A stretch of DNA of 50,506 nt from Saprospirales bacterium (GTDB taxonomy: Bacteria; Bacteroidota; Bacteroidia; Chitinophagales; Saprospiraceae), in the NCBI GenBank assembly GCA_002698985.1, contig PAAY01000003.1, forward strand, positions 1 to 50,506, in the 5' to 3' direction. The notes under the pieces are model-generated. The model was not told where the DNA came from. It searched no databases and saw nothing but the letters and a program-made list of their open reading frames with translations. Below are positions 1 through 50,506 of the stretch, in pieces. The stretch's first letter is position 1. Every line of letters starts with the position of its first letter. The position numbers and the translations under genes are program-made.

Positions 1-16
1 AAATCACCCCCCTTAT

Positions 17-32
17 CCCCCCTCGAGGGGGG
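17..32. repeat. Perfect GC palindrome
   Basis: The 16 bases CCCCCCTCGAGGGGGG are a perfect palindrome with no loop. It lies in the spacer downstream of the minus-strand barrel gene that ends at 299. The words CAGAGT and TGCTAA follow at 34-46; both recur in the repeat mosaics elsewhere in the window. Function unknown. Confidence 0.75.
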
Positions 33-99
33 ACAGAGTCTGCTAAATTGCAAAGATTTACTTCATAGCTACTTTTTGCAGTAGGCTCAGGATTGAGTC

Positions 100-117
100 C
101 CCCGATAGCCATCGGGG
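100..117. repeat. Short palindrome, CCCCGAT-N4-ATCGGGG
   Basis: A 7-bp perfect stem (CCCCGAT/ATCGGGG) with a 4-base loop AGCC. The same stem with another 4-base loop (GAAT) occurs at 42940-42957, so this is one member of a dispersed palindrome family. It could fold as an RNA hairpin downstream of the minus-strand gene at 299-898. Confidence 0.7.
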
Positions 118-127
118 TAAATAGTCT

Positions 128-283
128 TTTTCAATTGGAGTTGCCTGCAAGAGTCGTTTGTTGAAAGAGGTTGGTTTTATCTCAAAGTTATGGTTTACAG
201 AAGTTTAAGAGCGACCGACCGGAACCTCTCTAAACCTCTCTAAACCTCTCTAAACTTATCTAAACGAATGAGGGCACTCATTC
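128..283. repeat. 156-bp dispersed intergenic repeat, copy A
   Basis: This stretch aligns end to end with 32384-32539 in the same orientation. It starts TTTCAATTGGAG, carries long shared blocks such as CTGCAAGAGTCGTT and AGTTATGGTTTACAGAA, then decamers of the type CTCTCTAAAC, and ends in the hairpin GAATGAGGGCACTCATTC. Both copies sit just downstream of the stop codon of a minus-strand gene. There is no open reading frame of note. Confidence 0.85.
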
Positions 284-301
284 CTCATTCCTCATTCCTC
301 A
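278..301. repeat. TCATTCC heptamer tract overlapping a stop codon
   Basis: Three exact copies of TCATTCC (278-298) run directly into TCA at 299-301, which is the stop codon (TGA on the minus strand) of the barrel gene. The stop is therefore in register with the repeat. Confidence 0.8.
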
Positions 302-898
302 AAAAGTAAACACTCCTCTGAACGACAGGAAGAAGCCTCTTAGGGAATTGCGGCCGGGGTCGTGCTTGTCTTTGTTGTAGAGGAAGTTGATGGACTTGCT
401 CCAGCGGATGCCGAAGCCGAAATTTTCCCTTGTAAAGTATTCAGCCCCGACAGTGAAACTGATGTCGTTGTCATTGAAGAGGTTGACGATGTCATCGTGC
501 TTGGAGCCTTCGGCGGTGGCGTTGAGCAAGCGGCCGTAAGAAAAGCCGATGTTGGCAGCCACTTTGTAAAATTCCGCTTCTTCGTCCAGCCAGTCTTTGA
601 AGGTGAGCACCACCGGCACCTCAACGTATTTGAGGTCAATATCTATGATTCCTTTCTGGTAAGATCCCCGCTGTGAATAGAGCAGCTCGATGTAAAGGTC
701 GCTGCGGTCGGTCAGGTGGGCAATGCCGCGGAGGCCACCTTGCAATCCCAGTTTGTTGTAGCCGCCGGTGTCATCTCCGAGGATTTGGGAGGCGTTCAGT
801 CCACCAACGATGCCGGCTCCGAACCGGGCATTCTGGGCTTTGCCGGAGGCGAAGAAAAAGAGTGCGAAAAAGAGAACGGCAATGATCCTGATCTTCAT
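299..898 (-). CDS. PorT-like outer membrane beta-barrel protein
   Basis: A 199-residue protein. The start at 898 is preferred over 925 because it gives a clean signal peptide, MKIRIIAVLFFALFFFASGKAQ. The rest alternates hydrophobic and polar residues in short strands separated by glycines (GAGIVGGLNASQILG near the mature N-terminus) and ends FRGVFTF with a terminal aromatic, as outer membrane barrels do. It fits the PorT-like outer membrane beta-barrel families common in Bacteroidota. The substrate or partner is unknown. It follows the PlsC-like gene by 34 bases and is probably cotranscribed with it. Its stop codon lies inside a heptamer repeat. Confidence 0.75.
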   Translation of the reverse strand: MKIRIIAVLFFALFFFASGKAQNARFGAGIVGGLNASQILGDDTGGYNKLGLQGGLRGIAHLTDRSDLYIELLYSQRGSYQKGIIDIDLKYVEVPVVLTFKDWLDEEAEFYKVAANIGFSYGRLLNATAEGSKHDDIVNLFNDNDISFTVGAEYFTRENFGFGIRWSKSINFLYNKDKHDPGRNSLRGFFLSFRGVFTF

Positions 899-932
899 AG
901 GGTTTTGATTATGGTCGCTTCGCAATGCTGGG

Positions 933-1697
933 TCAAGTTGTGGCAGCGGCAGCTTTTTGTTTTACCGTCGAGTTGCCATGCCATTCATCCAAACGCTCGT
1001 CGATCCAGGATTTCGTTTCCTGCATGAGGATTTTAGGGTCTTCGTGCATGAGTGGTTCGCCAAAAGCCAATTTCACCTCGATGGTCTTTTTACCGAAGGT
1101 GCGCAAAAAATGAGGCGGAAAAGTCTGGCTCCCTACCCAGGCATCCAGCGGATCGGTGTAATGAATGGCAACAGGAACAACGGGAATGCCCTTGCTGGCG
1201 GCCATTTTGAAAGTGCCCGGTCTGAAATTGCGGGTAAAGGGCTCCAGGTGGGTGGTGCCTTCCGGATAGATCAGAACCTGGTGGCCTTCATCCAGCAGTT
1301 GTTCGATGGCCTTCAGGGTGGACGCCCGGCTGTTGCGGTCTTCCCGTTTTACGTACAGGATGCCCGTCATTTTTGCGGCGATGCCGAAGATGGGCCACGA
1401 GGCCACCTCCGCTTTGGCCACCGGCCATGCCGGCACCTGGGTCAGTGCCACGATGGGGTCTATGTATGAGCGGTGGTTGCCGATGTAAAGGCAGGCGCCT
1501 TGAACGGATGGGTTGCCCGTCATTTCAAGTTTGATGCCCAAAAGCTTGATGGCCTTCCGGGCCCAGCGTTTCCGGGTCTCGAGGGCGTGGTGGGCATCCC
1601 AGGTGCCAATGAGGTAACGGAAAACCACCGGAGCCACACACCAGCAGGTCAACAGTGCTAGTCCAATTCCTCTGCTAATTGCTCGGATCTTACTCAT
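933..1697 (-). CDS. 1-acyl-sn-glycerol-3-phosphate acyltransferase (PlsC family)
   Basis: A 254-residue inner-membrane acyltransferase. It should transfer a fatty acyl chain to a lysophospholipid, as in phosphatidic acid synthesis. The family's HX4D motif is present as NHRSYID (His75, Asp80) and the substrate-binding motif as YPEGTTH near residues 144-150. A hydrophobic N-terminal helix (about 8-30) anchors it. The length is normal for PlsC. A TAnnTTTG-type box lies just upstream. An OlsA-like role with the acyltransferase/GNAT fusion protein upstream (1999-3558) is possible but not shown. Confidence 0.9.
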   Translation of the reverse strand: MSKIRAISRGIGLALLTCWCVAPVVFRYLIGTWDAHHALETRKRWARKAIKLLGIKLEMTGNPSVQGACLYIGNHRSYIDPIVALTQVPAWPVAKAEVASWPIFGIAAKMTGILYVKREDRNSRASTLKAIEQLLDEGHQVLIYPEGTTHLEPFTRNFRPGTFKMAASKGIPVVPVAIHYTDPLDAWVGSQTFPPHFLRTFGKKTIEVKLAFGEPLMHEDPKILMQETKSWIDERLDEWHGNSTVKQKAAAATT

Positions 1698-1716
1698 TCT
1701 TCTGCTTTTGTGGCTG

Positions 1717-1724
1717 CAAAGGTA
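1717..1724 (-). promoter_or_regulatory. Bacteroidota -7 box (TACCTTTG)
   Basis: On the minus strand TACCTTTG matches the Bacteroidota consensus TAnnTTTG and lies about 20 bases before the ATG of the PlsC-like gene. No convincing -33 TTG was found at the usual spacing. Confidence 0.5.
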
Positions 1725-1837
1725 GTTTTTGTCTGCCTATCGGCGGATTGCTTTCTGTCTGCCTTCCCACTCCCGGTAAAAACCCAAAAAACCTTTAAAA
1801 ACCTCTTCCCGATGATCTTCTGTTCGTCGGGATGAAA

Positions 1838-1993
1838 AAGCTAGCGCTTCCAAACTCTACACCCTACACTCTCAACCCTACACTTTTTTAACCACAGAGT
1901 TATAAGAGTTGCAAACAGAGTTGAACAGAGTATCCCTGCTAACCCCAATAACCCCAATAAACCCAATAATCCTCATAATCCTCATAATCCTCC
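1838..1993. repeat. Repeat mosaic: GCTAGC, heptamers, CACAGAG, ATAATCC
   Basis: In order on the plus strand: AAGCTAGCGC (1838-1847); five contiguous heptamers from 1851 to 1885 (CAAACTC, TACACCC, TACACTC, TCAACCC, TACACTT); CACAGAG/ACAGAG phrases (1890-1930); the word CCCTGCTAA (1934-1942); then 9-mers AACCCCAAT and AATCCTCAT up to 1993. It ends six bases before the stop codon of the minus-strand gene at 1999. It fills most of the 301-base spacer before the PlsC-like gene. The word order matches the mosaics near 25600 and 27600. Confidence 0.85.
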
Positions 1994-1998
1994 CAACC

Positions 1999-3558
1999 TC
2001 AATCCTGGCTTTCCCGCTTCAGCGCTTCGATCATGGAAAGGGGAACATCGTTGAGGTCGAGGATGATGAATCCATCCAGTACATCGCTGAAGTTGGGGTC
2101 CACATTGAAGCTGATGAAGCGGGCATTCAGTTTGATGTATTGCCGCACCAGCACCGGCAGGCGGATATGGTCCGGTTCGATGTCCTCGATGAGGTTGTCG
2201 AGGCCTTTGAGGTTGTCGCTCAGGCTGTCTGTGAGCAGTTCGATGTCCACCTTTTCGGAGCGAAAGCGGAAAGGTTTGCGGGGCTTCAGGCACCGGGCCA
2301 GTTCTTCGTTGTAATAGTATTTCCGGATGAAGGAGACGATGAGGCTTCTTGAAATGTCCGAATAGAATTTGCTGATGCTGACGGGGCCGTAGAGATAGCG
2401 GTAGTGTGGGTTTTTGAGAAGAAAATACAGGATGCCCTTCCAAAGCAGAAAGAGCGGCAGCCACTGCTTCTGGTATTCCGGAACGATGTACGAACGCCCC
2501 AGTTCCACCGACTTTGGCATCACCGGATAAAAGCAGGGTTTGATTTTGAAAAGGCTGCTGATGTAAAAGCCCTCCGGGCCGTATTGCCCAAAGATTTCAT
2601 CGCCCAGTCCCATGCGGTAGCCTCCGGCAATGCGCTGGTCAACGCGATTCCACAGGATCAACTGTCGGTAGTAAATGTCAAATTCGTCCAGGTCACGGGC
2701 TTTGCCGGTCCCTTCGCCAACGGAGCGGAAAGTGAGTTCCCGCAGGCGGCCGATTTCCTCGAGGGCATTGGGTATCTCCCGGGCCCTGGCCACGAAGATG
2801 TCGTAATCGCCCTGGGTGGCCACCAGGTTTTCGTATTTCAGCTTTTCGATTTCTTCGGCAATGGCCTCGTTGGGCATGGGCGCTGCCAGTGGCTCTTCGT
2901 TGGCCGAAGGCTGAAGAAAATTTTTGAAATACACCTTTCGCAGTTTAAGCCCCGACCCCAGGCAGTAGATTCTCGACTGCAGGTAGCGTTTGAACACCGA
3001 GGGCTTCGGGAATTTCTGTTGCTCTTCCGGGCTGATGGGGGCGCCTATTCGCACCCGCATGAGCACGGGACCCGAATTGCGCAGGAAAGGGCCGCCGGGT
3101 GGAGCTTCCAGCCGCACCGGAACGATGGGCATTTCCACCTTTCTCAGCACCTTTGCCAACCCCTTGAAAAATTGCTGCCGCAAGAGGTTGTCGAGGCTGG
3201 TGTCTGAAAAGTTGATTTGCAGGCAGACGGAAACGCCCCGGTCACGGCAATTTCTCAGGTGTTTGTAGATGTTGTTGAGGTAGTCGTTTACCTGGAGGAT
3301 GTTGTATTTCAGTGGCAGGTATACATCCCCCAAAGATTCAGGTATTGTTTTTTTCCTCGAAACAATGCGGTATTGCTGACCGGACTGGCTCATCACATAC
3401 ATCAGCGCCAGGTGGTCAAACTGGCTCATGGCCGTGTTGGCGATTAGTATGAATGGCTGATTGCTCCGCAGGTGCTGGAGGTCCTGGTCAGAAACTTCGA
3501 GCTGAACATTTTTTTCCTTGAGGGCTTCCTTTATGAGATTCGGATCGGCTTGTTGCAT
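1999..3558 (-). CDS. Fusion: degenerate PlsC-like domain plus GNAT (OlsB/hemolysin-like)
   Basis: A 519-residue protein. Residues about 30-230 resemble the acyltransferases that precede OlsB-like domains, but the catalytic region reads IANTAMSQFDH: Thr42 stands where the catalytic histidine of NHxxxxxD is expected. The usual PEGT/PAGE motif is replaced by LQINFSDTS. Residues about 250-500 resemble the GNAT-type acyltransferases linked to ornithine-lipid synthesis, with SLFKIKP, a tyrosine-rich YLYGPVSIS and the C-terminal LPVLVRQYIKLNARFISF followed by DPNFSDVLDG. I infer that only the GNAT half is active and makes an N-acylated amino lipid. The stop codon lies at the edge of a repeat tract. 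Confidence 0.75.
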   Translation of the reverse strand: MQQADPNLIKEALKEKNVQLEVSDQDLQHLRSNQPFILIANTAMSQFDHLALMYVMSQSGQQYRIVSRKKTIPESLGDVYLPLKYNILQVNDYLNNIYKHLRNCRDRGVSVCLQINFSDTSLDNLLRQQFFKGLAKVLRKVEMPIVPVRLEAPPGGPFLRNSGPVLMRVRIGAPISPEEQQKFPKPSVFKRYLQSRIYCLGSGLKLRKVYFKNFLQPSANEEPLAAPMPNEAIAEEIEKLKYENLVATQGDYDIFVARAREIPNALEEIGRLRELTFRSVGEGTGKARDLDEFDIYYRQLILWNRVDQRIAGGYRMGLGDEIFGQYGPEGFYISSLFKIKPCFYPVMPKSVELGRSYIVPEYQKQWLPLFLLWKGILYFLLKNPHYRYLYGPVSISKFYSDISRSLIVSFIRKYYYNEELARCLKPRKPFRFRSEKVDIELLTDSLSDNLKGLDNLIEDIEPDHIRLPVLVRQYIKLNARFISFNVDPNFSDVLDGFIILDLNDVPLSMIEALKRESQD

Positions 3559-3700
3559 CTGCGGTTGTTCTATTGGAGACGAAACTGCACAAGGATAATG
3601 AATTTGCCCTTGACTTTCCGACTAGCTGTGCGAATGATGCAAATCAACGACATGCTTGTCTGACATAAGTGTAATTTCGCCGCTTCCAAATCATTCTTAA

Positions 3701-4258
3701 ATGAAAAATCAGGTACGCTTAACATCGGCTGCACTCTGTCTTTTCCTTTTGTTTTGCTTCGTCAAAAGCCAGGCACAACATAGCGCAGATATAGGCTTCG
3801 AATTTCAGGCTTACCCGACGGGCCTGATACCAGGCCTGCGGTTGGAAGTCCCGTTGAGTGAACATTACGTTGCTTCCTTCCGGTTGGGCTATAACCACAT
3901 CCGCCACGGCGATGCCGGGAAACACGAGGATGAACGAGGCCAGGGCTGGGGAGGCACCATAGGCCTGAAACGCTATTTTGCCGAAGGAAAAAAGGGATGG
4001 TTTGCCGGTGTGCGCGCTGACCTCTGGTTCAACAGCATCGACTGGAAAGATAACATCGGGCAGCCCGACGAGGCCGTTGGAAATACGGATATTGTGGTTG
4101 TGCAGCCCACCCTGGAGCTTGGTTATTGCCTTCGGAAAACGGAATCCTGGTTCCTGGCTCCAAGCCTCGCATTTGGCAGGGAATGGAACGTGCACACCGA
4201 CGGAAGCCCCACGGGCGAAGGCCCCATCCTGCTGGCAGGCTTTACCGTGGGATTTTGA
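3701..4258 (+). CDS. Exported small beta-barrel protein
   Basis: A 185-residue protein with a signal peptide ending near FCFVKSQAQ. The mature part has the alternating pattern and glycine/aromatic content of an eight-stranded outer membrane barrel (IGFEFQAYPTGLIPGLRLEV; GGTIGLKRYF; terminal FTVGF). Family and role are not recognised. It is divergent from the gene ending its 5' side at 3558. A weak promoter-like TAATTTCG lies at 3672-3679. The malic enzyme gene begins 58 bases downstream, so the two may share a transcript. Confidence 0.7.
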   Translation: MKNQVRLTSAALCLFLLFCFVKSQAQHSADIGFEFQAYPTGLIPGLRLEVPLSEHYVASFRLGYNHIRHGDAGKHEDERGQGWGGTIGLKRYFAEGKKGWFAGVRADLWFNSIDWKDNIGQPDEAVGNTDIVVVQPTLELGYCLRKTESWFLAPSLAFGREWNVHTDGSPTGEGPILLAGFTVGF

Positions 4259-4316
4259 ACTTTCCTGGAATTCAGTAATTGCCGGGCAGTGACCGGCTAC
4301 GAAAAACATAAGACAA

Positions 4317-5492
4317 ATGGACTATTTCAAAGAATCGCTCATCCTTCATCAACGCCTCAAAGGCAAACTGCGGGTTACCCCCAAAATTGACGTTCGCAGC
4401 ACCGAAGAACTGTCATTGGTGTACTCGCCGGGTGTGGCCGAGCCCTGCCGGGCAATAGCTGCCAATCCGGAATCCGTTTACGATTACACCATCAAGTGCA
4501 ACACCGTCGCCATCGTTTCTGACGGTTCGGCAGTGCTGGGATTGGGGAACATAGGCGCAAGGGCCGCCATTCCGGTGATGGAGGGTAAAGCCCTGCTCTT
4601 CAAGCGCTTCGCCAACATCGACGCTTTTCCCATTTGCATCGACTCGCAGGACACCGACAAAATCGTGGAGACTGTACGTCTGATTGCTCCGGTGTTCGGC
4701 GGTATCAACCTGGAAGACATTGCCGCTCCCCGCAGCTTTGAGGTGGAAGAACGGCTGCAGGACCTCGGCATCCCCGTCTTTCATGACGACCAGCATGGCA
4801 CCGCCATCGTGGTGCTGGCTGCCCTAATCAACGCTGTGAAAGTGGTGGGTAAAAGACTGGAAGACCTCAAGGTGGTGATCAATGGTTCCGGTGCTGCCGG
4901 CATTGCCATTGCCAAGCTGCTCCGCTGTGTGGGCTTCGACAACGTGGATGCCTGCGTACCCGTGAAAGACATCATCCTTTGTGACAGCAAGGGAATCATC
5001 AGTTCCAAAAGGGAGGATCTGAACAGCTCCAAAAGAAATGCCCTCAGCTACTCCAACTCTGAGGACGTTTCCGGAACGCTCAAGGATGCGCTCGTTGGCG
5101 CTGATGTTTTCATCGGCGTCAGCATGGCCAATTTGCTCACCAAAGAGGATGTGCGCACCATGGCCGAGGATCCCATCATCCTGGCACTGGCCAATCCGGT
5201 GCCGGAGATCATGCCCGATGAAGCTTATGCCGGCGGTGCCGCCATCGTTGGCACCGGCCGCAGTGACCTGCCCAACCAGGTCAACAATGTGCTCGGCTTT
5301 CCCGGTATCTTCCGGGGCGCACTGGACGCAAGGGCCAAACGCATCACACCGGCCATGAAACTCGCCGCCGCTATCGCCATTGCGGATCACCTCAAAGAAC
5401 CCCGAAAGGATTACATCATCCCTGCTACACTGGATGAAGCCGTGGCCTGGAAAGTGGCCCACGCCGTCAGGGATGCGGCTTTGAAGGAGTGA
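4317..5492 (+). CDS. Malic enzyme, short form
   Basis: A 391-residue enzyme expected to convert malate to pyruvate and CO2 with reduction of NAD(P). Visible family motifs: LVYSPGVAEPC near the N-terminus, the metal/substrate segment FHDDQHGTAIV, the nucleotide-binding GSGAAGIAIAKLL, and ALANPVPEI then GTGRSDLPNQVNN in the C-terminal half. It lacks the phosphotransacetylase-like extension of the roughly 750-residue bacterial forms. Cofactor preference cannot be read from the sequence. The stop codon TGA is followed without a gap by five GTAGGGA-type heptamers. Confidence 0.93.
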   Translation: MDYFKESLILHQRLKGKLRVTPKIDVRSTEELSLVYSPGVAEPCRAIAANPESVYDYTIKCNTVAIVSDGSAVLGLGNIGARAAIPVMEGKALLFKRFANIDAFPICIDSQDTDKIVETVRLIAPVFGGINLEDIAAPRSFEVEERLQDLGIPVFHDDQHGTAIVVLAALINAVKVVGKRLEDLKVVINGSGAAGIAIAKLLRCVGFDNVDACVPVKDIILCDSKGIISSKREDLNSSKRNALSYSNSEDVSGTLKDALVGADVFIGVSMANLLTKEDVRTMAEDPIILALANPVPEIMPDEAYAGGAAIVGTGRSDLPNQVNNVLGFPGIFRGALDARAKRITPAMKLAAAIAIADHLKEPRKDYIIPATLDEAVAWKVAHAVRDAALKE

Positions 5493-5571
5493 GTAGGGAG
5501 TAGAGAGTAGTGAGTAGGGAGTAGGGTTGGGGGGATGGCTGTTTCATCTCTCATCCCTCATCCCTCATTCC
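5493..5571. repeat. Paired heptamer tracts GTAGGGA and TCATCCC
   Basis: Five contiguous purine-rich heptamers at 5493-5527 (GTAGGGA, GTAGAGA, GTAGTGA, GTAGGGA, GTAGGGT) start immediately after the malic enzyme stop. After a 16-base spacer, four pyrimidine-rich heptamers follow at 5544-5571 (TCATCTC, TCATCCC, TCATCCC, TCATTCC). This is the purine-then-pyrimidine order seen in the other spacers. Confidence 0.85.
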
Positions 5572-5573
5572 TC

Positions 5574-5629
5574 CCCCGATGCCGATCCCGAATCCCGAAA
5601 TCCTTCGGGATCGGGATATCGGCACGGGG
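5574..5629. repeat. Nested palindromic element
   Basis: Outer arms CCCCGATGCCGAT (5574-5586) and ATCGGCACGGGG (5618-5629) pair almost completely. Inside are nested CCCGAA/TTCGGG arms. The same outer arms with a shorter centre occur at 35372-35414, and the right arm alone recurs at 42811 and 42881. It may act as a terminator-like hairpin or be a REP/MITE-like element. Confidence 0.8.
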
Positions 5630-5687
5630 TGTCCCTCATCCCTTTTTACCATCTTTGCCTTTGGCGAAAAACAAACCAGACAGCACT

Positions 5688-6185
5688 ATGATACAGATTT
5701 ATGTAACCGGTGGCACCTTCGACAAAGAGTACAACTACATCTCGGGTGGGCTTTATTTCAAGGAAACCCATGTGCCGGCCATGCTGGAGCGTGGGCGTTG
5801 CACCATCGATTACGACCTGAAAACCCTGATGATGCTGGACAGCCTGGACATGACCGATGCTGACCGGGAGATCATAGCGCATTCCTGCCTCCACTGTCCT
5901 TATGACAAGATTCTGATCACACACGGCACTGATACCATGGTGAAAACGGCTGCTTACCTGGCGGCCAAAGGCGTGAAAGACAAAACCATCGTCCTGACAG
6001 GTGCCATGATTCCCTATGCCTTCGGAACTTCTTCCGACGGATTCTTTAACCTTGGCTCTGCGCTGGCCTTCGTCCAGACGCTACCCCCCGGGGTGTACGT
6101 CGTCATGAACGGCCGCTACTTCCCGTGGAACAAGGTGAAAAAGAACACCAAAACCGGCTATTTCGAAGAAATTGTTGAGAATTGA
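5688..6185 (+). CDS. Short asparaginase-domain protein
   Basis: A 165-residue protein holding only the N-terminal asparaginase fold. Both conserved threonine motifs are present: TGGTFD (residues 7-12) and THGTDTM. The TGAMIPY motif is also conserved. Classical L-asparaginases are about 330 residues with a second domain, which is absent here. Free-standing proteins of this length are known in bacteria, so this is probably not a truncation. The start at 5688 is chosen because upstream in-frame sequence is repeat and palindrome DNA. The last codons and the TGA belong to a TTGAGAA repeat. Substrate and activity are uncertain. Confidence 0.75.
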   Translation: MIQIYVTGGTFDKEYNYISGGLYFKETHVPAMLERGRCTIDYDLKTLMMLDSLDMTDADREIIAHSCLHCPYDKILITHGTDTMVKTAAYLAAKGVKDKTIVLTGAMIPYAFGTSSDGFFNLGSALAFVQTLPPGVYVVMNGRYFPWNKVKKNTKTGYFEEIVEN

Positions 6186-6237
6186 GAATTGAGAATTGAG
6201 AATTGAGGATTTGAGGAACTGAGGAACTGAGGAACTG
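6175..6237. repeat. TTGAGAA heptamer tract overlapping a coding end
   Basis: Four TTGAGAA units and one TTGAGGA run from 6175 to 6209; the asparaginase stop codon TGA (6183-6185) lies inside the second unit. From about 6211 the period changes to eight bases (ACTGAGGA units). The purine-rich face is on the coding strand of the upstream gene. Confidence 0.85.
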
Positions 6238-6260
6238 AGAAGCGCCTCTTAGAAACAAAT

Positions 6261-6398
6261 AAGCTAGCGCCCCAAACCCTACACCCTAAACCCCAAACCC
6301 TAAACCCTACTCTCTACTCCCTACTCTCTACTCCCTACTCTCTACTCTCTACTCCCTACTCTCTACTCCCTACTCTCTACTCCAAACTCCAAACTTCC
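6261..6398. repeat. GCTAGC anchor and 18 contiguous heptamers
   Basis: After AAGCTAGCGCC (6261-6271), eighteen heptamers run without a register slip from 6273 to 6398. The first five are CAAACCC/TACACCC/TAAACCC types, the next ten alternate TACTCTC and TACTCCC, and the last three decay to TACTCCA, AACTCCA, AACTTCC. The array stops two bases before a promoter-like TAATATTG. It has no spacers, so it is not a CRISPR array. Confidence 0.92.
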
Positions 6399-6399
6399 C

Positions 6400-6407
6400 T
6401 AATATTG
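6400..6407 (+). promoter_or_regulatory. Possible -7 box (TAATATTG)
   Basis: TAATATTG differs by one base from TAnnTTTG and lies 24 bases before the ATG of the CotH-family gene at 6432. If real, the heptamer array occupies the position of the -33 element. Confidence 0.35.
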
Positions 6408-6431
6408 CAGCCTTTGCAATTCTGAGTAACC

Positions 6432-8048
6432 ATGAAGAGACCACTAGCTGTTTTAATGCTGATCATCGGCAGTTGCTATTTCGCTTATTCCCAGAACGTT
6501 GATGACTTTTTCATCACCGACAGCATCCGGGAAATCCGCATCACCTTTCCGGTGGAAAACTGGACCTACTACCTTGATTCGCTTCGGCTAAACGGTGACG
6601 ACTTCCTGGAAGGCACCATAGAGGCACATGGCTTCAAATTTGACGGAGCCGGGGTACAGTACACGGCTTCCAGGGCTTTTTCTCCCGGCTCGCTTCGCAA
6701 TGGGCTTACCATCAAGCTGAACAACAAGATCCGGGTGGCCAACCTGCAGGGTCACCGCAGCCTGTACCTTTCTCCAGCCTTGCGGGACCCGAGCATGGTG
6801 CGGGAGGTGCTGGGTTACGAGATTGCAAGGACTTACATGCCGGCGCCGAAAGCCAATTACGTAAAGGTTTACATAAACGACAGTTATTACGGACTCTTTG
6901 TCAATGTGGAAGGAGTGGATGAGCGCCCGTTTCTCCGAAGGAATTTTGACAACAGCAGGGCAGCGGTTTTCATTGCGAAGAAAAACCTGACGGACCAGGC
7001 GCCGGAAGGATGCCGCAACGGCATTTACGGTGCGCTGGAGTACGAAGCCTCAACGGATTGTTATGAATACAATTTTGAGCTTCGGAACAACGCCAATCCA
7101 GAGCGTTTGCTTCAGCTTGCCAAAACTTTGGAAGAAGAACCGGCCAAGGCTGGACAGTTTCTGGACCTGGACAAAACCCTTTGGTGGCTGGCTTTCAACA
7201 ATCTCACCGTCAACCTCAACAGCTACCTGGGCAAGCACAGCACCCATTATGCGCTTTGCGAAGACAAAGAAGGAAAACTGGCACCGGTGCCAATGGACCT
7301 CAACCTGGCCTTTGGCAGCTATAAAAATACCGGTGAGGGCTCCGATCTGCGCACCCGGCAGCTCATTTCACTGGATCCCATGCTGCATGCCGACAATCCG
7401 TACAAACCACTGGTATCAAAGCTTCTTGCTTCTGAAAACAACCGGAAGATTTACCTGGCCCATTACCGCACCATCTTCAACGACTGGTTCAAATCGGGCA
7501 AGTATGAAGCCCGTGCCCGTGAGCTGCAACAGCTGATCCGGCCAGCCCTGGAAGCTGACCAAAACTGGGCTTACACCCTGGAAGATTTTGACGAAAGCCT
7601 GGAAAAAACGATCGGAAAACAGAGCAAAATACCCGGCATCGTTCAACTGATGAGCAGGCGGATAGAGTTTCTGAAGAAAAACGGCCTGCTGGACCTGGTG
7701 GCCCCCGTGGTGGAGGAGGTGAATGTGGCCCGCCGCAAGCCCATGTCAAAAGACACCATCGATAATTTCAGCATTTCGGTTTCTGTAAGCAACCTGCCGC
7801 AGGAAGTGTGGCTGTATTACAAATCTTCGGAAACTCAGCCTTATGCCAGGGTGAAAATGGTGGACGACGGCAAGCACCACGACGGAGCAGCCGGTGACGG
7901 TGTTTTTGGCGCCGTAATAGAACCGGAAGGAGCGAATGGGGAAATTTGGTATTACATTGTGGCTGAAAACGCTGGTGCCCTGGCTTTTTATCCCGCGCAA
8001 TACATGAGGGAACCGCTTCATGTAACTTTGGCGGAGCTAAACAAATAA
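6432..8048 (+). CDS. CotH-family exported protein
   Basis: A 538-residue protein with signal peptide MKRPLAVLMLIIGSCYFAYSQ. It has the CotH layout: strand-rich N-terminus (IREIRITFPVENW), the SLYLSPALRDPSMVREVLGYE segment with YYGLFVNVE, and the metal-site-like PVPMDLNLAFG near residue 290. B. subtilis CotH is an atypical spore-coat kinase; the role of exported bacterial relatives is not established. Residues about 450-538 form a separate immunoglobulin-like domain (VWLYYKSSE, DGAAGDGVFGA, WYYIVAENA). There is no T9SS sorting domain. A paralogue follows after 30 bases, implying an operon. Confidence 0.85.
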   Translation: MKRPLAVLMLIIGSCYFAYSQNVDDFFITDSIREIRITFPVENWTYYLDSLRLNGDDFLEGTIEAHGFKFDGAGVQYTASRAFSPGSLRNGLTIKLNNKIRVANLQGHRSLYLSPALRDPSMVREVLGYEIARTYMPAPKANYVKVYINDSYYGLFVNVEGVDERPFLRRNFDNSRAAVFIAKKNLTDQAPEGCRNGIYGALEYEASTDCYEYNFELRNNANPERLLQLAKTLEEEPAKAGQFLDLDKTLWWLAFNNLTVNLNSYLGKHSTHYALCEDKEGKLAPVPMDLNLAFGSYKNTGEGSDLRTRQLISLDPMLHADNPYKPLVSKLLASENNRKIYLAHYRTIFNDWFKSGKYEARARELQQLIRPALEADQNWAYTLEDFDESLEKTIGKQSKIPGIVQLMSRRIEFLKKNGLLDLVAPVVEEVNVARRKPMSKDTIDNFSISVSVSNLPQEVWLYYKSSETQPYARVKMVDDGKHHDGAAGDGVFGAVIEPEGANGEIWYYIVAENAGALAFYPAQYMREPLHVTLAELNK

Positions 8049-8078
8049 TCGCCTGTGGCAAGGCTGCTATTTCCGACC

Positions 8079-9662
8079 ATGAAAAGATACCTCCTCTCGT
8101 TTTTCCTGATCGTCGCAATGGGGCTTTCCTCCCTGCTTGCACAAGACCTTTACGACAGCACCCGAATTGCTGAAATCAAAATCTATTTCAAACAGGCCAA
8201 TTGGCACCAGATCCTGGACTCCACCAAAATGAGCGGCTCCAATGACCGACTGATGGGGACCGTGTATGTGGACGGGAGGAAATTTGAAAACGTGGGCATC
8301 CGCTACAAAGGCAACAGCTCGTTTAATAATCCCCGCTCAAAAGGCCATAGAAAGTTGCCCTTCAACCTGAAAGCTGACTACCGGGACAAGGACCAGACTT
8401 TTCCGGGCGGTTATGAAACCATCAAATTGTCCAATGTCTTTCAGGACCCTTCTTTCCTTCGGGAAATTTTGTCTTATGAAATAGCCCGGGAGTACATGCC
8501 TGCTTCCCGTTGCAACTTTGCCAAAGTATGGGTCAATGACGAATACCTGGGCCTGTACAACAATACCCAGGCGGTGGATGAGGTGTTCCTGAAAGAGCAT
8601 TTCGGGAACCACAAAGAGACCTTTATCAAGTGCGACCCGGAATACGATGTGATCAGAAAGAAGGACTTTTCTAATTGCCCGAAGGGCGACAAGGCTTCCC
8701 TGATGTACATGGGCGATGATCCCTATTGTTACGACGGCTGGTACGAACTGGAAAGTAAATCTGATAAAGGCTGGCTGGAACTGATCGACCTCATCAAGCT
8801 CTTGAATTCCAAGCCCGATGAAATTGAATCGGCCATGAACGTGGATGCCGTGCTGTGGATGCACGCCTTCAACAACGTGGTGGTCAACCTGGACAGCTAC
8901 ACCGGCAGGCTCAGCCACAACTACTACCTTTACCGCACACCCGACAGCCTGTTCACCCCCATCGTGTGGGATATGAACATCTCGCTGGGCGGCTTCCGGT
9001 GGGATGGCGAAAAAGCGGGGGAACTCACCAATGCCGAATTGCAGGAATACAGCATGTTTGCCCATTACAAAAGCAGAAACCCGAAACGCCCCCTGATTAC
9101 CAACCTGCTGAGCAACCCCCTCTACCGGAAAATATACGTCGGACATTGTCGCACCATCGTCAACGACTGGCTGGTGAGCGGGCGCTGGCTGGAGCGGGCC
9201 AAACAAATACAGGCTCTGATTGACGAAGAGGTGAAAAACGACCCCGAAAAATTGTACACCTACAAGGGGTTCAGGGATAATCTGAAAAAAACCGTCAGCA
9301 CTGGATACAGCGAAGCCATCGGCCTGGAAGAATTGTTCAAAGCCAGAACCGAATACCTCAGCAACCACCCGCTGTTCAGGGGCACCAACCCGCAGGTGCT
9401 GGAGGTAAAACACGAAAAAATAACCGACGGCATAAGAATCAAAGCCAGCGTAAAAGATGCCGAAAATGTTTACCTGGTTTTCCGGAAAAATGAAAAACAC
9501 CCTTTTCGCCGGGTGCCGATGAACGTGGAAGAAGCAGGGGAATGGAGTCGTGAAATTACCGGCCTGAAAAAGTGCCAATATTACATCATTGCAGAAGGCG
9601 ACCGCCTGGCTGTTTGCTCACCTGAAAAAGCTTCTTACGAGCTATATTCCGTAGAATTTTAA
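8079..9662 (+). CDS. CotH-family exported protein, tandem paralogue
   Basis: A 527-residue protein. The start at 8079 gives signal peptide MKRYLLSFFLIVAMGLSSLLAQ; an in-frame start at 8055 only adds an unlikely leader. CotH features: VGIRYKGNSSF, PFNLKADYRD, the SFLREILSYEIAREYMPASR segment closely matching its upstream neighbour, EYLGLYNNTQAVDE, and the metal-site-like TPIVWDMNISLGGF. The C-terminus has a short strand-rich domain (VYLVFRKNEKHPF, CQYYIIAEGDR). It differs enough from the 6432 gene to be an old duplication. The two probably act on related envelope substrates; the substrate is unknown. Confidence 0.87.
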   Translation: MKRYLLSFFLIVAMGLSSLLAQDLYDSTRIAEIKIYFKQANWHQILDSTKMSGSNDRLMGTVYVDGRKFENVGIRYKGNSSFNNPRSKGHRKLPFNLKADYRDKDQTFPGGYETIKLSNVFQDPSFLREILSYEIAREYMPASRCNFAKVWVNDEYLGLYNNTQAVDEVFLKEHFGNHKETFIKCDPEYDVIRKKDFSNCPKGDKASLMYMGDDPYCYDGWYELESKSDKGWLELIDLIKLLNSKPDEIESAMNVDAVLWMHAFNNVVVNLDSYTGRLSHNYYLYRTPDSLFTPIVWDMNISLGGFRWDGEKAGELTNAELQEYSMFAHYKSRNPKRPLITNLLSNPLYRKIYVGHCRTIVNDWLVSGRWLERAKQIQALIDEEVKNDPEKLYTYKGFRDNLKKTVSTGYSEAIGLEELFKARTEYLSNHPLFRGTNPQVLEVKHEKITDGIRIKASVKDAENVYLVFRKNEKHPFRRVPMNVEEAGEWSREITGLKKCQYYIIAEGDRLAVCSPEKASYELYSVEF

Positions 9663-9672
9663 TTTTTATTCA

Positions 9673-10656
9673 GTGGCTGTAAAAACAAACGTAAAATTCC
9701 GGCGTCCGTGGTTTTTGCTCAACGGACACATGGAGAGCATTTACCCTGCATTATTCCGGAAAATAAACGGCCTGCCCTATGAGCGGGAACGAATCTTCAC
9801 ACCCGATGACGATTTTCTGGACATCGATTGGTTGAAAGGCGGCAATGAAAAACTGATCGTGCTGAGTCATGGCCTCGAGGGCGACAGCCGGCGGCAGTAC
9901 ATGGCCGGCATGGCCAGGCTTTTCTTTGCCAATGGCTGGGACGTGCTGGCCTGGAACAATCGCAGTTGCAGCGGAGAAATGAACCGGGCCCGGCGGATGT
10001 ACCACCACGGTGATGTCGAAGACCTTGGCCAGGTGGTGGAATATGGCGCAAGCAAAGGCTACAAAACCCTTGTGCTCGCCGGCTTCTCGATGGGCGGCAA
10101 TCAGACTTTGAAATACCTCGGGGTAAAAGGTTCCGGCGTTCCGGCTCAGGTCGCCGGTGGCATTGCGTTTTCAGCACCAACCGACCTGGAAGCCGGTGCG
10201 GCCATCCTCGACAGACCGGACAATGTCATTTATAAAAAGCGTTTTTTGCATTATTTGTCAAAAAAAATAACAATAAAGGAGGAGCAATATCCGGGCACTT
10301 TTGACCTCAGCCTGTTGCCACGGGTGAAAAGCTGGCGGGATTTTGACGAATGGTTTTCAGCTCCGCTGAACGGGTTTGAAAATGCGGCTCATTTTTACAA
10401 AGAAGCTTCTGCCAGGAATTTCATGTTCGGTGCCAGGGTCCCGGTATTGTTGGTGCAGGCGGAAAATGACCCCATTTTGCCGAAGGAATGTTATCCGGTG
10501 GAAGCTTGTAAAACGCACCCGTATATTTCACTGGAAATAACGAATTACGGAGGCCATGTGGGCTTCCTTCAGCAATGCAGCCCTCATGCCTGGTCGGAAG
10601 TGCGTGCGCTCGATTTTGCCGGAAAATGTGCAGGCGTCGAAGTGGTCGGGCACTAA
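9673..10656 (+). CDS. YheT-like alpha/beta hydrolase
   Basis: A 327-residue hydrolase of the YheT/ABHD1-3 type. The N-terminal WFLLNGHMESIYPALF is typical. The oxyanion segment is SHGLEGDS, the nucleophile elbow is GFSMGGNQ, the acid lies near QAENDPIL and the histidine is in NYGGHVGF. Members act on medium-chain esters. The start is GTG at 9673, eleven bases after the CotH gene stop; an ATG at 9730 would remove the conserved N-terminus. It is probably the last gene of the CotH operon. It converges with the next gene, with only four bases between the stop codons. Confidence 0.87.
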   Translation: MAVKTNVKFRRPWFLLNGHMESIYPALFRKINGLPYERERIFTPDDDFLDIDWLKGGNEKLIVLSHGLEGDSRRQYMAGMARLFFANGWDVLAWNNRSCSGEMNRARRMYHHGDVEDLGQVVEYGASKGYKTLVLAGFSMGGNQTLKYLGVKGSGVPAQVAGGIAFSAPTDLEAGAAILDRPDNVIYKKRFLHYLSKKITIKEEQYPGTFDLSLLPRVKSWRDFDEWFSAPLNGFENAAHFYKEASARNFMFGARVPVLLVQAENDPILPKECYPVEACKTHPYISLEITNYGGHVGFLQQCSPHAWSEVRALDFAGKCAGVEVVGH

Positions 10657-10660
10657 TGGC

Positions 10661-11671
10661 CTACGTATCAAGCGCATTCAAGGCCTCTTCGGTAGATTTG
10701 GTCCGTATGATTTTCGCCGGTTTTGGGTTGTCTTCATAATGCTGCGCTGATTCTTTACTTATAATGATATATTCTTCGTTAAGTGGGTGGTAGTACAAAT
10801 ATGTTTGAGTAGAAGACTTTTGAACCAGCAGGCCGGGAACAAACCCTTTTAGTCCATATTTTGCTTCATCACTATGGGGAGGAAAGAATGTTACCAATGC
10901 CAGTACATTTAGATTGGATACCGAATTTGACATTCTGGTATCAGCATGAATTATTTTCGAATTCATTGTCTCATACACCCAGTCATCTGGTTTAAGGTCT
11001 TCAAAACTTCTCCACTGTCTGGTTTTTAATTGGAAAAACTGCAATCCCCCGAGCCGCCTTTTGTACTGGAACATAGGCACATCCTTGTAAATGAACCCGG
11101 GGTAGTAAAAATCTTTCTTTTGCGATTGCGCATATTTTAATTCCAGCAGCATGGTGTAAATCCCCGGGCTGTATTTGCTGTAGTTCAGGTCGTAGGCTGC
11201 TTCCAGCGAGGCCAGGCTCTTATGGCCCTCGAACATCACTGTGAAAGCCACTAATTGCCCCTCATTCCTTAGCAGCAGCAACTTAGATGGGAAGTTGTCT
11301 GCAGATTCACCCTTGAATATGTGCTCGTCCAGGTTCGGGATATATTGCCAGTTGTGGGCATTGGATTTGAATTGTTTCCACAGCCGGTTTATTTCTTCGT
11401 CGCAATAGAAGTCCCTCACTTCATACTGGAAAAGTTTGGAATTTTTTCTAAGTAATTTTCGCTTGCTTTTGCTGAAGATGGGCGGGCTTATGGGTGCTCG
11501 CAAATAGAGCCTGGCCGAAATGTTATATGATGCGTCATAGCGAGCAGCAATGGCTGTGGATAATTTTACACCGGTGGGAAAGTAGCCGTTTTGCAGTGCT
11601 TCATCCAATTCTGAACCGGATAAGTGCTTAACATACCGTTCTGCATACAAGGATGGGGTGTAAGATGACAC
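10661..11671 (-). CDS. Arginyl-tRNA-protein transferase-like (Ate1/Bpt C-domain) protein
   Basis: A 336-residue soluble protein. Residues about 165-210 carry the GNAT-like signature of Ate1/Bpt enzymes: YSPGIYTMLLELKYAQ, then DFYYPGFIYKDVPMFQYK and the following RRLGG. These enzymes add arginine or leucine to N-termini of proteins marked for degradation. The N-terminal cysteine cluster typical of Ate1 is not visible, so aminoacyl-tRNA use is uncertain. The C-terminal 100 residues are unlike the family. It ends four bases from the convergent hydrolase gene. Confidence 0.6.
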   Translation of the reverse strand: MSSYTPSLYAERYVKHLSGSELDEALQNGYFPTGVKLSTAIAARYDASYNISARLYLRAPISPPIFSKSKRKLLRKNSKLFQYEVRDFYCDEEINRLWKQFKSNAHNWQYIPNLDEHIFKGESADNFPSKLLLLRNEGQLVAFTVMFEGHKSLASLEAAYDLNYSKYSPGIYTMLLELKYAQSQKKDFYYPGFIYKDVPMFQYKRRLGGLQFFQLKTRQWRSFEDLKPDDWVYETMNSKIIHADTRMSNSVSNLNVLALVTFFPPHSDEAKYGLKGFVPGLLVQKSSTQTYLYYHPLNEEYIIISKESAQHYEDNPKPAKIIRTKSTEEALNALDT

Positions 11672-11726
11672 AGTGATGATCGCTTCTTTAATTCATTGTA
11701 AGGCTGCCGCTTGCATTTTGCGAAGA

Positions 11727-11758
11727 AAAAGAAAAACCGGAACTGACGTGTTCCGGTT
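11727..11758 (-). terminator. Intrinsic terminator after the giant surface protein
   Basis: A perfect 9-bp stem AACCGGAAC (11735-11743) / GTTCCGGTT (11750-11758) with a 6-base loop. On the minus strand it is followed by a T-rich run (TTTTTCTTTTTC). It lies 33 bases beyond the stop of the 11791-21264 gene. Confidence 0.85.
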
Positions 11759-11790
11759 CATGAAAAATAAAAATTTAGGATGTCTCAGTG

Positions 11791-14700
11791 TTAGGGTAAT
11801 TTCTCGTTGATCACAAAATTGGCCAGGAGGTTGATGTTGTCCGGGCTTGCCAGGATGGTGTAGAACAGCAGCTTGCTCCGGTCGTTGTTTGGCCCCTGGT
11901 AGATGATCACACCATCCAGGTTGAAATCGGTGGTGGTGTAATCCGTGGCGATGTAATTCATCAGTTGCAAGGTATTGTCGGGGCTGCTCAGGATGAAGAA
12001 GAACATGCTCGCAATGTCATTGCTCGGGCCCTGGTAAATGACTTTGCGGTCTGCGTTCAGGTCGCCGGACCACAGTGCCCGCTGGCCGCCGTAGTTGATG
12101 GCAGGGTTAGTTCCGTAGGCTTCGAAATTATCGTCTTCAAAATCCGTCACCGCCACCGTTGGGGTCAGGTGGATCGGATGGTTGCTCGCCATGCCCAGGT
12201 GATTGCGGTGGCGCACCGCCACAAAATAATCTCCGCTGGGTACATTGGGGAAGAAGACCGGTGAAGAGCCATCTGTGTCCACCACATCCCCGTCCCGTTG
12301 CACCAGCGCTGACCGGGTTGACACCACTTCATGGGCATCGTCCGGAGAGCGCAGCTCGATGAACACCCAGTCCACGATGGCGTTGTCGCCGCTCACCATC
12401 AGCACACTCGGGTCGATCGTCTCGCCACCGCAGCCTATGACATGCTGGAAGGATGGGTTTTCCGTAAAGGGCTCCGTGAGTGGGATGAGGCCTTTTTTCC
12501 GAAGGTCATCCCGCATTTTTGTCTGATTGGCGCTTTCCAGGAGGCAGCCGTGCAGCTTCACCTTTATTTGAAGGTAAACGCCGATGCAGGTGGTGCCGGC
12601 CAGCGGATCGCAGGGGTCACGGGGGTTGGATTCACTGCCTGCAGGGCCGTCCACGATGCCGTTGTGGTTGGCATCCTCCACGCCGTCCGGAATTCCGTCG
12701 TTGTCGGTGTCAGGATCGGTGGGGTCTGTTTCGATGCCCAGTTCGAAAATGCCGTTGTGGTTGGCATCTTCCACGCCGTCAGGTATGCCGTCGCCATCGC
12801 TGTCGGTGCGCAGCCAGTGGGTTTCGCCCTCGTCCATGATGCCGTTGCCGTTTTTGTCTTCCAGGGCATCCGGTATGCCGTCACCGTCGCTGTCCAAGTC
12901 TTTGTTGTTGGGTTTGGTGTCGCCGTCGTCGTCCAGGTCGGGCTGGTTGTTGGTTTCGCCAAATTCACCGTCAGCTGCGCCGATGATGAAAGGTGAAGTG
13001 TCGGGATCAGGCCCGTCTTCTGGTTTCCCATCCTGGGTAGCACCATCTCCTTCGGTAACGATGTAACCAACGAGGTCATCCACCATACCGTCGCCATTGG
13101 TGTCGATGAAGACGTCGATTTTCTGGTCTCCATCCAGGTCGAGATCAGCCAGGCCAATCTCGATGATATCCGGGATGCCATCGCCGTCGCCATCACCGTC
13201 GAGGTAGTCCGGGACTCCGTCACCATCCAGGTCACCGCCCTGGTAAGCGCTGCCGTCACCATCGGTGTCTTCGGGTCGGCCGTCTTCCACGGCACCGTCG
13301 CCGTCGGTAATGACGAGCGGGTTGTTTTCGTAGAAGTCAGAAAAGCCGTTACCGGTGGTATCCTGCGCAAACAGGGAATCGAGCTTGCCATCGCCATCGG
13401 TGTCGATGCCGCCGGCTTCGATGAGGTCGGGTATGCCGTCGTTGTCGCTGTCGGTGTCCAGGAAGTTGGGGATGCCGTCGCCGTCTTTATCCGGGGCGCC
13501 GGTATTGGGGCCATCGGTGTACACCCCTCCGGTAATTTTTATGAGTACCTCACCCGGCTGGTCTATTCCGAAAGAAGAATCGTCATCGGGGTCGTAGAGG
13601 TCGTAAAATCCATCGCCGTCGGCATCGGGCAGTGAGCTGGCCACATTTTCGATGGGATAGTCGATCTGTCCATCGCCATCCTTGTCCACTCCTCCGGCTT
13701 CGATGAGGTCCGGGATGCCGTCGTTGTCACTGTCGGTGTCGATGTAATTGGGTACGCCATCGCCGTCTCTGTCTGCTATGGGAGACAAGGGATCGAAGTT
13801 GGAGGAAGCCACTGGATCGGGGTTGGTTTCATCGCCGTCCAGATCATTGGCGATGCCGTCGCCGTCCAGGTCCCAGTCGGATTGGCCGAAGAGGTCCACG
13901 ATGCCATCCCCGTTTTTGTCTTGGAATCCGGCTTCGATGATGTCAGGTATGCCGTCGTTGTCGCTGTCGAGGTCCTGGCGGTCTGGAATGCCGTCGCCAT
14001 CGGTATCGCCGGTGCCTTCCACATCGTCGGGGATGCCGTCATTGTCTTCGTCCAAATCGAAGAGGTCGGCCAGTCCGTCGCCATCGGCGTCGTTTTCATT
14101 ATAGACCGTTATTTTCTGGTACTTCACGGTTGTGTTGTTGCAATAGTCACTCAATGACCAGATGCGCAACACATAGCCATCGCAGCCGTCGAGGTAGGCC
14201 AGGTTGTCGGTGTAGCTGGCTTCCAGTCCGTCCGCACAGTTGTCTGCTTCGTCAAAAACGTCGCCTGTGATGTTCAGGTCGTCTCTGTTGGTGGCGCAGG
14301 TGATGGTCAGGTCAGCGGGCACCGTGAAAGTGGGTGGGGTGGTGTCCCTGAGGAAAAAGCGCTGTACCAAGGTCGTGCTGTTGCCACATTCATCGGCGAT
14401 GTAATAAGTTCGGGTGAACAGGGTGTCAGCACCGCAATCGAAGCTGTAGGGGCTGTCGGTAACGGTGATGGCGGTTGAAACGTCGCAGTTGTCCATTCCG
14501 ACGATGTCAACACCCAAAACCGGCGGATCGGGGATGGCACTGCACTCCACTTCCCGGTCAAAAGGCAGGCTGCCTTCGATTACGAGATAGGACAGGGATT
14601 CAGTTCCGTGGGTGCCATCCAGGTAGTCCCATTCGTCAATTTTCACGGTGAAGGAATTTGCCGTCACGGAAGTCACCCGTATGGTTGCCGGAGCACCGTC

Positions 14701-17700
14701 GTTGTTGGAGATGCCACCGAGGATGACCACCGGGTTGTGGTAGTCATATTCCAGGTTGACGGTGAGCGCAGCATCGGAAACACTGATTTGGCCGGTTTCA
14801 CCGAAGGCTTCACCGTCAGCGAGTGTCAGGGCCTGGCCTGCTTCAAGCGCCAGGTAGCCAGCACTTTCATAGCCGTGGTTGGTTTCAGGGTCCAGCGATG
14901 TTTCTTCCTGGCAGTAGATGGTGGCACTGCTGCCCGTCAGGCCGGAGTACCTCACTGCCACAGGATTGTTTTCGTTGAATGTTTGCAGGCAGGTGACAAA
15001 GCCCGGCGTGGTGTAGGATTGCGCCAGCGAAAGGGCAACCGGATTGCTGCTCACCAGCTTTTTACTCACCTCAAAGGGCAGCCCCGTGCTGTTCACGCCT
15101 TCTTCTATGGCCATCCAGGCCACGCTTTCCGGAGCGTGTTTTCCGTCACCGCTTTCCTGTTCCTGAATGCGGAGTTGGAACTGCTCTGTAGAAATATTGC
15201 GCAAGCGAGTGACAACCGCTGAAGCCTCGTTGTTGGTGACGACCTGCGCAAATACGATGGGTTTGGTGGCAAACTGCACTGGCAGCCGCACGGTCTTCCA
15301 TCGGTGGGTCACGTTCTCCATCACACCGGCCACCAGGCGCTTGCCGTTGGGCAGGGTGTAAATGCGGTAAATGTCAGGTGCCGTGGCATCCTGGATGGTC
15401 ACCGTTTGCTGGTTGGAAACGGAGTTGCCGCAGTAGTCCTGTGCGGTCCAGACCCTGGTGAGCAGGTAGCTGTAAATGGCGCAGCTGTCTTGTCCCTGGT
15501 TGGATTGTTCGCTCATGGCCAGGGTCACCTGCTGGCAGTTTTCCCAGGCGTCCACAATGGGAGGCAGGGGTATCTCGTCGTCGCAAAAGACCATTTCATC
15601 CGGCGGGATGTTTTGCAGCACGGGAACTTCCGTGTCGCCCAGGTCAATGGTAACGGTGGCCGTGGCGCAGCAACTGGTGCCGTTGTTACAAACCTGGTAG
15701 GTGAACTGATCCGTTCCGCAAAACGCAGAGTTGGGCGTGTAGATGAACTCGCCGTCGGCATCCATGTCGATGGTTCCGTTCAGCGGTGGCGTGGCGATGC
15801 TGTACACCGGATTGACCACCGAGTTGTCGTTGTCTGAAACGTTGTCGTAGAAGAACAGACCCGGGCAGGCCGTGGTGTAGAGGTCGTCAGTGGGTTGTGG
15901 AGCCTCGGAAGTTCTTTTCTGAACGCTGTTGCTCAGCACCCATGCCGAGCAGGGCGATCTGCGGGCTTTGCGCCTGAACTCCGTGGTAACAGAAATAGTA
16001 CCCGGGCTGAGGGTATCGGCAGTGGCACCGGCAATGTCTTGCCAGGCCGTCCAGCCACCCATGCCGTCGCTTTCCCGCTTTTCCCACTGGTATTCTGCCG
16101 CTCCTCCGGTGCCACCGAAGGGTTGCGACAGCGAGGTGATGGTGCTGGCCGGGATGTTGCTGCAGAGGTCTTCCTCACCGCTGATGGCGCCGCCCTGTGT
16201 AAAGTTTCCGACGATGCTCAAGGTAGTGTCGGCATAGCCAAAGCAGAAGCTGTCCTGCACGGTGAGGTGGATGGTGCGGCTGCCGCCGTTGGCAAAGCTC
16301 ACGCTGTGCGGGCCTGCCCCGGTGGCTGTTTGCGGCGTGGCGCCGCTACCGAAATTCCAGGTAAAGGTGTATGGCCCACTGCCGCCGCTTACCGTTCCGG
16401 AAACGGTGACTGCCGAGCCTGTACAGACCTCCGTAGGGCTCACCTGAATGGCGGCTACCAGGCTGGAAGGCTCGGTCAAGGTTACAGAACCCCACTCGAG
16501 TTCACATTCCTGGCCGCTGTACCGCAACCTGATGTCGTAAACACCACCGGCCAATCCGCTGTAACTGAACGGCGGAGCTGACCAGGTGGTGCCACCGTCA
16601 ATGCTTCCTTCAATGGAAGTACCGGGGGGATAATTCGTGGTTATGTTGATTGTGCCATCGGAAACATTGCAGGTAGATGGATCTGTGGATGTCAGGTTGG
16701 TAACGATGATCTGGGGTCGTACCTGCCACTGCATGGTGTCGGCTGTCGGGCAGCCGTTCAGGTCTGTGGTCAGAATGACGGTGACAGTGGTGGAGGCCAC
16801 CGTGTTGGGTACGTTGAAGCTGACGGCGTGCGGGCCTGCGCCGGTGGCCGACTGCGGCGTGGCAAACTGGCCGAAATCCCAGCTGTAGGCGGTGCCGTTT
16901 GCCGAAGGAGCAGCTTCAAATGTGTATTGTATCAATTCGCAGAGGTAGCCGTTGTCGGTGGCCGGGTAGGTGGCTATCATCGCCGTTGGCAATGGCTTCA
17001 CGGTTTTAACCACCGTGTTCGAGTTGATCCATGCCGAACAAGGTGAACGCTGCGCCTGCCTGCGATACCAGGTGGTTTGGGTGATGACAGGGGGATCGTA
17101 GGTCGCAGCGTTGGCCCCGGCAATGGTGTACCAGTTGGCGCCCAGGTTGGTGCTTTTCTGCCAGCGATACACGATGGTACCGTCCACACCGCCGCTGGGC
17201 AGGGCCAGGTTGTCGATGAGGCCCGGGTCATAGCTGCCGCACTGCACCTCATCACCGGTGATGTATCCGCCGTTGGTGAAATTGTTCACCACCATCTTGG
17301 TCACAGGCGTGGTGTATATGAAAGCACTGCATGGGTTTCTGCGGGCCCCTCTCCGGAATTGTGTCGTCTGAATAATGGGCGGAGGGTTGAAAGTTTCGGC
17401 ATTGGCGCCGGGCACATCTGTCCAGGTGCTGCCGCCGTCGGTGCTCTTCTGCCACTGGTATTCGAGCGAGCCACCCTGTCCACCGGATGGCGCAGCGGTG
17501 CTGCCGATCAGCTCCGGGTCAAAGGAACCACATTTTGTTTCCGTTCCGGAAATGGAGCCGGCATCGGTATAATTGTTCACCACCGTCTTGATGACGGGCT
17601 CGGTGTACAGGTAATTGGCGCAAGCCGAACGGCGGGCACCCCGGCGGTACCAGGTAGTTACGCTGATGCTGCCGGGATCGTAACTGTCGGTGACGGCCCC

Positions 17701-20700
17701 CGGAATGTCGGTCCAGGTAGCGCCGCCATCGGTGCTTTTTTGCCATTGGTATTCTGCCGTCCCGGCATCGCCACCCGATGGTAAAATCACGTTGACGATG
17801 GGCGCAGGGTCGTAGCTGTCGCAACTGGTTTCTGCTCCGCTGATTGCCCCTGCATTGGTGAAGTTGGACACAAAGGTTTTGGTCACAGCGTTCGACCAAA
17901 TCCAGTCGAGGCAAGGCACCAGCCTGGCACCCCGCCGGTACCATGTGGTTTGTGAGATGACTGGTGGGTCATAGGTGGCGCTCTGTGCGCCGGAAATGGT
18001 CGTCCATGTTGAACCACCATCGGTGCTGCTTTGCCATTGGAATTCAGCGGTGCCTGCTCCACCACCGGAAGGACCACTTACTTCTGTGATCGGAGCCGGG
18101 TCGTAGCTGGCCACACATTGCGATTCATCGCCACTGATGGTGCCTCCATCGGTGTAATTGCTCGAAGAGGCAACATTCATGACAGCCGTGGTGGTGCAGC
18201 CGGATGCGGATGACAAAGTCACTGCATAGCTGCCAGCCAGCAGGTTGGTGCGGTCGCCGGTGAGGCTGGCCAGGTCGGCGATTTGATCGGGTGACAAGGC
18301 TACGTCCATGTAGTACCTCACATCGTCCATCAGTCCGTTGTAGTAGGTGTTGCCACCGTTCAAAACGGACCCGGAGATGGAGTTGCCGAGGCCACCGTTG
18401 TTGCCGTGGTTTTTAACTTCTGTAAGGCCGGTACTGATGGTAGGTGATGGGACACCGTCCAGGTAAACCGTAAAATCTCCTTCGTCAAAAACCATGGCCA
18501 CGTGGTGCCACTGACCATCGTTGGGCACTATGTGTGTCGCGTCGGAATACAGCTGAGAACTGCTCTTTACCCCGGCGTGTAAAACGTTGTTGGACAACCT
18601 GATGGCCCATCCCTTGCCTCCGGAAGAACCCCCTTCGTCAAACAGGGTCTGGATGCCGTTCAGTTTGTTCGGTTTGAACCACAATGCGACCGTAGCTTTG
18701 GTGAAATTCTTTTCCATGAAACCGTTGTCCACGCTGTAGCGGACATAGGTGCTGCCGTTGAAATAGATCGAATAGCGCCCCTGAACGCAGTCACGGGAGT
18801 AGATGGGGTAGCCGTTCACGCCGTTGTTGTGGTTCACATTGCCGGATACATCATCCGTCGATTGTTCAAAAGTCCACCAGGCCGTTTCGGGCATGTCGCT
18901 CCATCGGAAGCTGAGCGGCACATCCGTTGCCTGCGGCGAAACGTCAATAGCGCCGCCGCCGGAACCACAATTCTCGTCGGTAACGGTGTAGTTTCCCACC
19001 AGTATAGGGCCGCAGTCGTCGTCTTCGCAATCTGTGAGTCCGTCGAAGTCGTCATCGCGGTCGTTGTAACAGACTTCCTGGTAGGCAATGGGCGCCATGG
19101 CCGAGCCGGGGATGATGTTCCAGGAACTGTTGGAGGGCGTTTTCCAATACACCTGGAAATGGTCGCCACCGCCGCCCTCTTTGTGGAGCAGTTCAACATA
19201 GTATTTATTGCCGGCCACCAGGCTTACAGGGCCGGAGGTTTGTTCGGAGTATTTGGTGTGCTGGGTCACGCTGGTGTAACCCGGCACTTCGCAGATCTTC
19301 GATTTGTTGAGGAAGGAAGAATCCGTGCTGAGGTACAGGCGGCAATTGTCATCACCAGTCACATTGAAGGTATAGGTGCCGGTCTCAGGCGGAACGATGT
19401 AACCATAGACCCTCGTTCCGTAATTGTTGTCGTAGTTGTTGGGCCCCTGGAAGTTGTAGATATAGCCCGTCTCGTTGTAATTATTGGGGTAGTTGCGGTT
19501 GCTGACGAGGTCTTTGATCTCCGTTCCAGGAATGTTGCCCCAGCGCTCATAAGCCAGGCCTCCGATTCCCGCATCGATGGTATTCGGGCAGTTCACCTTC
19601 GTCAATGATACGGCATCGATGGCCACGCCGACACCTGGTCTGGAGTTGGTGAAGATGAAGCTGCTGATGGGGTCCTGGATGTTGTAGGTAAACGTGTACT
19701 CGCAGAGCGTCCAGCTCAGGTTGTTCCAACTGTCGCTGGAGGGTATCGCCCAGGCAAATACCGGTTTGAAGCCGCTCACGAAATCGAATTCCATGTTGAG
19801 CACGGCCGGGTGTTGCGGTTCTGTGCCGCCATCAGGCAATCCGTTGTTGGCAAGTGAGGCCGTCCATGCCGCCGCATAAAAGCAGAAGCGGTAAGTTTGG
19901 CCGTCTTCCAATACCAGGTTGTTGGAAAAATCCACGTCAGCAACGTAGCAGTCGCCGTCGCCGGGTATCCATACGAAGTAGTCACCTTCCGGGTTGTTGA
20001 CCACATCGGCCTGGTCGTTTACGTAAAACATGTATTTGGATGAGATGGCTACGAACCACGGCTCGATGGAACTGGCATCGCCATTGGACATGGCCTTTGC
20101 AGGTGAGCCTTCCAGGGTTACAGGGAAGGAACTCACGTTGGATTCTTCAAAACCGCCATTGGGAACCATGTTGTCAGAGCAGCCACAGCCCAGCGGGTAA
20201 TCGTTGCCACCGAGCGGGTCGATTTGTTTGAAGCAGAAATCATCGGCAAACAGGTAAGTGGAGGATGAACCCGATTTGTATCCTCCCACCTCCGCAATGA
20301 CTGCACCAGCCGGTGCCTTTCCCTTCAGGGAAAACTGGCGGTAAACCACGTCGTATTCCAGAATGGGCTGCAAAATGCTGGAAAGCGTCTGGTTGTTCAC
20401 GTCTTTCCATTCCACATAGAGTTCAGCGTAGTTGGGCACTCCGCCAACCTTTGCCCAGGCCGTCAGTTCATAGGTTTGTCCTTCGAGAACGGCCAGCCGC
20501 TGGAAGAATGTGGCACCGTTACTGACCACCTTCACCGCTGAATTTCCGGTGAAGGCATCGGATGTATTGGTTACCGTACCACCGGCTATCAGCCAGTTGT
20601 CCATGTTGTTTTCGAAGCCTTCGTTGTGGATGAGGATACATTCACCCATCGGAGGCGTTTCTTCTGAAAGGCAGAACTCATCCACTTTCAGGCTGGTTCC

Positions 20701-21264
20701 GCCAAATTTCAAGGCGTACACCTGAATGTGATAAGAACCGGCCGGAGCCATGGCACTCACCTGGTACTCGGAGTAGGAGGAGGTGCTGGTTACGTTCACC
20801 GTGTTTTCGCTGATGAGTGAACCGCCTGAATCGTAGAAACGAAGCGCAAGGATGGCACTCCAGGTGTTGGAAGTGCGCTTTGCGTGGGCTTTAATGGTGT
20901 AAACACTGCCGGGCAGGATGCCGGTTTTGGTTTGAGAAACGTAAGAATAAAATCCCTTTAATTCTGCTGCTGAACTCCCCGACCAGGCATCGCCAGTGAT
21001 GCTGACGGAACCGTATTTGTACCAATCGCTAAATCCGGATTCAAAGCCGGTGTTGTCCAGAAGAATACACGGTGGAGGAAGGGCCAGTGCGGCTGCTTTG
21101 GCAGAAAGTGCGTGTTCGAAAGCGCGGGAAAGTTTGTGACAGGCTTCTGTGGTGAAATGCCCTGCGGTCATGGCGGGGTCCTTTGCCTGGACTGTGGAAA
21201 GCAGCCCCGCAAAAAACACGGCTATGAAAGCGGTTTTACGCGCCAGTTTGTTCAAGACATCCAT
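11791..21264 (-). CDS. Giant secreted multidomain surface protein with thrombospondin type 3 repeats
   Basis: A 3157-residue protein. The start at 21264 gives a signal peptide (MDVLNKLARKTAFIAVFFAG onward, ending VQA). Approximate order: two carbohydrate-binding/jelly-roll modules (about 65-330, each with an NTGFE/NEGFE motif) and a third related block (to about 560); PA14-like domain (568-725); MopE-like acidic motif DRDDDFDGLTDCEDDDC (about 730); LamG-like domain (795-1000); five Ig-like repeats sharing YxWQxSTDGGxTW (1035-1416); PKD-like, SprB-like, PKD-like, then a sixth Ig-like repeat (to 1786); cadherin-like domain; two H-type-lectin-like segments; HYR-like segments; about 490 residues of calcium-binding DxDGDGIPD repeats (2390-2880); C-terminal region with two tandem DLNADRK/DFNLDG motifs. 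Likely an adhesin or matrix protein. No FPNP-type T9SS end is visible. Confidence 0.85.
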   Translation of the reverse strand: MDVLNKLARKTAFIAVFFAGLLSTVQAKDPAMTAGHFTTEACHKLSRAFEHALSAKAAALALPPPCILLDNTGFESGFSDWYKYGSVSITGDAWSGSSAAELKGFYSYVSQTKTGILPGSVYTIKAHAKRTSNTWSAILALRFYDSGGSLISENTVNVTSTSSYSEYQVSAMAPAGSYHIQVYALKFGGTSLKVDEFCLSEETPPMGECILIHNEGFENNMDNWLIAGGTVTNTSDAFTGNSAVKVVSNGATFFQRLAVLEGQTYELTAWAKVGGVPNYAELYVEWKDVNNQTLSSILQPILEYDVVYRQFSLKGKAPAGAVIAEVGGYKSGSSSTYLFADDFCFKQIDPLGGNDYPLGCGCSDNMVPNGGFEESNVSSFPVTLEGSPAKAMSNGDASSIEPWFVAISSKYMFYVNDQADVVNNPEGDYFVWIPGDGDCYVADVDFSNNLVLEDGQTYRFCFYAAAWTASLANNGLPDGGTEPQHPAVLNMEFDFVSGFKPVFAWAIPSSDSWNNLSWTLCEYTFTYNIQDPISSFIFTNSRPGVGVAIDAVSLTKVNCPNTIDAGIGGLAYERWGNIPGTEIKDLVSNRNYPNNYNETGYIYNFQGPNNYDNNYGTRVYGYIVPPETGTYTFNVTGDDNCRLYLSTDSSFLNKSKICEVPGYTSVTQHTKYSEQTSGPVSLVAGNKYYVELLHKEGGGGDHFQVYWKTPSNSSWNIIPGSAMAPIAYQEVCYNDRDDDFDGLTDCEDDDCGPILVGNYTVTDENCGSGGGAIDVSPQATDVPLSFRWSDMPETAWWTFEQSTDDVSGNVNHNNGVNGYPIYSRDCVQGRYSIYFNGSTYVRYSVDNGFMEKNFTKATVALWFKPNKLNGIQTLFDEGGSSGGKGWAIRLSNNVLHAGVKSSSQLYSDATHIVPNDGQWHHVAMVFDEGDFTVYLDGVPSPTISTGLTEVKNHGNNGGLGNSISGSVLNGGNTYYNGLMDDVRYYMDVALSPDQIADLASLTGDRTNLLAGSYAVTLSSASGCTTTAVMNVASSSNYTDGGTISGDESQCVASYDPAPITEVSGPSGGGAGTAEFQWQSSTDGGSTWTTISGAQSATYDPPVISQTTWYRRGARLVPCLDWIWSNAVTKTFVSNFTNAGAISGAETSCDSYDPAPIVNVILPSGGDAGTAEYQWQKSTDGGATWTDIPGAVTDSYDPGSISVTTWYRRGARRSACANYLYTEPVIKTVVNNYTDAGSISGTETKCGSFDPELIGSTAAPSGGQGGSLEYQWQKSTDGGSTWTDVPGANAETFNPPPIIQTTQFRRGARRNPCSAFIYTTPVTKMVVNNFTNGGYITGDEVQCGSYDPGLIDNLALPSGGVDGTIVYRWQKSTNLGANWYTIAGANAATYDPPVITQTTWYRRQAQRSPCSAWINSNTVVKTVKPLPTAMIATYPATDNGYLCELIQYTFEAAPSANGTAYSWDFGQFATPQSATGAGPHAVSFNVPNTVASTTVTVILTTDLNGCPTADTMQWQVRPQIIVTNLTSTDPSTCNVSDGTINITTNYPPGTSIEGSIDGGTTWSAPPFSYSGLAGGVYDIRLRYSGQECELEWGSVTLTEPSSLVAAIQVSPTEVCTGSAVTVSGTVSGGSGPYTFTWNFGSGATPQTATGAGPHSVSFANGGSRTIHLTVQDSFCFGYADTTLSIVGNFTQGGAISGEEDLCSNIPASTITSLSQPFGGTGGAAEYQWEKRESDGMGGWTAWQDIAGATADTLSPGTISVTTEFRRKARRSPCSAWVLSNSVQKRTSEAPQPTDDLYTTACPGLFFYDNVSDNDNSVVNPVYSIATPPLNGTIDMDADGEFIYTPNSAFCGTDQFTYQVCNNGTSCCATATVTIDLGDTEVPVLQNIPPDEMVFCDDEIPLPPIVDAWENCQQVTLAMSEQSNQGQDSCAIYSYLLTRVWTAQDYCGNSVSNQQTVTIQDATAPDIYRIYTLPNGKRLVAGVMENVTHRWKTVRLPVQFATKPIVFAQVVTNNEASAVVTRLRNISTEQFQLRIQEQESGDGKHAPESVAWMAIEEGVNSTGLPFEVSKKLVSSNPVALSLAQSYTTPGFVTCLQTFNENNPVAVRYSGLTGSSATIYCQEETSLDPETNHGYESAGYLALEAGQALTLADGEAFGETGQISVSDAALTVNLEYDYHNPVVILGGISNNDGAPATIRVTSVTANSFTVKIDEWDYLDGTHGTESLSYLVIEGSLPFDREVECSAIPDPPVLGVDIVGMDNCDVSTAITVTDSPYSFDCGADTLFTRTYYIADECGNSTTLVQRFFLRDTTPPTFTVPADLTITCATNRDDLNITGDVFDEADNCADGLEASYTDNLAYLDGCDGYVLRIWSLSDYCNNTTVKYQKITVYNENDADGDGLADLFDLDEDNDGIPDDVEGTGDTDGDGIPDRQDLDSDNDGIPDIIEAGFQDKNGDGIVDLFGQSDWDLDGDGIANDLDGDETNPDPVASSNFDPLSPIADRDGDGVPNYIDTDSDNDGIPDLIEAGGVDKDGDGQIDYPIENVASSLPDADGDGFYDLYDPDDDSSFGIDQPGEVLIKITGGVYTDGPNTGAPDKDGDGIPNFLDTDSDNDGIPDLIEAGGIDTDGDGKLDSLFAQDTTGNGFSDFYENNPLVITDGDGAVEDGRPEDTDGDGSAYQGGDLDGDGVPDYLDGDGDGDGIPDIIEIGLADLDLDGDQKIDVFIDTNGDGMVDDLVGYIVTEGDGATQDGKPEDGPDPDTSPFIIGAADGEFGETNNQPDLDDDGDTKPNNKDLDSDGDGIPDALEDKNGNGIMDEGETHWLRTDSDGDGIPDGVEDANHNGIFELGIETDPTDPDTDNDGIPDGVEDANHNGIVDGPAGSESNPRDPCDPLAGTTCIGVYLQIKVKLHGCLLESANQTKMRDDLRKKGLIPLTEPFTENPSFQHVIGCGGETIDPSVLMVSGDNAIVDWVFIELRSPDDAHEVVSTRSALVQRDGDVVDTDGSSPVFFPNVPSGDYFVAVRHRNHLGMASNHPIHLTPTVAVTDFEDDNFEAYGTNPAINYGGQRALWSGDLNADRKVIYQGPSNDIASMFFFILSSPDNTLQLMNYIATDYTTTDFNLDGVIIYQGPNNDRSKLLFYTILASPDNINLLANFVINEKLP

Positions 21265-21599
21265 AGTTTTCGTCGCGGGGGGTGGCGGTTTTTGTAAATG
21301 TGAACGGATGGCGTTCTTCAGGCAATTTTCCGAAGAGTCATTCGCCACGGTGTCTGTTCAGTTAGCGCCTCGCCTTCTTTCCATTGTTTCCATGTTGGCC
21401 CGGAGGGCCGAAGCAGGCGAGTGAGACCAAGAGGCAAAAGCAGCTGAAAAGCAGTGTGCTGTTGCCACCAACAGGGTTAAGCATTCTGAAACTTTGGGCT
21501 ACGACAGTGTTTTTTCTGAAAAACGGGAGGAGGATTGGAGAGGGGGCTTGCGTGTGTATTGTTGAGGAGGGCAAAGCCTGTACCAAAGGAGGGGAAAAC
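21265..21599. other. Spacer without a recognised gene
   Basis: Upstream region of the giant surface protein and downstream region of the T9SS cargo gene. No convincing TAnnTTTG box, conserved ORF or heptamer tract was found. A terminator hairpin closes it at 21600-21632. Confidence 0.5.
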
Positions 21600-21632
21600 G
21601 GACTGTCCCCATCTGATTTCTGAGGACAGTCC
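21600..21632 (-). terminator. Terminator-like hairpin
   Basis: Perfect 9-bp inverted repeat GGACTGTCC (21600-21608) / GGACAGTCC (21624-21632) with a 15-base loop. On the minus strand it is followed by GTTTTCCCC. It lies 15 bases after the stop of the T9SS cargo gene that ends at 21647. Confidence 0.75.
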
Positions 21633-21646
21633 GTGACAGGGTAAAA

Positions 21647-22711
21647 TCAGCTTTTCTGGAAAAGCCGGAAGGTGAGCATCCTGCCTTTCTGGTCTTTCAG
21701 AACCAGCAGGTGCGTGCCGGCAGCCAGGCCGGAAACCCTTATCTGCGCTTCACTGCTGTCGAGTTTTTGCGAAGCGACCAGTTTTCCATTCATGTCGAAT
21801 ACTTCTGCGGTGCCCGACTGCGCCTCTTCAAACCTCAGGTTCAGAAATTCGGAGGCAGGGTTGGGGAAGAGTTCCATAGCGGGGCCTTGCAGGGCCTCGT
21901 TGTCAGCAGTGACGATGCTTTTTAGCCAGGTGACAGAATAAGCGTCGAACTCCGGTTCGTATTCCACCTGCACCACCGGAAAGCCCAGACCGTTGGTGTT
22001 CGTCCAGAAATTGTAGTTGTAGGAGGTGTCGGGTTCTGCAGAGCCATCCACCAGTTGCCAAACTCCGGCAAAAAGGATGTAGGTGGAGTCCCAGGCCAGA
22101 TTCATTTCCGAAGAACGGATGACTTCGTAGTTGCCAACCGGCGTCGTAAGGTCACCATAGGCGTCTATGCTGACGTTGCGCTTGGTGGTGGTTTCCAGTC
22201 TCACACTGTCAAACGGAAAGCCAATGGCAGCGCCTTCCACGGCAATGGTCTGCAGTGTGGTCTCATCATAACTGTTCCCAAACGTGGCGGGAAAACGCAA
22301 CAGCGACTGGCCGGGATTGATGCGGACAGACACATCGAAGCTGGTGGCGGAGTCTATCTCGAAATGCGCCCGGGTGCCAATGATCTTGAAAGCCTGGTCA
22401 TTGAAGGTGAAATAGATATAACCGAGGGAGTCGGATTTGGCAGCGAGGTTTGCATTGGGAAACTCACTGAAAAACGGCGTTTCGTCAGGCATGAGGAAGG
22501 TGAAATCGGATTCCTCCTGGTCTTTCAATGCTGTGTAGTCCCAGCTTTGCAGACCTGCGCCACCTTCGGTAATGCTGGCATCTGGCAGGGTGTCAACCGT
22601 TTGAACGGCGGTGATGCCGATGGCAGTGATGTCGTTGGCGGTGATGGTGATCTGGGCCTGAGTGCTCAAAATGGCAAACAGACTGAGCAAAAGCGTAAAG
22701 TGTCTTTTCAT
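21647..22711 (-). CDS. T9SS-sorted secreted protein of unknown function
   Basis: A 354-residue protein with signal peptide MKRHFTLLLSLFAILSTQAQ. Residues about 275-354 form a type A T9SS C-terminal sorting domain: MELFPNPASEFLNLRF, then GTAEVFDMNGKLVASQ, GLAAGTHLLVL and a basic C-terminus. The central region (about 25-270) is strand-rich (SWDYTALKDQEE, SLGYIYF, FPATFGNSY) and matches no domain I recognise. It is expected on the cell surface or in the medium. A separate transcript is likely, because a terminator follows. Confidence 0.85.
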   Translation of the reverse strand: MKRHFTLLLSLFAILSTQAQITITANDITAIGITAVQTVDTLPDASITEGGAGLQSWDYTALKDQEESDFTFLMPDETPFFSEFPNANLAAKSDSLGYIYFTFNDQAFKIIGTRAHFEIDSATSFDVSVRINPGQSLLRFPATFGNSYDETTLQTIAVEGAAIGFPFDSVRLETTTKRNVSIDAYGDLTTPVGNYEVIRSSEMNLAWDSTYILFAGVWQLVDGSAEPDTSYNYNFWTNTNGLGFPVVQVEYEPEFDAYSVTWLKSIVTADNEALQGPAMELFPNPASEFLNLRFEEAQSGTAEVFDMNGKLVASQKLDSSEAQIRVSGLAAGTHLLVLKDQKGRMLTFRLFQKS

Positions 22712-22776
22712 AACCGATGATTTGAGAGTTGAGAGCCCTGCAAAAAGGCCATATTCCGGTTAGCGCTTGTTTTTAA

Positions 22777-22797
22777 TCCCGAAGGCATTCGGGATCA
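22777..22797. repeat. Short palindrome TCCCGAA/TTCGGGA
   Basis: The inverted repeat ATCCCGAAGGCATTCGGGAT is a member of the GC-rich palindrome family. Nearby words (AATAGTCTTT at 22804, TTTTGCAAGAGGCTCAGAG at 22826) also occur in altered form around 75-130. It lies in the 175-base spacer between the two T9SS genes. Confidence 0.6.
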
Positions 22798-22886
22798 AAA
22801 ACAATAGTCTTTCGTGAATTATGGGGTTTTGCAAGAGGCTCAGAGTTGTAAAAAAATATTGCCGGGTGTCCTGCTTGATGTGCGGC

Positions 22887-24461
22887 TTATTTGGCGACAA
22901 ACTTAGCGCTTTTCAACTGGCCATCGGCATTGCGGAGCACTACAAAATACAAACCGGGAGACAAATCCACATTTAGTTCCAGGCGGTGCTTGCCTTCGGT
23001 AAATCGCTCGGCACTAACAGGCTTGTGCTGTACCAGCCCCATTAAATTGACGATTTCAACGCTGATCGTGGTGGAGGTATTCAAGGTGAATGTGAGCTCC
23101 AGTTTATCCTCAACGGGATTGGGGCTGATACCGGACAACTCCCCCGGGAAGTCATTGCCCGAAGGCTCAAACACCGCCGTAAGCATACTGCTGTCCATGA
23201 CGATATTTTCATCGCCGGGCTGGTAGGGCAGGTATTCCATGAAGAGAAAGAGCATTTCATCGGTGGTCTCTTCGCCGTAATAAACCGTTTTGGGTGGGCT
23301 GTTCGGGTTGTAGGGGTTGCTGGTCGTATTGTCATAGACGAACTCTGTCTCGAGCTTGCTGCCGTTCGGGATGCGCAGCAATTTTGGGAAAGCGTACATG
23401 CCCTGCCAGTGAAAATCCCACTGCGGAATGGAGATCAGCGGCTGGATGCTGCCGTCGGGAAATTTGGCCCAGGCCTTCATGGATTTGCCGAGCAAGTGCA
23501 TGTGCGGCATGACCCTGAGAATTGTAAAATCGATTCCGAAATTCAGGTCCAGCCGGGTGTGGAAGGTCTTGATGGTGTTGGGAGGTATGACGAAAGGGGT
23601 GTTCAGGTTGGTGGTCCAGGGGTCGGCCACGGTGGCAAATTTCACCTCCCGAATGCCATTGTTGGTGGGGGTGAAAAAGAAGTGAATTTTGGTGGAATCG
23701 GTTTCGCCAACACTGCCGGCAGGGTAGTGCAACTGGATGACGATGTCGGCACCGGCCTTCAGCCTGATGCCTGTGCCCGGCGGGTAGGTGAGGGGATTGC
23801 CACCCGGTGCCCAGGCACCAAACATCTCAGCGCCAGCACAGCTGTTGCCGAAGCAGATGTAACCAGGCTCCGGGGTGGCATCATCGGCGGCGGCACATTG
23901 GCCGCTTTCATCCTGGAATGCCACCACGTGGTGTACGATTTCGCGGTTGCCGGGAACGATCTCCCAGGCACTCACGTAGCGGTCTTCGGTGAGTGGATTT
24001 TTGAAAACGAAACAGCGGTACTCATCAGCTCCGGCTGCCTGCGAGGTGTAGGTTGGAATCTGCAAAACGAGGTCCGGGTTGCCGGGCAGGTCTCCTTCAT
24101 CCGGGAAAACGGGCGGGGCGGGGGCATTGGCAAGGTTGCCGGGGGCAGCGCCCAGGTCAACCCATTTGATGAGGGTTTCCTTTTCCTCGTCGGTAATGGT
24201 TCTTTCAAATGCGTGGTGCTGGTAGTTGGGGTCGGGTGGCCAGGGTGGCATGTGCCCCGTTTCGAGGCTCCATTTGATGAGGGAGGCATTGGCTTCAGCA
24301 CTTTCGTAAGTGGTGAGGCTGAACGGAGCTATCCCACCATCACGGTGGCAGCTTGCGCAATTTTCAAAGAAAATGGGTGCAGCGTCTTCGGCCCAGGTAA
24401 CATCCTGCGCCCGCAAGCCAAAGGATAAAAGCAGAATTGCAAGAGGTGTAAAGAACTTCAT
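22887..24461 (-). CDS. Copper ascorbate-dependent monooxygenase-like protein with cytochrome c motif and T9SS domain
   Basis: A 524-residue secreted protein. The start at 24461 gives signal peptide MKFFTPLAILLLSFGLRAQ. A heme c site CASCH is at residues 35-39, in a small N-terminal domain. The body matches the PHM/dopamine-beta-hydroxylase family: adjacent copper-ligand histidines in REIVHHVVAF (177-178), His245 in QLHYPAG, the HxH pair in MPHMHLLG (320, 322) and a ligand-like Met403 in TTDEMLFLFMEY. Residues about 441-524 are a T9SS sorting domain (ISPNPVEDKLELTF). The family hydroxylates C-H bonds; the substrate is unknown. The heme domain may deliver electrons. Confidence 0.88.
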   Translation of the reverse strand: MKFFTPLAILLLSFGLRAQDVTWAEDAAPIFFENCASCHRDGGIAPFSLTTYESAEANASLIKWSLETGHMPPWPPDPNYQHHAFERTITDEEKETLIKWVDLGAAPGNLANAPAPPVFPDEGDLPGNPDLVLQIPTYTSQAAGADEYRCFVFKNPLTEDRYVSAWEIVPGNREIVHHVVAFQDESGQCAAADDATPEPGYICFGNSCAGAEMFGAWAPGGNPLTYPPGTGIRLKAGADIVIQLHYPAGSVGETDSTKIHFFFTPTNNGIREVKFATVADPWTTNLNTPFVIPPNTIKTFHTRLDLNFGIDFTILRVMPHMHLLGKSMKAWAKFPDGSIQPLISIPQWDFHWQGMYAFPKLLRIPNGSKLETEFVYDNTTSNPYNPNSPPKTVYYGEETTDEMLFLFMEYLPYQPGDENIVMDSSMLTAVFEPSGNDFPGELSGISPNPVEDKLELTFTLNTSTTISVEIVNLMGLVQHKPVSAERFTEGKHRLELNVDLSPGLYFVVLRNADGQLKSAKFVAK

Positions 24462-24540
24462 TCCGGATGATTTCGTGAAAGGTTGTTTATAGACCCTAAA
24501 AGTAAGGCTTGAAAAGAACTCGGCACATCCGGAACCCCGG

Positions 24541-25494
24541 TCACCAGTCTTTGATCTCCCAATAGTTCTGGTTTTCGATTTCATCCAGGATGGCCAGGTA
24601 GTTAGTATAACGAAGTTCACTGACGATACCCTCCTCGATGGCCTTTTTCACTGCGCAGCCGGGTTCGCTGCGGTGCAGGCACTGCCCTCCAAACCTGCAT
24701 TGCGACGACAATTCAAAAAACTCACGGAAGTTGTGGGCCACGTCGAGCAGCTCCAGGTTGTTGAAACTGAGGGTTTTGATGCCGGGGGTATCGATGATGG
24801 CACCGCCGAAATCGAGGTCGTGCATTTCGGCAAAGGTGGTGGTGTGCTGCCCCTTGCCGGAATAGTCGGAAAGCTCGCCGGTGCGTAAGTTCAGCTGGGG
24901 CTGGATGGCGTTGATCAGGGTTGATTTGCCCACACCCGATTGGCCGCTGATGAGCGAGGTTTTTCCCGCCAGCTTTTCCTTCAATGCTTCCAGACCGGTG
25001 CCGGCCGTGGCTGAGGTGAGCAGTACATCGTAGCCAATATCACCGTAGATGTCTTGCAGGTATTCAAAAACATTGAGGTGGCCTTCGTCGTAAAGGTCGG
25101 CTTTGTTAAAAACGATGACCACAGGGATGTTGTAGGGTTCGGTCATCAGCAGGTAGCGGTCGATGAAGCCGGGTTTCAGGTTGGGTTCCACAATGGTGAC
25201 GATGAGCACGGCCTGGTCAACGTTGCTGGCCAGCAGGTGCAGGGAGTGCTTCTTCCGGGGGCTTTGACGCACCACGTAGTTGCGGCGTGGCAGTATTTCC
25301 TGGATGGTGCCCACATCCTCGTCGGCTTCCATCTGTACCATTACCTCATCGCCTACGGCAACGGGGTTGGTGAGCGGAATACCATCGAGGCGGAACTTGC
25401 CCTTGATGCGGCATTCCACCGTGCGGCCGTCCTCCAGCCTTACGGTGTACCAGCTACCAGTTGATTTTCTGACAATGCCTTTTTTTAAGTCCAT
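24541..25494 (-). CDS. rsgA: Ribosome small-subunit-dependent GTPase RsgA
   Basis: A 317-residue GTPase that helps late 30S ribosomal subunit maturation. It has the circularly permuted GTPase order: an N-terminal OB-fold (GIVRKSTGSWYTVRLEDGR), then the G4-like NKADLYD, the P-loop GQSGVGKSTLIN, the switch region and DTPGIK. The zinc-binding C-terminal segment reads CRFGGQCLHRSEPGC. The start at 25494 (MDLKKGIV) is chosen over the ATG at 25515. Length is normal for the family. A long repeat tract lies upstream. Confidence 0.95.
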   Translation of the reverse strand: MDLKKGIVRKSTGSWYTVRLEDGRTVECRIKGKFRLDGIPLTNPVAVGDEVMVQMEADEDVGTIQEILPRRNYVVRQSPRKKHSLHLLASNVDQAVLIVTIVEPNLKPGFIDRYLLMTEPYNIPVVIVFNKADLYDEGHLNVFEYLQDIYGDIGYDVLLTSATAGTGLEALKEKLAGKTSLISGQSGVGKSTLINAIQPQLNLRTGELSDYSGKGQHTTTFAEMHDLDFGGAIIDTPGIKTLSFNNLELLDVAHNFREFFELSSQCRFGGQCLHRSEPGCAVKKAIEEGIVSELRYTNYLAILDEIENQNYWEIKDW

Positions 25495-25567
25495 GTTTTC
25501 CTTCGCCTTTGGCAATGATGAATGTGTTTCAACTCCATCATCATTTTAATCCTCATAAACTTTAATT

Positions 25568-25725
25568 AACCACAGAGTAAAAGGAGTGAAAAACAGAGTT
25601 GAACAGAGTACCCCTGCTAAACCTACAACCTACAACCCCCATAATCCTCCATAATCCCCATAATCCTCCATAATCCTCCATAATCCTCCATAATCCCCAT
25701 AATCCCCATAATCCCCATAACATAA
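25568..25725. repeat. Repeat mosaic: CACAGAG, CCTGCTAA, CCTACAA, ATAATCC
   Basis: In order: CACAGAG/ACAGAG phrases (25570-25609), CCCTGCTAA (25612-25620), CCTACAA heptamers (about 25622-25637), then ATAATCCTCC and CATAATCCC units (25638-25725). The order matches 1838-1993 and 27533-27794. Unlike several others, this tract ends about 60 bases short of the nearest stop codon (25785, minus strand). Confidence 0.87.
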
Positions 25726-25784
25726 TCTTTCCAAAGAAAAACAGATTCATTGATTTGCGAAGCGAGGAGAAAGAAACAAGTGGA

Positions 25785-27296
25785 TCAACGGCGGATGCGG
25801 ACATGCCTGAGCGAGTAGTAGAAGATGAAGGAATACCCGAGGGCCATGCTCAGGTGCATGGCCAGGAAACCGTAGTTGCCGCTTTGGTAGCCCGACCAGG
25901 CCGCATAGGCAAAAAAGACGGCCAGCATACCCTCCATGGCGGTCGTCCAGGAGATGCGTTTCGAGAGGTACTTGCGGTTCCAAAGGTTGTCTTTCAGTCC
26001 TGTAATGTTGAATTTGGGCGTTCTGACGAAAGCCGATTTCTTGCCCAGCCAGCCCTGCACGACGGCTACGGTGTTGTGCAACGAAAGGCCCATGCTCAGT
26101 GCGAGGAACAATGGAAAAAGCAGAATAAACTTGGCCAAACGTTTCCAATAGGCCCCACTTTCTTGCTGCATCTCCACGTTGGCGGTGTAATGAACGGCGA
26201 TGAGGGCCAGCATGCCCACATAACAGTATTCCAAAAGGGTTGAGCCTAGTTGCACGTTGCTCCAATAGAGCAGAATTGGCACGCTGAACACACCCATGAT
26301 GAACACGCAGACGAACACGGTGCTGGCCACCAGCTGCATGGTGGCGTGGATTTTTTGACCGAAGGAAAGATCTGAGCGCCAGACGGTTGGCAGCATTTTG
26401 CGGGCGGTTTCCGCACCGCCTTTCATCCAGCGAAACTGCTGTGATTTCAGACCGTGCATCTCTGCCGGCAACTCTGCCGGTGAGCCCACCTCCTCCAGGA
26501 AGATGATTTTCCAGCCTTTCAGCTGGGCCCGGATGCTGAGGTCCAGGTCTTCGGTGAGGGTGTCGGCCTCCCAGCCACCGGCATCGTCAATGGTTTGGCG
26601 GCGCCAGACCCCTGCGGTGCCGTTGAATTGGAGCAGGTAGTTGCCGGCGTGTCTGCCTTTTTGTTCCACCCGGAAATGCACGTTCAGCTGCAGGGCCTGC
26701 AGGCGCGTGATGAGGGAATAGTTCTCGTTGAGGTGCTCCCAGCGGGTTTGCACCACGCCCACTTTTTCATCTTCGAAATGGGCCAGGGTGGCTTTGAGAA
26801 AATCAGGCCTGGGCAGAAAGTCGGCGTCGAAGATGGCTACGAACTCGCCACGGGCGTGTTGCATGGCCTCTTTCAGGGCTCCGGCTTTGTAACCCTGCCG
26901 GTTGGTGCGGTGATATTGGGCAATGTTGAAACCCTTTGCCCGGTATTCTTCAACTTTCCTTCGGGTAATGTCCACCGTTTCATCGGTGGAGTCATCGAGC
27001 ACATGGACTTCAAAGCGGTCCCTGGGGTAATCGAGCTGCATGATGTTGTCGATCAGCCGCTCCACCACGTACATTTCGTTGAAAATGGGCAACTGGATGG
27101 TAACGAATGGCCAGTCCTGATCTGGACGGTGCTCGATGCCTGCACCAACCTTTGATGTGCCATTTTTCTGCCGGCGCAGACGCCGGTGATGTTGCCGGTA
27201 TTTGTAAAGGAGGTTGAGCTGCATCAGGCAGTATGCCGTGATGGCAACAAGGGCAGCAGCATACAGAATGAAAATGACATTGATGAGGACGGACAT
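25785..27296 (-). CDS. GT2 family glycosyltransferase, cellulose-synthase-like membrane protein
   Basis: A 503-residue inner-membrane processive-type glycosyltransferase. N-terminal helix (MSVLINVIFILYAAALVAI), a GT-A domain with VTIQLPIFNE, VHVLDDSTDE, FDADFLPRPDF (metal/nucleotide DxD), TEDLDLS (acidic catalytic motif) and QQFRWMKGG (QxxRW acceptor motif), then several C-terminal helices. It probably polymerises a beta-linked exopolysaccharide or makes a glycolipid. No BcsB-like or PilZ partner is nearby. The start at 27296 is preferred because a TACCTTTG box lies between it and the alternative start at 27368. Confidence 0.9.
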   Translation of the reverse strand: MSVLINVIFILYAAALVAITAYCLMQLNLLYKYRQHHRRLRRQKNGTSKVGAGIEHRPDQDWPFVTIQLPIFNEMYVVERLIDNIMQLDYPRDRFEVHVLDDSTDETVDITRRKVEEYRAKGFNIAQYHRTNRQGYKAGALKEAMQHARGEFVAIFDADFLPRPDFLKATLAHFEDEKVGVVQTRWEHLNENYSLITRLQALQLNVHFRVEQKGRHAGNYLLQFNGTAGVWRRQTIDDAGGWEADTLTEDLDLSIRAQLKGWKIIFLEEVGSPAELPAEMHGLKSQQFRWMKGGAETARKMLPTVWRSDLSFGQKIHATMQLVASTVFVCVFIMGVFSVPILLYWSNVQLGSTLLEYCYVGMLALIAVHYTANVEMQQESGAYWKRLAKFILLFPLFLALSMGLSLHNTVAVVQGWLGKKSAFVRTPKFNITGLKDNLWNRKYLSKRISWTTAMEGMLAVFFAYAAWSGYQSGNYGFLAMHLSMALGYSFIFYYSLRHVRIRR

Positions 27297-27322
27297 GCAA
27301 ATGGTTTTCTGAAAAGAAAGGG

Positions 27323-27330
27323 CAAAGGTA
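27323..27330 (-). promoter_or_regulatory. Bacteroidota -7 box (TACCTTTG)
   Basis: On the minus strand TACCTTTG matches TAnnTTTG, 27 bases before the ATG at 27296. A TTG lies about 17 bases further upstream. Its position supports the shorter start of the glycosyltransferase. Confidence 0.55.
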
Positions 27331-27510
27331 AATGCCCCCAACAACAGCAACTGCTCCCAAAGGGACAATTTGTGAAAACGTGACAGCCTTGGGGTAGGCT
27401 GGTAGCTGGTAGCTCCCCGAGTTCTCGGGGCAGGCTGTAGCTCGTAGTTGATCCTGCTAAACCCAATGATTCAGGGATGAGGGATGAAAGAGCTAGCTCC
27501 TTCAAACTCC

Positions 27511-27560
27511 AAACCCTACACTCTAAACTTTTAAACCACAGAGATAAACAGAGTTGTTTC
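27511..27560. repeat. Exact 50-bp direct repeat, copy 1
   Basis: Bases 27511-27560 are identical to 27624-27673, an offset of 113 bases. The unit spans the end of a heptamer tract and the start of the CACAGAG phrase. It is evidence of a recent duplication of a multi-word block. Confidence 0.93.
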
Positions 27561-27623
27561 ACAGAGTTGCACAGAGTTTTGGCACGGAGTTCCACGGAGC
27601 TAGCGCCCTAAACTCTACACTCT

Positions 27624-27673
27624 AAACCCTACACTCTAAACTTTTAAACCACAGAGATAAACAGAGTTGTTTC
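27624..27673. repeat. Exact 50-bp direct repeat, copy 2
   Basis: Identical to 27511-27560. The sequence diverges only after base 50 (CACAG in copy 1, CTCAG in copy 2 at the junction). Confidence 0.93.
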
Positions 27674-27801
27674 TCAGAGTTGAACAGAGTACGCCTGCGT
27701 CAACTTACAACCTACAACCTACAACCTACAACTCATAACCCCCATAACCCCCATAATCCTCCATAATCCTCCATAATCCTCCATAATCCTCCATTAACCA
27801 A

Positions 27802-28863
27802 CTACATCACTCCTTTTGAATTCTGAATCACCTCCATGATGTGCTCCCGGTCCTGGATTTCATCGAAGAAGGATTTGAGGTAGGACATGATCTCATGCCG
27901 GGAGGACTGAGGCAGCAGGTTGAAATCGTTGACATAGTTCAGGAGCTCATCTTGTTTCTTTTCATAATACCTTAAAACGGGTTCCACTTCTTCAGCAGGA
28001 CGGGGGAAACCAAGATAGACCCTGTCACAGATCGATCGCTGCCCCAGATGTGAATTGGCCCTGGCATAGGGTGCTTTTACGATACAACTGAAATCAAAGT
28101 CGTAGGGTATGCATACGATCCTGCCATCGGGCAGACGGATTAGTTCGGTGTTTCGGCACATGGTGTAACTGTAATCCGAATTGGAGATCATGTACTGAAA
28201 CAGCGAGGTGCATATTTCCTGAAAGCGATGCAGACTGTCCGGATTGACCCCCATGTCTTCAAAACGTTCGGCCTGGTAGCGGTTTGCCAGATCCTCGCCG
28301 TCCTCGATCAGAATGCTGTAGTGTTTGATCTTGGACAAGCGCTTTTTCTGACCAGCGTAACGCACTTTGACCAGCCGGACCCGGAAGCTGTAATTTGAGA
28401 CGATAGAATACAACTTGTAGATGAGGTACTCCCTGATGACCAGTTCACGGCTCTTGGCCCTGTCATTCAGGCAATGGGTTACCAGTTTGAGTTCATTGAC
28501 CTCACTGAGGCCTTTTTTTCTTAGGTCCTTTTTCTTGAATTTCAGTTTGAGCGGTGGAAAATCGCACTTCATGCGGCGGAACTTGCCACGGCACTTGATC
28601 TTCATGTCCATGTCCAGCAGCAGCTCTTTCTTGAACTTGAACTGGATGTGGCCGGGCTGGTAGTCATCCGTTTTTCGGTTGGCTTCCAGTTGTTTGTAGT
28701 CAGTGGTGATGATCACCTCAGCCACTTCATCCTCCGGCAGAAGGTCAAAGATGCTTCTTTGCGAAGCGAGGCTATCAGCAGATTGTGCATTGATGGCAAG
28801 GCCTGAAAACAACATGGTTGCCAATGCCAGCAAACGGAGGGTGAGTGAGTAGCAGTTTTGCAT
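27802..28863 (-). CDS. Exported protein, divergent CotH-like
   Basis: A 353-residue protein. The start at 28863 gives a signal peptide (MQNCYSLTLRLLALATMLFS onward, ending NAQ). The middle shows a CotH-like plan: acidic strand EVAEVIITTDYKQLE, MKIKCRGKFRR, PPLKLKFKKKDL, ELKLVTHC, then RELVIREYLIYKLY, and a metal-site-like PYDFDFS around residue 265. I infer a distant CotH relative; similarity to the two CotH proteins at 6432-9662 is low. Function unknown. It starts 47 bases after the end of the BatA-like gene, probably in one operon. Confidence 0.6.
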   Translation of the reverse strand: MQNCYSLTLRLLALATMLFSGLAINAQSADSLASQRSIFDLLPEDEVAEVIITTDYKQLEANRKTDDYQPGHIQFKFKKELLLDMDMKIKCRGKFRRMKCDFPPLKLKFKKKDLRKKGLSEVNELKLVTHCLNDRAKSRELVIREYLIYKLYSIVSNYSFRVRLVKVRYAGQKKRLSKIKHYSILIEDGEDLANRYQAERFEDMGVNPDSLHRFQEICTSLFQYMISNSDYSYTMCRNTELIRLPDGRIVCIPYDFDFSCIVKAPYARANSHLGQRSICDRVYLGFPRPAEEVEPVLRYYEKKQDELLNYVNDFNLLPQSSRHEIMSYLKSFFDEIQDREHIMEVIQNSKGVM

Positions 28864-28910
28864 GACCGGAATTTTGAGTTTCCGGTGAAGGTAGGTAAAA
28901 TACCGGAGTA

Positions 28911-30941
28911 TCAATTTTTCCAGAACCTGAGCAGAAGGGTCTCGGCAGCCAGGGCCAGCAATGCTAAAATAACGAACCACTTCCAGAGCAGGATACCTGT
29001 GCTTCGCTCCGCAATGACATCTGTGAGGCTGGCCAGGGCAGAACCGCCGATGACATTCACATTTGGCGGCAGCTGGTTTTCCAGCTCGTCAATGGAGTAG
29101 TAGCGCAGGTCGCTTTCCTTCCGGTTGTAGTTGAAGGCAAATTTGGCCAGGATGGTGTCGGGTTGCAAAAACAGGTCGTAATACCCGGCTTCCAGGTTTT
29201 CGTTCTGAAGCGTCAGGTAAACTTTTGAGGCAACGATGCGCTGCTGGGGAATGAACTCCTCATTTTGACCCCGCAGTTTGTAAACACTTTCACCTCCACG
29301 CACATGGTTGTCCGCTTCGATGACCTGGTCGGCACCGATGGTGTAGGCGATGGGCCTGCTCCGGGCAGAGGAAATGGCCATTTTATACAACATCGGAACG
29401 AAGATCTCCCCGCTGCCGGCCAGGTTGCTGTATTCATCACTCAGCGGTGCAGCACATAGGTAGAAGATGCCGTTTCCGGAACGGTACTTCGAAAGAAAGG
29501 TACTTCCATCACGGTAGGTGAGCAGGCGCTCTCCACCTATACGGGCTGAAGTGCCGATCCTGAAATTGCCCTGCGTGGAAGGCAGTCTGAGGTTGGCACT
29601 CCGGTTTTCGAACACATCTCTGAATACAAACTCCTCTGTGTTGATGTCGGTTACCTGGCGGTTGACGGCTTCAAAGGACTGTATTTCATCAGCCGGCACG
29701 TTCTTCAAAAAGGCGTTCCAACTGGCAAGGTCGGCATCATGAGGGGGGAAGGCCAGCAGGTTTCCACCATTTTTCACATACTCGGCCAGTTCAAAAGAAA
29801 GGCCCGAGGAAATGGACTTCACCCCGTTGCAGATGATGAGCTGATAGCTTGGAAAGGTAGAGTAGTCCAGGTTGCGCGATAGCTGGTTGGTGACCCTGAA
29901 ATAGCCGGCACTCTTGAAAGCCGCATCGAGGCGGGGATCGGGGGCAAGTTCGTTGATGACCAGAACATCGATGAATTCAGCCACGTGAAAGGTGAAATAA
30001 TAGCTGTCGTCAAACTGCACGGGGTAATCAGTCAGGGTGAGTACCGCCTCGTGCCAGCCGGTTATGTCAATGTTGATTACCACCGTATCCACCACTTCCG
30101 AACCGGCGGGAATGTTAAGGGTTCCCACGGGCTTGGTCTCACCGTCGTAGGTTACTGAAAGTCGGACATTTTCTGCGTCTTCATTGCCCCAGTTACGCGT
30201 TTTGACGAACAATTTATTGGGCTGGTTGAGGGTGCGGACAGGTGCCTCGAACCAGGCACTGTCAATGCTTACGTTGTTTTCCTGCACGGCCTGCAAGGGC
30301 ACCAGGTTGACCTGAAGAGTGCTGTCCCGGTAAGCTCCGAGGTCAGTGATGTTGCGCTGAAAATCGGAAATGATGAAACTGATGGAATTGGGTGCAGCGC
30401 TGGTACCCAGCACCTGTTTCTGGCGGGTCAGCACCTGGCTGATGTTGCGCACGGCCGGACTGGTTTTGATTTCATCCACCAGTGCCAGCGCTTCTTCCTT
30501 TGACACCAGGCGTTGGTGTTTGCCTTCAAAATCATTCGTCAGAATCTGGAAGCGGTCTTCTTCCCGGTAGGCATTGACGATTTCACGGGCCCGCTGTTTG
30601 GCTTTTTCCACCAGCGGCACATCTTCGCTCAGCGACTGCATGCTGAAAGAATTGTCCACGAAAATGCTGATGGCATTGTCGCCTTGCTTTACTTCCGTTC
30701 CCTGCGGAATGAAGGGCTGGGCAAAGGCGAAAACGAGGGCCAGCACCGCAAGGCAACGCATCAGCAATACCAGCAGGTTGCGAAGCTTTTGCCTGGCGCT
30801 GGTTTCTTCCTTTACCTCTTTGAGGAATTTCACGTTGGTGAAATAGACCTTCTTGAACCGACGGAAATAGAACAAGTGAATGATGACCGGAATGGCTATG
30901 GCCAGTGCGGCAATCAAAAATGTCGGGTAAAGGAATTGCAT
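28911..30941 (-). CDS. BatA-like membrane protein with vWA domain
   Basis: A 676-residue inner-membrane protein. The start at 30941 gives the typical BatA N-terminus (MQFLYPTFLIAALAIAIPVI, with IHLFYFRRFKKVYF). A second helix is near 60-80 (LVLLMRCLAVLALVFAFAQPF). Then a von Willebrand A-type domain with a MIDAS-like DNSFSM (about 95-260). A long periplasmic strand-rich region follows, including a glutamine-amidotransferase-like stretch (PSYQLIICNG, EYVKNGGNLLAFP), and a final helix (WKWFVILALLALAAETLLL). The family is common in Bacteroidota aerotolerance-like operons, but no MoxR or other Bat genes are nearby. Confidence 0.85.
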   Translation of the reverse strand: MQFLYPTFLIAALAIAIPVIIHLFYFRRFKKVYFTNVKFLKEVKEETSARQKLRNLLVLLMRCLAVLALVFAFAQPFIPQGTEVKQGDNAISIFVDNSFSMQSLSEDVPLVEKAKQRAREIVNAYREEDRFQILTNDFEGKHQRLVSKEEALALVDEIKTSPAVRNISQVLTRQKQVLGTSAAPNSISFIISDFQRNITDLGAYRDSTLQVNLVPLQAVQENNVSIDSAWFEAPVRTLNQPNKLFVKTRNWGNEDAENVRLSVTYDGETKPVGTLNIPAGSEVVDTVVINIDITGWHEAVLTLTDYPVQFDDSYYFTFHVAEFIDVLVINELAPDPRLDAAFKSAGYFRVTNQLSRNLDYSTFPSYQLIICNGVKSISSGLSFELAEYVKNGGNLLAFPPHDADLASWNAFLKNVPADEIQSFEAVNRQVTDINTEEFVFRDVFENRSANLRLPSTQGNFRIGTSARIGGERLLTYRDGSTFLSKYRSGNGIFYLCAAPLSDEYSNLAGSGEIFVPMLYKMAISSARSRPIAYTIGADQVIEADNHVRGGESVYKLRGQNEEFIPQQRIVASKVYLTLQNENLEAGYYDLFLQPDTILAKFAFNYNRKESDLRYYSIDELENQLPPNVNVIGGSALASLTDVIAERSTGILLWKWFVILALLALAAETLLLRFWKN

Positions 30942-31096
30942 GGTGTCAGTTTTGTTGCGGGGTTCCGGTTTGGGTCTGGCATTCCAATACGTTTGAGCCA
31001 GCCTTTTGTTGTCCCGTTGTGCATTCAACACAGGAGCGGGCAAAAATAAGGAATTGAACAAGAGCCGAAATTCGCACTTTCCTTCGCTTCGCAACA

Positions 31097-31132
31097 AAAA
31101 AAATCCCAACCCGGGTCTTACCCCGGCTGGGA
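31097..31132 (-). terminator. Intrinsic terminator after the AntA-like gene
   Basis: Imperfect GC-rich hairpin with outer arms TCCCA (31104-31108) and TGGGA (31128-31132) and inner CCGGG/CCCGG pairing. On the minus strand it is followed by eight T residues. It lies about 80 bases beyond the stop codon at 31214. Confidence 0.75.
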
Positions 31133-31213
31133 CGGAAACACTATCGGAACACGTAAGATGGAATTGAGAATTGGCTAAATTGATTTTGGCCGGCAGGCCG
31201 AAGAAGCACCTGC

Positions 31214-32044
31214 TTAACTGGCCATTTTCTGCGGCTCCCAAAGTTGAAACTGGCGCCCGGGTTCCATATTACGGACCTGGTTGACCAGTTTTTCATTCAC
31301 TTCGGGGAGGAAGGCAGGAATGGAATTGCGGTCGTCAAAAATTTCCACATTCATCTCTTTGGCAAAGGCCTTGGCCAGATCGGCAATGTTTTTTGCGTAG
31401 GTCTCGCTTTTTCCGAGTGCCATGAACAGATCGATGACCGCCGTTCTTACCATTTCGTATTTGTCAATGTGCATCAGCATTTGGCGCTGAGTTTTGCCGG
31501 AGGCTTTCCCGCCGGCTTTCTGAAGCGCCTTTTTCAGGTCATTGGTGGAATAGCCCAGCAACTTTGCCCTGAAGTTCCACCAGTTGGCTGCGCTGCCACC
31601 ATTGCGGGCTTCGTAAATTTCCAGGTGCTTGCGTTCGCAGGCTGTTTGACAGGATACCAGCCCCATCACTTTGGCCAGCTCGAGAACTGCCAGCACCTGC
31701 TCTTTGGTAAATTTATCTTCGGGCATCACCTCTTCCTGCATGCGTTGGAGGAAGGTGGCGTATTTGAGTTTGTGTTTGCTTTTGGAATGCAGCGTGATGA
31801 GCTTGGCCATTTCCAGCCCCAGGTAATAGTCATCGAGGAGCTTGTCTTTTCCCGGTCGCTTCGCAAAATCCCTCAGATACTCCGGCTGGCGGATGCCGTC
31901 GTGGAAATTGTAAAAGTCTCTGATCCACCTCTTTACCGTCCGGGAGTACTCGGCCTTTGGAAGATCCAGTGCCATGTAGAGTTCAGAGGCGAGAACCACT
32001 CTTGTACCTTTCTTGCTGACCAGGATTTGAAGTTCCATGTTCAA
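31214..32044 (-). CDS. AntA-like (phage antirepressor type) protein
   Basis: A 276-residue protein. The first 110 residues resemble the AntA/AntB antirepressor N-domain: VLASELYMALDLPKAEYSRT followed by VKRWI, a hydrophilic stretch with DYYLGLEMAKLITL, and KLKYATFLQRMQEE. In phages this domain overrides repressors. The C-terminal 160 residues are helical and charged with no domain recognised. No phage genes flank it; it stands alone with its own terminator and a long AT-rich upstream region. An isolated phage remnant or a domesticated regulator are both possible. Confidence 0.6.
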   Translation of the reverse strand: MNMELQILVSKKGTRVVLASELYMALDLPKAEYSRTVKRWIRDFYNFHDGIRQPEYLRDFAKRPGKDKLLDDYYLGLEMAKLITLHSKSKHKLKYATFLQRMQEEVMPEDKFTKEQVLAVLELAKVMGLVSCQTACERKHLEIYEARNGGSAANWWNFRAKLLGYSTNDLKKALQKAGGKASGKTQRQMLMHIDKYEMVRTAVIDLFMALGKSETYAKNIADLAKAFAKEMNVEIFDDRNSIPAFLPEVNEKLVNQVRNMEPGRQFQLWEPQKMAS

Positions 32045-32250
32045 TACATTTTGTTTGATGACGGGGCAAAGATGTAGAACATGTTTTAAAAATGCAACAT
32101 TTAAAACAAAAAATTTTAATCAAAATGAGAAATATATTTTTTGAAAGGCGGAAAGTGTAATCATATAGGTGTCATAATGCTTTTGAAAGTAACATCAATT
32201 TGTTTGAATTTCTGCGATGATGCAGCTTTTCAAACAAAATTGTGAATGGA
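32045..32250. other. AT-rich upstream region of the AntA-like gene
   Basis: About 200 bases, clearly more AT-rich than the surroundings, with no supported ORF. On the minus strand TACATCTTTG lies about 25 bases before the ATG and resembles a -7 box with a longer internal spacing. The heptamer family is absent; decamer arrays begin at 32251. Confidence 0.5.
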
Positions 32251-32310
32251 GAAGGTTGAGAGAAGGTTGAGAGGAGTTGAGAGGGGTTTAGAGGAGTTGA
32301 GAGGGGTTGA
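32251..32310. repeat. Purine-rich decamer array, inverted partner of 32481-32520
   Basis: Six decamers: two GAAGGTTGAG-type units and then GAGGAGTTGA, GAGGGGTTTA, GAGGAGTTGA, GAGGGGTTGA (32271-32310). The reverse complement resembles the CTCTCTAAAC-type decamers at 32481-32520, so the two arrays could pair as a long imperfect stem around a 170-base loop. Confidence 0.8.
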
Positions 32311-32383
32311 TCCCAGCATTCAACGGTAGGCGTAAAGGCACTCTCTCAGTTCCTCAGTTCCTGAGTGCATTGCAAAAAGCCAT

Positions 32384-32539
32384 TTTCAATTGGAGCTGCC
32401 TGCAAGAGTCGTTGGTTGAGAAAGGTTAATTTTTATTCTAAAGTTATGGTTTACAGAAATTTAGAAGCGACCGAGCGCAACCTCTCTCAACTTCTCTAAA
32501 CCTCTCTAAACCCCTCTAAACGAATGAGGGCACTCATTC
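32384..32539. repeat. 156-bp dispersed intergenic repeat, copy B
   Basis: Aligns with 128-283 without large gaps. It contains four decamers CCTCTCTCAA, CTTCTCTAAA, CCTCTCTAAA, CCCCTCTAAA at 32481-32520 and ends with the hairpin GAATGAGGGCACTCATTC. It lies nine bases before the stop codon (32549) of the minus-strand paraoxonase-like gene. Confidence 0.85.
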
Positions 32540-32548
32540 TTCAGTTCC

Positions 32549-33592
32549 TCACCTCCTCTCCAGCACCAAAACCCCATCTTCGAAAACACTGCCCACGAAA
32601 ATCTTCCCATAGTAGTTGACAGCGACGGATGAGCCGGAGAGGGGATTACCGTCGCTGAGGTAGAGCTCTTCGACCTGCGTGAACTGGCCGTTTTCGTCGC
32701 GTGTGAGCATCAGTACCTGGGAAGGAGAGCGTTTGGCCGGGTCCTTTGCGTGGGCGAGGAAGGCCAGCATTTTGGGGTGGGCTGCGGTCCAGAGGTTTCC
32801 GGCTTCGTCGAAGTCGAGGTTGTCAACGCCTGTGCCGAGGTGGATTTTGTATTTGAAAGACCAGGGCTCGGTTTGGTAAACGGAAATGCTGCCGTCGGTG
32901 GTCAGTGCTACGAACAGCTCCTTGCCGTCCGGGCTGGTGTTGATGCCGTTGGGGTAGCGCAGGCCCGCTTCAAGTATATGCCCTTTTTCCCCATCGAAGT
33001 ACCCTACCTCACCAGTGCCGATGAGTACAAAATCTTTCCATTGGGAAACGGAAGCATCAGCACCATGGTCGTTGGTGAAGTAAAACTGCCGCCGCCCGGT
33101 GGCTACCAGGTCATTGGGGCTTTTGAGGAAATCACCGGTAATGGTTTCGGTATGGAAGAGACTGTCATTCCGGATTTCAAACACCTCCACGGAAGGGCCG
33201 GGGTCGGGATGGTTAACAGCAAACAACCAAAGGGAACTATCGGCATCCCGGAAAAGGGAAATACCGTGCGGACGGAAATCAGCGGGCGACCAAGTGGATG
33301 GCATTTTCACCGGGTCTGGTTTTTCCGAAGAGAGATCCAAAAAGTAAATGGCTCCGGTGTAGGGCTCCCCGGCTAGGGCCTTTCGTCGGTCACAAGAGGA
33401 GATGTAAGCCTTTTGGCTGGCCCTGTCGATTTGGATATCCTCTGCTCCCATTACACCCCTTACCATGCTTTCAGTAAACTCGCTGTGGTATTGAAGGTTC
33501 TTAAAGGTTCCCGCTTTTAGGAGGGTGCGCAAGGTGATTGCGACGATGAGTACCAGGAGAAGGATTACAAGCGTATAAATAATGCGCTTCAT
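32549..33592 (-). CDS. Paraoxonase/arylesterase-like beta-propeller protein
   Basis: A 347-residue protein with an N-terminal membrane anchor or signal segment (MKRIIYTLVILLLVLIVAIT). The propeller motifs match the paraoxonase (PON) family: GAEDIQID, FRPHGISLF, FAVNHPD, SPNDLVA, FYFTNDHGA, LRYPNGINTSPDG, GTGVDNLDFD and GNLWTAAHP. The Asn and Asp residues in SPND and VDNLD correspond to the calcium site. PONs hydrolyse lactones and aryl esters; acyl-homoserine lactone or other lactone hydrolysis is possible but unproven. The gene stands alone, with a repeat at its 3' end. Confidence 0.82.
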   Translation of the reverse strand: MKRIIYTLVILLLVLIVAITLRTLLKAGTFKNLQYHSEFTESMVRGVMGAEDIQIDRASQKAYISSCDRRKALAGEPYTGAIYFLDLSSEKPDPVKMPSTWSPADFRPHGISLFRDADSSLWLFAVNHPDPGPSVEVFEIRNDSLFHTETITGDFLKSPNDLVATGRRQFYFTNDHGADASVSQWKDFVLIGTGEVGYFDGEKGHILEAGLRYPNGINTSPDGKELFVALTTDGSISVYQTEPWSFKYKIHLGTGVDNLDFDEAGNLWTAAHPKMLAFLAHAKDPAKRSPSQVLMLTRDENGQFTQVEELYLSDGNPLSGSSVAVNYYGKIFVGSVFEDGVLVLERR

Positions 33593-33900
33593 GGCTGCTG
33601 AGTTATTTAAGGGATTTACCCGGAAGGCATGGTTAAGACCCCGTCAAGGTAGCGTTTTTCTCTATTCAGCAATGATGTTTGTCATCCCAGCGCTATAAAG
33701 CATTACTTAGCTTGCGAAAAATTCGCGATAATCACGCCATAAAAGCTCAGACAAATTGCACAGTGAGACGATTTTGGACAGGTCAACTCACCATTTTTCA
33801 ATTTCCTCTGCACCAATACCACTGGGGCGCAGGCACCTAGGTTTGGAAATGAGCATTGCCCATGCAATGCCCTGATATACTTATCACCAAATTTGAAATT
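33593..33900. other. Divergent promoter region
   Basis: About 308 bases between the paraoxonase-like gene (minus) and gdhA (plus). It must hold both promoters, but no strong TAnnTTTG box was identified. It contains none of the heptamer, ATAATCC or CACAGAG words, in contrast to spacers bounded by a gene 3' end. Confidence 0.6.
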
Positions 33901-35259
33901 ATGGAAATCCTAACCAAAGCAACCAACTACTCATTAGCAGAGTTCCTCCAGCTCATCAAGAACAGGAACCCAAACGAACCCGAATTCCTTCAGGCAGTTA
34001 CAGAATGGGCTGAAAACATCCTTCCCTTTGTAAATGCCAATCCGAAATACCAGAATGCGGCACTCATCGAAAGGTTGACTGAGCCCGACAGGGTGATTTC
34101 CTTCCGTGTAAATTGGGTGGACGACAAAGGCAATGTACAGGTGAACCGTGGCTACCGCGTTCAATTCAACAATGCCATTGGCCCTTACAAGGGTGGTTTG
34201 CGTTTTCACCCTTCGGTAAACCAAAGCATCCTGAAATTCCTCGGCTTTGAACAGGTCTTTAAGAACAGCCTGACCACCCTGCCCATGGGCGGTGGCAAAG
34301 GCGGATCCAATTTCGACCCGAAAGGCAAGTCCGATGCAGAGGTGATGCGTTTCTGCCAGGCCTTCATGTCTGAATTGTATCGTCACATTGGGGCTGATAC
34401 TGACGTGCCAGCCGGTGACATTGGCGTTGGAGGCAGGGAAATTGGCTTTCTGTATGGAATGTATAAAAAGCTGACCCACACGCATATTGGTGTTCTCACC
34501 GGCAAAGGTCTCGATTACGGTGGCTCCCTGATACGGCCAGAAGCAACGGGTTATGGCCTGATATACTTTATGCAGGAAATGCTGAAAGCCCAGGGTGATT
34601 CCATCGAGGGTAAACGTTGCCTGGTTTCCGGTTCCGGAAATGTTGCACAGTTTGCCATCGAGAAAATCCTCGATCTCGGAGGCACTGTCCACAGTGTTTC
34701 TGATTCCAATGGCACCGTTTACGACAAGGATGGAATCGACCGTGAAAAACTTGAGTTCATCAAAGACCTCAAGAATAACAAGCGAGGCCGTATCAAGGAG
34801 TTTGCGGAGCGTTACGGTTTACTATATATGGAAGGAAAACGCCCATGGGAATTGCCTTGTGACCTGGCCTTCCCTTGCGCAACCCAGAATGAAATCGATG
34901 CAAAGGATGCGGAGACCCTCGTCAAAAACGGTTGCAAGGGAGTGGCAGAAGGTGCCAATATGCCCTGCACCAATGAAGCCATCAGCGTCTTCCAGAAAGC
35001 AGGCATCCTCTATGCTCCTGGCAAAGCTTCCAACGCCGGTGGTGTGGCCACTTCCGGTCTTGAAATGTCTCAAAACTCACTTCGCCTGAGCTGGACCAGA
35101 GACGAGGTGGATAAGAAGTTGCAGGATATCATGGTTAGCATCCACAATCAATGCGTGACCTACGGCAAAGACGGCGACAAGATTGATTACGTGAAAGGAG
35201 CCAACATTGCCGGATTTGTAAAAGTCGCTAACGCAATGCTGGACCAGGGAATCGTATAG
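33901..35259 (+). CDS. gdhA: Glutamate dehydrogenase, hexameric type, probably NADP-specific
   Basis: A 452-residue enzyme interconverting 2-oxoglutarate plus ammonia and glutamate. The start at 33901 (MEILTKATNYS) is chosen over 33856. Motifs: PYKGGLRFHPSVN, LTTLPMGGGKGGSNFDPKG, the loop DTDVPAGDIGVGGREIG, the dinucleotide fold VSGSGNVAQFAIEK, and NAGGVATSGLEMSQ. Length and motifs fit the NADP-linked assimilatory class. A terminator follows the stop at 35287-35318. Confidence 0.95.
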   Translation: MEILTKATNYSLAEFLQLIKNRNPNEPEFLQAVTEWAENILPFVNANPKYQNAALIERLTEPDRVISFRVNWVDDKGNVQVNRGYRVQFNNAIGPYKGGLRFHPSVNQSILKFLGFEQVFKNSLTTLPMGGGKGGSNFDPKGKSDAEVMRFCQAFMSELYRHIGADTDVPAGDIGVGGREIGFLYGMYKKLTHTHIGVLTGKGLDYGGSLIRPEATGYGLIYFMQEMLKAQGDSIEGKRCLVSGSGNVAQFAIEKILDLGGTVHSVSDSNGTVYDKDGIDREKLEFIKDLKNNKRGRIKEFAERYGLLYMEGKRPWELPCDLAFPCATQNEIDAKDAETLVKNGCKGVAEGANMPCTNEAISVFQKAGILYAPGKASNAGGVATSGLEMSQNSLRLSWTRDEVDKKLQDIMVSIHNQCVTYGKDGDKIDYVKGANIAGFVKVANAMLDQGIV

Positions 35260-35286
35260 GTTCCCCAATGAGTGAAGCATTTATGC

Positions 35287-35318
35287 AAAAGCCTTCCGGA
35301 CCGCCGGGGGGCTTTTTT
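35287..35318 (+). terminator. Intrinsic terminator of gdhA
   Basis: Hairpin with arms AAAAGCC (35287-35293) and GGCTTTTTT (35310-35318) and a GC-rich centre containing CCGG repeats, ending in a run of six T residues on the plus strand. Confidence 0.88.
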
Positions 35319-35348
35319 GTTGAAGTGTTGAGATTGTTGAAGTGTTGA
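35319..35348. repeat. Octamer repeat GTTGAAGT
   Basis: GTTGAAGT, GTTGAGATT, GTTGAAGT, GTTGAT directly after the gdhA terminator. A related GTTGAAAT octamer series occurs at 43874-43904. Confidence 0.65.
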
Positions 35349-35371
35349 TGGGGTCATGGCTTAATTCCTCC

Positions 35372-35414
35372 CCCCGATGCCGATATCCCGAAAGTTTTCG
35401 GGATCGGCACGGGG
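35372..35414. repeat. Nested palindromic element, second copy
   Basis: Outer arms CCCCGATGCCGAT (35372-35384) and ATCGGCACGGGG (35403-35414) are identical to those at 5574-5629. The inner stem is CCCGAAA (35387-35393) with TTTCGGG (35396-35402). It lies between the converging gdhA and hutU genes. Confidence 0.85.
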
Positions 35415-35422
35415 CCAACCTC

Positions 35423-37456
35423 TCAAAACAGCCCATCAAGCAAGCCTTCATCCACCAGATTGGGCAGGGTAACCTGCAAGCCCTTGGAGCGCTCCATTTC
35501 CCTTTCAATGGCGAAGCGGGCATTGGGGTTGCGGGCCCAGGAGCGGCGGGCGATGCCGTTGTTCACGTCCCAGAAGAGCATGGCTTCTAGTCGCCGTTGG
35601 GCCTCCGGGCTGCCGTCCAGTACCATGCCGAAGCCGCCGTTGATGGCCTCGCCCCAACCGACACCACCGCCATTGTGTATGCTGACCCAGGTGGCACCCC
35701 GGAAGGAATCGCCAATGACGTTGTGGATGGCCATGTCTGCGGTGTAGCGGGAGCCATCGTAGATGTTGGCCGTTTCCCGGAAGGGAGAGTCCGTTCCGCT
35801 CACATCGTGGTGGTCTCTTCCCAGCACCACCGGTCCTTTCAGTTCGCCTGCGGCAATGGCCTTGTTGAAAGCCGAGGCAATTTTGATGCGGCCCTCGGCA
35901 TCGGCGTACAGGATGCGCGATTTGGAGCCGACGATGGGCAGGTTCTTACGGGCATTTTTGATCCACAGGATGTTGTCTTTCAGTTGACCATGGATTTCGG
36001 CAGGGGCGGTGGCGTAAATTTCTTCCAACACAGCGGCAGAAATTGCATCGGTTTTGTTCAGGTCTTCCTCTTCGCCCGAGCAGCACACCCATCGGAATGG
36101 GCCAAAGCCATAGTCAAAGCACATGGGTCCCATGATGTCTTCCACATAACTTGCGTAGCGATACAAACCCCGGGTTTGATCTTTCCAGATGTCAGCACCG
36201 GCATGTCCGGCCTCCAGCAGGAAGGCATTGCCGTAATCCCAGAAGTACATGCCGCGTTCGGCCATTGCATTGACTGCCGCCACGTGCCGGATGAGCGATT
36301 TGCGAACCGCCTCTTTGAATGCCTTGCGGTCTTTGGCCAGCAGTTCCTGGGCTTCGGCGTAGGTGTAACCAACCGGGCAATAGCCCAGATCGTCCACGTT
36401 GTGGAGGCTGGTCTGGTCGCTGCCCAGTTCAATGTGCACGCCCTCTTTGACCAGTTTCTCCCACAGGTCAACGATGTTGCCGGCGTAGATCAGGGCGATG
36501 GCCTCCCGGTTTTTCCGGCATTCTTCCATTCTCCGAAGGAGGGCATCCAGGTCAGTGTAGACATTCTCCTTTTGAATATAGCCGTCGGTAATGCGCTGTT
36601 CGATGGCTTTTGGATCCACCTCTGCCACCACACCTACGGCACCCGTAATGACGGCGGCTTTGGCCTGTGCGCCAGACATCCCACCCAGGCCGGAGGTGAC
36701 ATAAATGCTGCCCCGTAGGTCGTCAGCGCCGAGCTTCATTTTTCTGCCAGCGTTCAGCAGGGTGATGGTGGTGCCGTGGACGATGCCCTGTGGCCCGATG
36801 TACATATAGGATCCGGCAGTCATCTGGCCATACTGGGTCACGCCCAGTGCATTGTATTTATTCCAGTCTTCCTTCTTCGAATAATTGGGCACCATCATGC
36901 CATTGGTCACCACAACCCTTGGCGCCTCTGCATGAGAAGGGAACAAACCCATTGGGTGCCCGGAGTACATGACCAGGGTTTGCTCATCGGTCATGTTGGC
37001 CAGGTACTGCATGGTGAGCAGGTATTGTGCCCAGTTCTGGAACACAGCGCCGTTGCCACCATAGGTGATCAGCTCGTGCGGGTGTTTGGCCACGGTGGGG
37101 TCCAGGTTGTTCTGGATCATCAGCATGATGGCCGCTGCCTGTTTCGACCGGTGCGGGTACTCGTCGATGGGCCTGGCGTACATCTCGTAGTCCGGGCGGA
37201 AGCGGTACATATATATACGTCCGTATTTTTCCAGCTCTTCGGCAAACTCGGGTGCCAGCACCTGGTGAAATTTCTTCGGAAAGTAGCGGAGTGCGTTGGC
37301 CACTGCCAGGCGTTTTTCTTCGGCCGACAGCACATCATCGATCACCCGCTTTGGGGCGTGCGACACTGTCTCTTCATAGGGTTTTGCAGGAGGCAATTCG
37401 TCAGGAATGCCTTGCAGGATGGCTTCTTTGAAGGAGATGGGTGGTTGCTTTGTCAC
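35423..37456 (-). CDS. hutU: Urocanate hydratase, long eukaryote-like form
   Basis: A 677-residue enzyme converting urocanate to 4-imidazolone-5-propionate with tightly bound NAD. Motifs: TYGGNGAVFQNWAQ, QTLVMYSGHPMGLFPSH, TAGSYMYIGPQGIVHGT, VTSGLGGMSGAQAKAA, GSDQTSLHN, RDHHDVSGTDSPFRET and HNGGGVGWGE. Many bacterial HutU proteins are about 555 residues; this one matches the roughly 676-residue length of animal urocanases and includes their extended N-terminus. No hutH, hutI or hutG gene is adjacent. A TAACTTTG box lies upstream. Confidence 0.95.
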   Translation of the reverse strand: MTKQPPISFKEAILQGIPDELPPAKPYEETVSHAPKRVIDDVLSAEEKRLAVANALRYFPKKFHQVLAPEFAEELEKYGRIYMYRFRPDYEMYARPIDEYPHRSKQAAAIMLMIQNNLDPTVAKHPHELITYGGNGAVFQNWAQYLLTMQYLANMTDEQTLVMYSGHPMGLFPSHAEAPRVVVTNGMMVPNYSKKEDWNKYNALGVTQYGQMTAGSYMYIGPQGIVHGTTITLLNAGRKMKLGADDLRGSIYVTSGLGGMSGAQAKAAVITGAVGVVAEVDPKAIEQRITDGYIQKENVYTDLDALLRRMEECRKNREAIALIYAGNIVDLWEKLVKEGVHIELGSDQTSLHNVDDLGYCPVGYTYAEAQELLAKDRKAFKEAVRKSLIRHVAAVNAMAERGMYFWDYGNAFLLEAGHAGADIWKDQTRGLYRYASYVEDIMGPMCFDYGFGPFRWVCCSGEEEDLNKTDAISAAVLEEIYATAPAEIHGQLKDNILWIKNARKNLPIVGSKSRILYADAEGRIKIASAFNKAIAAGELKGPVVLGRDHHDVSGTDSPFRETANIYDGSRYTADMAIHNVIGDSFRGATWVSIHNGGGVGWGEAINGGFGMVLDGSPEAQRRLEAMLFWDVNNGIARRSWARNPNARFAIEREMERSKGLQVTLPNLVDEGLLDGLF

Positions 37457-37517
37457 GGTATGGAAATATTTGGCTGGTTCAAAAGAAAAGGTGGAAAAAG
37501 GCCACCATGTGCGCCTG

Positions 37518-37525
37518 CAAAGTTA
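37518..37525 (-). promoter_or_regulatory. Bacteroidota -7 box (TAACTTTG)
   Basis: On the minus strand TAACTTTG matches TAnnTTTG, 62 bases before the hutU ATG at 37456. No clear -33 TTG at normal spacing was seen. Confidence 0.45.
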
Positions 37526-37617
37526 GCTTTTGCGGAATACTTTGCGGAGCTGAATGTGATATGAAAACCCGAGAGGGCAGGGGAGGGCAGCCCTGCCTTT
37601 TGCGACGACAAAACGAA

Positions 37618-37650
37618 AAGCCCTGCGCAGCGTGATGCCATGCAGGGCTT
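37618..37650 (-). terminator. Intrinsic terminator of the rplU-rpmA operon
   Basis: Perfect 9-bp stem AAGCCCTGC (37618-37626) / GCAGGGCTT (37642-37650). On the minus strand the stem is followed by TTCGTTTTGT. It lies 40 bases after the rpmA stop codon. A second hairpin (GGCAGGG/CCCTGCC, 37576-37597) lies further downstream. Confidence 0.85.
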
Positions 37651-37690
37651 GATCGTTCTTCTGTATGCTTTGCCTGTCTAAGGCAGTGTA

Positions 37691-38413
37691 TTATTCAGTG
37701 CGACCACCTTTGAGGCTGTCTTGCAATTCCTTCAGTTCGTCCCATTTGCCTTCGGCGGCCAATGCAGCCTGCTGTGGCCAGGTAGTTGGGTCGTGCATTT
37801 GATAGCGTGAACCTTGTTCTGCCAGGATCTCTTTGATTTTCTCAGGATCAGTGGCGGCCAGTTCTGCAAAGGTTGCAATGCCGTTGTCGGTGAGGATGGA
37901 AGCGATCTTCGGACCAATGCCTTCGATCTTCTTCAGGTCATCCTTTTTGGCTTTTGCAGGAGCTTTGGCAGCTTTTTTCTCTGCTTTGGGCTCTTCCTTT
38001 TTTTCTGCTTTGGCTTCAGCCTTGGGAGCTTCCTTAGCCGGAGTTTCTTCTTTAGCCGGAGCTTCAGGCGCAGCAGCTACCGGTTCTTCCACAACCGGTT
38101 TGGGAGCTGGCTTTGCCTTTTTGGGCTTTTCAACTTTAGCTACGGTTTCCTGTACATCGTCAAAAGGCAGAACGGAAACGAAAGTCCATCCTCTGCGGCC
38201 TTTGCGGAAAGAAACAATGCCATCAACTTTTGCGTGGATGGTGTAGTCTTTACCGAAGTAAGTGTTCTGGCCAGTGTGGAATTTGGTGCCACGCTGACGA
38301 ATGATGATGTTGCCGGCACGAGCCAGCTGACCACCGTAGAGTTTCACACCGAGACGTTTACTGATACTATCCCGGCCGTTCTGAGTTGAACCTTCACCTT
38401 TTTTATGTGCCAT
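37691..38413 (-). CDS. rpmA: Ribosomal protein L27 with C-terminal helix-hairpin-helix extension
   Basis: A 240-residue protein. Residues 1-88 are standard L27 ([54 protein letters not shown]), a 50S protein near the peptidyl transferase centre. L27 normally ends near residue 85-95. Here a low-complexity Ala/Lys/Glu/Pro linker (about 95-157) leads to a helix-hairpin-helix type domain (158-240): [20 protein letters not shown], then [20 protein letters not shown]. In some Bacteroidota I recall this domain at the C-terminus of L21; here L21 is of normal length. The frame is open throughout, so it is a real fusion. Confidence 0.95.
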
Positions 38414-38496
38414 TTTCTTTTACTGTTTTCAGGTTAAACTTAGGCGCTGGCTGCGGTGCTCTTGTCAAACCACGCAGGCCATGGCGCAGGATTGCA

Positions 38497-38811
38497 TCAG
38501 GCCCCGATGCTTTCGATTTTGATTTTCGAAAATTGCTGGCGGTGACCATTCTTCACCCGGTAGCCCTTGCGGCGCTTTTTCTTGAAAACGATGACCTTGT
38601 CACCCTTTACAAGTGGTTCCAGAATGGTAGCGCTTACTTTGGCGCCCTTCACGATCGGCGTGCCTACTTTCACGGAGCCGTCCTTTTCGACGAGCAATAC
38701 ATCGTCGAAAGTAACCTTGTCTCCCTGAGCGGCTTCTAACCGGTGGACGAAGATCTCCTGACCTTCTGTCACTTTAAACTGCTGACCGGCTATGGTTACG
38801 ATTGCGAACAT
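38497..38811 (-). CDS. rplU: 50S ribosomal protein L21
   Basis: A 104-residue ribosomal protein that binds 23S rRNA. Signature MFAIVTIAGQQFKVTEGQEI, then DDVLLV and KVIVFKKKRRKGYRVKNGHR near the C-terminus. Length is normal, with no extension. It is the first gene of the rplU-rpmA operon, 83 bases before rpmA. Confidence 0.97.
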   Translation of the reverse strand: MFAIVTIAGQQFKVTEGQEIFVHRLEAAQGDKVTFDDVLLVEKDGSVKVGTPIVKGAKVSATILEPLVKGDKVIVFKKKRRKGYRVKNGHRQQFSKIKIESIGA

Positions 38812-38892
38812 GTCTAAAGATTTTGTCAGTGAATTCAGACCGATGAATCAGCGTTGAAACGGGAAACACCGGCGCTGCTTGAAAAACGGCCG

Positions 38893-38900
38893 CAAAGATA
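38893..38900 (-). promoter_or_regulatory. Bacteroidota promoter (-7 TATCTTTG) of rplU-rpmA
   Basis: On the minus strand TATCTTTG matches TAnnTTTG, and TTGG lies about 20 bases upstream as a -33 element. The distance to the rplU ATG (38811) is about 80 bases, leaving a leader that could be involved in ribosomal protein control. Confidence 0.65.
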
Positions 38901-39008
38901 ACAGGCCATTAGGGTAAATCCCAATTTTTGAACTCAAAAAACCTGCTCCCCAATTTTGCCCGAAGGACAAGCCTTCAAAAAACTCTCAAAAACCCTTCAA
39001 AAACTCAA

Positions 39009-39039
39009 CGACTGACAGCACTCCGGGTGCTGTCAGTCG
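39009..39039 (-). terminator. Strong hairpin terminator after the TonB-dependent-type receptor
   Basis: Perfect 13-bp stem CGACTGACAGCAC (39009-39021) / GTGCTGTCAGTCG (39027-39039) with a 5-base loop TCCGG. On the minus strand it is followed by TTGAGTTTTTG; on the plus strand it is followed by CAAAAAA. Surrounding sequence is rich in CTCAAAAAC-type words. Confidence 0.85.
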
Positions 39040-39075
39040 CAAAAAACCTTCTCAAAAACCACAAAAACCCTCTTC

Positions 39076-41553
39076 TCAAAAGTTCTGCTCACCGTTGCCG
39101 TCGCCTTTGAGGTCGTCATTCTTCACCCTGCTGCGGCGCTCTTTGGCTTTGAAGTCCAATTTACCGAAGCGATAGTTGAAACTGAGGGCATAGGAGCGGA
39201 AGGGGTACTCGAATTTGCTGATCTGGTAGAAGTCATCGCCTTCCAGGTCGGAATCGAAATGCAATGCCCGGTGGAAAGGATTGGCAATGCGGATGCCCAG
39301 GCTGCCCCTTTTGTTGAAGAGGTCTTGCTGGAAACCGATGCTGTACATCCAGAAAGTGGCCTGGGTTCCCTGCAGGGTGACCCTCGGTGTGCGGATCATG
39401 GCCCACAGCTCCACTTTGGTTTGTTTGGAGATGGAAAGGGTGCTGCTCAGGAAGGAGTTCATTTCATAACCGGTGTTGCTGGCATCGAAACCATTGATCT
39501 GACCTTTGAGGCTGGCCCGGCGGATGTCCACATTTCCCCTTAATTGCCACACTTCTTTGATGGTGCCGCTTCCGAAAATGCCGAGACCCACTGAATTGTC
39601 CGTGCCGGCATTGTCGTAGGTGGTGATCGAGATGGAGTCCACATCCAGGATTCGCTGGATGACGTCGTTGGTGTGGCGGTAGTACATGCTCACGTTGACG
39701 ACCACTCCTTTGAAAAAGGTGTTGTAACCCGTTTCGAAGTTGTGCGACAATTCCGGTTTTACCTGTGGATTACCGAAGGTGATGTTGTTCCTGTCCTGCT
39801 GGTCCACATACGGATTGATGAAGCGAAGGCTGGGGCGTTGGATGCGCTGGTTGTAGCTGAACTTGACGCTGGAGAAGCCTTTCAGCTTGCGGGAAACCGT
39901 GATGCTGGGCAGCAGGTTGGAATAGCTGTTGGTGAAGGTGTTTTCAGTGTATCTGAAATTGCCGTCTATTTCGGTCCGCTCGTAGCGGGTGCCGGCCAGC
40001 AATCCGTATTTCTCTCCCAGTTTGGCATTCAGTGAAATGTAGCCCGCATAGACGTTCTGGTCGTAATTGAACTCATCAGAGCGACTGAAATCCCTTTCGT
40101 AAATGCCGGTGTCGAAGTTGTAGGCGTCGAAGGCGAAGTCGCTGTTGATGTTCCTGAGAATGGCTTTGGCTCCTGTCTCCAGTTTGACGGCTTTGCTGAA
40201 TGGGTGGATGTAATCTGTCTGAAAAGTGGTTTCCAGGTTCAGGCCGTCGTTTTTGCTCTTCTCATCGATGTTGAGGTACTCCCAGTTGCCTGTTTGCAGG
40301 AGCTTGTTGTCGGCAGTGCTGATATCACCGTTCAACTGAAACGAGATGCTGAACTCCCTTTCGCTGTTCGGGTATTTCTTGATGTAATCGGTGGTCCAGT
40401 CGAAGCGGCTGTTCAGCGTTTTGGACTTGTTGTTCCGGTTTGAGATTTCTTCGATGTCGTCGTAGCGGAGGGTGGCATCGGTGTTTCCGTCCCGGTCGAA
40501 AGTGAAGCCGCCGAAAGAAATGCTCGAATTGATCGAGTTGTAGGCGTTGATGTCGTAATAGGCACCGAAATTACCCCTGAAACCGAGGCGGCTGCTTTCG
40601 GTTTTGCCGTACTGGGTGAAGTTGGGTTCCTGCCGGACGCCGTCCACCAACGCGCCCCTTTCGAATTCAAAAATTCCGTCTCTCGGGAAGGAGTAAACGG
40701 CAAAAGCCCCGCCGTTGACGCCGAAACGGCCTTTGGCGGCATTGAGGTTCAGCGAGGAGGTGCTCTGGCGGTTGCCAGGTGCCAGGTTCAGGGAGCCGGT
40801 GAAACCGTCCACCCGGCTTTTCTTCGTAATGATGTTGATGATGCCTGCAGTGCCTTCGCCATCGTAGCGGGCGGAGGGGGCGGTGATGACTTCCACGCTT
40901 TTGATCTGGTCGGCGGGGAACATTTTCAGCGCATCGGCCACGTTGCCGTTGAACATGCTGCTGGGCTTGCCATTGATGAGGATGCGCACGTTGGAGGAGC
41001 CTCGCAGGCTTACATTGCCATCGAGGTCAACACTCAACAGGGGCACCTTGCGAAGCAAGTCGGTGGCATCGCCAGAGCCCAGCGTCACGTCTTTATCTGC
41101 ATTGTAAACGATGCGGTCGATCTTGTTTTCGACCACCGAGGCTTCCCCGGTGACGGTGGCCTCTGCCAGCATTAGCTCAGAGGGGCGCAGGCTGATGGTT
41201 TCGATGTCGAAGTCGGGTTTTTCTCCGGTGAGCTTGACGCCGTCTATCACTTTGGAGTCATAGCCCAGGAAAGAGATGTGCACCTTGTATTCTCCCAGTT
41301 TTTCCGAAGGGAATTTAAATTCACCTTTTTCGTCGGTAACGGTGCCGTTCACTTCTTTGCCGGACTTGGCATCGATGAGAACAATGGAGGCATATTCCAC
41401 CGGCACATTGGTGACGGAGTCTAGAACGGTACCGGTGATTTTACCGGTAATGGAGGATTGCTGGTTGCCGCCCCAGTTGCCTCTTTGGGGTTGTTGGGCA
41501 AGGGCGGTGATTGCCACAAAAGTGGCGATGAGAAATGTCAAAATTTTGGTCAT
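39076..41553 (-). CDS. Outer membrane receptor: carboxypeptidase-regulatory-like domain, plug and beta-barrel
   Basis: An 825-residue outer membrane protein. The start at 41553 gives signal peptide MTKILTFLIATFVAITALAQ. Residues about 35-125 form a carboxypeptidase-regulatory-like domain (ITGKITGTVLDSVTNVPVEY, EYKVHISFLGY). A plug-like domain follows with DLLRKVPLLSVDLDGNVSLR and GSSNVRILINGKP, then IKSVEVITAPSARYDGEGTA. The rest is an outer-membrane barrel ending in YALSFNYRFGKLDFK. It fits the outer membrane beta-barrel family related to TonB-dependent receptors. No TonB box is evident and no SusD partner is adjacent. Ligand unknown. Confidence 0.88.
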   Translation of the reverse strand: MTKILTFLIATFVAITALAQQPQRGNWGGNQQSSITGKITGTVLDSVTNVPVEYASIVLIDAKSGKEVNGTVTDEKGEFKFPSEKLGEYKVHISFLGYDSKVIDGVKLTGEKPDFDIETISLRPSELMLAEATVTGEASVVENKIDRIVYNADKDVTLGSGDATDLLRKVPLLSVDLDGNVSLRGSSNVRILINGKPSSMFNGNVADALKMFPADQIKSVEVITAPSARYDGEGTAGIINIITKKSRVDGFTGSLNLAPGNRQSTSSLNLNAAKGRFGVNGGAFAVYSFPRDGIFEFERGALVDGVRQEPNFTQYGKTESSRLGFRGNFGAYYDINAYNSINSSISFGGFTFDRDGNTDATLRYDDIEEISNRNNKSKTLNSRFDWTTDYIKKYPNSEREFSISFQLNGDISTADNKLLQTGNWEYLNIDEKSKNDGLNLETTFQTDYIHPFSKAVKLETGAKAILRNINSDFAFDAYNFDTGIYERDFSRSDEFNYDQNVYAGYISLNAKLGEKYGLLAGTRYERTEIDGNFRYTENTFTNSYSNLLPSITVSRKLKGFSSVKFSYNQRIQRPSLRFINPYVDQQDRNNITFGNPQVKPELSHNFETGYNTFFKGVVVNVSMYYRHTNDVIQRILDVDSISITTYDNAGTDNSVGLGIFGSGTIKEVWQLRGNVDIRRASLKGQINGFDASNTGYEMNSFLSSTLSISKQTKVELWAMIRTPRVTLQGTQATFWMYSIGFQQDLFNKRGSLGIRIANPFHRALHFDSDLEGDDFYQISKFEYPFRSYALSFNYRFGKLDFKAKERRSRVKNDDLKGDGNGEQNF

Positions 41554-41755
41554 GGTCGGATGATTCAAGTTTCAAATACAGGCCAATGAACACAGTTTGG
41601 TGAAATTGGTTGCGAAGGTGCAGTCTGTTTTTCTCAATTTTCATGACAAAATGGTGACAAAAGTCATTTCTTCAGGGTGAGCAGGCTCATCTCCATGCGG
41701 ATTGTCAGTTTCTACCTTGCGCCCAGTCATTGTTTAACCATAAAACTCTCTCATC

Positions 41756-41980
41756 ATGAAGCTGTACGCAACAAATCTTGCAGAAATGGTCCTTCGGTTT
41801 TACATCATGATGGCTGTCATTATCATCGCCGGTTTCACCGGGCAATGGTGGCTGGCCATTGTTGGTTTCGTGGTTTTCTTCGCTGCACTCACAGGGGCGA
41901 AGCTTCGTGATGCACAAAGTAAAGAAGGTGGAAAAAGGATCCACATGTCAACAGATGATCAGTCTCGCAAGGCCATGTAA
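41756..41980 (+). CDS. YgaP-type (DUF2892) small membrane protein
   Basis: A 74-residue membrane protein with two hydrophobic segments (YIMMAVIIIAGFTGQ and WWLAIVGFVVFFAALTGA) and a charged C-terminal tail. The N-terminal NLAEMVLRF and the tail suit the DUF2892 family, where the helix pair is often joined to a rhodanese domain; here it stands alone. Function unknown. A strong terminator follows. Confidence 0.75.
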   Translation: MKLYATNLAEMVLRFYIMMAVIIIAGFTGQWWLAIVGFVVFFAALTGAKLRDAQSKEGGKRIHMSTDDQSRKAM

Positions 41981-42007
41981 CATTGCTTTGCAGATTGGGC
42001 CATTCAA

Positions 42008-42046
42008 GAAAATAGCCGGTTGGCAAGGTGCTGACCGGCTATTTTC
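42008..42046 (+). terminator. Intrinsic terminator
   Basis: Perfect 13-bp stem GAAAATAGCCGGT (42008-42020) / ACCGGCTATTTTC (42034-42046) with a 13-base loop. The TTTTC in the right arm makes it a classical terminator for the 41756 gene and, in part, a bidirectional one. Confidence 0.88.
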
Positions 42047-42114
42047 ATGTCCGGATGGCTGGTATTTTTTTACACCTTTGTGCCATTCTGAAAATTTATA
42101 CAAACAACTCATCG

Positions 42115-42792
42115 ATGGACAGCAATAGCACCTATCCTTTCGTCAATTACACGCCGGTTCAGTTTTCCGAAGAAGAGACCCTGGAGCGAAGTCGGGAGTT
42201 TTACAGGTACATGAATCGCCGCAGGACCGTCCGGGAATTTTCAGACAAGCCCGTTCCGAAAGAAGTCATCGAGAACCTCATCATGACGGCCTCCACGGCT
42301 CCCTCGGGTGCTCACAAACAGCCCTGGACCTTTTGTGTCGTCAGTGATCCGGCACTGAAAAAGCAGATCCGGGAAGCTGCCGAAAAAGAGGAATACGAGA
42401 GCTACCACCACCGAATGAGTGAAGAATGGTTGAAAGACCTTGCACCATTGGGCACCGACTGGCATAAGCCCTTTCTGGAAATCGCCCCCTGGCTGATCGT
42501 GGTATTCAAAAGGGCCTACGAGCTGGATGCGGAGGGCAACAAGCACAAGTGCTATTATGTCAACGAGTCCGTCGGCCTGGCCTGCGGATTCCTGCTGGCA
42601 GCCATCCACAATGCGGGTTTGGTGTCGCTCACGCACACCCCCAGCCCCATGAATTTTCTTCAGAAAATCCTCGAGCGCCCGGAAAACGAACGCCCCTTTC
42701 TGCTGATACCCGTCGGCTACCCGGCCGAAGCGGTGAAAGTGCCCGACCTGAAAAGGAAAAAGCTGGAAGAAATAGCCGCTTTTTATTGGTAG
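42115..42792 (+). CDS. Iodotyrosine deiodinase-like nitroreductase-fold flavoprotein
   Basis: A 225-residue FMN protein. The start at 42115 avoids an upstream extension that reads through a terminator. Beyond the general nitroreductase motifs (RRRTVREFSDKPVP; STAPSGAHKQPW) it matches iodotyrosine deiodinase closely: Glu93, Tyr97 and Lys118 align with the Glu, Tyr and Lys that hold the substrate zwitterion (spacing Tyr-4 and Tyr+21 as in the human enzyme), and LLIPVGYPAEAVKVPDLKRK matches the IYD C-terminus. The reaction is reductive dehalogenation of halotyrosines. A homologue from Haliscomenobacter hydrossis has been characterised. The natural bacterial substrate is unclear. Confidence 0.9.
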   Translation: MDSNSTYPFVNYTPVQFSEEETLERSREFYRYMNRRRTVREFSDKPVPKEVIENLIMTASTAPSGAHKQPWTFCVVSDPALKKQIREAAEKEEYESYHHRMSEEWLKDLAPLGTDWHKPFLEIAPWLIVVFKRAYELDAEGNKHKCYYVNESVGLACGFLLAAIHNAGLVSLTHTPSPMNFLQKILERPENERPFLLIPVGYPAEAVKVPDLKRKKLEEIAAFYW

Positions 42793-43072
42793 GAATGAGG
42801 GGTGAGGGATATCGGCACGGGGCAGGATGTGGCTCGTAGCTGGTAGCTGGTAGCTCGTAGCTCCCCAATGCCGTATAGCTATCGGCACGGGGCAGGCTGT
42901 GGCTCGTAGCTTGCCCTGCTAAACTCCATAATCCTCCATCCCCGATGAATATCGGGGCCATAATCCTCCATAATCCCCCTTTTAACCACAGAGTTAAAAG
43001 CAGTTAATGACACGGAGTTCCACGGAGCTAGCTCCTCCAAACCCTAAACTCTACACCCTACACCCTACACCA
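42793..43072. repeat. Full repeat mosaic between converging genes
   Basis: Starts immediately after the TAG stop: GAATGAG, GGGTGAG, then ATCGGCACGGGG (42811), five GCTSGTA heptamers (42832-42866), a second degenerate palindrome (42863-42892), GGCTCGTAG, CCCTGCTAAA, ATAATCC units interrupted by the palindrome at 42940-42957, CACAGAG phrases (42982-43027), GAGCTAGCTCC, and five heptamers CAAACCC, TAAACTC, TACACCC, TACACCC, TACACCA (43038-43072). It ends two bases before the stop codon of the minus-strand gene at 43075. Confidence 0.88.
42940..42957. repeat. Palindrome CCCCGAT-GAAT-ATCGGGG inserted in an ATAATCC tract
   Basis: A 7-bp stem with a 4-base loop, sharing the exact stem of 100-117. 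The flanks read ...CCTCCAT before and CCATAATCC after, so CCAT is present on both sides; removing the palindrome and one CCAT restores the tract. Confidence 0.7.
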
Positions 43073-43074
43073 CT

Positions 43075-43863
43075 TCAGATTCCATCCCCATCGAGGAGGT
43101 TGCCGAGGCCGCCGAGAATGCTGCCTTCTTCCTTGCGGGGTCCGGTGGCGTAGCGGAGGATTCTGCTGGCCAGACGGCTGATGGGAAGAGATTGCAACCA
43201 GACTGTGCCCGGGCCGGTCATTTTTGCGAAGAAAAGGCCTTCACCTCCGAAAATGGTGTTCTTAATGCCTCCCACGAACTCGATGTCAAAGTCGATACCG
43301 CTGGTGTAAGCCACCACGCAGCCGGTGTCCATCCGCAAGGTGTCTCCCACTCCGAGCTGCTTTCTGATGACCATACCACCGGAATGGACGAAAGCCATGC
43401 CGTCGCCCTCCAGTTTTTGCATGATGAATCCCTCGCCTCCGAAAATGCCGGTTCCGAGCTTTCGTTGCAACTCGATGCCGACGCTGACACCTTTCGCTGC
43501 GCAAAGGAATGCGTCTTTCTGGCAGACCACCTTGCCGCCCAGTTCGTACAGGTCCAGCGGGATGATCTTTCCGGCGTAAGGGGCGGCAAAAGAGACTTTT
43601 CTTTTGATGACGTCCACATTGGTGAAGGCGGTCATGAACAGGCTTTCGCCGGTGAGCAGGCGCTTGCCGGCGCTGAACAACTTGCCCATGAAACCTTTGT
43701 CTTGCCCTGAACCGTCGCCGAAGATGGTTTGCATCTCGATGCCGTCGTCCATCATCATGAAGCTGCCGCTTTCGGCAACGACTGTCTCTTCAGGGTCCAG
43801 TTCGATTTCGACGAATTGCATCTCCTCGCCGTAGAGTTGGTAGTCAATTTCGTGGTTGAGCAT
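43075..43863 (-). CDS. AIM24/TIGR00266 family protein
   Basis: A 262-residue soluble protein of the AIM24 family, whose fold is a repetitive beta-structure. Typical features: [51 protein letters not shown], and [20 protein letters not shown] near the C-terminus. The glycine-rich segment [11 protein letters not shown] ends the protein. Function in bacteria is not defined; the yeast relative acts in mitochondrial membrane organisation. The stop codon is two bases from a heptamer tract. Confidence 0.85.
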
Positions 43864-43873
43864 GGCTGTGTAC

Positions 43874-43904
43874 TGTTGAAATGTTGAAATGTTGAATTGT
43901 TGAG
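43874..43904. repeat. Octamer repeat GTTGAAAT
   Basis: GTTGAAAT, GTTGAAAT, GTTGAATT, GTTGAGGG in series, followed by the inverted repeat ATCCCGGACTTGATTCGGGAT near 43928-43948. It lies just upstream of the AIM24-like start codon on the minus strand. This spacer lacks the ATAATCC and CACAGAG words. Confidence 0.6.
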
Positions 43905-44093
43905 GGTCGTGAGCTTTTGCTCATGATCCCGGACTTGATTCGGGATTGAAACGTTGACAGGCTTTTGAAGCTTTTCCGTGATCGTATTGCGAAGAAAAGA
44001 AAGCCTGAACGGCGGCAAAGGTGAGGCATCCCTATCTTCCGCTGTTGCTTCTTCGACAAACCTCGAGCTGGGATAGAGGTATTTCAGCAAAGC

Positions 44094-44873
44094 TCACAGC
44101 GCCCTGTCCAGGTGCGTGTAGCCGCCATCCACAAAAAGGAATTGTCCTGTGGTGTGGCTGGACCGTTCCGACAGCAGGTAAACGATGGCGGCCGCCACTT
44201 CTTCAGGGGTCGTCAGCCTTTTGCCCAATGGCACTTTTCCTGCAACTTTTTTCAGGTGTTTGGCTGGTTTTTCGAAGGTGCCGTGCCACTCCTGGTACTG
44301 GGGGGTATCCACCTCCGAAGGCACCACTGCATTCACCCGGATGCCGTACTTGGCCAGTTCGGTGGCCCACTCCCGGGTCAGTGCCAGTTGAGCGCCTTTG
44401 GCGGCAGCGTAGGCACTTGCGTTGCCTTGTCCCGTAACGGCTATGCGACATGAGACATTGACGATGCTGCCTTTGCTCAATTTGAGCCAGGGCAGGGCAT
44501 AGTGGGCCAGTGCGTGGTAGTGGTACAAGTTGTCGATGAGTGTCCATGAAAAACGGTCGGGAGTGCCGGCTTCCAGGCTGAGCCAGTCGTTGCGGCCGGC
44601 GTTGTTCACCAGTCCGTCGATGCGGCCGAAGCGTTGTGCAGTTTCCTGGATAACCTTTTTACAGAATGGAATTTTGCGAAGCTCACCGATAATGGCATGC
44701 GCTTTCTTGCCCAGGGCTTTGAATTCTTTCACCATCTGGAGGCTCCGCTCTTTTTCCCTCGTCGCAATGACGGGAATCGCACCCTCTTCAACGAGTTGAC
44801 GGGTTACGGCCTCTCCGATTCCACTTGAGCCTCCCGTCACGATGAACACTTTTCCGGCTAAATGGAGTTCCAT
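44094..44873 (-). CDS. SDR-family dehydrogenase, L-fucose-dehydrogenase-like
   Basis: A 259-residue short-chain dehydrogenase. Cofactor motif TGGSSGIG (13-20), NNAG (90-93), catalytic Ser141, Tyr155 and Lys159. The TGQGNASAYAAAKGAQLALT segment, the loop VVPSEVDTPQYQEW and the end HTTGQFLFVDGGYTHLDRAL resemble bacterial L-fucose dehydrogenases. An oxidation of L-fucose or a similar sugar with NAD(P) is the likely reaction, but no other fucose genes are nearby. Confidence 0.75.
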   Translation of the reverse strand: MELHLAGKVFIVTGGSSGIGEAVTRQLVEEGAIPVIATREKERSLQMVKEFKALGKKAHAIIGELRKIPFCKKVIQETAQRFGRIDGLVNNAGRNDWLSLEAGTPDRFSWTLIDNLYHYHALAHYALPWLKLSKGSIVNVSCRIAVTGQGNASAYAAAKGAQLALTREWATELAKYGIRVNAVVPSEVDTPQYQEWHGTFEKPAKHLKKVAGKVPLGKRLTTPEEVAAAIVYLLSERSSHTTGQFLFVDGGYTHLDRAL

Positions 44874-44945
44874 GGCTTTGTCGGTTTTCCGGTTTTATGT
44901 TTTCAGTGGCGTTTGGAGGTGTTAGACTTTGCACTGCAACGTCTC

Positions 44946-44980
44946 TACTCCCTACTCTCTACTCCCTACTCCCTACACCA
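44946..44980. repeat. TACTCCC heptamer tract at the thyA stop
   Basis: Five contiguous heptamers TACTCCC, TACTCTC, TACTCCC, TACTCCC, TACACCA, ending two bases before the minus-strand stop codon of thyA (44983). The arrangement TACACCA, two bases, TCA is the same as at 43066-43077. Confidence 0.87.
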
Positions 44981-44982
44981 AT

Positions 44983-45777
44983 TCACACTGCCACCGCTGC
45001 TTTGATGTGCGGATGGGGATCGTAGTTTTTCAGTTGAAAGTCCTCGTATTTGAATGAGAAGATGTCTTTCACCTCCGGGTTGATTTCCATTGTTGGCAAG
45101 GAGCGGGGCTCCCTGGTCAATTGCAGCTGTGCCTGCTCGATGTGGTTGTTGTACAGGTGCACATCGCCGAAGGTGTGAACGAACTCACCGGGTTGCAGGT
45201 CGCAAACCTGTGCCATCATGAGGGTCAGCAGGGCATAGCTGGCTATGTTGAAAGGCACCCCGAGAAAGACGTCGGCGGAGCGCTGGTAGAGCTGGCAGGA
45301 AAGTTTTCCGTCGGCAACGTAAAACTGAAAGAGCGCATGGCAGGGGCTGAGTTTCATCTCAGGCAGGTCGCCCACGTTCCAGGCGTTGACGATTATGCGG
45401 CGGCTGTCGGGATTGTTTTTGATGAGGTCTACCGCCTGGGCAATCTGGTTGACGGTGCTGCCGTCTTTGCGCTCCCAGGCCACCCATTGCTTGCCGTAAA
45501 TGGGGCCCAGGTTGCCGTTTTCATCGGCCCATTCGTTCCAGATGCGGACGCCGTTTTCCTGAAGGTAGGCCACGTTGGTGTCGCCATTGAGGAACCAGAG
45601 CAACTCGTAAATGATGGATTTGAGGTGCAGTTTTTTCGTCGTCAAAAGCGGGAAGCCCTCTTGCAGGTTAAAACGCATCTGGTAGCCAAAAACGCTGCGG
45701 GTGCCTACGCCTGTACGGTCTGACTTAGGAGTTCCGTGATCGAGGATGTGCTGCAACAGGTCGAGGTATTGTTTCAT
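44983..45777 (-). CDS. thyA: Thymidylate synthase
   Basis: A 264-residue enzyme making dTMP from dUMP with methylene-tetrahydrofolate. Signatures: [27 protein letters not shown], the catalytic cysteine in [33 protein letters not shown], and [10 protein letters not shown]. Standard ThyA length and full conservation. It is divergent from the START-domain gene. Confidence 0.97.
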
Positions 45778-45890
45778 GGTAGTATGTTCAATGTCTTCGT
45801 CAGAATAAAAAAGCCGAAAAAGGAGGACTCAGAAAACGAATTGCCGGGTCGTGCGTTTTGGTTTTCGCTTCCCCCAACAAAAACAAAGAT

Positions 45891-46565
45891 ATGAAGGCGA
45901 GCAAATTTACCCGGAATCTTACAAGCCTTGTGCTTTTTATGCTCTTCTCTTTTTCCACATTGCAGGCGCAATATGGCACCGGGTGGGAACTGAAACGAGA
46001 CCGGGGTGGTGTGAAGGTGTACGTCAGGGAATCACCGCATTCAAAAATCAAAGAGTTGCGTTTTACTTCCACCATCGATGCTTCGCTCAATGCCATCGCC
46101 TACCTGCTCACCAATGTAGAGGGCTTTGACGACTGGGTTTACGCCTCCGTAAAATCCGAGACCATCCGCAAGATTTCAGACCAGGAAATTTACTACTATA
46201 CCGAAATGGACTTTCCCTGGCCTTTCAGCAACAGGGATCTGGTGCTGTACTCCAAGTTCTGGCAAGACCCCCATACGCTGGCCATCCATTCCCAAACGAC
46301 TTCCGCCCATTGGCTGATGCCGGAAAAGGAGGATCTTGTGAGGATTACCCTGGCCGACCTGCGCTGGACTTTTACCCCCATCGGCAATGGGAAAGTGCGG
46401 GTGGATTACTACATGAAATCTGACCCCGGCGGTCACATTCCCGCCTGGCTGGTCAACCTGGCTGCCGATCAGGGGCCGCTTCAAACCATGGCCCTTCTTC
46501 GCAAAGAACTTTCCAAAGAAAAGTACAAATACACCAAGCTGGCTTTCGTGCAGGAACCCCGCTGA
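45891..46565 (+). CDS. START-domain exported protein
   Basis: A 224-residue protein. The start at 45891 gives a leader (MKASKFTRNLTSLVLFMLFS onward, ending LQAQ). The rest matches START-domain proteins: WELKRDRGGVKVYVRE, a lipid-pocket-like mid region with FPWPFSNRDLVLYSKF, and GHIPAWLVNLAADQGPLQT followed by MALLRKEL near the C-terminus. START domains bind lipids or sterols; the ligand is unknown. It ends five bases from the convergent small gene. Confidence 0.85.
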   Translation: MKASKFTRNLTSLVLFMLFSFSTLQAQYGTGWELKRDRGGVKVYVRESPHSKIKELRFTSTIDASLNAIAYLLTNVEGFDDWVYASVKSETIRKISDQEIYYYTEMDFPWPFSNRDLVLYSKFWQDPHTLAIHSQTTSAHWLMPEKEDLVRITLADLRWTFTPIGNGKVRVDYYMKSDPGGHIPAWLVNLAADQGPLQTMALLRKELSKEKYKYTKLAFVQEPR

Positions 46566-46570
46566 TTTGG

Positions 46571-46888
46571 TCACAAAAATTTCCTGACCAGCAATTCCCA
46601 CTCTTCTTCCAGGCTGACCTGGGGCATTTCGCTTCCCGCTCTTTTGTACCAGTAATTGGCGTTCCAGAGGTCTCCTTCTTTCCGGTGCAGGTAGGCGTGG
46701 ATCAGGCTCCCGTCAGCCGATGCGATGTCCTGAGCGATTTCATGGGCTTTATGCCAATTCCCATTTGCATCGTGCCAGAGCGACTTTAGGAGTGGATTCA
46801 ATCCGGAAGGTATTTGGCCTTTTTTAACGGAATCCAGGAATTCTCCGAAGGTCATTTTTTGCATCACTTTATGAAGGTCATTTTCCAA
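46571..46888 (-). CDS. Conserved small protein, function unknown
   Basis: A 105-residue protein without signal peptide or membrane segment. Distinctive features are WHDANGNWHKAHEIAQDIAS and HAYLHRKEGDLWNANYWYKR. This tryptophan- and histidine-rich segment belongs to a conserved family I recognise but cannot name with a function. It converges with the START gene and diverges from the carboxynorspermidine synthase gene. Confidence 0.75.
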   Translation of the reverse strand: MENDLHKVMQKMTFGEFLDSVKKGQIPSGLNPLLKSLWHDANGNWHKAHEIAQDIASADGSLIHAYLHRKEGDLWNANYWYKRAGSEMPQVSLEEEWELLVRKFL

Positions 46889-46911
46889 TGAACAATTCTA
46901 AACCCAATCCC

Positions 46912-46919
46912 TACTTTTG
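46912..46919 (+). promoter_or_regulatory. Bacteroidota -7 box (TACTTTTG)
   Basis: TACTTTTG fits TAnnTTTG, 81 bases before the ATG at 47001. It makes the in-frame start at 46917 unlikely, because that would lie at or before the transcription start. Confidence 0.5.
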
Positions 46920-47000
46920 CGCCGCCGAAAGGTAAAGGTATTAACCAACGCTGATAAGGGGTTGACGCAATTCCGGACAGCAATAAAAGCCAAGAGATAC

Positions 47001-48209
47001 ATGTCAAAAGTACTCATCATCGGAGCCGGCGGCGTGGGCCGGGTAGTTACCTTCAAATGTGCCATGAATCCGGATGTGTTTTCGGAGATCATGCTGGCCA
47101 GCCGCACCAAAAGCAAATGCGACGTCATTGCCGAAGACGCCAAGAAGGCCACCGGCCATAAGCACATCACCACTGCCGCCGTTGACGCCGAAAATGTGCC
47201 GGAACTCGTCAAACTCATCCGCTCCTTCCAGCCCGAACTGGTCATCCACGTGGCGCTGCCTTACCAGGACCTCACCATCATGGACGCCTGTCTGGAAGCC
47301 GGTGTGCACTACCTTGACACCGCCAACTACGAACCAAAGGACGAGGCCAAATTCGAGTACTCCTGGCAATGGGCCTACCAGGACAAATTCAAAGAGGCCG
47401 GCCTTACCGCCGTGCTGGGCTGCGGCTTCGATCCCGGTGTCACCAGTATCTTCACGGCTTACGCCGCAAAACACCACTTCGACGAAATCCATTACCTCGA
47501 CATCGTGGATGCCAATGCCGGTGACCACGGCAAGGCCTTCGCTACCAACTTCAACCCGGAAATCAACATCCGGGAGATCACCCAGAAAGGCCGCTACTAT
47601 GAAAACGGCAAATGGGTGGAAACCGAACCCCACGAAATCTGGAAAGACCTCAATTACCCCAACATCGGCCCCAAACGCTCCTACCTCATTTACCACGAAG
47701 AGCTGGAGAGCCTGGTCAAAAATTTTCCAACGATCAAACGGGCCCGCTTCTGGATGACCTTTTCCGAAGAATACCTCACCCACCTTCGGGTAATCCAGAA
47801 CATCGGCATGGCCGGAATCGAACCCGTCAAATTCAAAGGGGTGGACATTGTGCCCCTGGAGTTCCTCAAAGCCGTATTGCCCGACCCGGGCGAACTCGGT
47901 GAGAATTACACCGGACAAACCAGCATCGGCTGCCGTATCCGGGGCATCAAAGACGGTAAGGAGCGCACCTATTACATCTGGAACAACTGCTCACACGCCG
48001 AGGCTTACAAAGAAACAGGCGCACAGGGCGTCAGCTACACCACCGGTGTGCCCGCCATGCTCGGTGCCAAAATGGTGCTGACCGGCAAATGGGGTGGTGC
48101 CGGCGTCTTCAATGTCGAGCAATTCGACCCGGACCCCTTCCTCGCTGAACTCGGCCCCCAGGGCCTCCCCTGGCACGAGCAGTTCGATGTGGATTTGGAG
48201 GTGGATTGA
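47001..48209 (+). CDS. Carboxynorspermidine synthase (saccharopine-dehydrogenase-like)
   Basis: A 402-residue NADPH-dependent enzyme. The Rossmann motif VLIIGAGGVGRVV starts at residue 4. Family landmarks: AENVPELVKLIRSFQPELVI, GVHYLDTANYEPKDE, LGCGFDPGVTSIFTAYAAKH, DANAGDHGKAFATNFNPEIN and the C-terminal GAQGVSYTTGVPAMLGAKM. Members condense aspartate semialdehyde with a diamine (putrescine or diaminopropane) to carboxyspermidine or carboxynorspermidine. The next gene encodes the matching decarboxylase, which supports this over lysine-pathway saccharopine dehydrogenase. Confidence 0.92.
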   Translation: MSKVLIIGAGGVGRVVTFKCAMNPDVFSEIMLASRTKSKCDVIAEDAKKATGHKHITTAAVDAENVPELVKLIRSFQPELVIHVALPYQDLTIMDACLEAGVHYLDTANYEPKDEAKFEYSWQWAYQDKFKEAGLTAVLGCGFDPGVTSIFTAYAAKHHFDEIHYLDIVDANAGDHGKAFATNFNPEINIREITQKGRYYENGKWVETEPHEIWKDLNYPNIGPKRSYLIYHEELESLVKNFPTIKRARFWMTFSEEYLTHLRVIQNIGMAGIEPVKFKGVDIVPLEFLKAVLPDPGELGENYTGQTSIGCRIRGIKDGKERTYYIWNNCSHAEAYKETGAQGVSYTTGVPAMLGAKMVLTGKWGGAGVFNVEQFDPDPFLAELGPQGLPWHEQFDVDLEVD

Positions 48210-48215
48210 TGAAAA

Positions 48216-48404
48216 GGGATGAGGAATGAGGGATGAGGGATGAGGAATGAGGGATGAATCTGCTAGCCCTACTGAACTCCATAATCCTCCATAATCCTCC
48301 ATAATCTCCATAATCCCCATATAATCCTCTATAATCCCCATAATCCTCCATAATCCTCCATAATCCTCTATAATCCCCATAATCCTCCATAATCCTCATA
48401 ATCC
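48216..48404. repeat. GGGATGA heptamers, GCTAGC and ATAATCC array
   Basis: Six contiguous heptamers GGGATGA, GGAATGA, GGGATGA, GGGATGA, GGAATGA, GGGATGA (48216-48257) follow the upstream stop. After TGCTAGCCC, thirteen ATAAT units (ATAATCCTCC, ATAATCCCC, ATAATCCTCT types) run from about 48280 to 48404, ending four bases before the start codon at 48409. The array thus forms the leader of the decarboxylase gene. Confidence 0.9.
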
Positions 48405-48408
48405 AAAT

Positions 48409-49539
48409 ATGCCCAACTACAACGACATACCCTCGCCGGCCTTTGTGCTGGAGGAAGCGCTCCTTCGGAAAAACCTGGAGCTGATCGCTTCGGTGCAGCG
48501 CGAGGCGGGTGTGGAGATCATCCTGGCGCTGAAGGGCTTTTCGCTGTGGCGGGTATTCCCGATGGTGAGGGAATACCTGTCAGGGGCCACTGCCAGTTCG
48601 CTGAACGAAGCCCGGCTGATTTACGAGGAAATGGGTTGCAAGGCGCACACCTACTGCGTGGCCTACCTGCCTGATGAGTTCGACGAGATCGTGAAATACA
48701 GCTCGCACCTCACTTTCAATTCCATTGCCCAGTACGAGCGCTTCCGGGACCGCATACCGGCCGGCATCAGTTGTGGCATCCGGGTGAATCCCGAGTACTC
48801 GGAGGTGAAGGTGGAGCTCTACAATCCCGCTGCTCCCGGCTCCCGGCTGGGTGAGGTGGAGACCGCTTTTGTCAATGGATTGCCCGAAGGGATCGACGGG
48901 CTGCACTTCCACACCCTGTGCGAGTCGAGCAGCTACGACCTGGAAAAGGTGCTGGCGGCTTTCGAAGAAAAATTCGGCCACCTCATTCCGAAACTGAAAT
49001 GGGTGAACATGGGCGGCGGCCACCTGATGACACGCAAGGGTTACGACACCGCCCACCTCATCGGACTGTTGCGCCGCTTCAGGGAACGCTGGGGCGTGCA
49101 GGTCATTCTGGAACCGGGGTCTGCCATCGCCTGGGAAACCGGCCCGCTCATTGCCACCGTGCTCGACATTCACGAAAGCCGCGGCATACGCACCGCCATC
49201 GTCGATGTGAGCTTTACTTGCCACATGCCCGACACCCTCGAAATGCCCTACAAGCCCCGCATACGAGCTGCCTCGCAAGAACCCGTGGAGGGCTGGCACG
49301 CCTACCGCATTGGTGGGGTGAGCTGCCTGGCCGGCGACTACATGAGTGAATATTTCTTCGAAAAACCCCTGCAACCCGGCGACCGCCTCATTTTTGAAGA
49401 CATGATGCACTACACCCTGGTGAAAACCACCATGTTCAACGGCGTGCGCCATCCGGATATTTATTTCCTTCGGGAAAATGGCGAGGCGGAGCTGTTCCGG
49501 CGGTTTAATTACAAAGATTATAAAAACAGGATGGGCTAA
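48409..49539 (+). CDS. nspC: Carboxynorspermidine decarboxylase
   Basis: A 376-residue PLP-dependent decarboxylase of the alanine-racemase fold. Lys42 in ILALKGFSLWRVF is the expected PLP lysine. Other landmarks: ATASSLNEARLIYEE, HFHTLCESSSYDLEKV, WVNMGGGHLMTRKGYD, EPGSAIAWETGPLIA and FEDMMHYTLVKTTMFNG. It removes the carboxyl group from carboxynorspermidine or carboxyspermidine, giving (nor)spermidine. It is downstream of the synthase in the same direction, with a repeat array between them. No ribosome binding site is visible; ATG follows AATCCAAAT. Confidence 0.93.
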   Translation: MPNYNDIPSPAFVLEEALLRKNLELIASVQREAGVEIILALKGFSLWRVFPMVREYLSGATASSLNEARLIYEEMGCKAHTYCVAYLPDEFDEIVKYSSHLTFNSIAQYERFRDRIPAGISCGIRVNPEYSEVKVELYNPAAPGSRLGEVETAFVNGLPEGIDGLHFHTLCESSSYDLEKVLAAFEEKFGHLIPKLKWVNMGGGHLMTRKGYDTAHLIGLLRRFRERWGVQVILEPGSAIAWETGPLIATVLDIHESRGIRTAIVDVSFTCHMPDTLEMPYKPRIRAASQEPVEGWHAYRIGGVSCLAGDYMSEYFFEKPLQPGDRLIFEDMMHYTLVKTTMFNGVRHPDIYFLRENGEAELFRRFNYKDYKNRMG

Positions 49540-49630
49540 ACTGGCCGAAGGCTATTAAACGCCCGAAGGACCTAAACTCCGCCACCAGGCGGACTAAACG
49601 CCCGAAGGGCCTAAACCATTAAACCTCGTG

Positions 49631-50467
49631 ATGGTCTGGCAAGAATTCCATACCCTTTTTCTCGATCGCCTCGCTGCGCAAGTGGGGGAGGGGGAGGCCG
49701 CCAGTCTGGCCAGAATTGTTTGGGAAGACGCCTTTGGGCTGAAGCCCGGCAGCGGCGCCCTGGACGCTTCTCAGCAGGAGCAGTTGCAGGCCATTCTCCT
49801 TCGCCTGCGGCAACAGGAACCCCTGCAATACATCCTGGGCAAGACGCAGTTCTTCGGCTTGCCTTTCGTGGTGAATCCCTCAGTGCTGATACCCCGTCAG
49901 GAAACAGTGGAACTGGTTGCCTGGGTGCTGGAAGAAGCCAAAGGGAAAAAGGGGCTGAGGGTTTTGGACGTCGGCACCGGCAGCGGTTGCATTCCCGTAG
50001 CCTTGAAAAAGCGCCGGCCGGATTTGACGGTGCACGCCCTCGATGTGAGCCCATCAGCACTGGAAACGGCCCGGGAAAATGCACGACTGAACCAGGTTGA
50101 GGTCACCTTCCACGAAGCCGATATTTTGGATGAAAAAACCTGGGAACAATTCCCGATGTACGACATCATCGTCAGCAACCCACCTTACATCATCGAAGAA
50201 GAGCGTGCGGTGATGCCGCCGCAGGTACTGGAGCACGAGCCGGCCCTGGCCCTGTTCACCGGCAACGACGATCCGCTGCGCTTCATCAAAGCCATTGCAG
50301 AATTTGCGACCAAAAAACTAAACCCCGGTGGGCTGCTCTTTTTCGAACTGAATGAATTTCACGCCGAAGCCTCTACCGCTGAAGTAAAAGCACAGGGCTT
50401 TGCGAACGTGGAGTTGCGAAGCGACCTGAACGGCAAATTGCGCATACTGCGGGCCTGCCGGCCTTGA
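49631..50467 (+). CDS. prmC: Release factor glutamine methyltransferase PrmC
   Basis: A 278-residue S-adenosylmethionine-dependent enzyme that methylates the GGQ glutamine of release factors. N-terminal helical domain, then PRQETVELV, the SAM-binding motif VLDVGTGSGCIPVAL, and the catalytic NPPY in IIVSNPPYIIEEE. GTG at 49628 precedes ATG at 49631; I prefer the ATG. The upstream spacer holds GCCCGAAGG-type words, repeated at 49561-49610, but no heptamers. Confidence 0.95.
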   Translation: MVWQEFHTLFLDRLAAQVGEGEAASLARIVWEDAFGLKPGSGALDASQQEQLQAILLRLRQQEPLQYILGKTQFFGLPFVVNPSVLIPRQETVELVAWVLEEAKGKKGLRVLDVGTGSGCIPVALKKRRPDLTVHALDVSPSALETARENARLNQVEVTFHEADILDEKTWEQFPMYDIIVSNPPYIIEEERAVMPPQVLEHEPALALFTGNDDPLRFIKAIAEFATKKLNPGGLLFFELNEFHAEASTAEVKAQGFANVELRSDLNGKLRILRACRP

Positions 50468-50506
50468 GTCCTGGTTACTTTCTCATGTTCCCGACACGAG
50501 CGTGGT

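Follow-up and report, generated by a model that had tools for sequence, protein, structure and literature searches.

Directed order among short repeat words in the intergenic spacers of a Saprospiraceae genome and its sister species

The window and its composite spacers

The stretch of DNA analysed here, referred to as the window, is a contig of 50,506 bases (C9) from a 4.83-Mb Saprospiraceae MAG in 102 contigs, which will be named hereafter G000. The protein encoded at 6432-8048 has relatives at three loci in Saprospiraceae MAGs, the closest of which (80% identity) is found in JALWSS01. Contigs of this sister-species MAG (hereafter G003; contig C218 is JALWSS010000218.1) are collinear with the window, with ~77-84% nucleotide identity in long alignments. 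Both genomes are draft MAGs, in which copy numbers may be collapsed and are probably underestimated. Gene calls came from a simple dicodon model, for which long ORFs served as the training set, and not from a standard gene finder; no tRNA was found in the window.

The repeat words of the spacers were sorted into slots, that is GCTAGC (slot N), CTA[AC]AC[TC] heptamers (H), the CACAGAG/CACGGAG phrase or block (P), CCTGCTAA or CCTGCGTCAA (G), CCTACAA heptamers (C) and ATAATCC units (CATAATCC; A), together with two slots lying upstream of GCTAGC, namely D (GTGACGGAC, with CGTGAC inside the 9-mer) and R (AGGGATG). The regular expressions for the words were composed after several loci had been read, and the order rules came from the window alone. 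A spacer was called composite when it held three or more core words and words of two or more kinds. Among the 248 spacers of at least 30 bases in the sample (the window plus 20 more G000 stretches, 396 kb), 34 contained composites. One of them, at 7065-7401 of stretch L016, carries scattered N, which may mean a mixture of strains or unresolved repeat copies. The features of the window are collected in Table 1.

Table 1. Repeat composites, arrays and related features of the window
Feature	Position	Strand	Context
Composite N-H-P-G-A	1838..1998	+	acyltransferase gene 933-1637 (-) to GNAT acetyltransferase-domain gene 1999-3558 (-)
GAGTAGG heptamer array	5491..5526	+	overlaps stop codon of ORF 4317-5492
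GAACTGAG array, GCTAGC, CCCTAAA and CTACTCT arrays	6175..6395	+	absent from G003
Composite P-G-C-A	25568..25725	+	rsgA-like gene 24541-25494 (-) to glycosyltransferase gene 25785-27350 (-)
Composite T-(hairpin)-G-H-R-N-H-P-N-H-P-G-C-A	27393..27801	+	adjoins stop codon of gene 27802-28914 (-)
Palindrome CCCCGAGTTCTCGGGG	27415..27430	.	within GTAGCT array
First GCTAGC	27492..27497	.	GC skew switches sign here in composites
Higher-order unit, copy 1 (H array and P block; 113-bp unit)	27506..27577	+	
Second GCTAGC	27599..27604	.	joined to P block as CACGGAGCTAGC, the loop-back junction
Higher-order unit, copy 2	27619..27690	+	96% identical to copy 1
G word CCTGCGTCAAC and CCTACAA-type heptamer array (slot C)	27694..27732	+	
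Slot A decamer array CATAATCCTC, 6.3 copies	27734..27794	+	
Composite T-G-H-A-P-N-H, rotated order	42793..43074	+	between convergent stop codons 42792 and 43075
R array, GCTAGC, ATAATCC array	48210..48408	+	H-P-G-C slots missing

A preliminary description of the window had reported four spacers that use the same words and whose overlapping parts keep one order. The words themselves were found in the sequence: GCTAGC at 1840, 27492, 27599 and 43027, AACCACAGAG at 1890, 25568, 27534, 27647 and 42984, CCTGCTAA (or CCTGCGTCAA) at 1935, 25613, 27453, 27694 and 42915, CCTACAA at 25622, 25629, 27711, 27718 and 27725, and ATAATCC in all four spacers. The spacer at 27398, which has D/T and R words among its first words, also contains a higher-order repeat (72 bases at 96% identity with 113-bp spacing) that was absent from that description, as were the upstream slots D and R and the occurrence of the words throughout the genome.

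Two ORFs of the window end inside arrays. ORF 4317-5492 terminates in GAGTGA where the GAGTAGG array begins, and its G003 orthologue also enters the array. The stop codon of ORF 5535-6185 is carried by the array in the feature at 6175..6395. This ORF closes within a GAATTGAG array, while the G003 orthologue continues for a few codons to another stop (window 6186-6455 compared with L060 6082-6169). Growth of the array may have changed the C terminus of the protein. Elsewhere in the window, at 32249-32521, lies a second dispersed element, in which GAGAGGTTGAGAG and AACCTCTCTCAACC arrays form inverted arms around a conserved core. Over 203 bases this element matches L026 1810-2268 at 91% identity, and the latter matches L012 16969-17277 at 92% over 139 bases.

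A directed and cyclic word order

A scripted reading of the four spacers gave N-H-P-G-A at 1838, P-G-C-A at 25568, G-H-N-H-P-N-H-P-G-C-A at 27398 and G-H-A-P-N-H at 42793. The first three agree with a common linear order. The fourth (42793-43072) breaks it, since ATAATCC comes before CACAGAG and GCTAGC after it, yet can be read as a directed cycle. Overall, the order has a direction and is cyclic rather than linear, and can be written D-R-N-(H-P-N)n-H-P-G-C-A, with re-entries A-P and G-H.

Rules taken from the four clusters of the window were tested on 21 clusters of the 20 other G000 stretches and on 31 clusters of G003, the latter from loci partly picked for containing AACCACAGAG. They predicted 126 of the 140 transitions in G000, compared with a mean of 62.6 (sd 6.0, maximum 81) in 2000 shuffles, and 109 of 137 in G003, where the null mean was 67.2 (sd 5.9, maximum 88); reading the clusters in reverse gave 8 and 27, respectively. 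A label-free asymmetry score led to the same picture, with 124 against 25.4 (maximum 52) in G000 and 83 against 20.0 (maximum 55) in G003. Word order is thus far from random in the clusters of both genomes, which confirms the preliminary description in part, the strictly linear order being the exception. The departures from the rules were P-C (6), P-A (6) and P-H (2) in G000, and P-H (23, corresponding to P blocks that lead directly into heptamers), P-A (2), H-N (2) and A-N (1) in G003.

Strand use is coherent as well. In the 26 non-window spacers with at least five core words, 361 core words lie on the same strand and 9 on the opposite one, and five of these nine come from a single mixed spacer (L024 3430). 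Moreover, the words are joined by recurrent junction phrases, GCTAGC-NCC-AAAC being present 35 times in the G000 stretches and 20 times in the G003 loci, and CAGAGT-CCTGC 10 and 15 times, respectively. The mosaic is wider than was reported at first.

Placement relative to genes

Composites are found in every arrangement of neighbouring genes. Among the spacers of at least 150 bases, they occupy 21 of the 80 that lie between co-directional genes, 7 of the 38 between divergent genes and 5 of the 20 between convergent genes, and one further composite lies in a shorter co-directional spacer. In 11 cases the D/R end points towards the 5′ end of a gene and the A end towards a 3′ end; another 11 show the opposite arrangement, while seven composites are located between two starts and five between two stops. 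The orientation of composites relative to genes is random. A role as terminator or insulator was rejected on account of the lack of a clear convergent enrichment together with this random orientation.

Tandem arrays of 6-12 bases make up 7.9% of spacer bases and 0.2% of coding bases, and none occurred in one base-shuffled spacer set. Of 212 arrays, 161 are purely intergenic and 27 are inside genes; a gene 3′ end is overlapped 23 times and a 5′ end once. Gaps of at most 15 bases separate an array from a 3′ end in 53 of 197 cases and from a 5′ end in 11 of 158, the median distances being 95 and 197 bases. Arrays therefore crowd the 3′ ends of genes. Periods of 7 (86 of 212) and 10 bases (55 of 212) predominate, and periods in this range (7-10 bases) do not suggest CRISPR.

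Comparison with the sister species

For 38 of the 248 spacers the flanks could be aligned to the sampled G003 stretches. Using an arbitrary threshold of 40 bases for array presence, 9 pairs have arrays in both genomes and 23 have none, three pairs carry them in G000 alone (window spacers 1638, 6186 and 32045) and another three in G003 alone (Fisher p 2e-4). The preliminary description had suggested examining homologous spacers of sister strains for gain and loss; here the comparison with a sister species also revealed that the words are partly replaced. Eight of the nine shared pairs contain core words (window 25495 and 27351; L015 4945, 7983 and 17620; L028 1702 and 4137; L014 10993), and all eight have the same orientation in the two genomes, the evidence being thin for L015 17620, where G003 has a single A word as well as a P-like word on the opposite strand; the ninth pair (window 5493) is without core words. 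Among the remaining pairs, isolated core words have matching orientations at L028 5071 and 9380 and opposite ones at L014 10280. Within the window, the composite at 1838..1998 is missing from the orthologous G003 spacer, and the counterpart of the one at 25568..25725 is a composite spacer of ~1 kb with equal orientation.

Some pairs differ in their inner modules. At L015 7983, both genomes, when compared by eye, read D-R-hairpin-R-AAAGAGCTAGC-H-P-G-A. In G003, P is degenerate, the G word is CCTGCCAA and slot C is filled by a CAACCGG/CAACCGA array, in place of which G000 has only a short CAACCGACAACAACC phrase inside the A array. The D and A arrays at the outer ends of L014 10993 and L028 1702 are common to both genomes and the N-H-P-G interior is found only in G000; this inner block could represent either a gain in G000 or a loss in G003.

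The word used in slot C differs between the species across loci. Within 600 bases of P blocks (33.8 kb in G000 and 32.4 kb in G003), pairs of CCTACAA occur 27 times in G000 and never in G003, whereas pairs of CAACCGN occur 4 times in G000 and 31 times in G003. That is, the slot-C word has been replaced in a species-specific manner. A first vocabulary count, based on 446 kb from G000 and 122 kb from G003, had indicated similar contrasts for GCTAGC (57 versus 2) and for pairs of ATAATCC (122 versus 4), but the G003 sample used for it was poor in P blocks (36 pairs versus 3), although G003 as a whole has more AACCACAGAG than G000 (173 versus 111). In the matched count around P blocks, G000 and G003 contained ATAATCC 85 and 35 times, GCTAGC 35 and 24, D 30 and 2, R 11 and 43, and H 86 and 142 times, respectively. 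Since the matched count weakens the contrast for ATAATCC and removes most of that for GCTAGC, replacement is claimed for slot C only.

Relatedness of repeat units and shared tracts

We compared 47 P units from 26 G000 loci and 63 from 24 G003 loci, the latter mostly from stretches picked for AACCACAGAG; one unit that looks like a chance coding match (L027 7001) was kept in the set. Units of the same locus had a mean alignment score of 45.9, compared with 23.9 and 22.8 for units from different loci of one species and 21.8 for units of different species. The best non-local match was in the same species for 86 of the 110 units, when 54.0 (sd 9.1) would be expected from label permutation, 1 of 5000 permutations being as high. 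Homogenisation of P units is strong within a locus, and weak but present genome-wide. Local copying between neighbours was rejected, as neighbouring loci are not significantly more alike (p 0.85 in the unit test; 372 of 5000 locus permutations as high).

Tracts of at least 60 bases at 90-97% identity join different spacers, and at least three of them cross word boundaries. For instance, L014 10993 and L015 7983 share 94 bases at 94.7% spanning P-H-N, and L015 17620 and L015 7983 share 77 bases at 97.4% spanning P-N-H. One recent segmental duplication does not explain the resemblance, given that the spacers lie between different genes and that the longest shared tract is 203 bases among the 25 listed. 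The preliminary description had offered copying of a composite unit or selection for the order as the two ways to account for the mosaic. The linkers and cross-boundary tracts that are common to loci, together with retention in the same orientation at orthologous sites (8/8), support copying and inheritance of the composite; selection for word order is neither established nor excluded.

Distribution in other genomes

Searching 40 genomes (G000 included), AACCACAGAG was found 111 times in G000 and 173 times in G003, against 3 and 4 occurrences of the reversed word, with a weaker excess in G010 (16 versus 1) and G033 (21 versus 2). In G033, which belongs to another family, the contexts examined show a different hairpin element ending in CTCTGCGGT. 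The P core, that is AACCACAGAG followed by ACAGAGT within 14 bases, has 33 occurrences in G000 and 83 in G003, and each of 12 other genomes searched in the genus has 0-2. Array density follows the same trend, with 14.1 bases per kb in G000, 13.0 in G003, 7.6 in G010 and 1.1-3.3 in six other same-genus genomes, based on 20-53 kb sampled from each of the last seven. Among 296 genomes of the phylum, which do not include G003, CACGGAGNTAGC has 37 matches in G000 and at most 6 in any other; CACGGAGTTAGC is presumably a 16S rRNA string. As far as the samples show, the composite corresponds to a burst in one small lineage.

Related words occur in other settings. Inverted repeats of the form ACCACAGAG...CTCTGTGGT or ACCACAGAG...CTCTGCGGT are located beside genes in G013 (same genus; near the centre of L111) and G033 (same order; L056-L059), and the one-armed P block may derive from such a ACCACAGAG hairpin. 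Furthermore, ACCACAGAGNNCACAGAG was present in at least 120 viral contig stretches from IMG/VR (L118-L237), compared with 44 for the reversed pattern, and 38 of 137 distinct occurrences in the sampled loci are in frame at most 30 bases after an ATG or GTG and open for 120 bases. A word related to CACAGAG is therefore present far beyond the lineage, sometimes at gene starts.

Origin of the composites

Taken together, the data point to the spacers probably holding an old, lineage-restricted and dispersed family of modular non-coding repeats, which was copied and then reshaped by exchange and slippage, the order being inherited. Most likely, the family consists of copied and locally re-expanded repeats and is not a regulatory or defence system. 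The suggestion that the mosaic might be an undescribed system of the window was too strong, nothing having been found that indicates dedicated machinery. In a composite, short tandem arrays and linker phrases follow one another in a single direction, from D and R through GCTAGC, H and P, and then either back to GCTAGC or onward to G, C and A. Composites would have spread by copying before the split of G000 and G003, while the length of the arrays would have changed later through slippage. Units of ~110 bp (H-P-N) could multiply within a locus by unequal exchange, and occasional homology-directed exchange between composites, with the arrays serving as patches of homology, could swap middle modules. 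As such exchange would be collinear, order and orientation would be preserved, with words being lost, duplicated or replaced and seldom reordered; this would account for the remark of the preliminary description that words are lost or duplicated but rarely reordered. The presence of the family would be tolerated beside stop codons and avoided at start regions, and could be explained with no host function. Exchange between loci is what we infer from the sequences, rather than something seen directly. The small contrast between P units of different species (22.8-23.9 versus 21.8) counts against this explanation, as do the neighbouring loci that are not significantly more alike and the opposed words at L014 10280. 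The exchange model does not by itself account for a slot-C word that was replaced wholesale.

A miniature mobile element, MITE-like or REP/REPIN-like, could also have been inserted as a whole composite by a transposase acting in trans, with the arrays expanding later. We consider this rather unlikely. Differences between the sister species would fit it, that is the three G000-only and three G003-only spacers among the 38, and an R-N-H chain that follows the orthologue of gene 9673-10656 in G003 where the window has nothing, as would the CCCCGANNNNTCGGGG palindromes that lie inside some arrays (29 sites in G000, the window site 27415-27430 included, versus 1 for the reversed pattern). However, none of the four window composites has terminal inverted repeats of at least 12 bases: three contain no inverted repeats of that length, and 27390-27801 has only two internal pairs at GCTAGC. 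At two sites that are empty in G003 and were compared by eye, the divergence of the flanks would obscure a clean junction, and neither such a junction nor a target duplication was seen; arrays are shared in 9 of the 15 array-bearing spacer pairs. For the Y1_Tnp family, the one transposase family searched, matches are scarce in the array-rich genomes (one weak match of 32 bits, with a cut-off of 23, in G000 and two in G003), whereas six array-poor genomes of the genus have 3-9; G002 and G005, both outside the array-density sample, have 0 and 1. RAYT-driven spread is not supported, G000 having the one weak match. Finally, the 20-base core has no exact match in IMG/VR, and the stretch 27480-27801 has no phage or plasmid match by BLAST with the low-complexity filter on, for which reason carriage by a phage or plasmid was rejected.

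An unlikely alternative is a bacterial equivalent of satellite DNA that has a grammar, in which the slots of dozens of dispersed composites would keep their directed cyclic order while the words turn over genome-wide and species-specifically (concerted vocabulary turnover), because a hitherto undescribed exchange machinery would read the slots, or use them as templates, and not the words.

It appears quite unlikely that the order is selected, with composites acting as binding platforms that organise the nucleoid, insulate or terminate transcription, or exert G-quadruplex control, every slot having a role of its own. The slot order does survive word replacement, and GC skew is positive on the left of GCTAGC in 33 of 35 cases and negative on its right in 35 of 35, a switch that is partly a consequence of the words chosen, as composites have R or P words to the left of GCTAGC and G-less H words to the right. 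G4 motifs are also enriched, with 17 in spacers against 2.1 in shuffles. These are present, though, in only 8 of the 34 composites, and G-quadruplex elements were therefore set aside as a general reading; a preference for four units was not seen either, R having two units in 12 of 21 runs and H five in 18 of 45. When 32 composites were folded as RNA with 40 shuffles each, a minority folded better than the shuffles (z of -2 or lower for 7 of 32 on one strand and 4 of 32 on the other), but the mean z was -0.7 and -0.3 on the two strands. Stable folded RNA is not a family trait of the composites, and a conserved RNA was rejected, as mean folding is near the shuffles and the window has no Rfam match at gathering thresholds. 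The random orientation relative to genes (11 versus 11), the lack of a clear convergent excess and the 0-2 matches of the P core in each of the other genus genomes likewise argue against selected order.

Independent origin in each spacer, through a slippage bias towards 7 and 10 bases with the order arising by chance or from composition, is highly improbable. The predominance of these two periods and the heptamer arrays known from other bacteria (PMC4692102, PMC4679880) would suit it, but it is opposed by the linkers and order common to loci, the strand coherence and the equal orientation of orthologous composites; the order test contradicts it as a full explanation, and slippage stays a part of the preferred one. 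Least credible of all, to the point of being hardly conceivable, is that repeats were mis-joined during assembly, since two MAGs display the same grammar at collinear loci whose flanking genes align on either side, in spite of the composite with scattered N (L016 7065) and of the crowding of AACCACAGAG in G003, where 26 of the 100 matches listed (of 173) lie within 700 bases of the first base of a contig and ~3% would be expected. This crowding means that assemblies break at composites and that copy numbers are probably too low. Array-rich spacers break draft assemblies and may be mistaken for regulatory elements.

Comparison with known repeat families

BOX elements of Streptococcus pneumoniae are arranged as boxA-boxB(n)-boxC and are reported to have inverted repeats at their termini, to duplicate their target and to yield an RNA with a predicted stem-loop; the authors judged them to be parasitic and not to serve the host (PMC3049150). 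Like BOX, the composites are dispersed and modular, have a fixed module order and a middle module of variable number, are found mainly in close relatives and have no evident role for the host. Unlike in BOX, their modules are tandem arrays of 7-10 bases, arrays also form their ends, the four window composites showed no inverted ends, average folding is near that of shuffles, and a slot word has been replaced between sister species.

TAACTGA heptamers form direct repeats in Beggiatoaceae, cyanobacteria and some Bacteroidetes (MacGregor 2015, PMC4679880). In the BOGUAY genome they are located mostly just upstream of a start codon, the stop codons in all frames of the array limit overlap with genes, and Elizabethkingia has larger heptamer assemblages in two nearly identical spacers (PMC4679880). 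The composites share with this family the intergenic tandem heptamers (period 7 in 86 of 212 arrays) and the stop codons in all frames that limit gene overlap. They differ from these single-word repeats, as reported there, in having many words in a fixed order and random orientation, in place of a forward orientation near start codons, and in crowding gene 3′ ends. The G-quadruplex heptamers GGGNATC of Xanthomonas and Nostoc are also intergenic, many of them near stop codons (Rehm 2015, PMC4692102). Here too the arrays are intergenic heptamers near stops, and R and some H words are of the G3N4 type on one strand, but neither the preference for four units nor G4 formation is general (8 of 34 composites). 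REP and REPIN sequences with their RAYT transposases are dispersed in extragenic space (PMC3116915), as are the composites, some of which contain palindromes; the composites are nevertheless chains of direct repeats, not inverted palindromic doublets, and G000 has one weak Y1_Tnp match.

Among the matches listed, mostly from open-access literature, no earlier description of such an ordered mosaic was found, which is no proof of absence. Further repeat literature exists, on cyanobacterial STRR. Pneumococcal BOX elements and heptamer repeats are the nearest known kinds. Because inverted ends like those of BOX were not found in the window composites and folding is not a family trait, and because TAACTGA and GGGNATC as reported do not share the order of several words, the composites are best described as a variant of dispersed modular intergenic repeats that is assigned to none of these three families. 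The dispersed bacterial repeats compared here are palindromes or MITE-like elements with defined ends, whereas the composites end in arrays and have a directional order; with a slot word replaced at the same sites in a sister species, they offer a case in which concerted evolution can be tested on the non-coding DNA of a bacterial chromosome.
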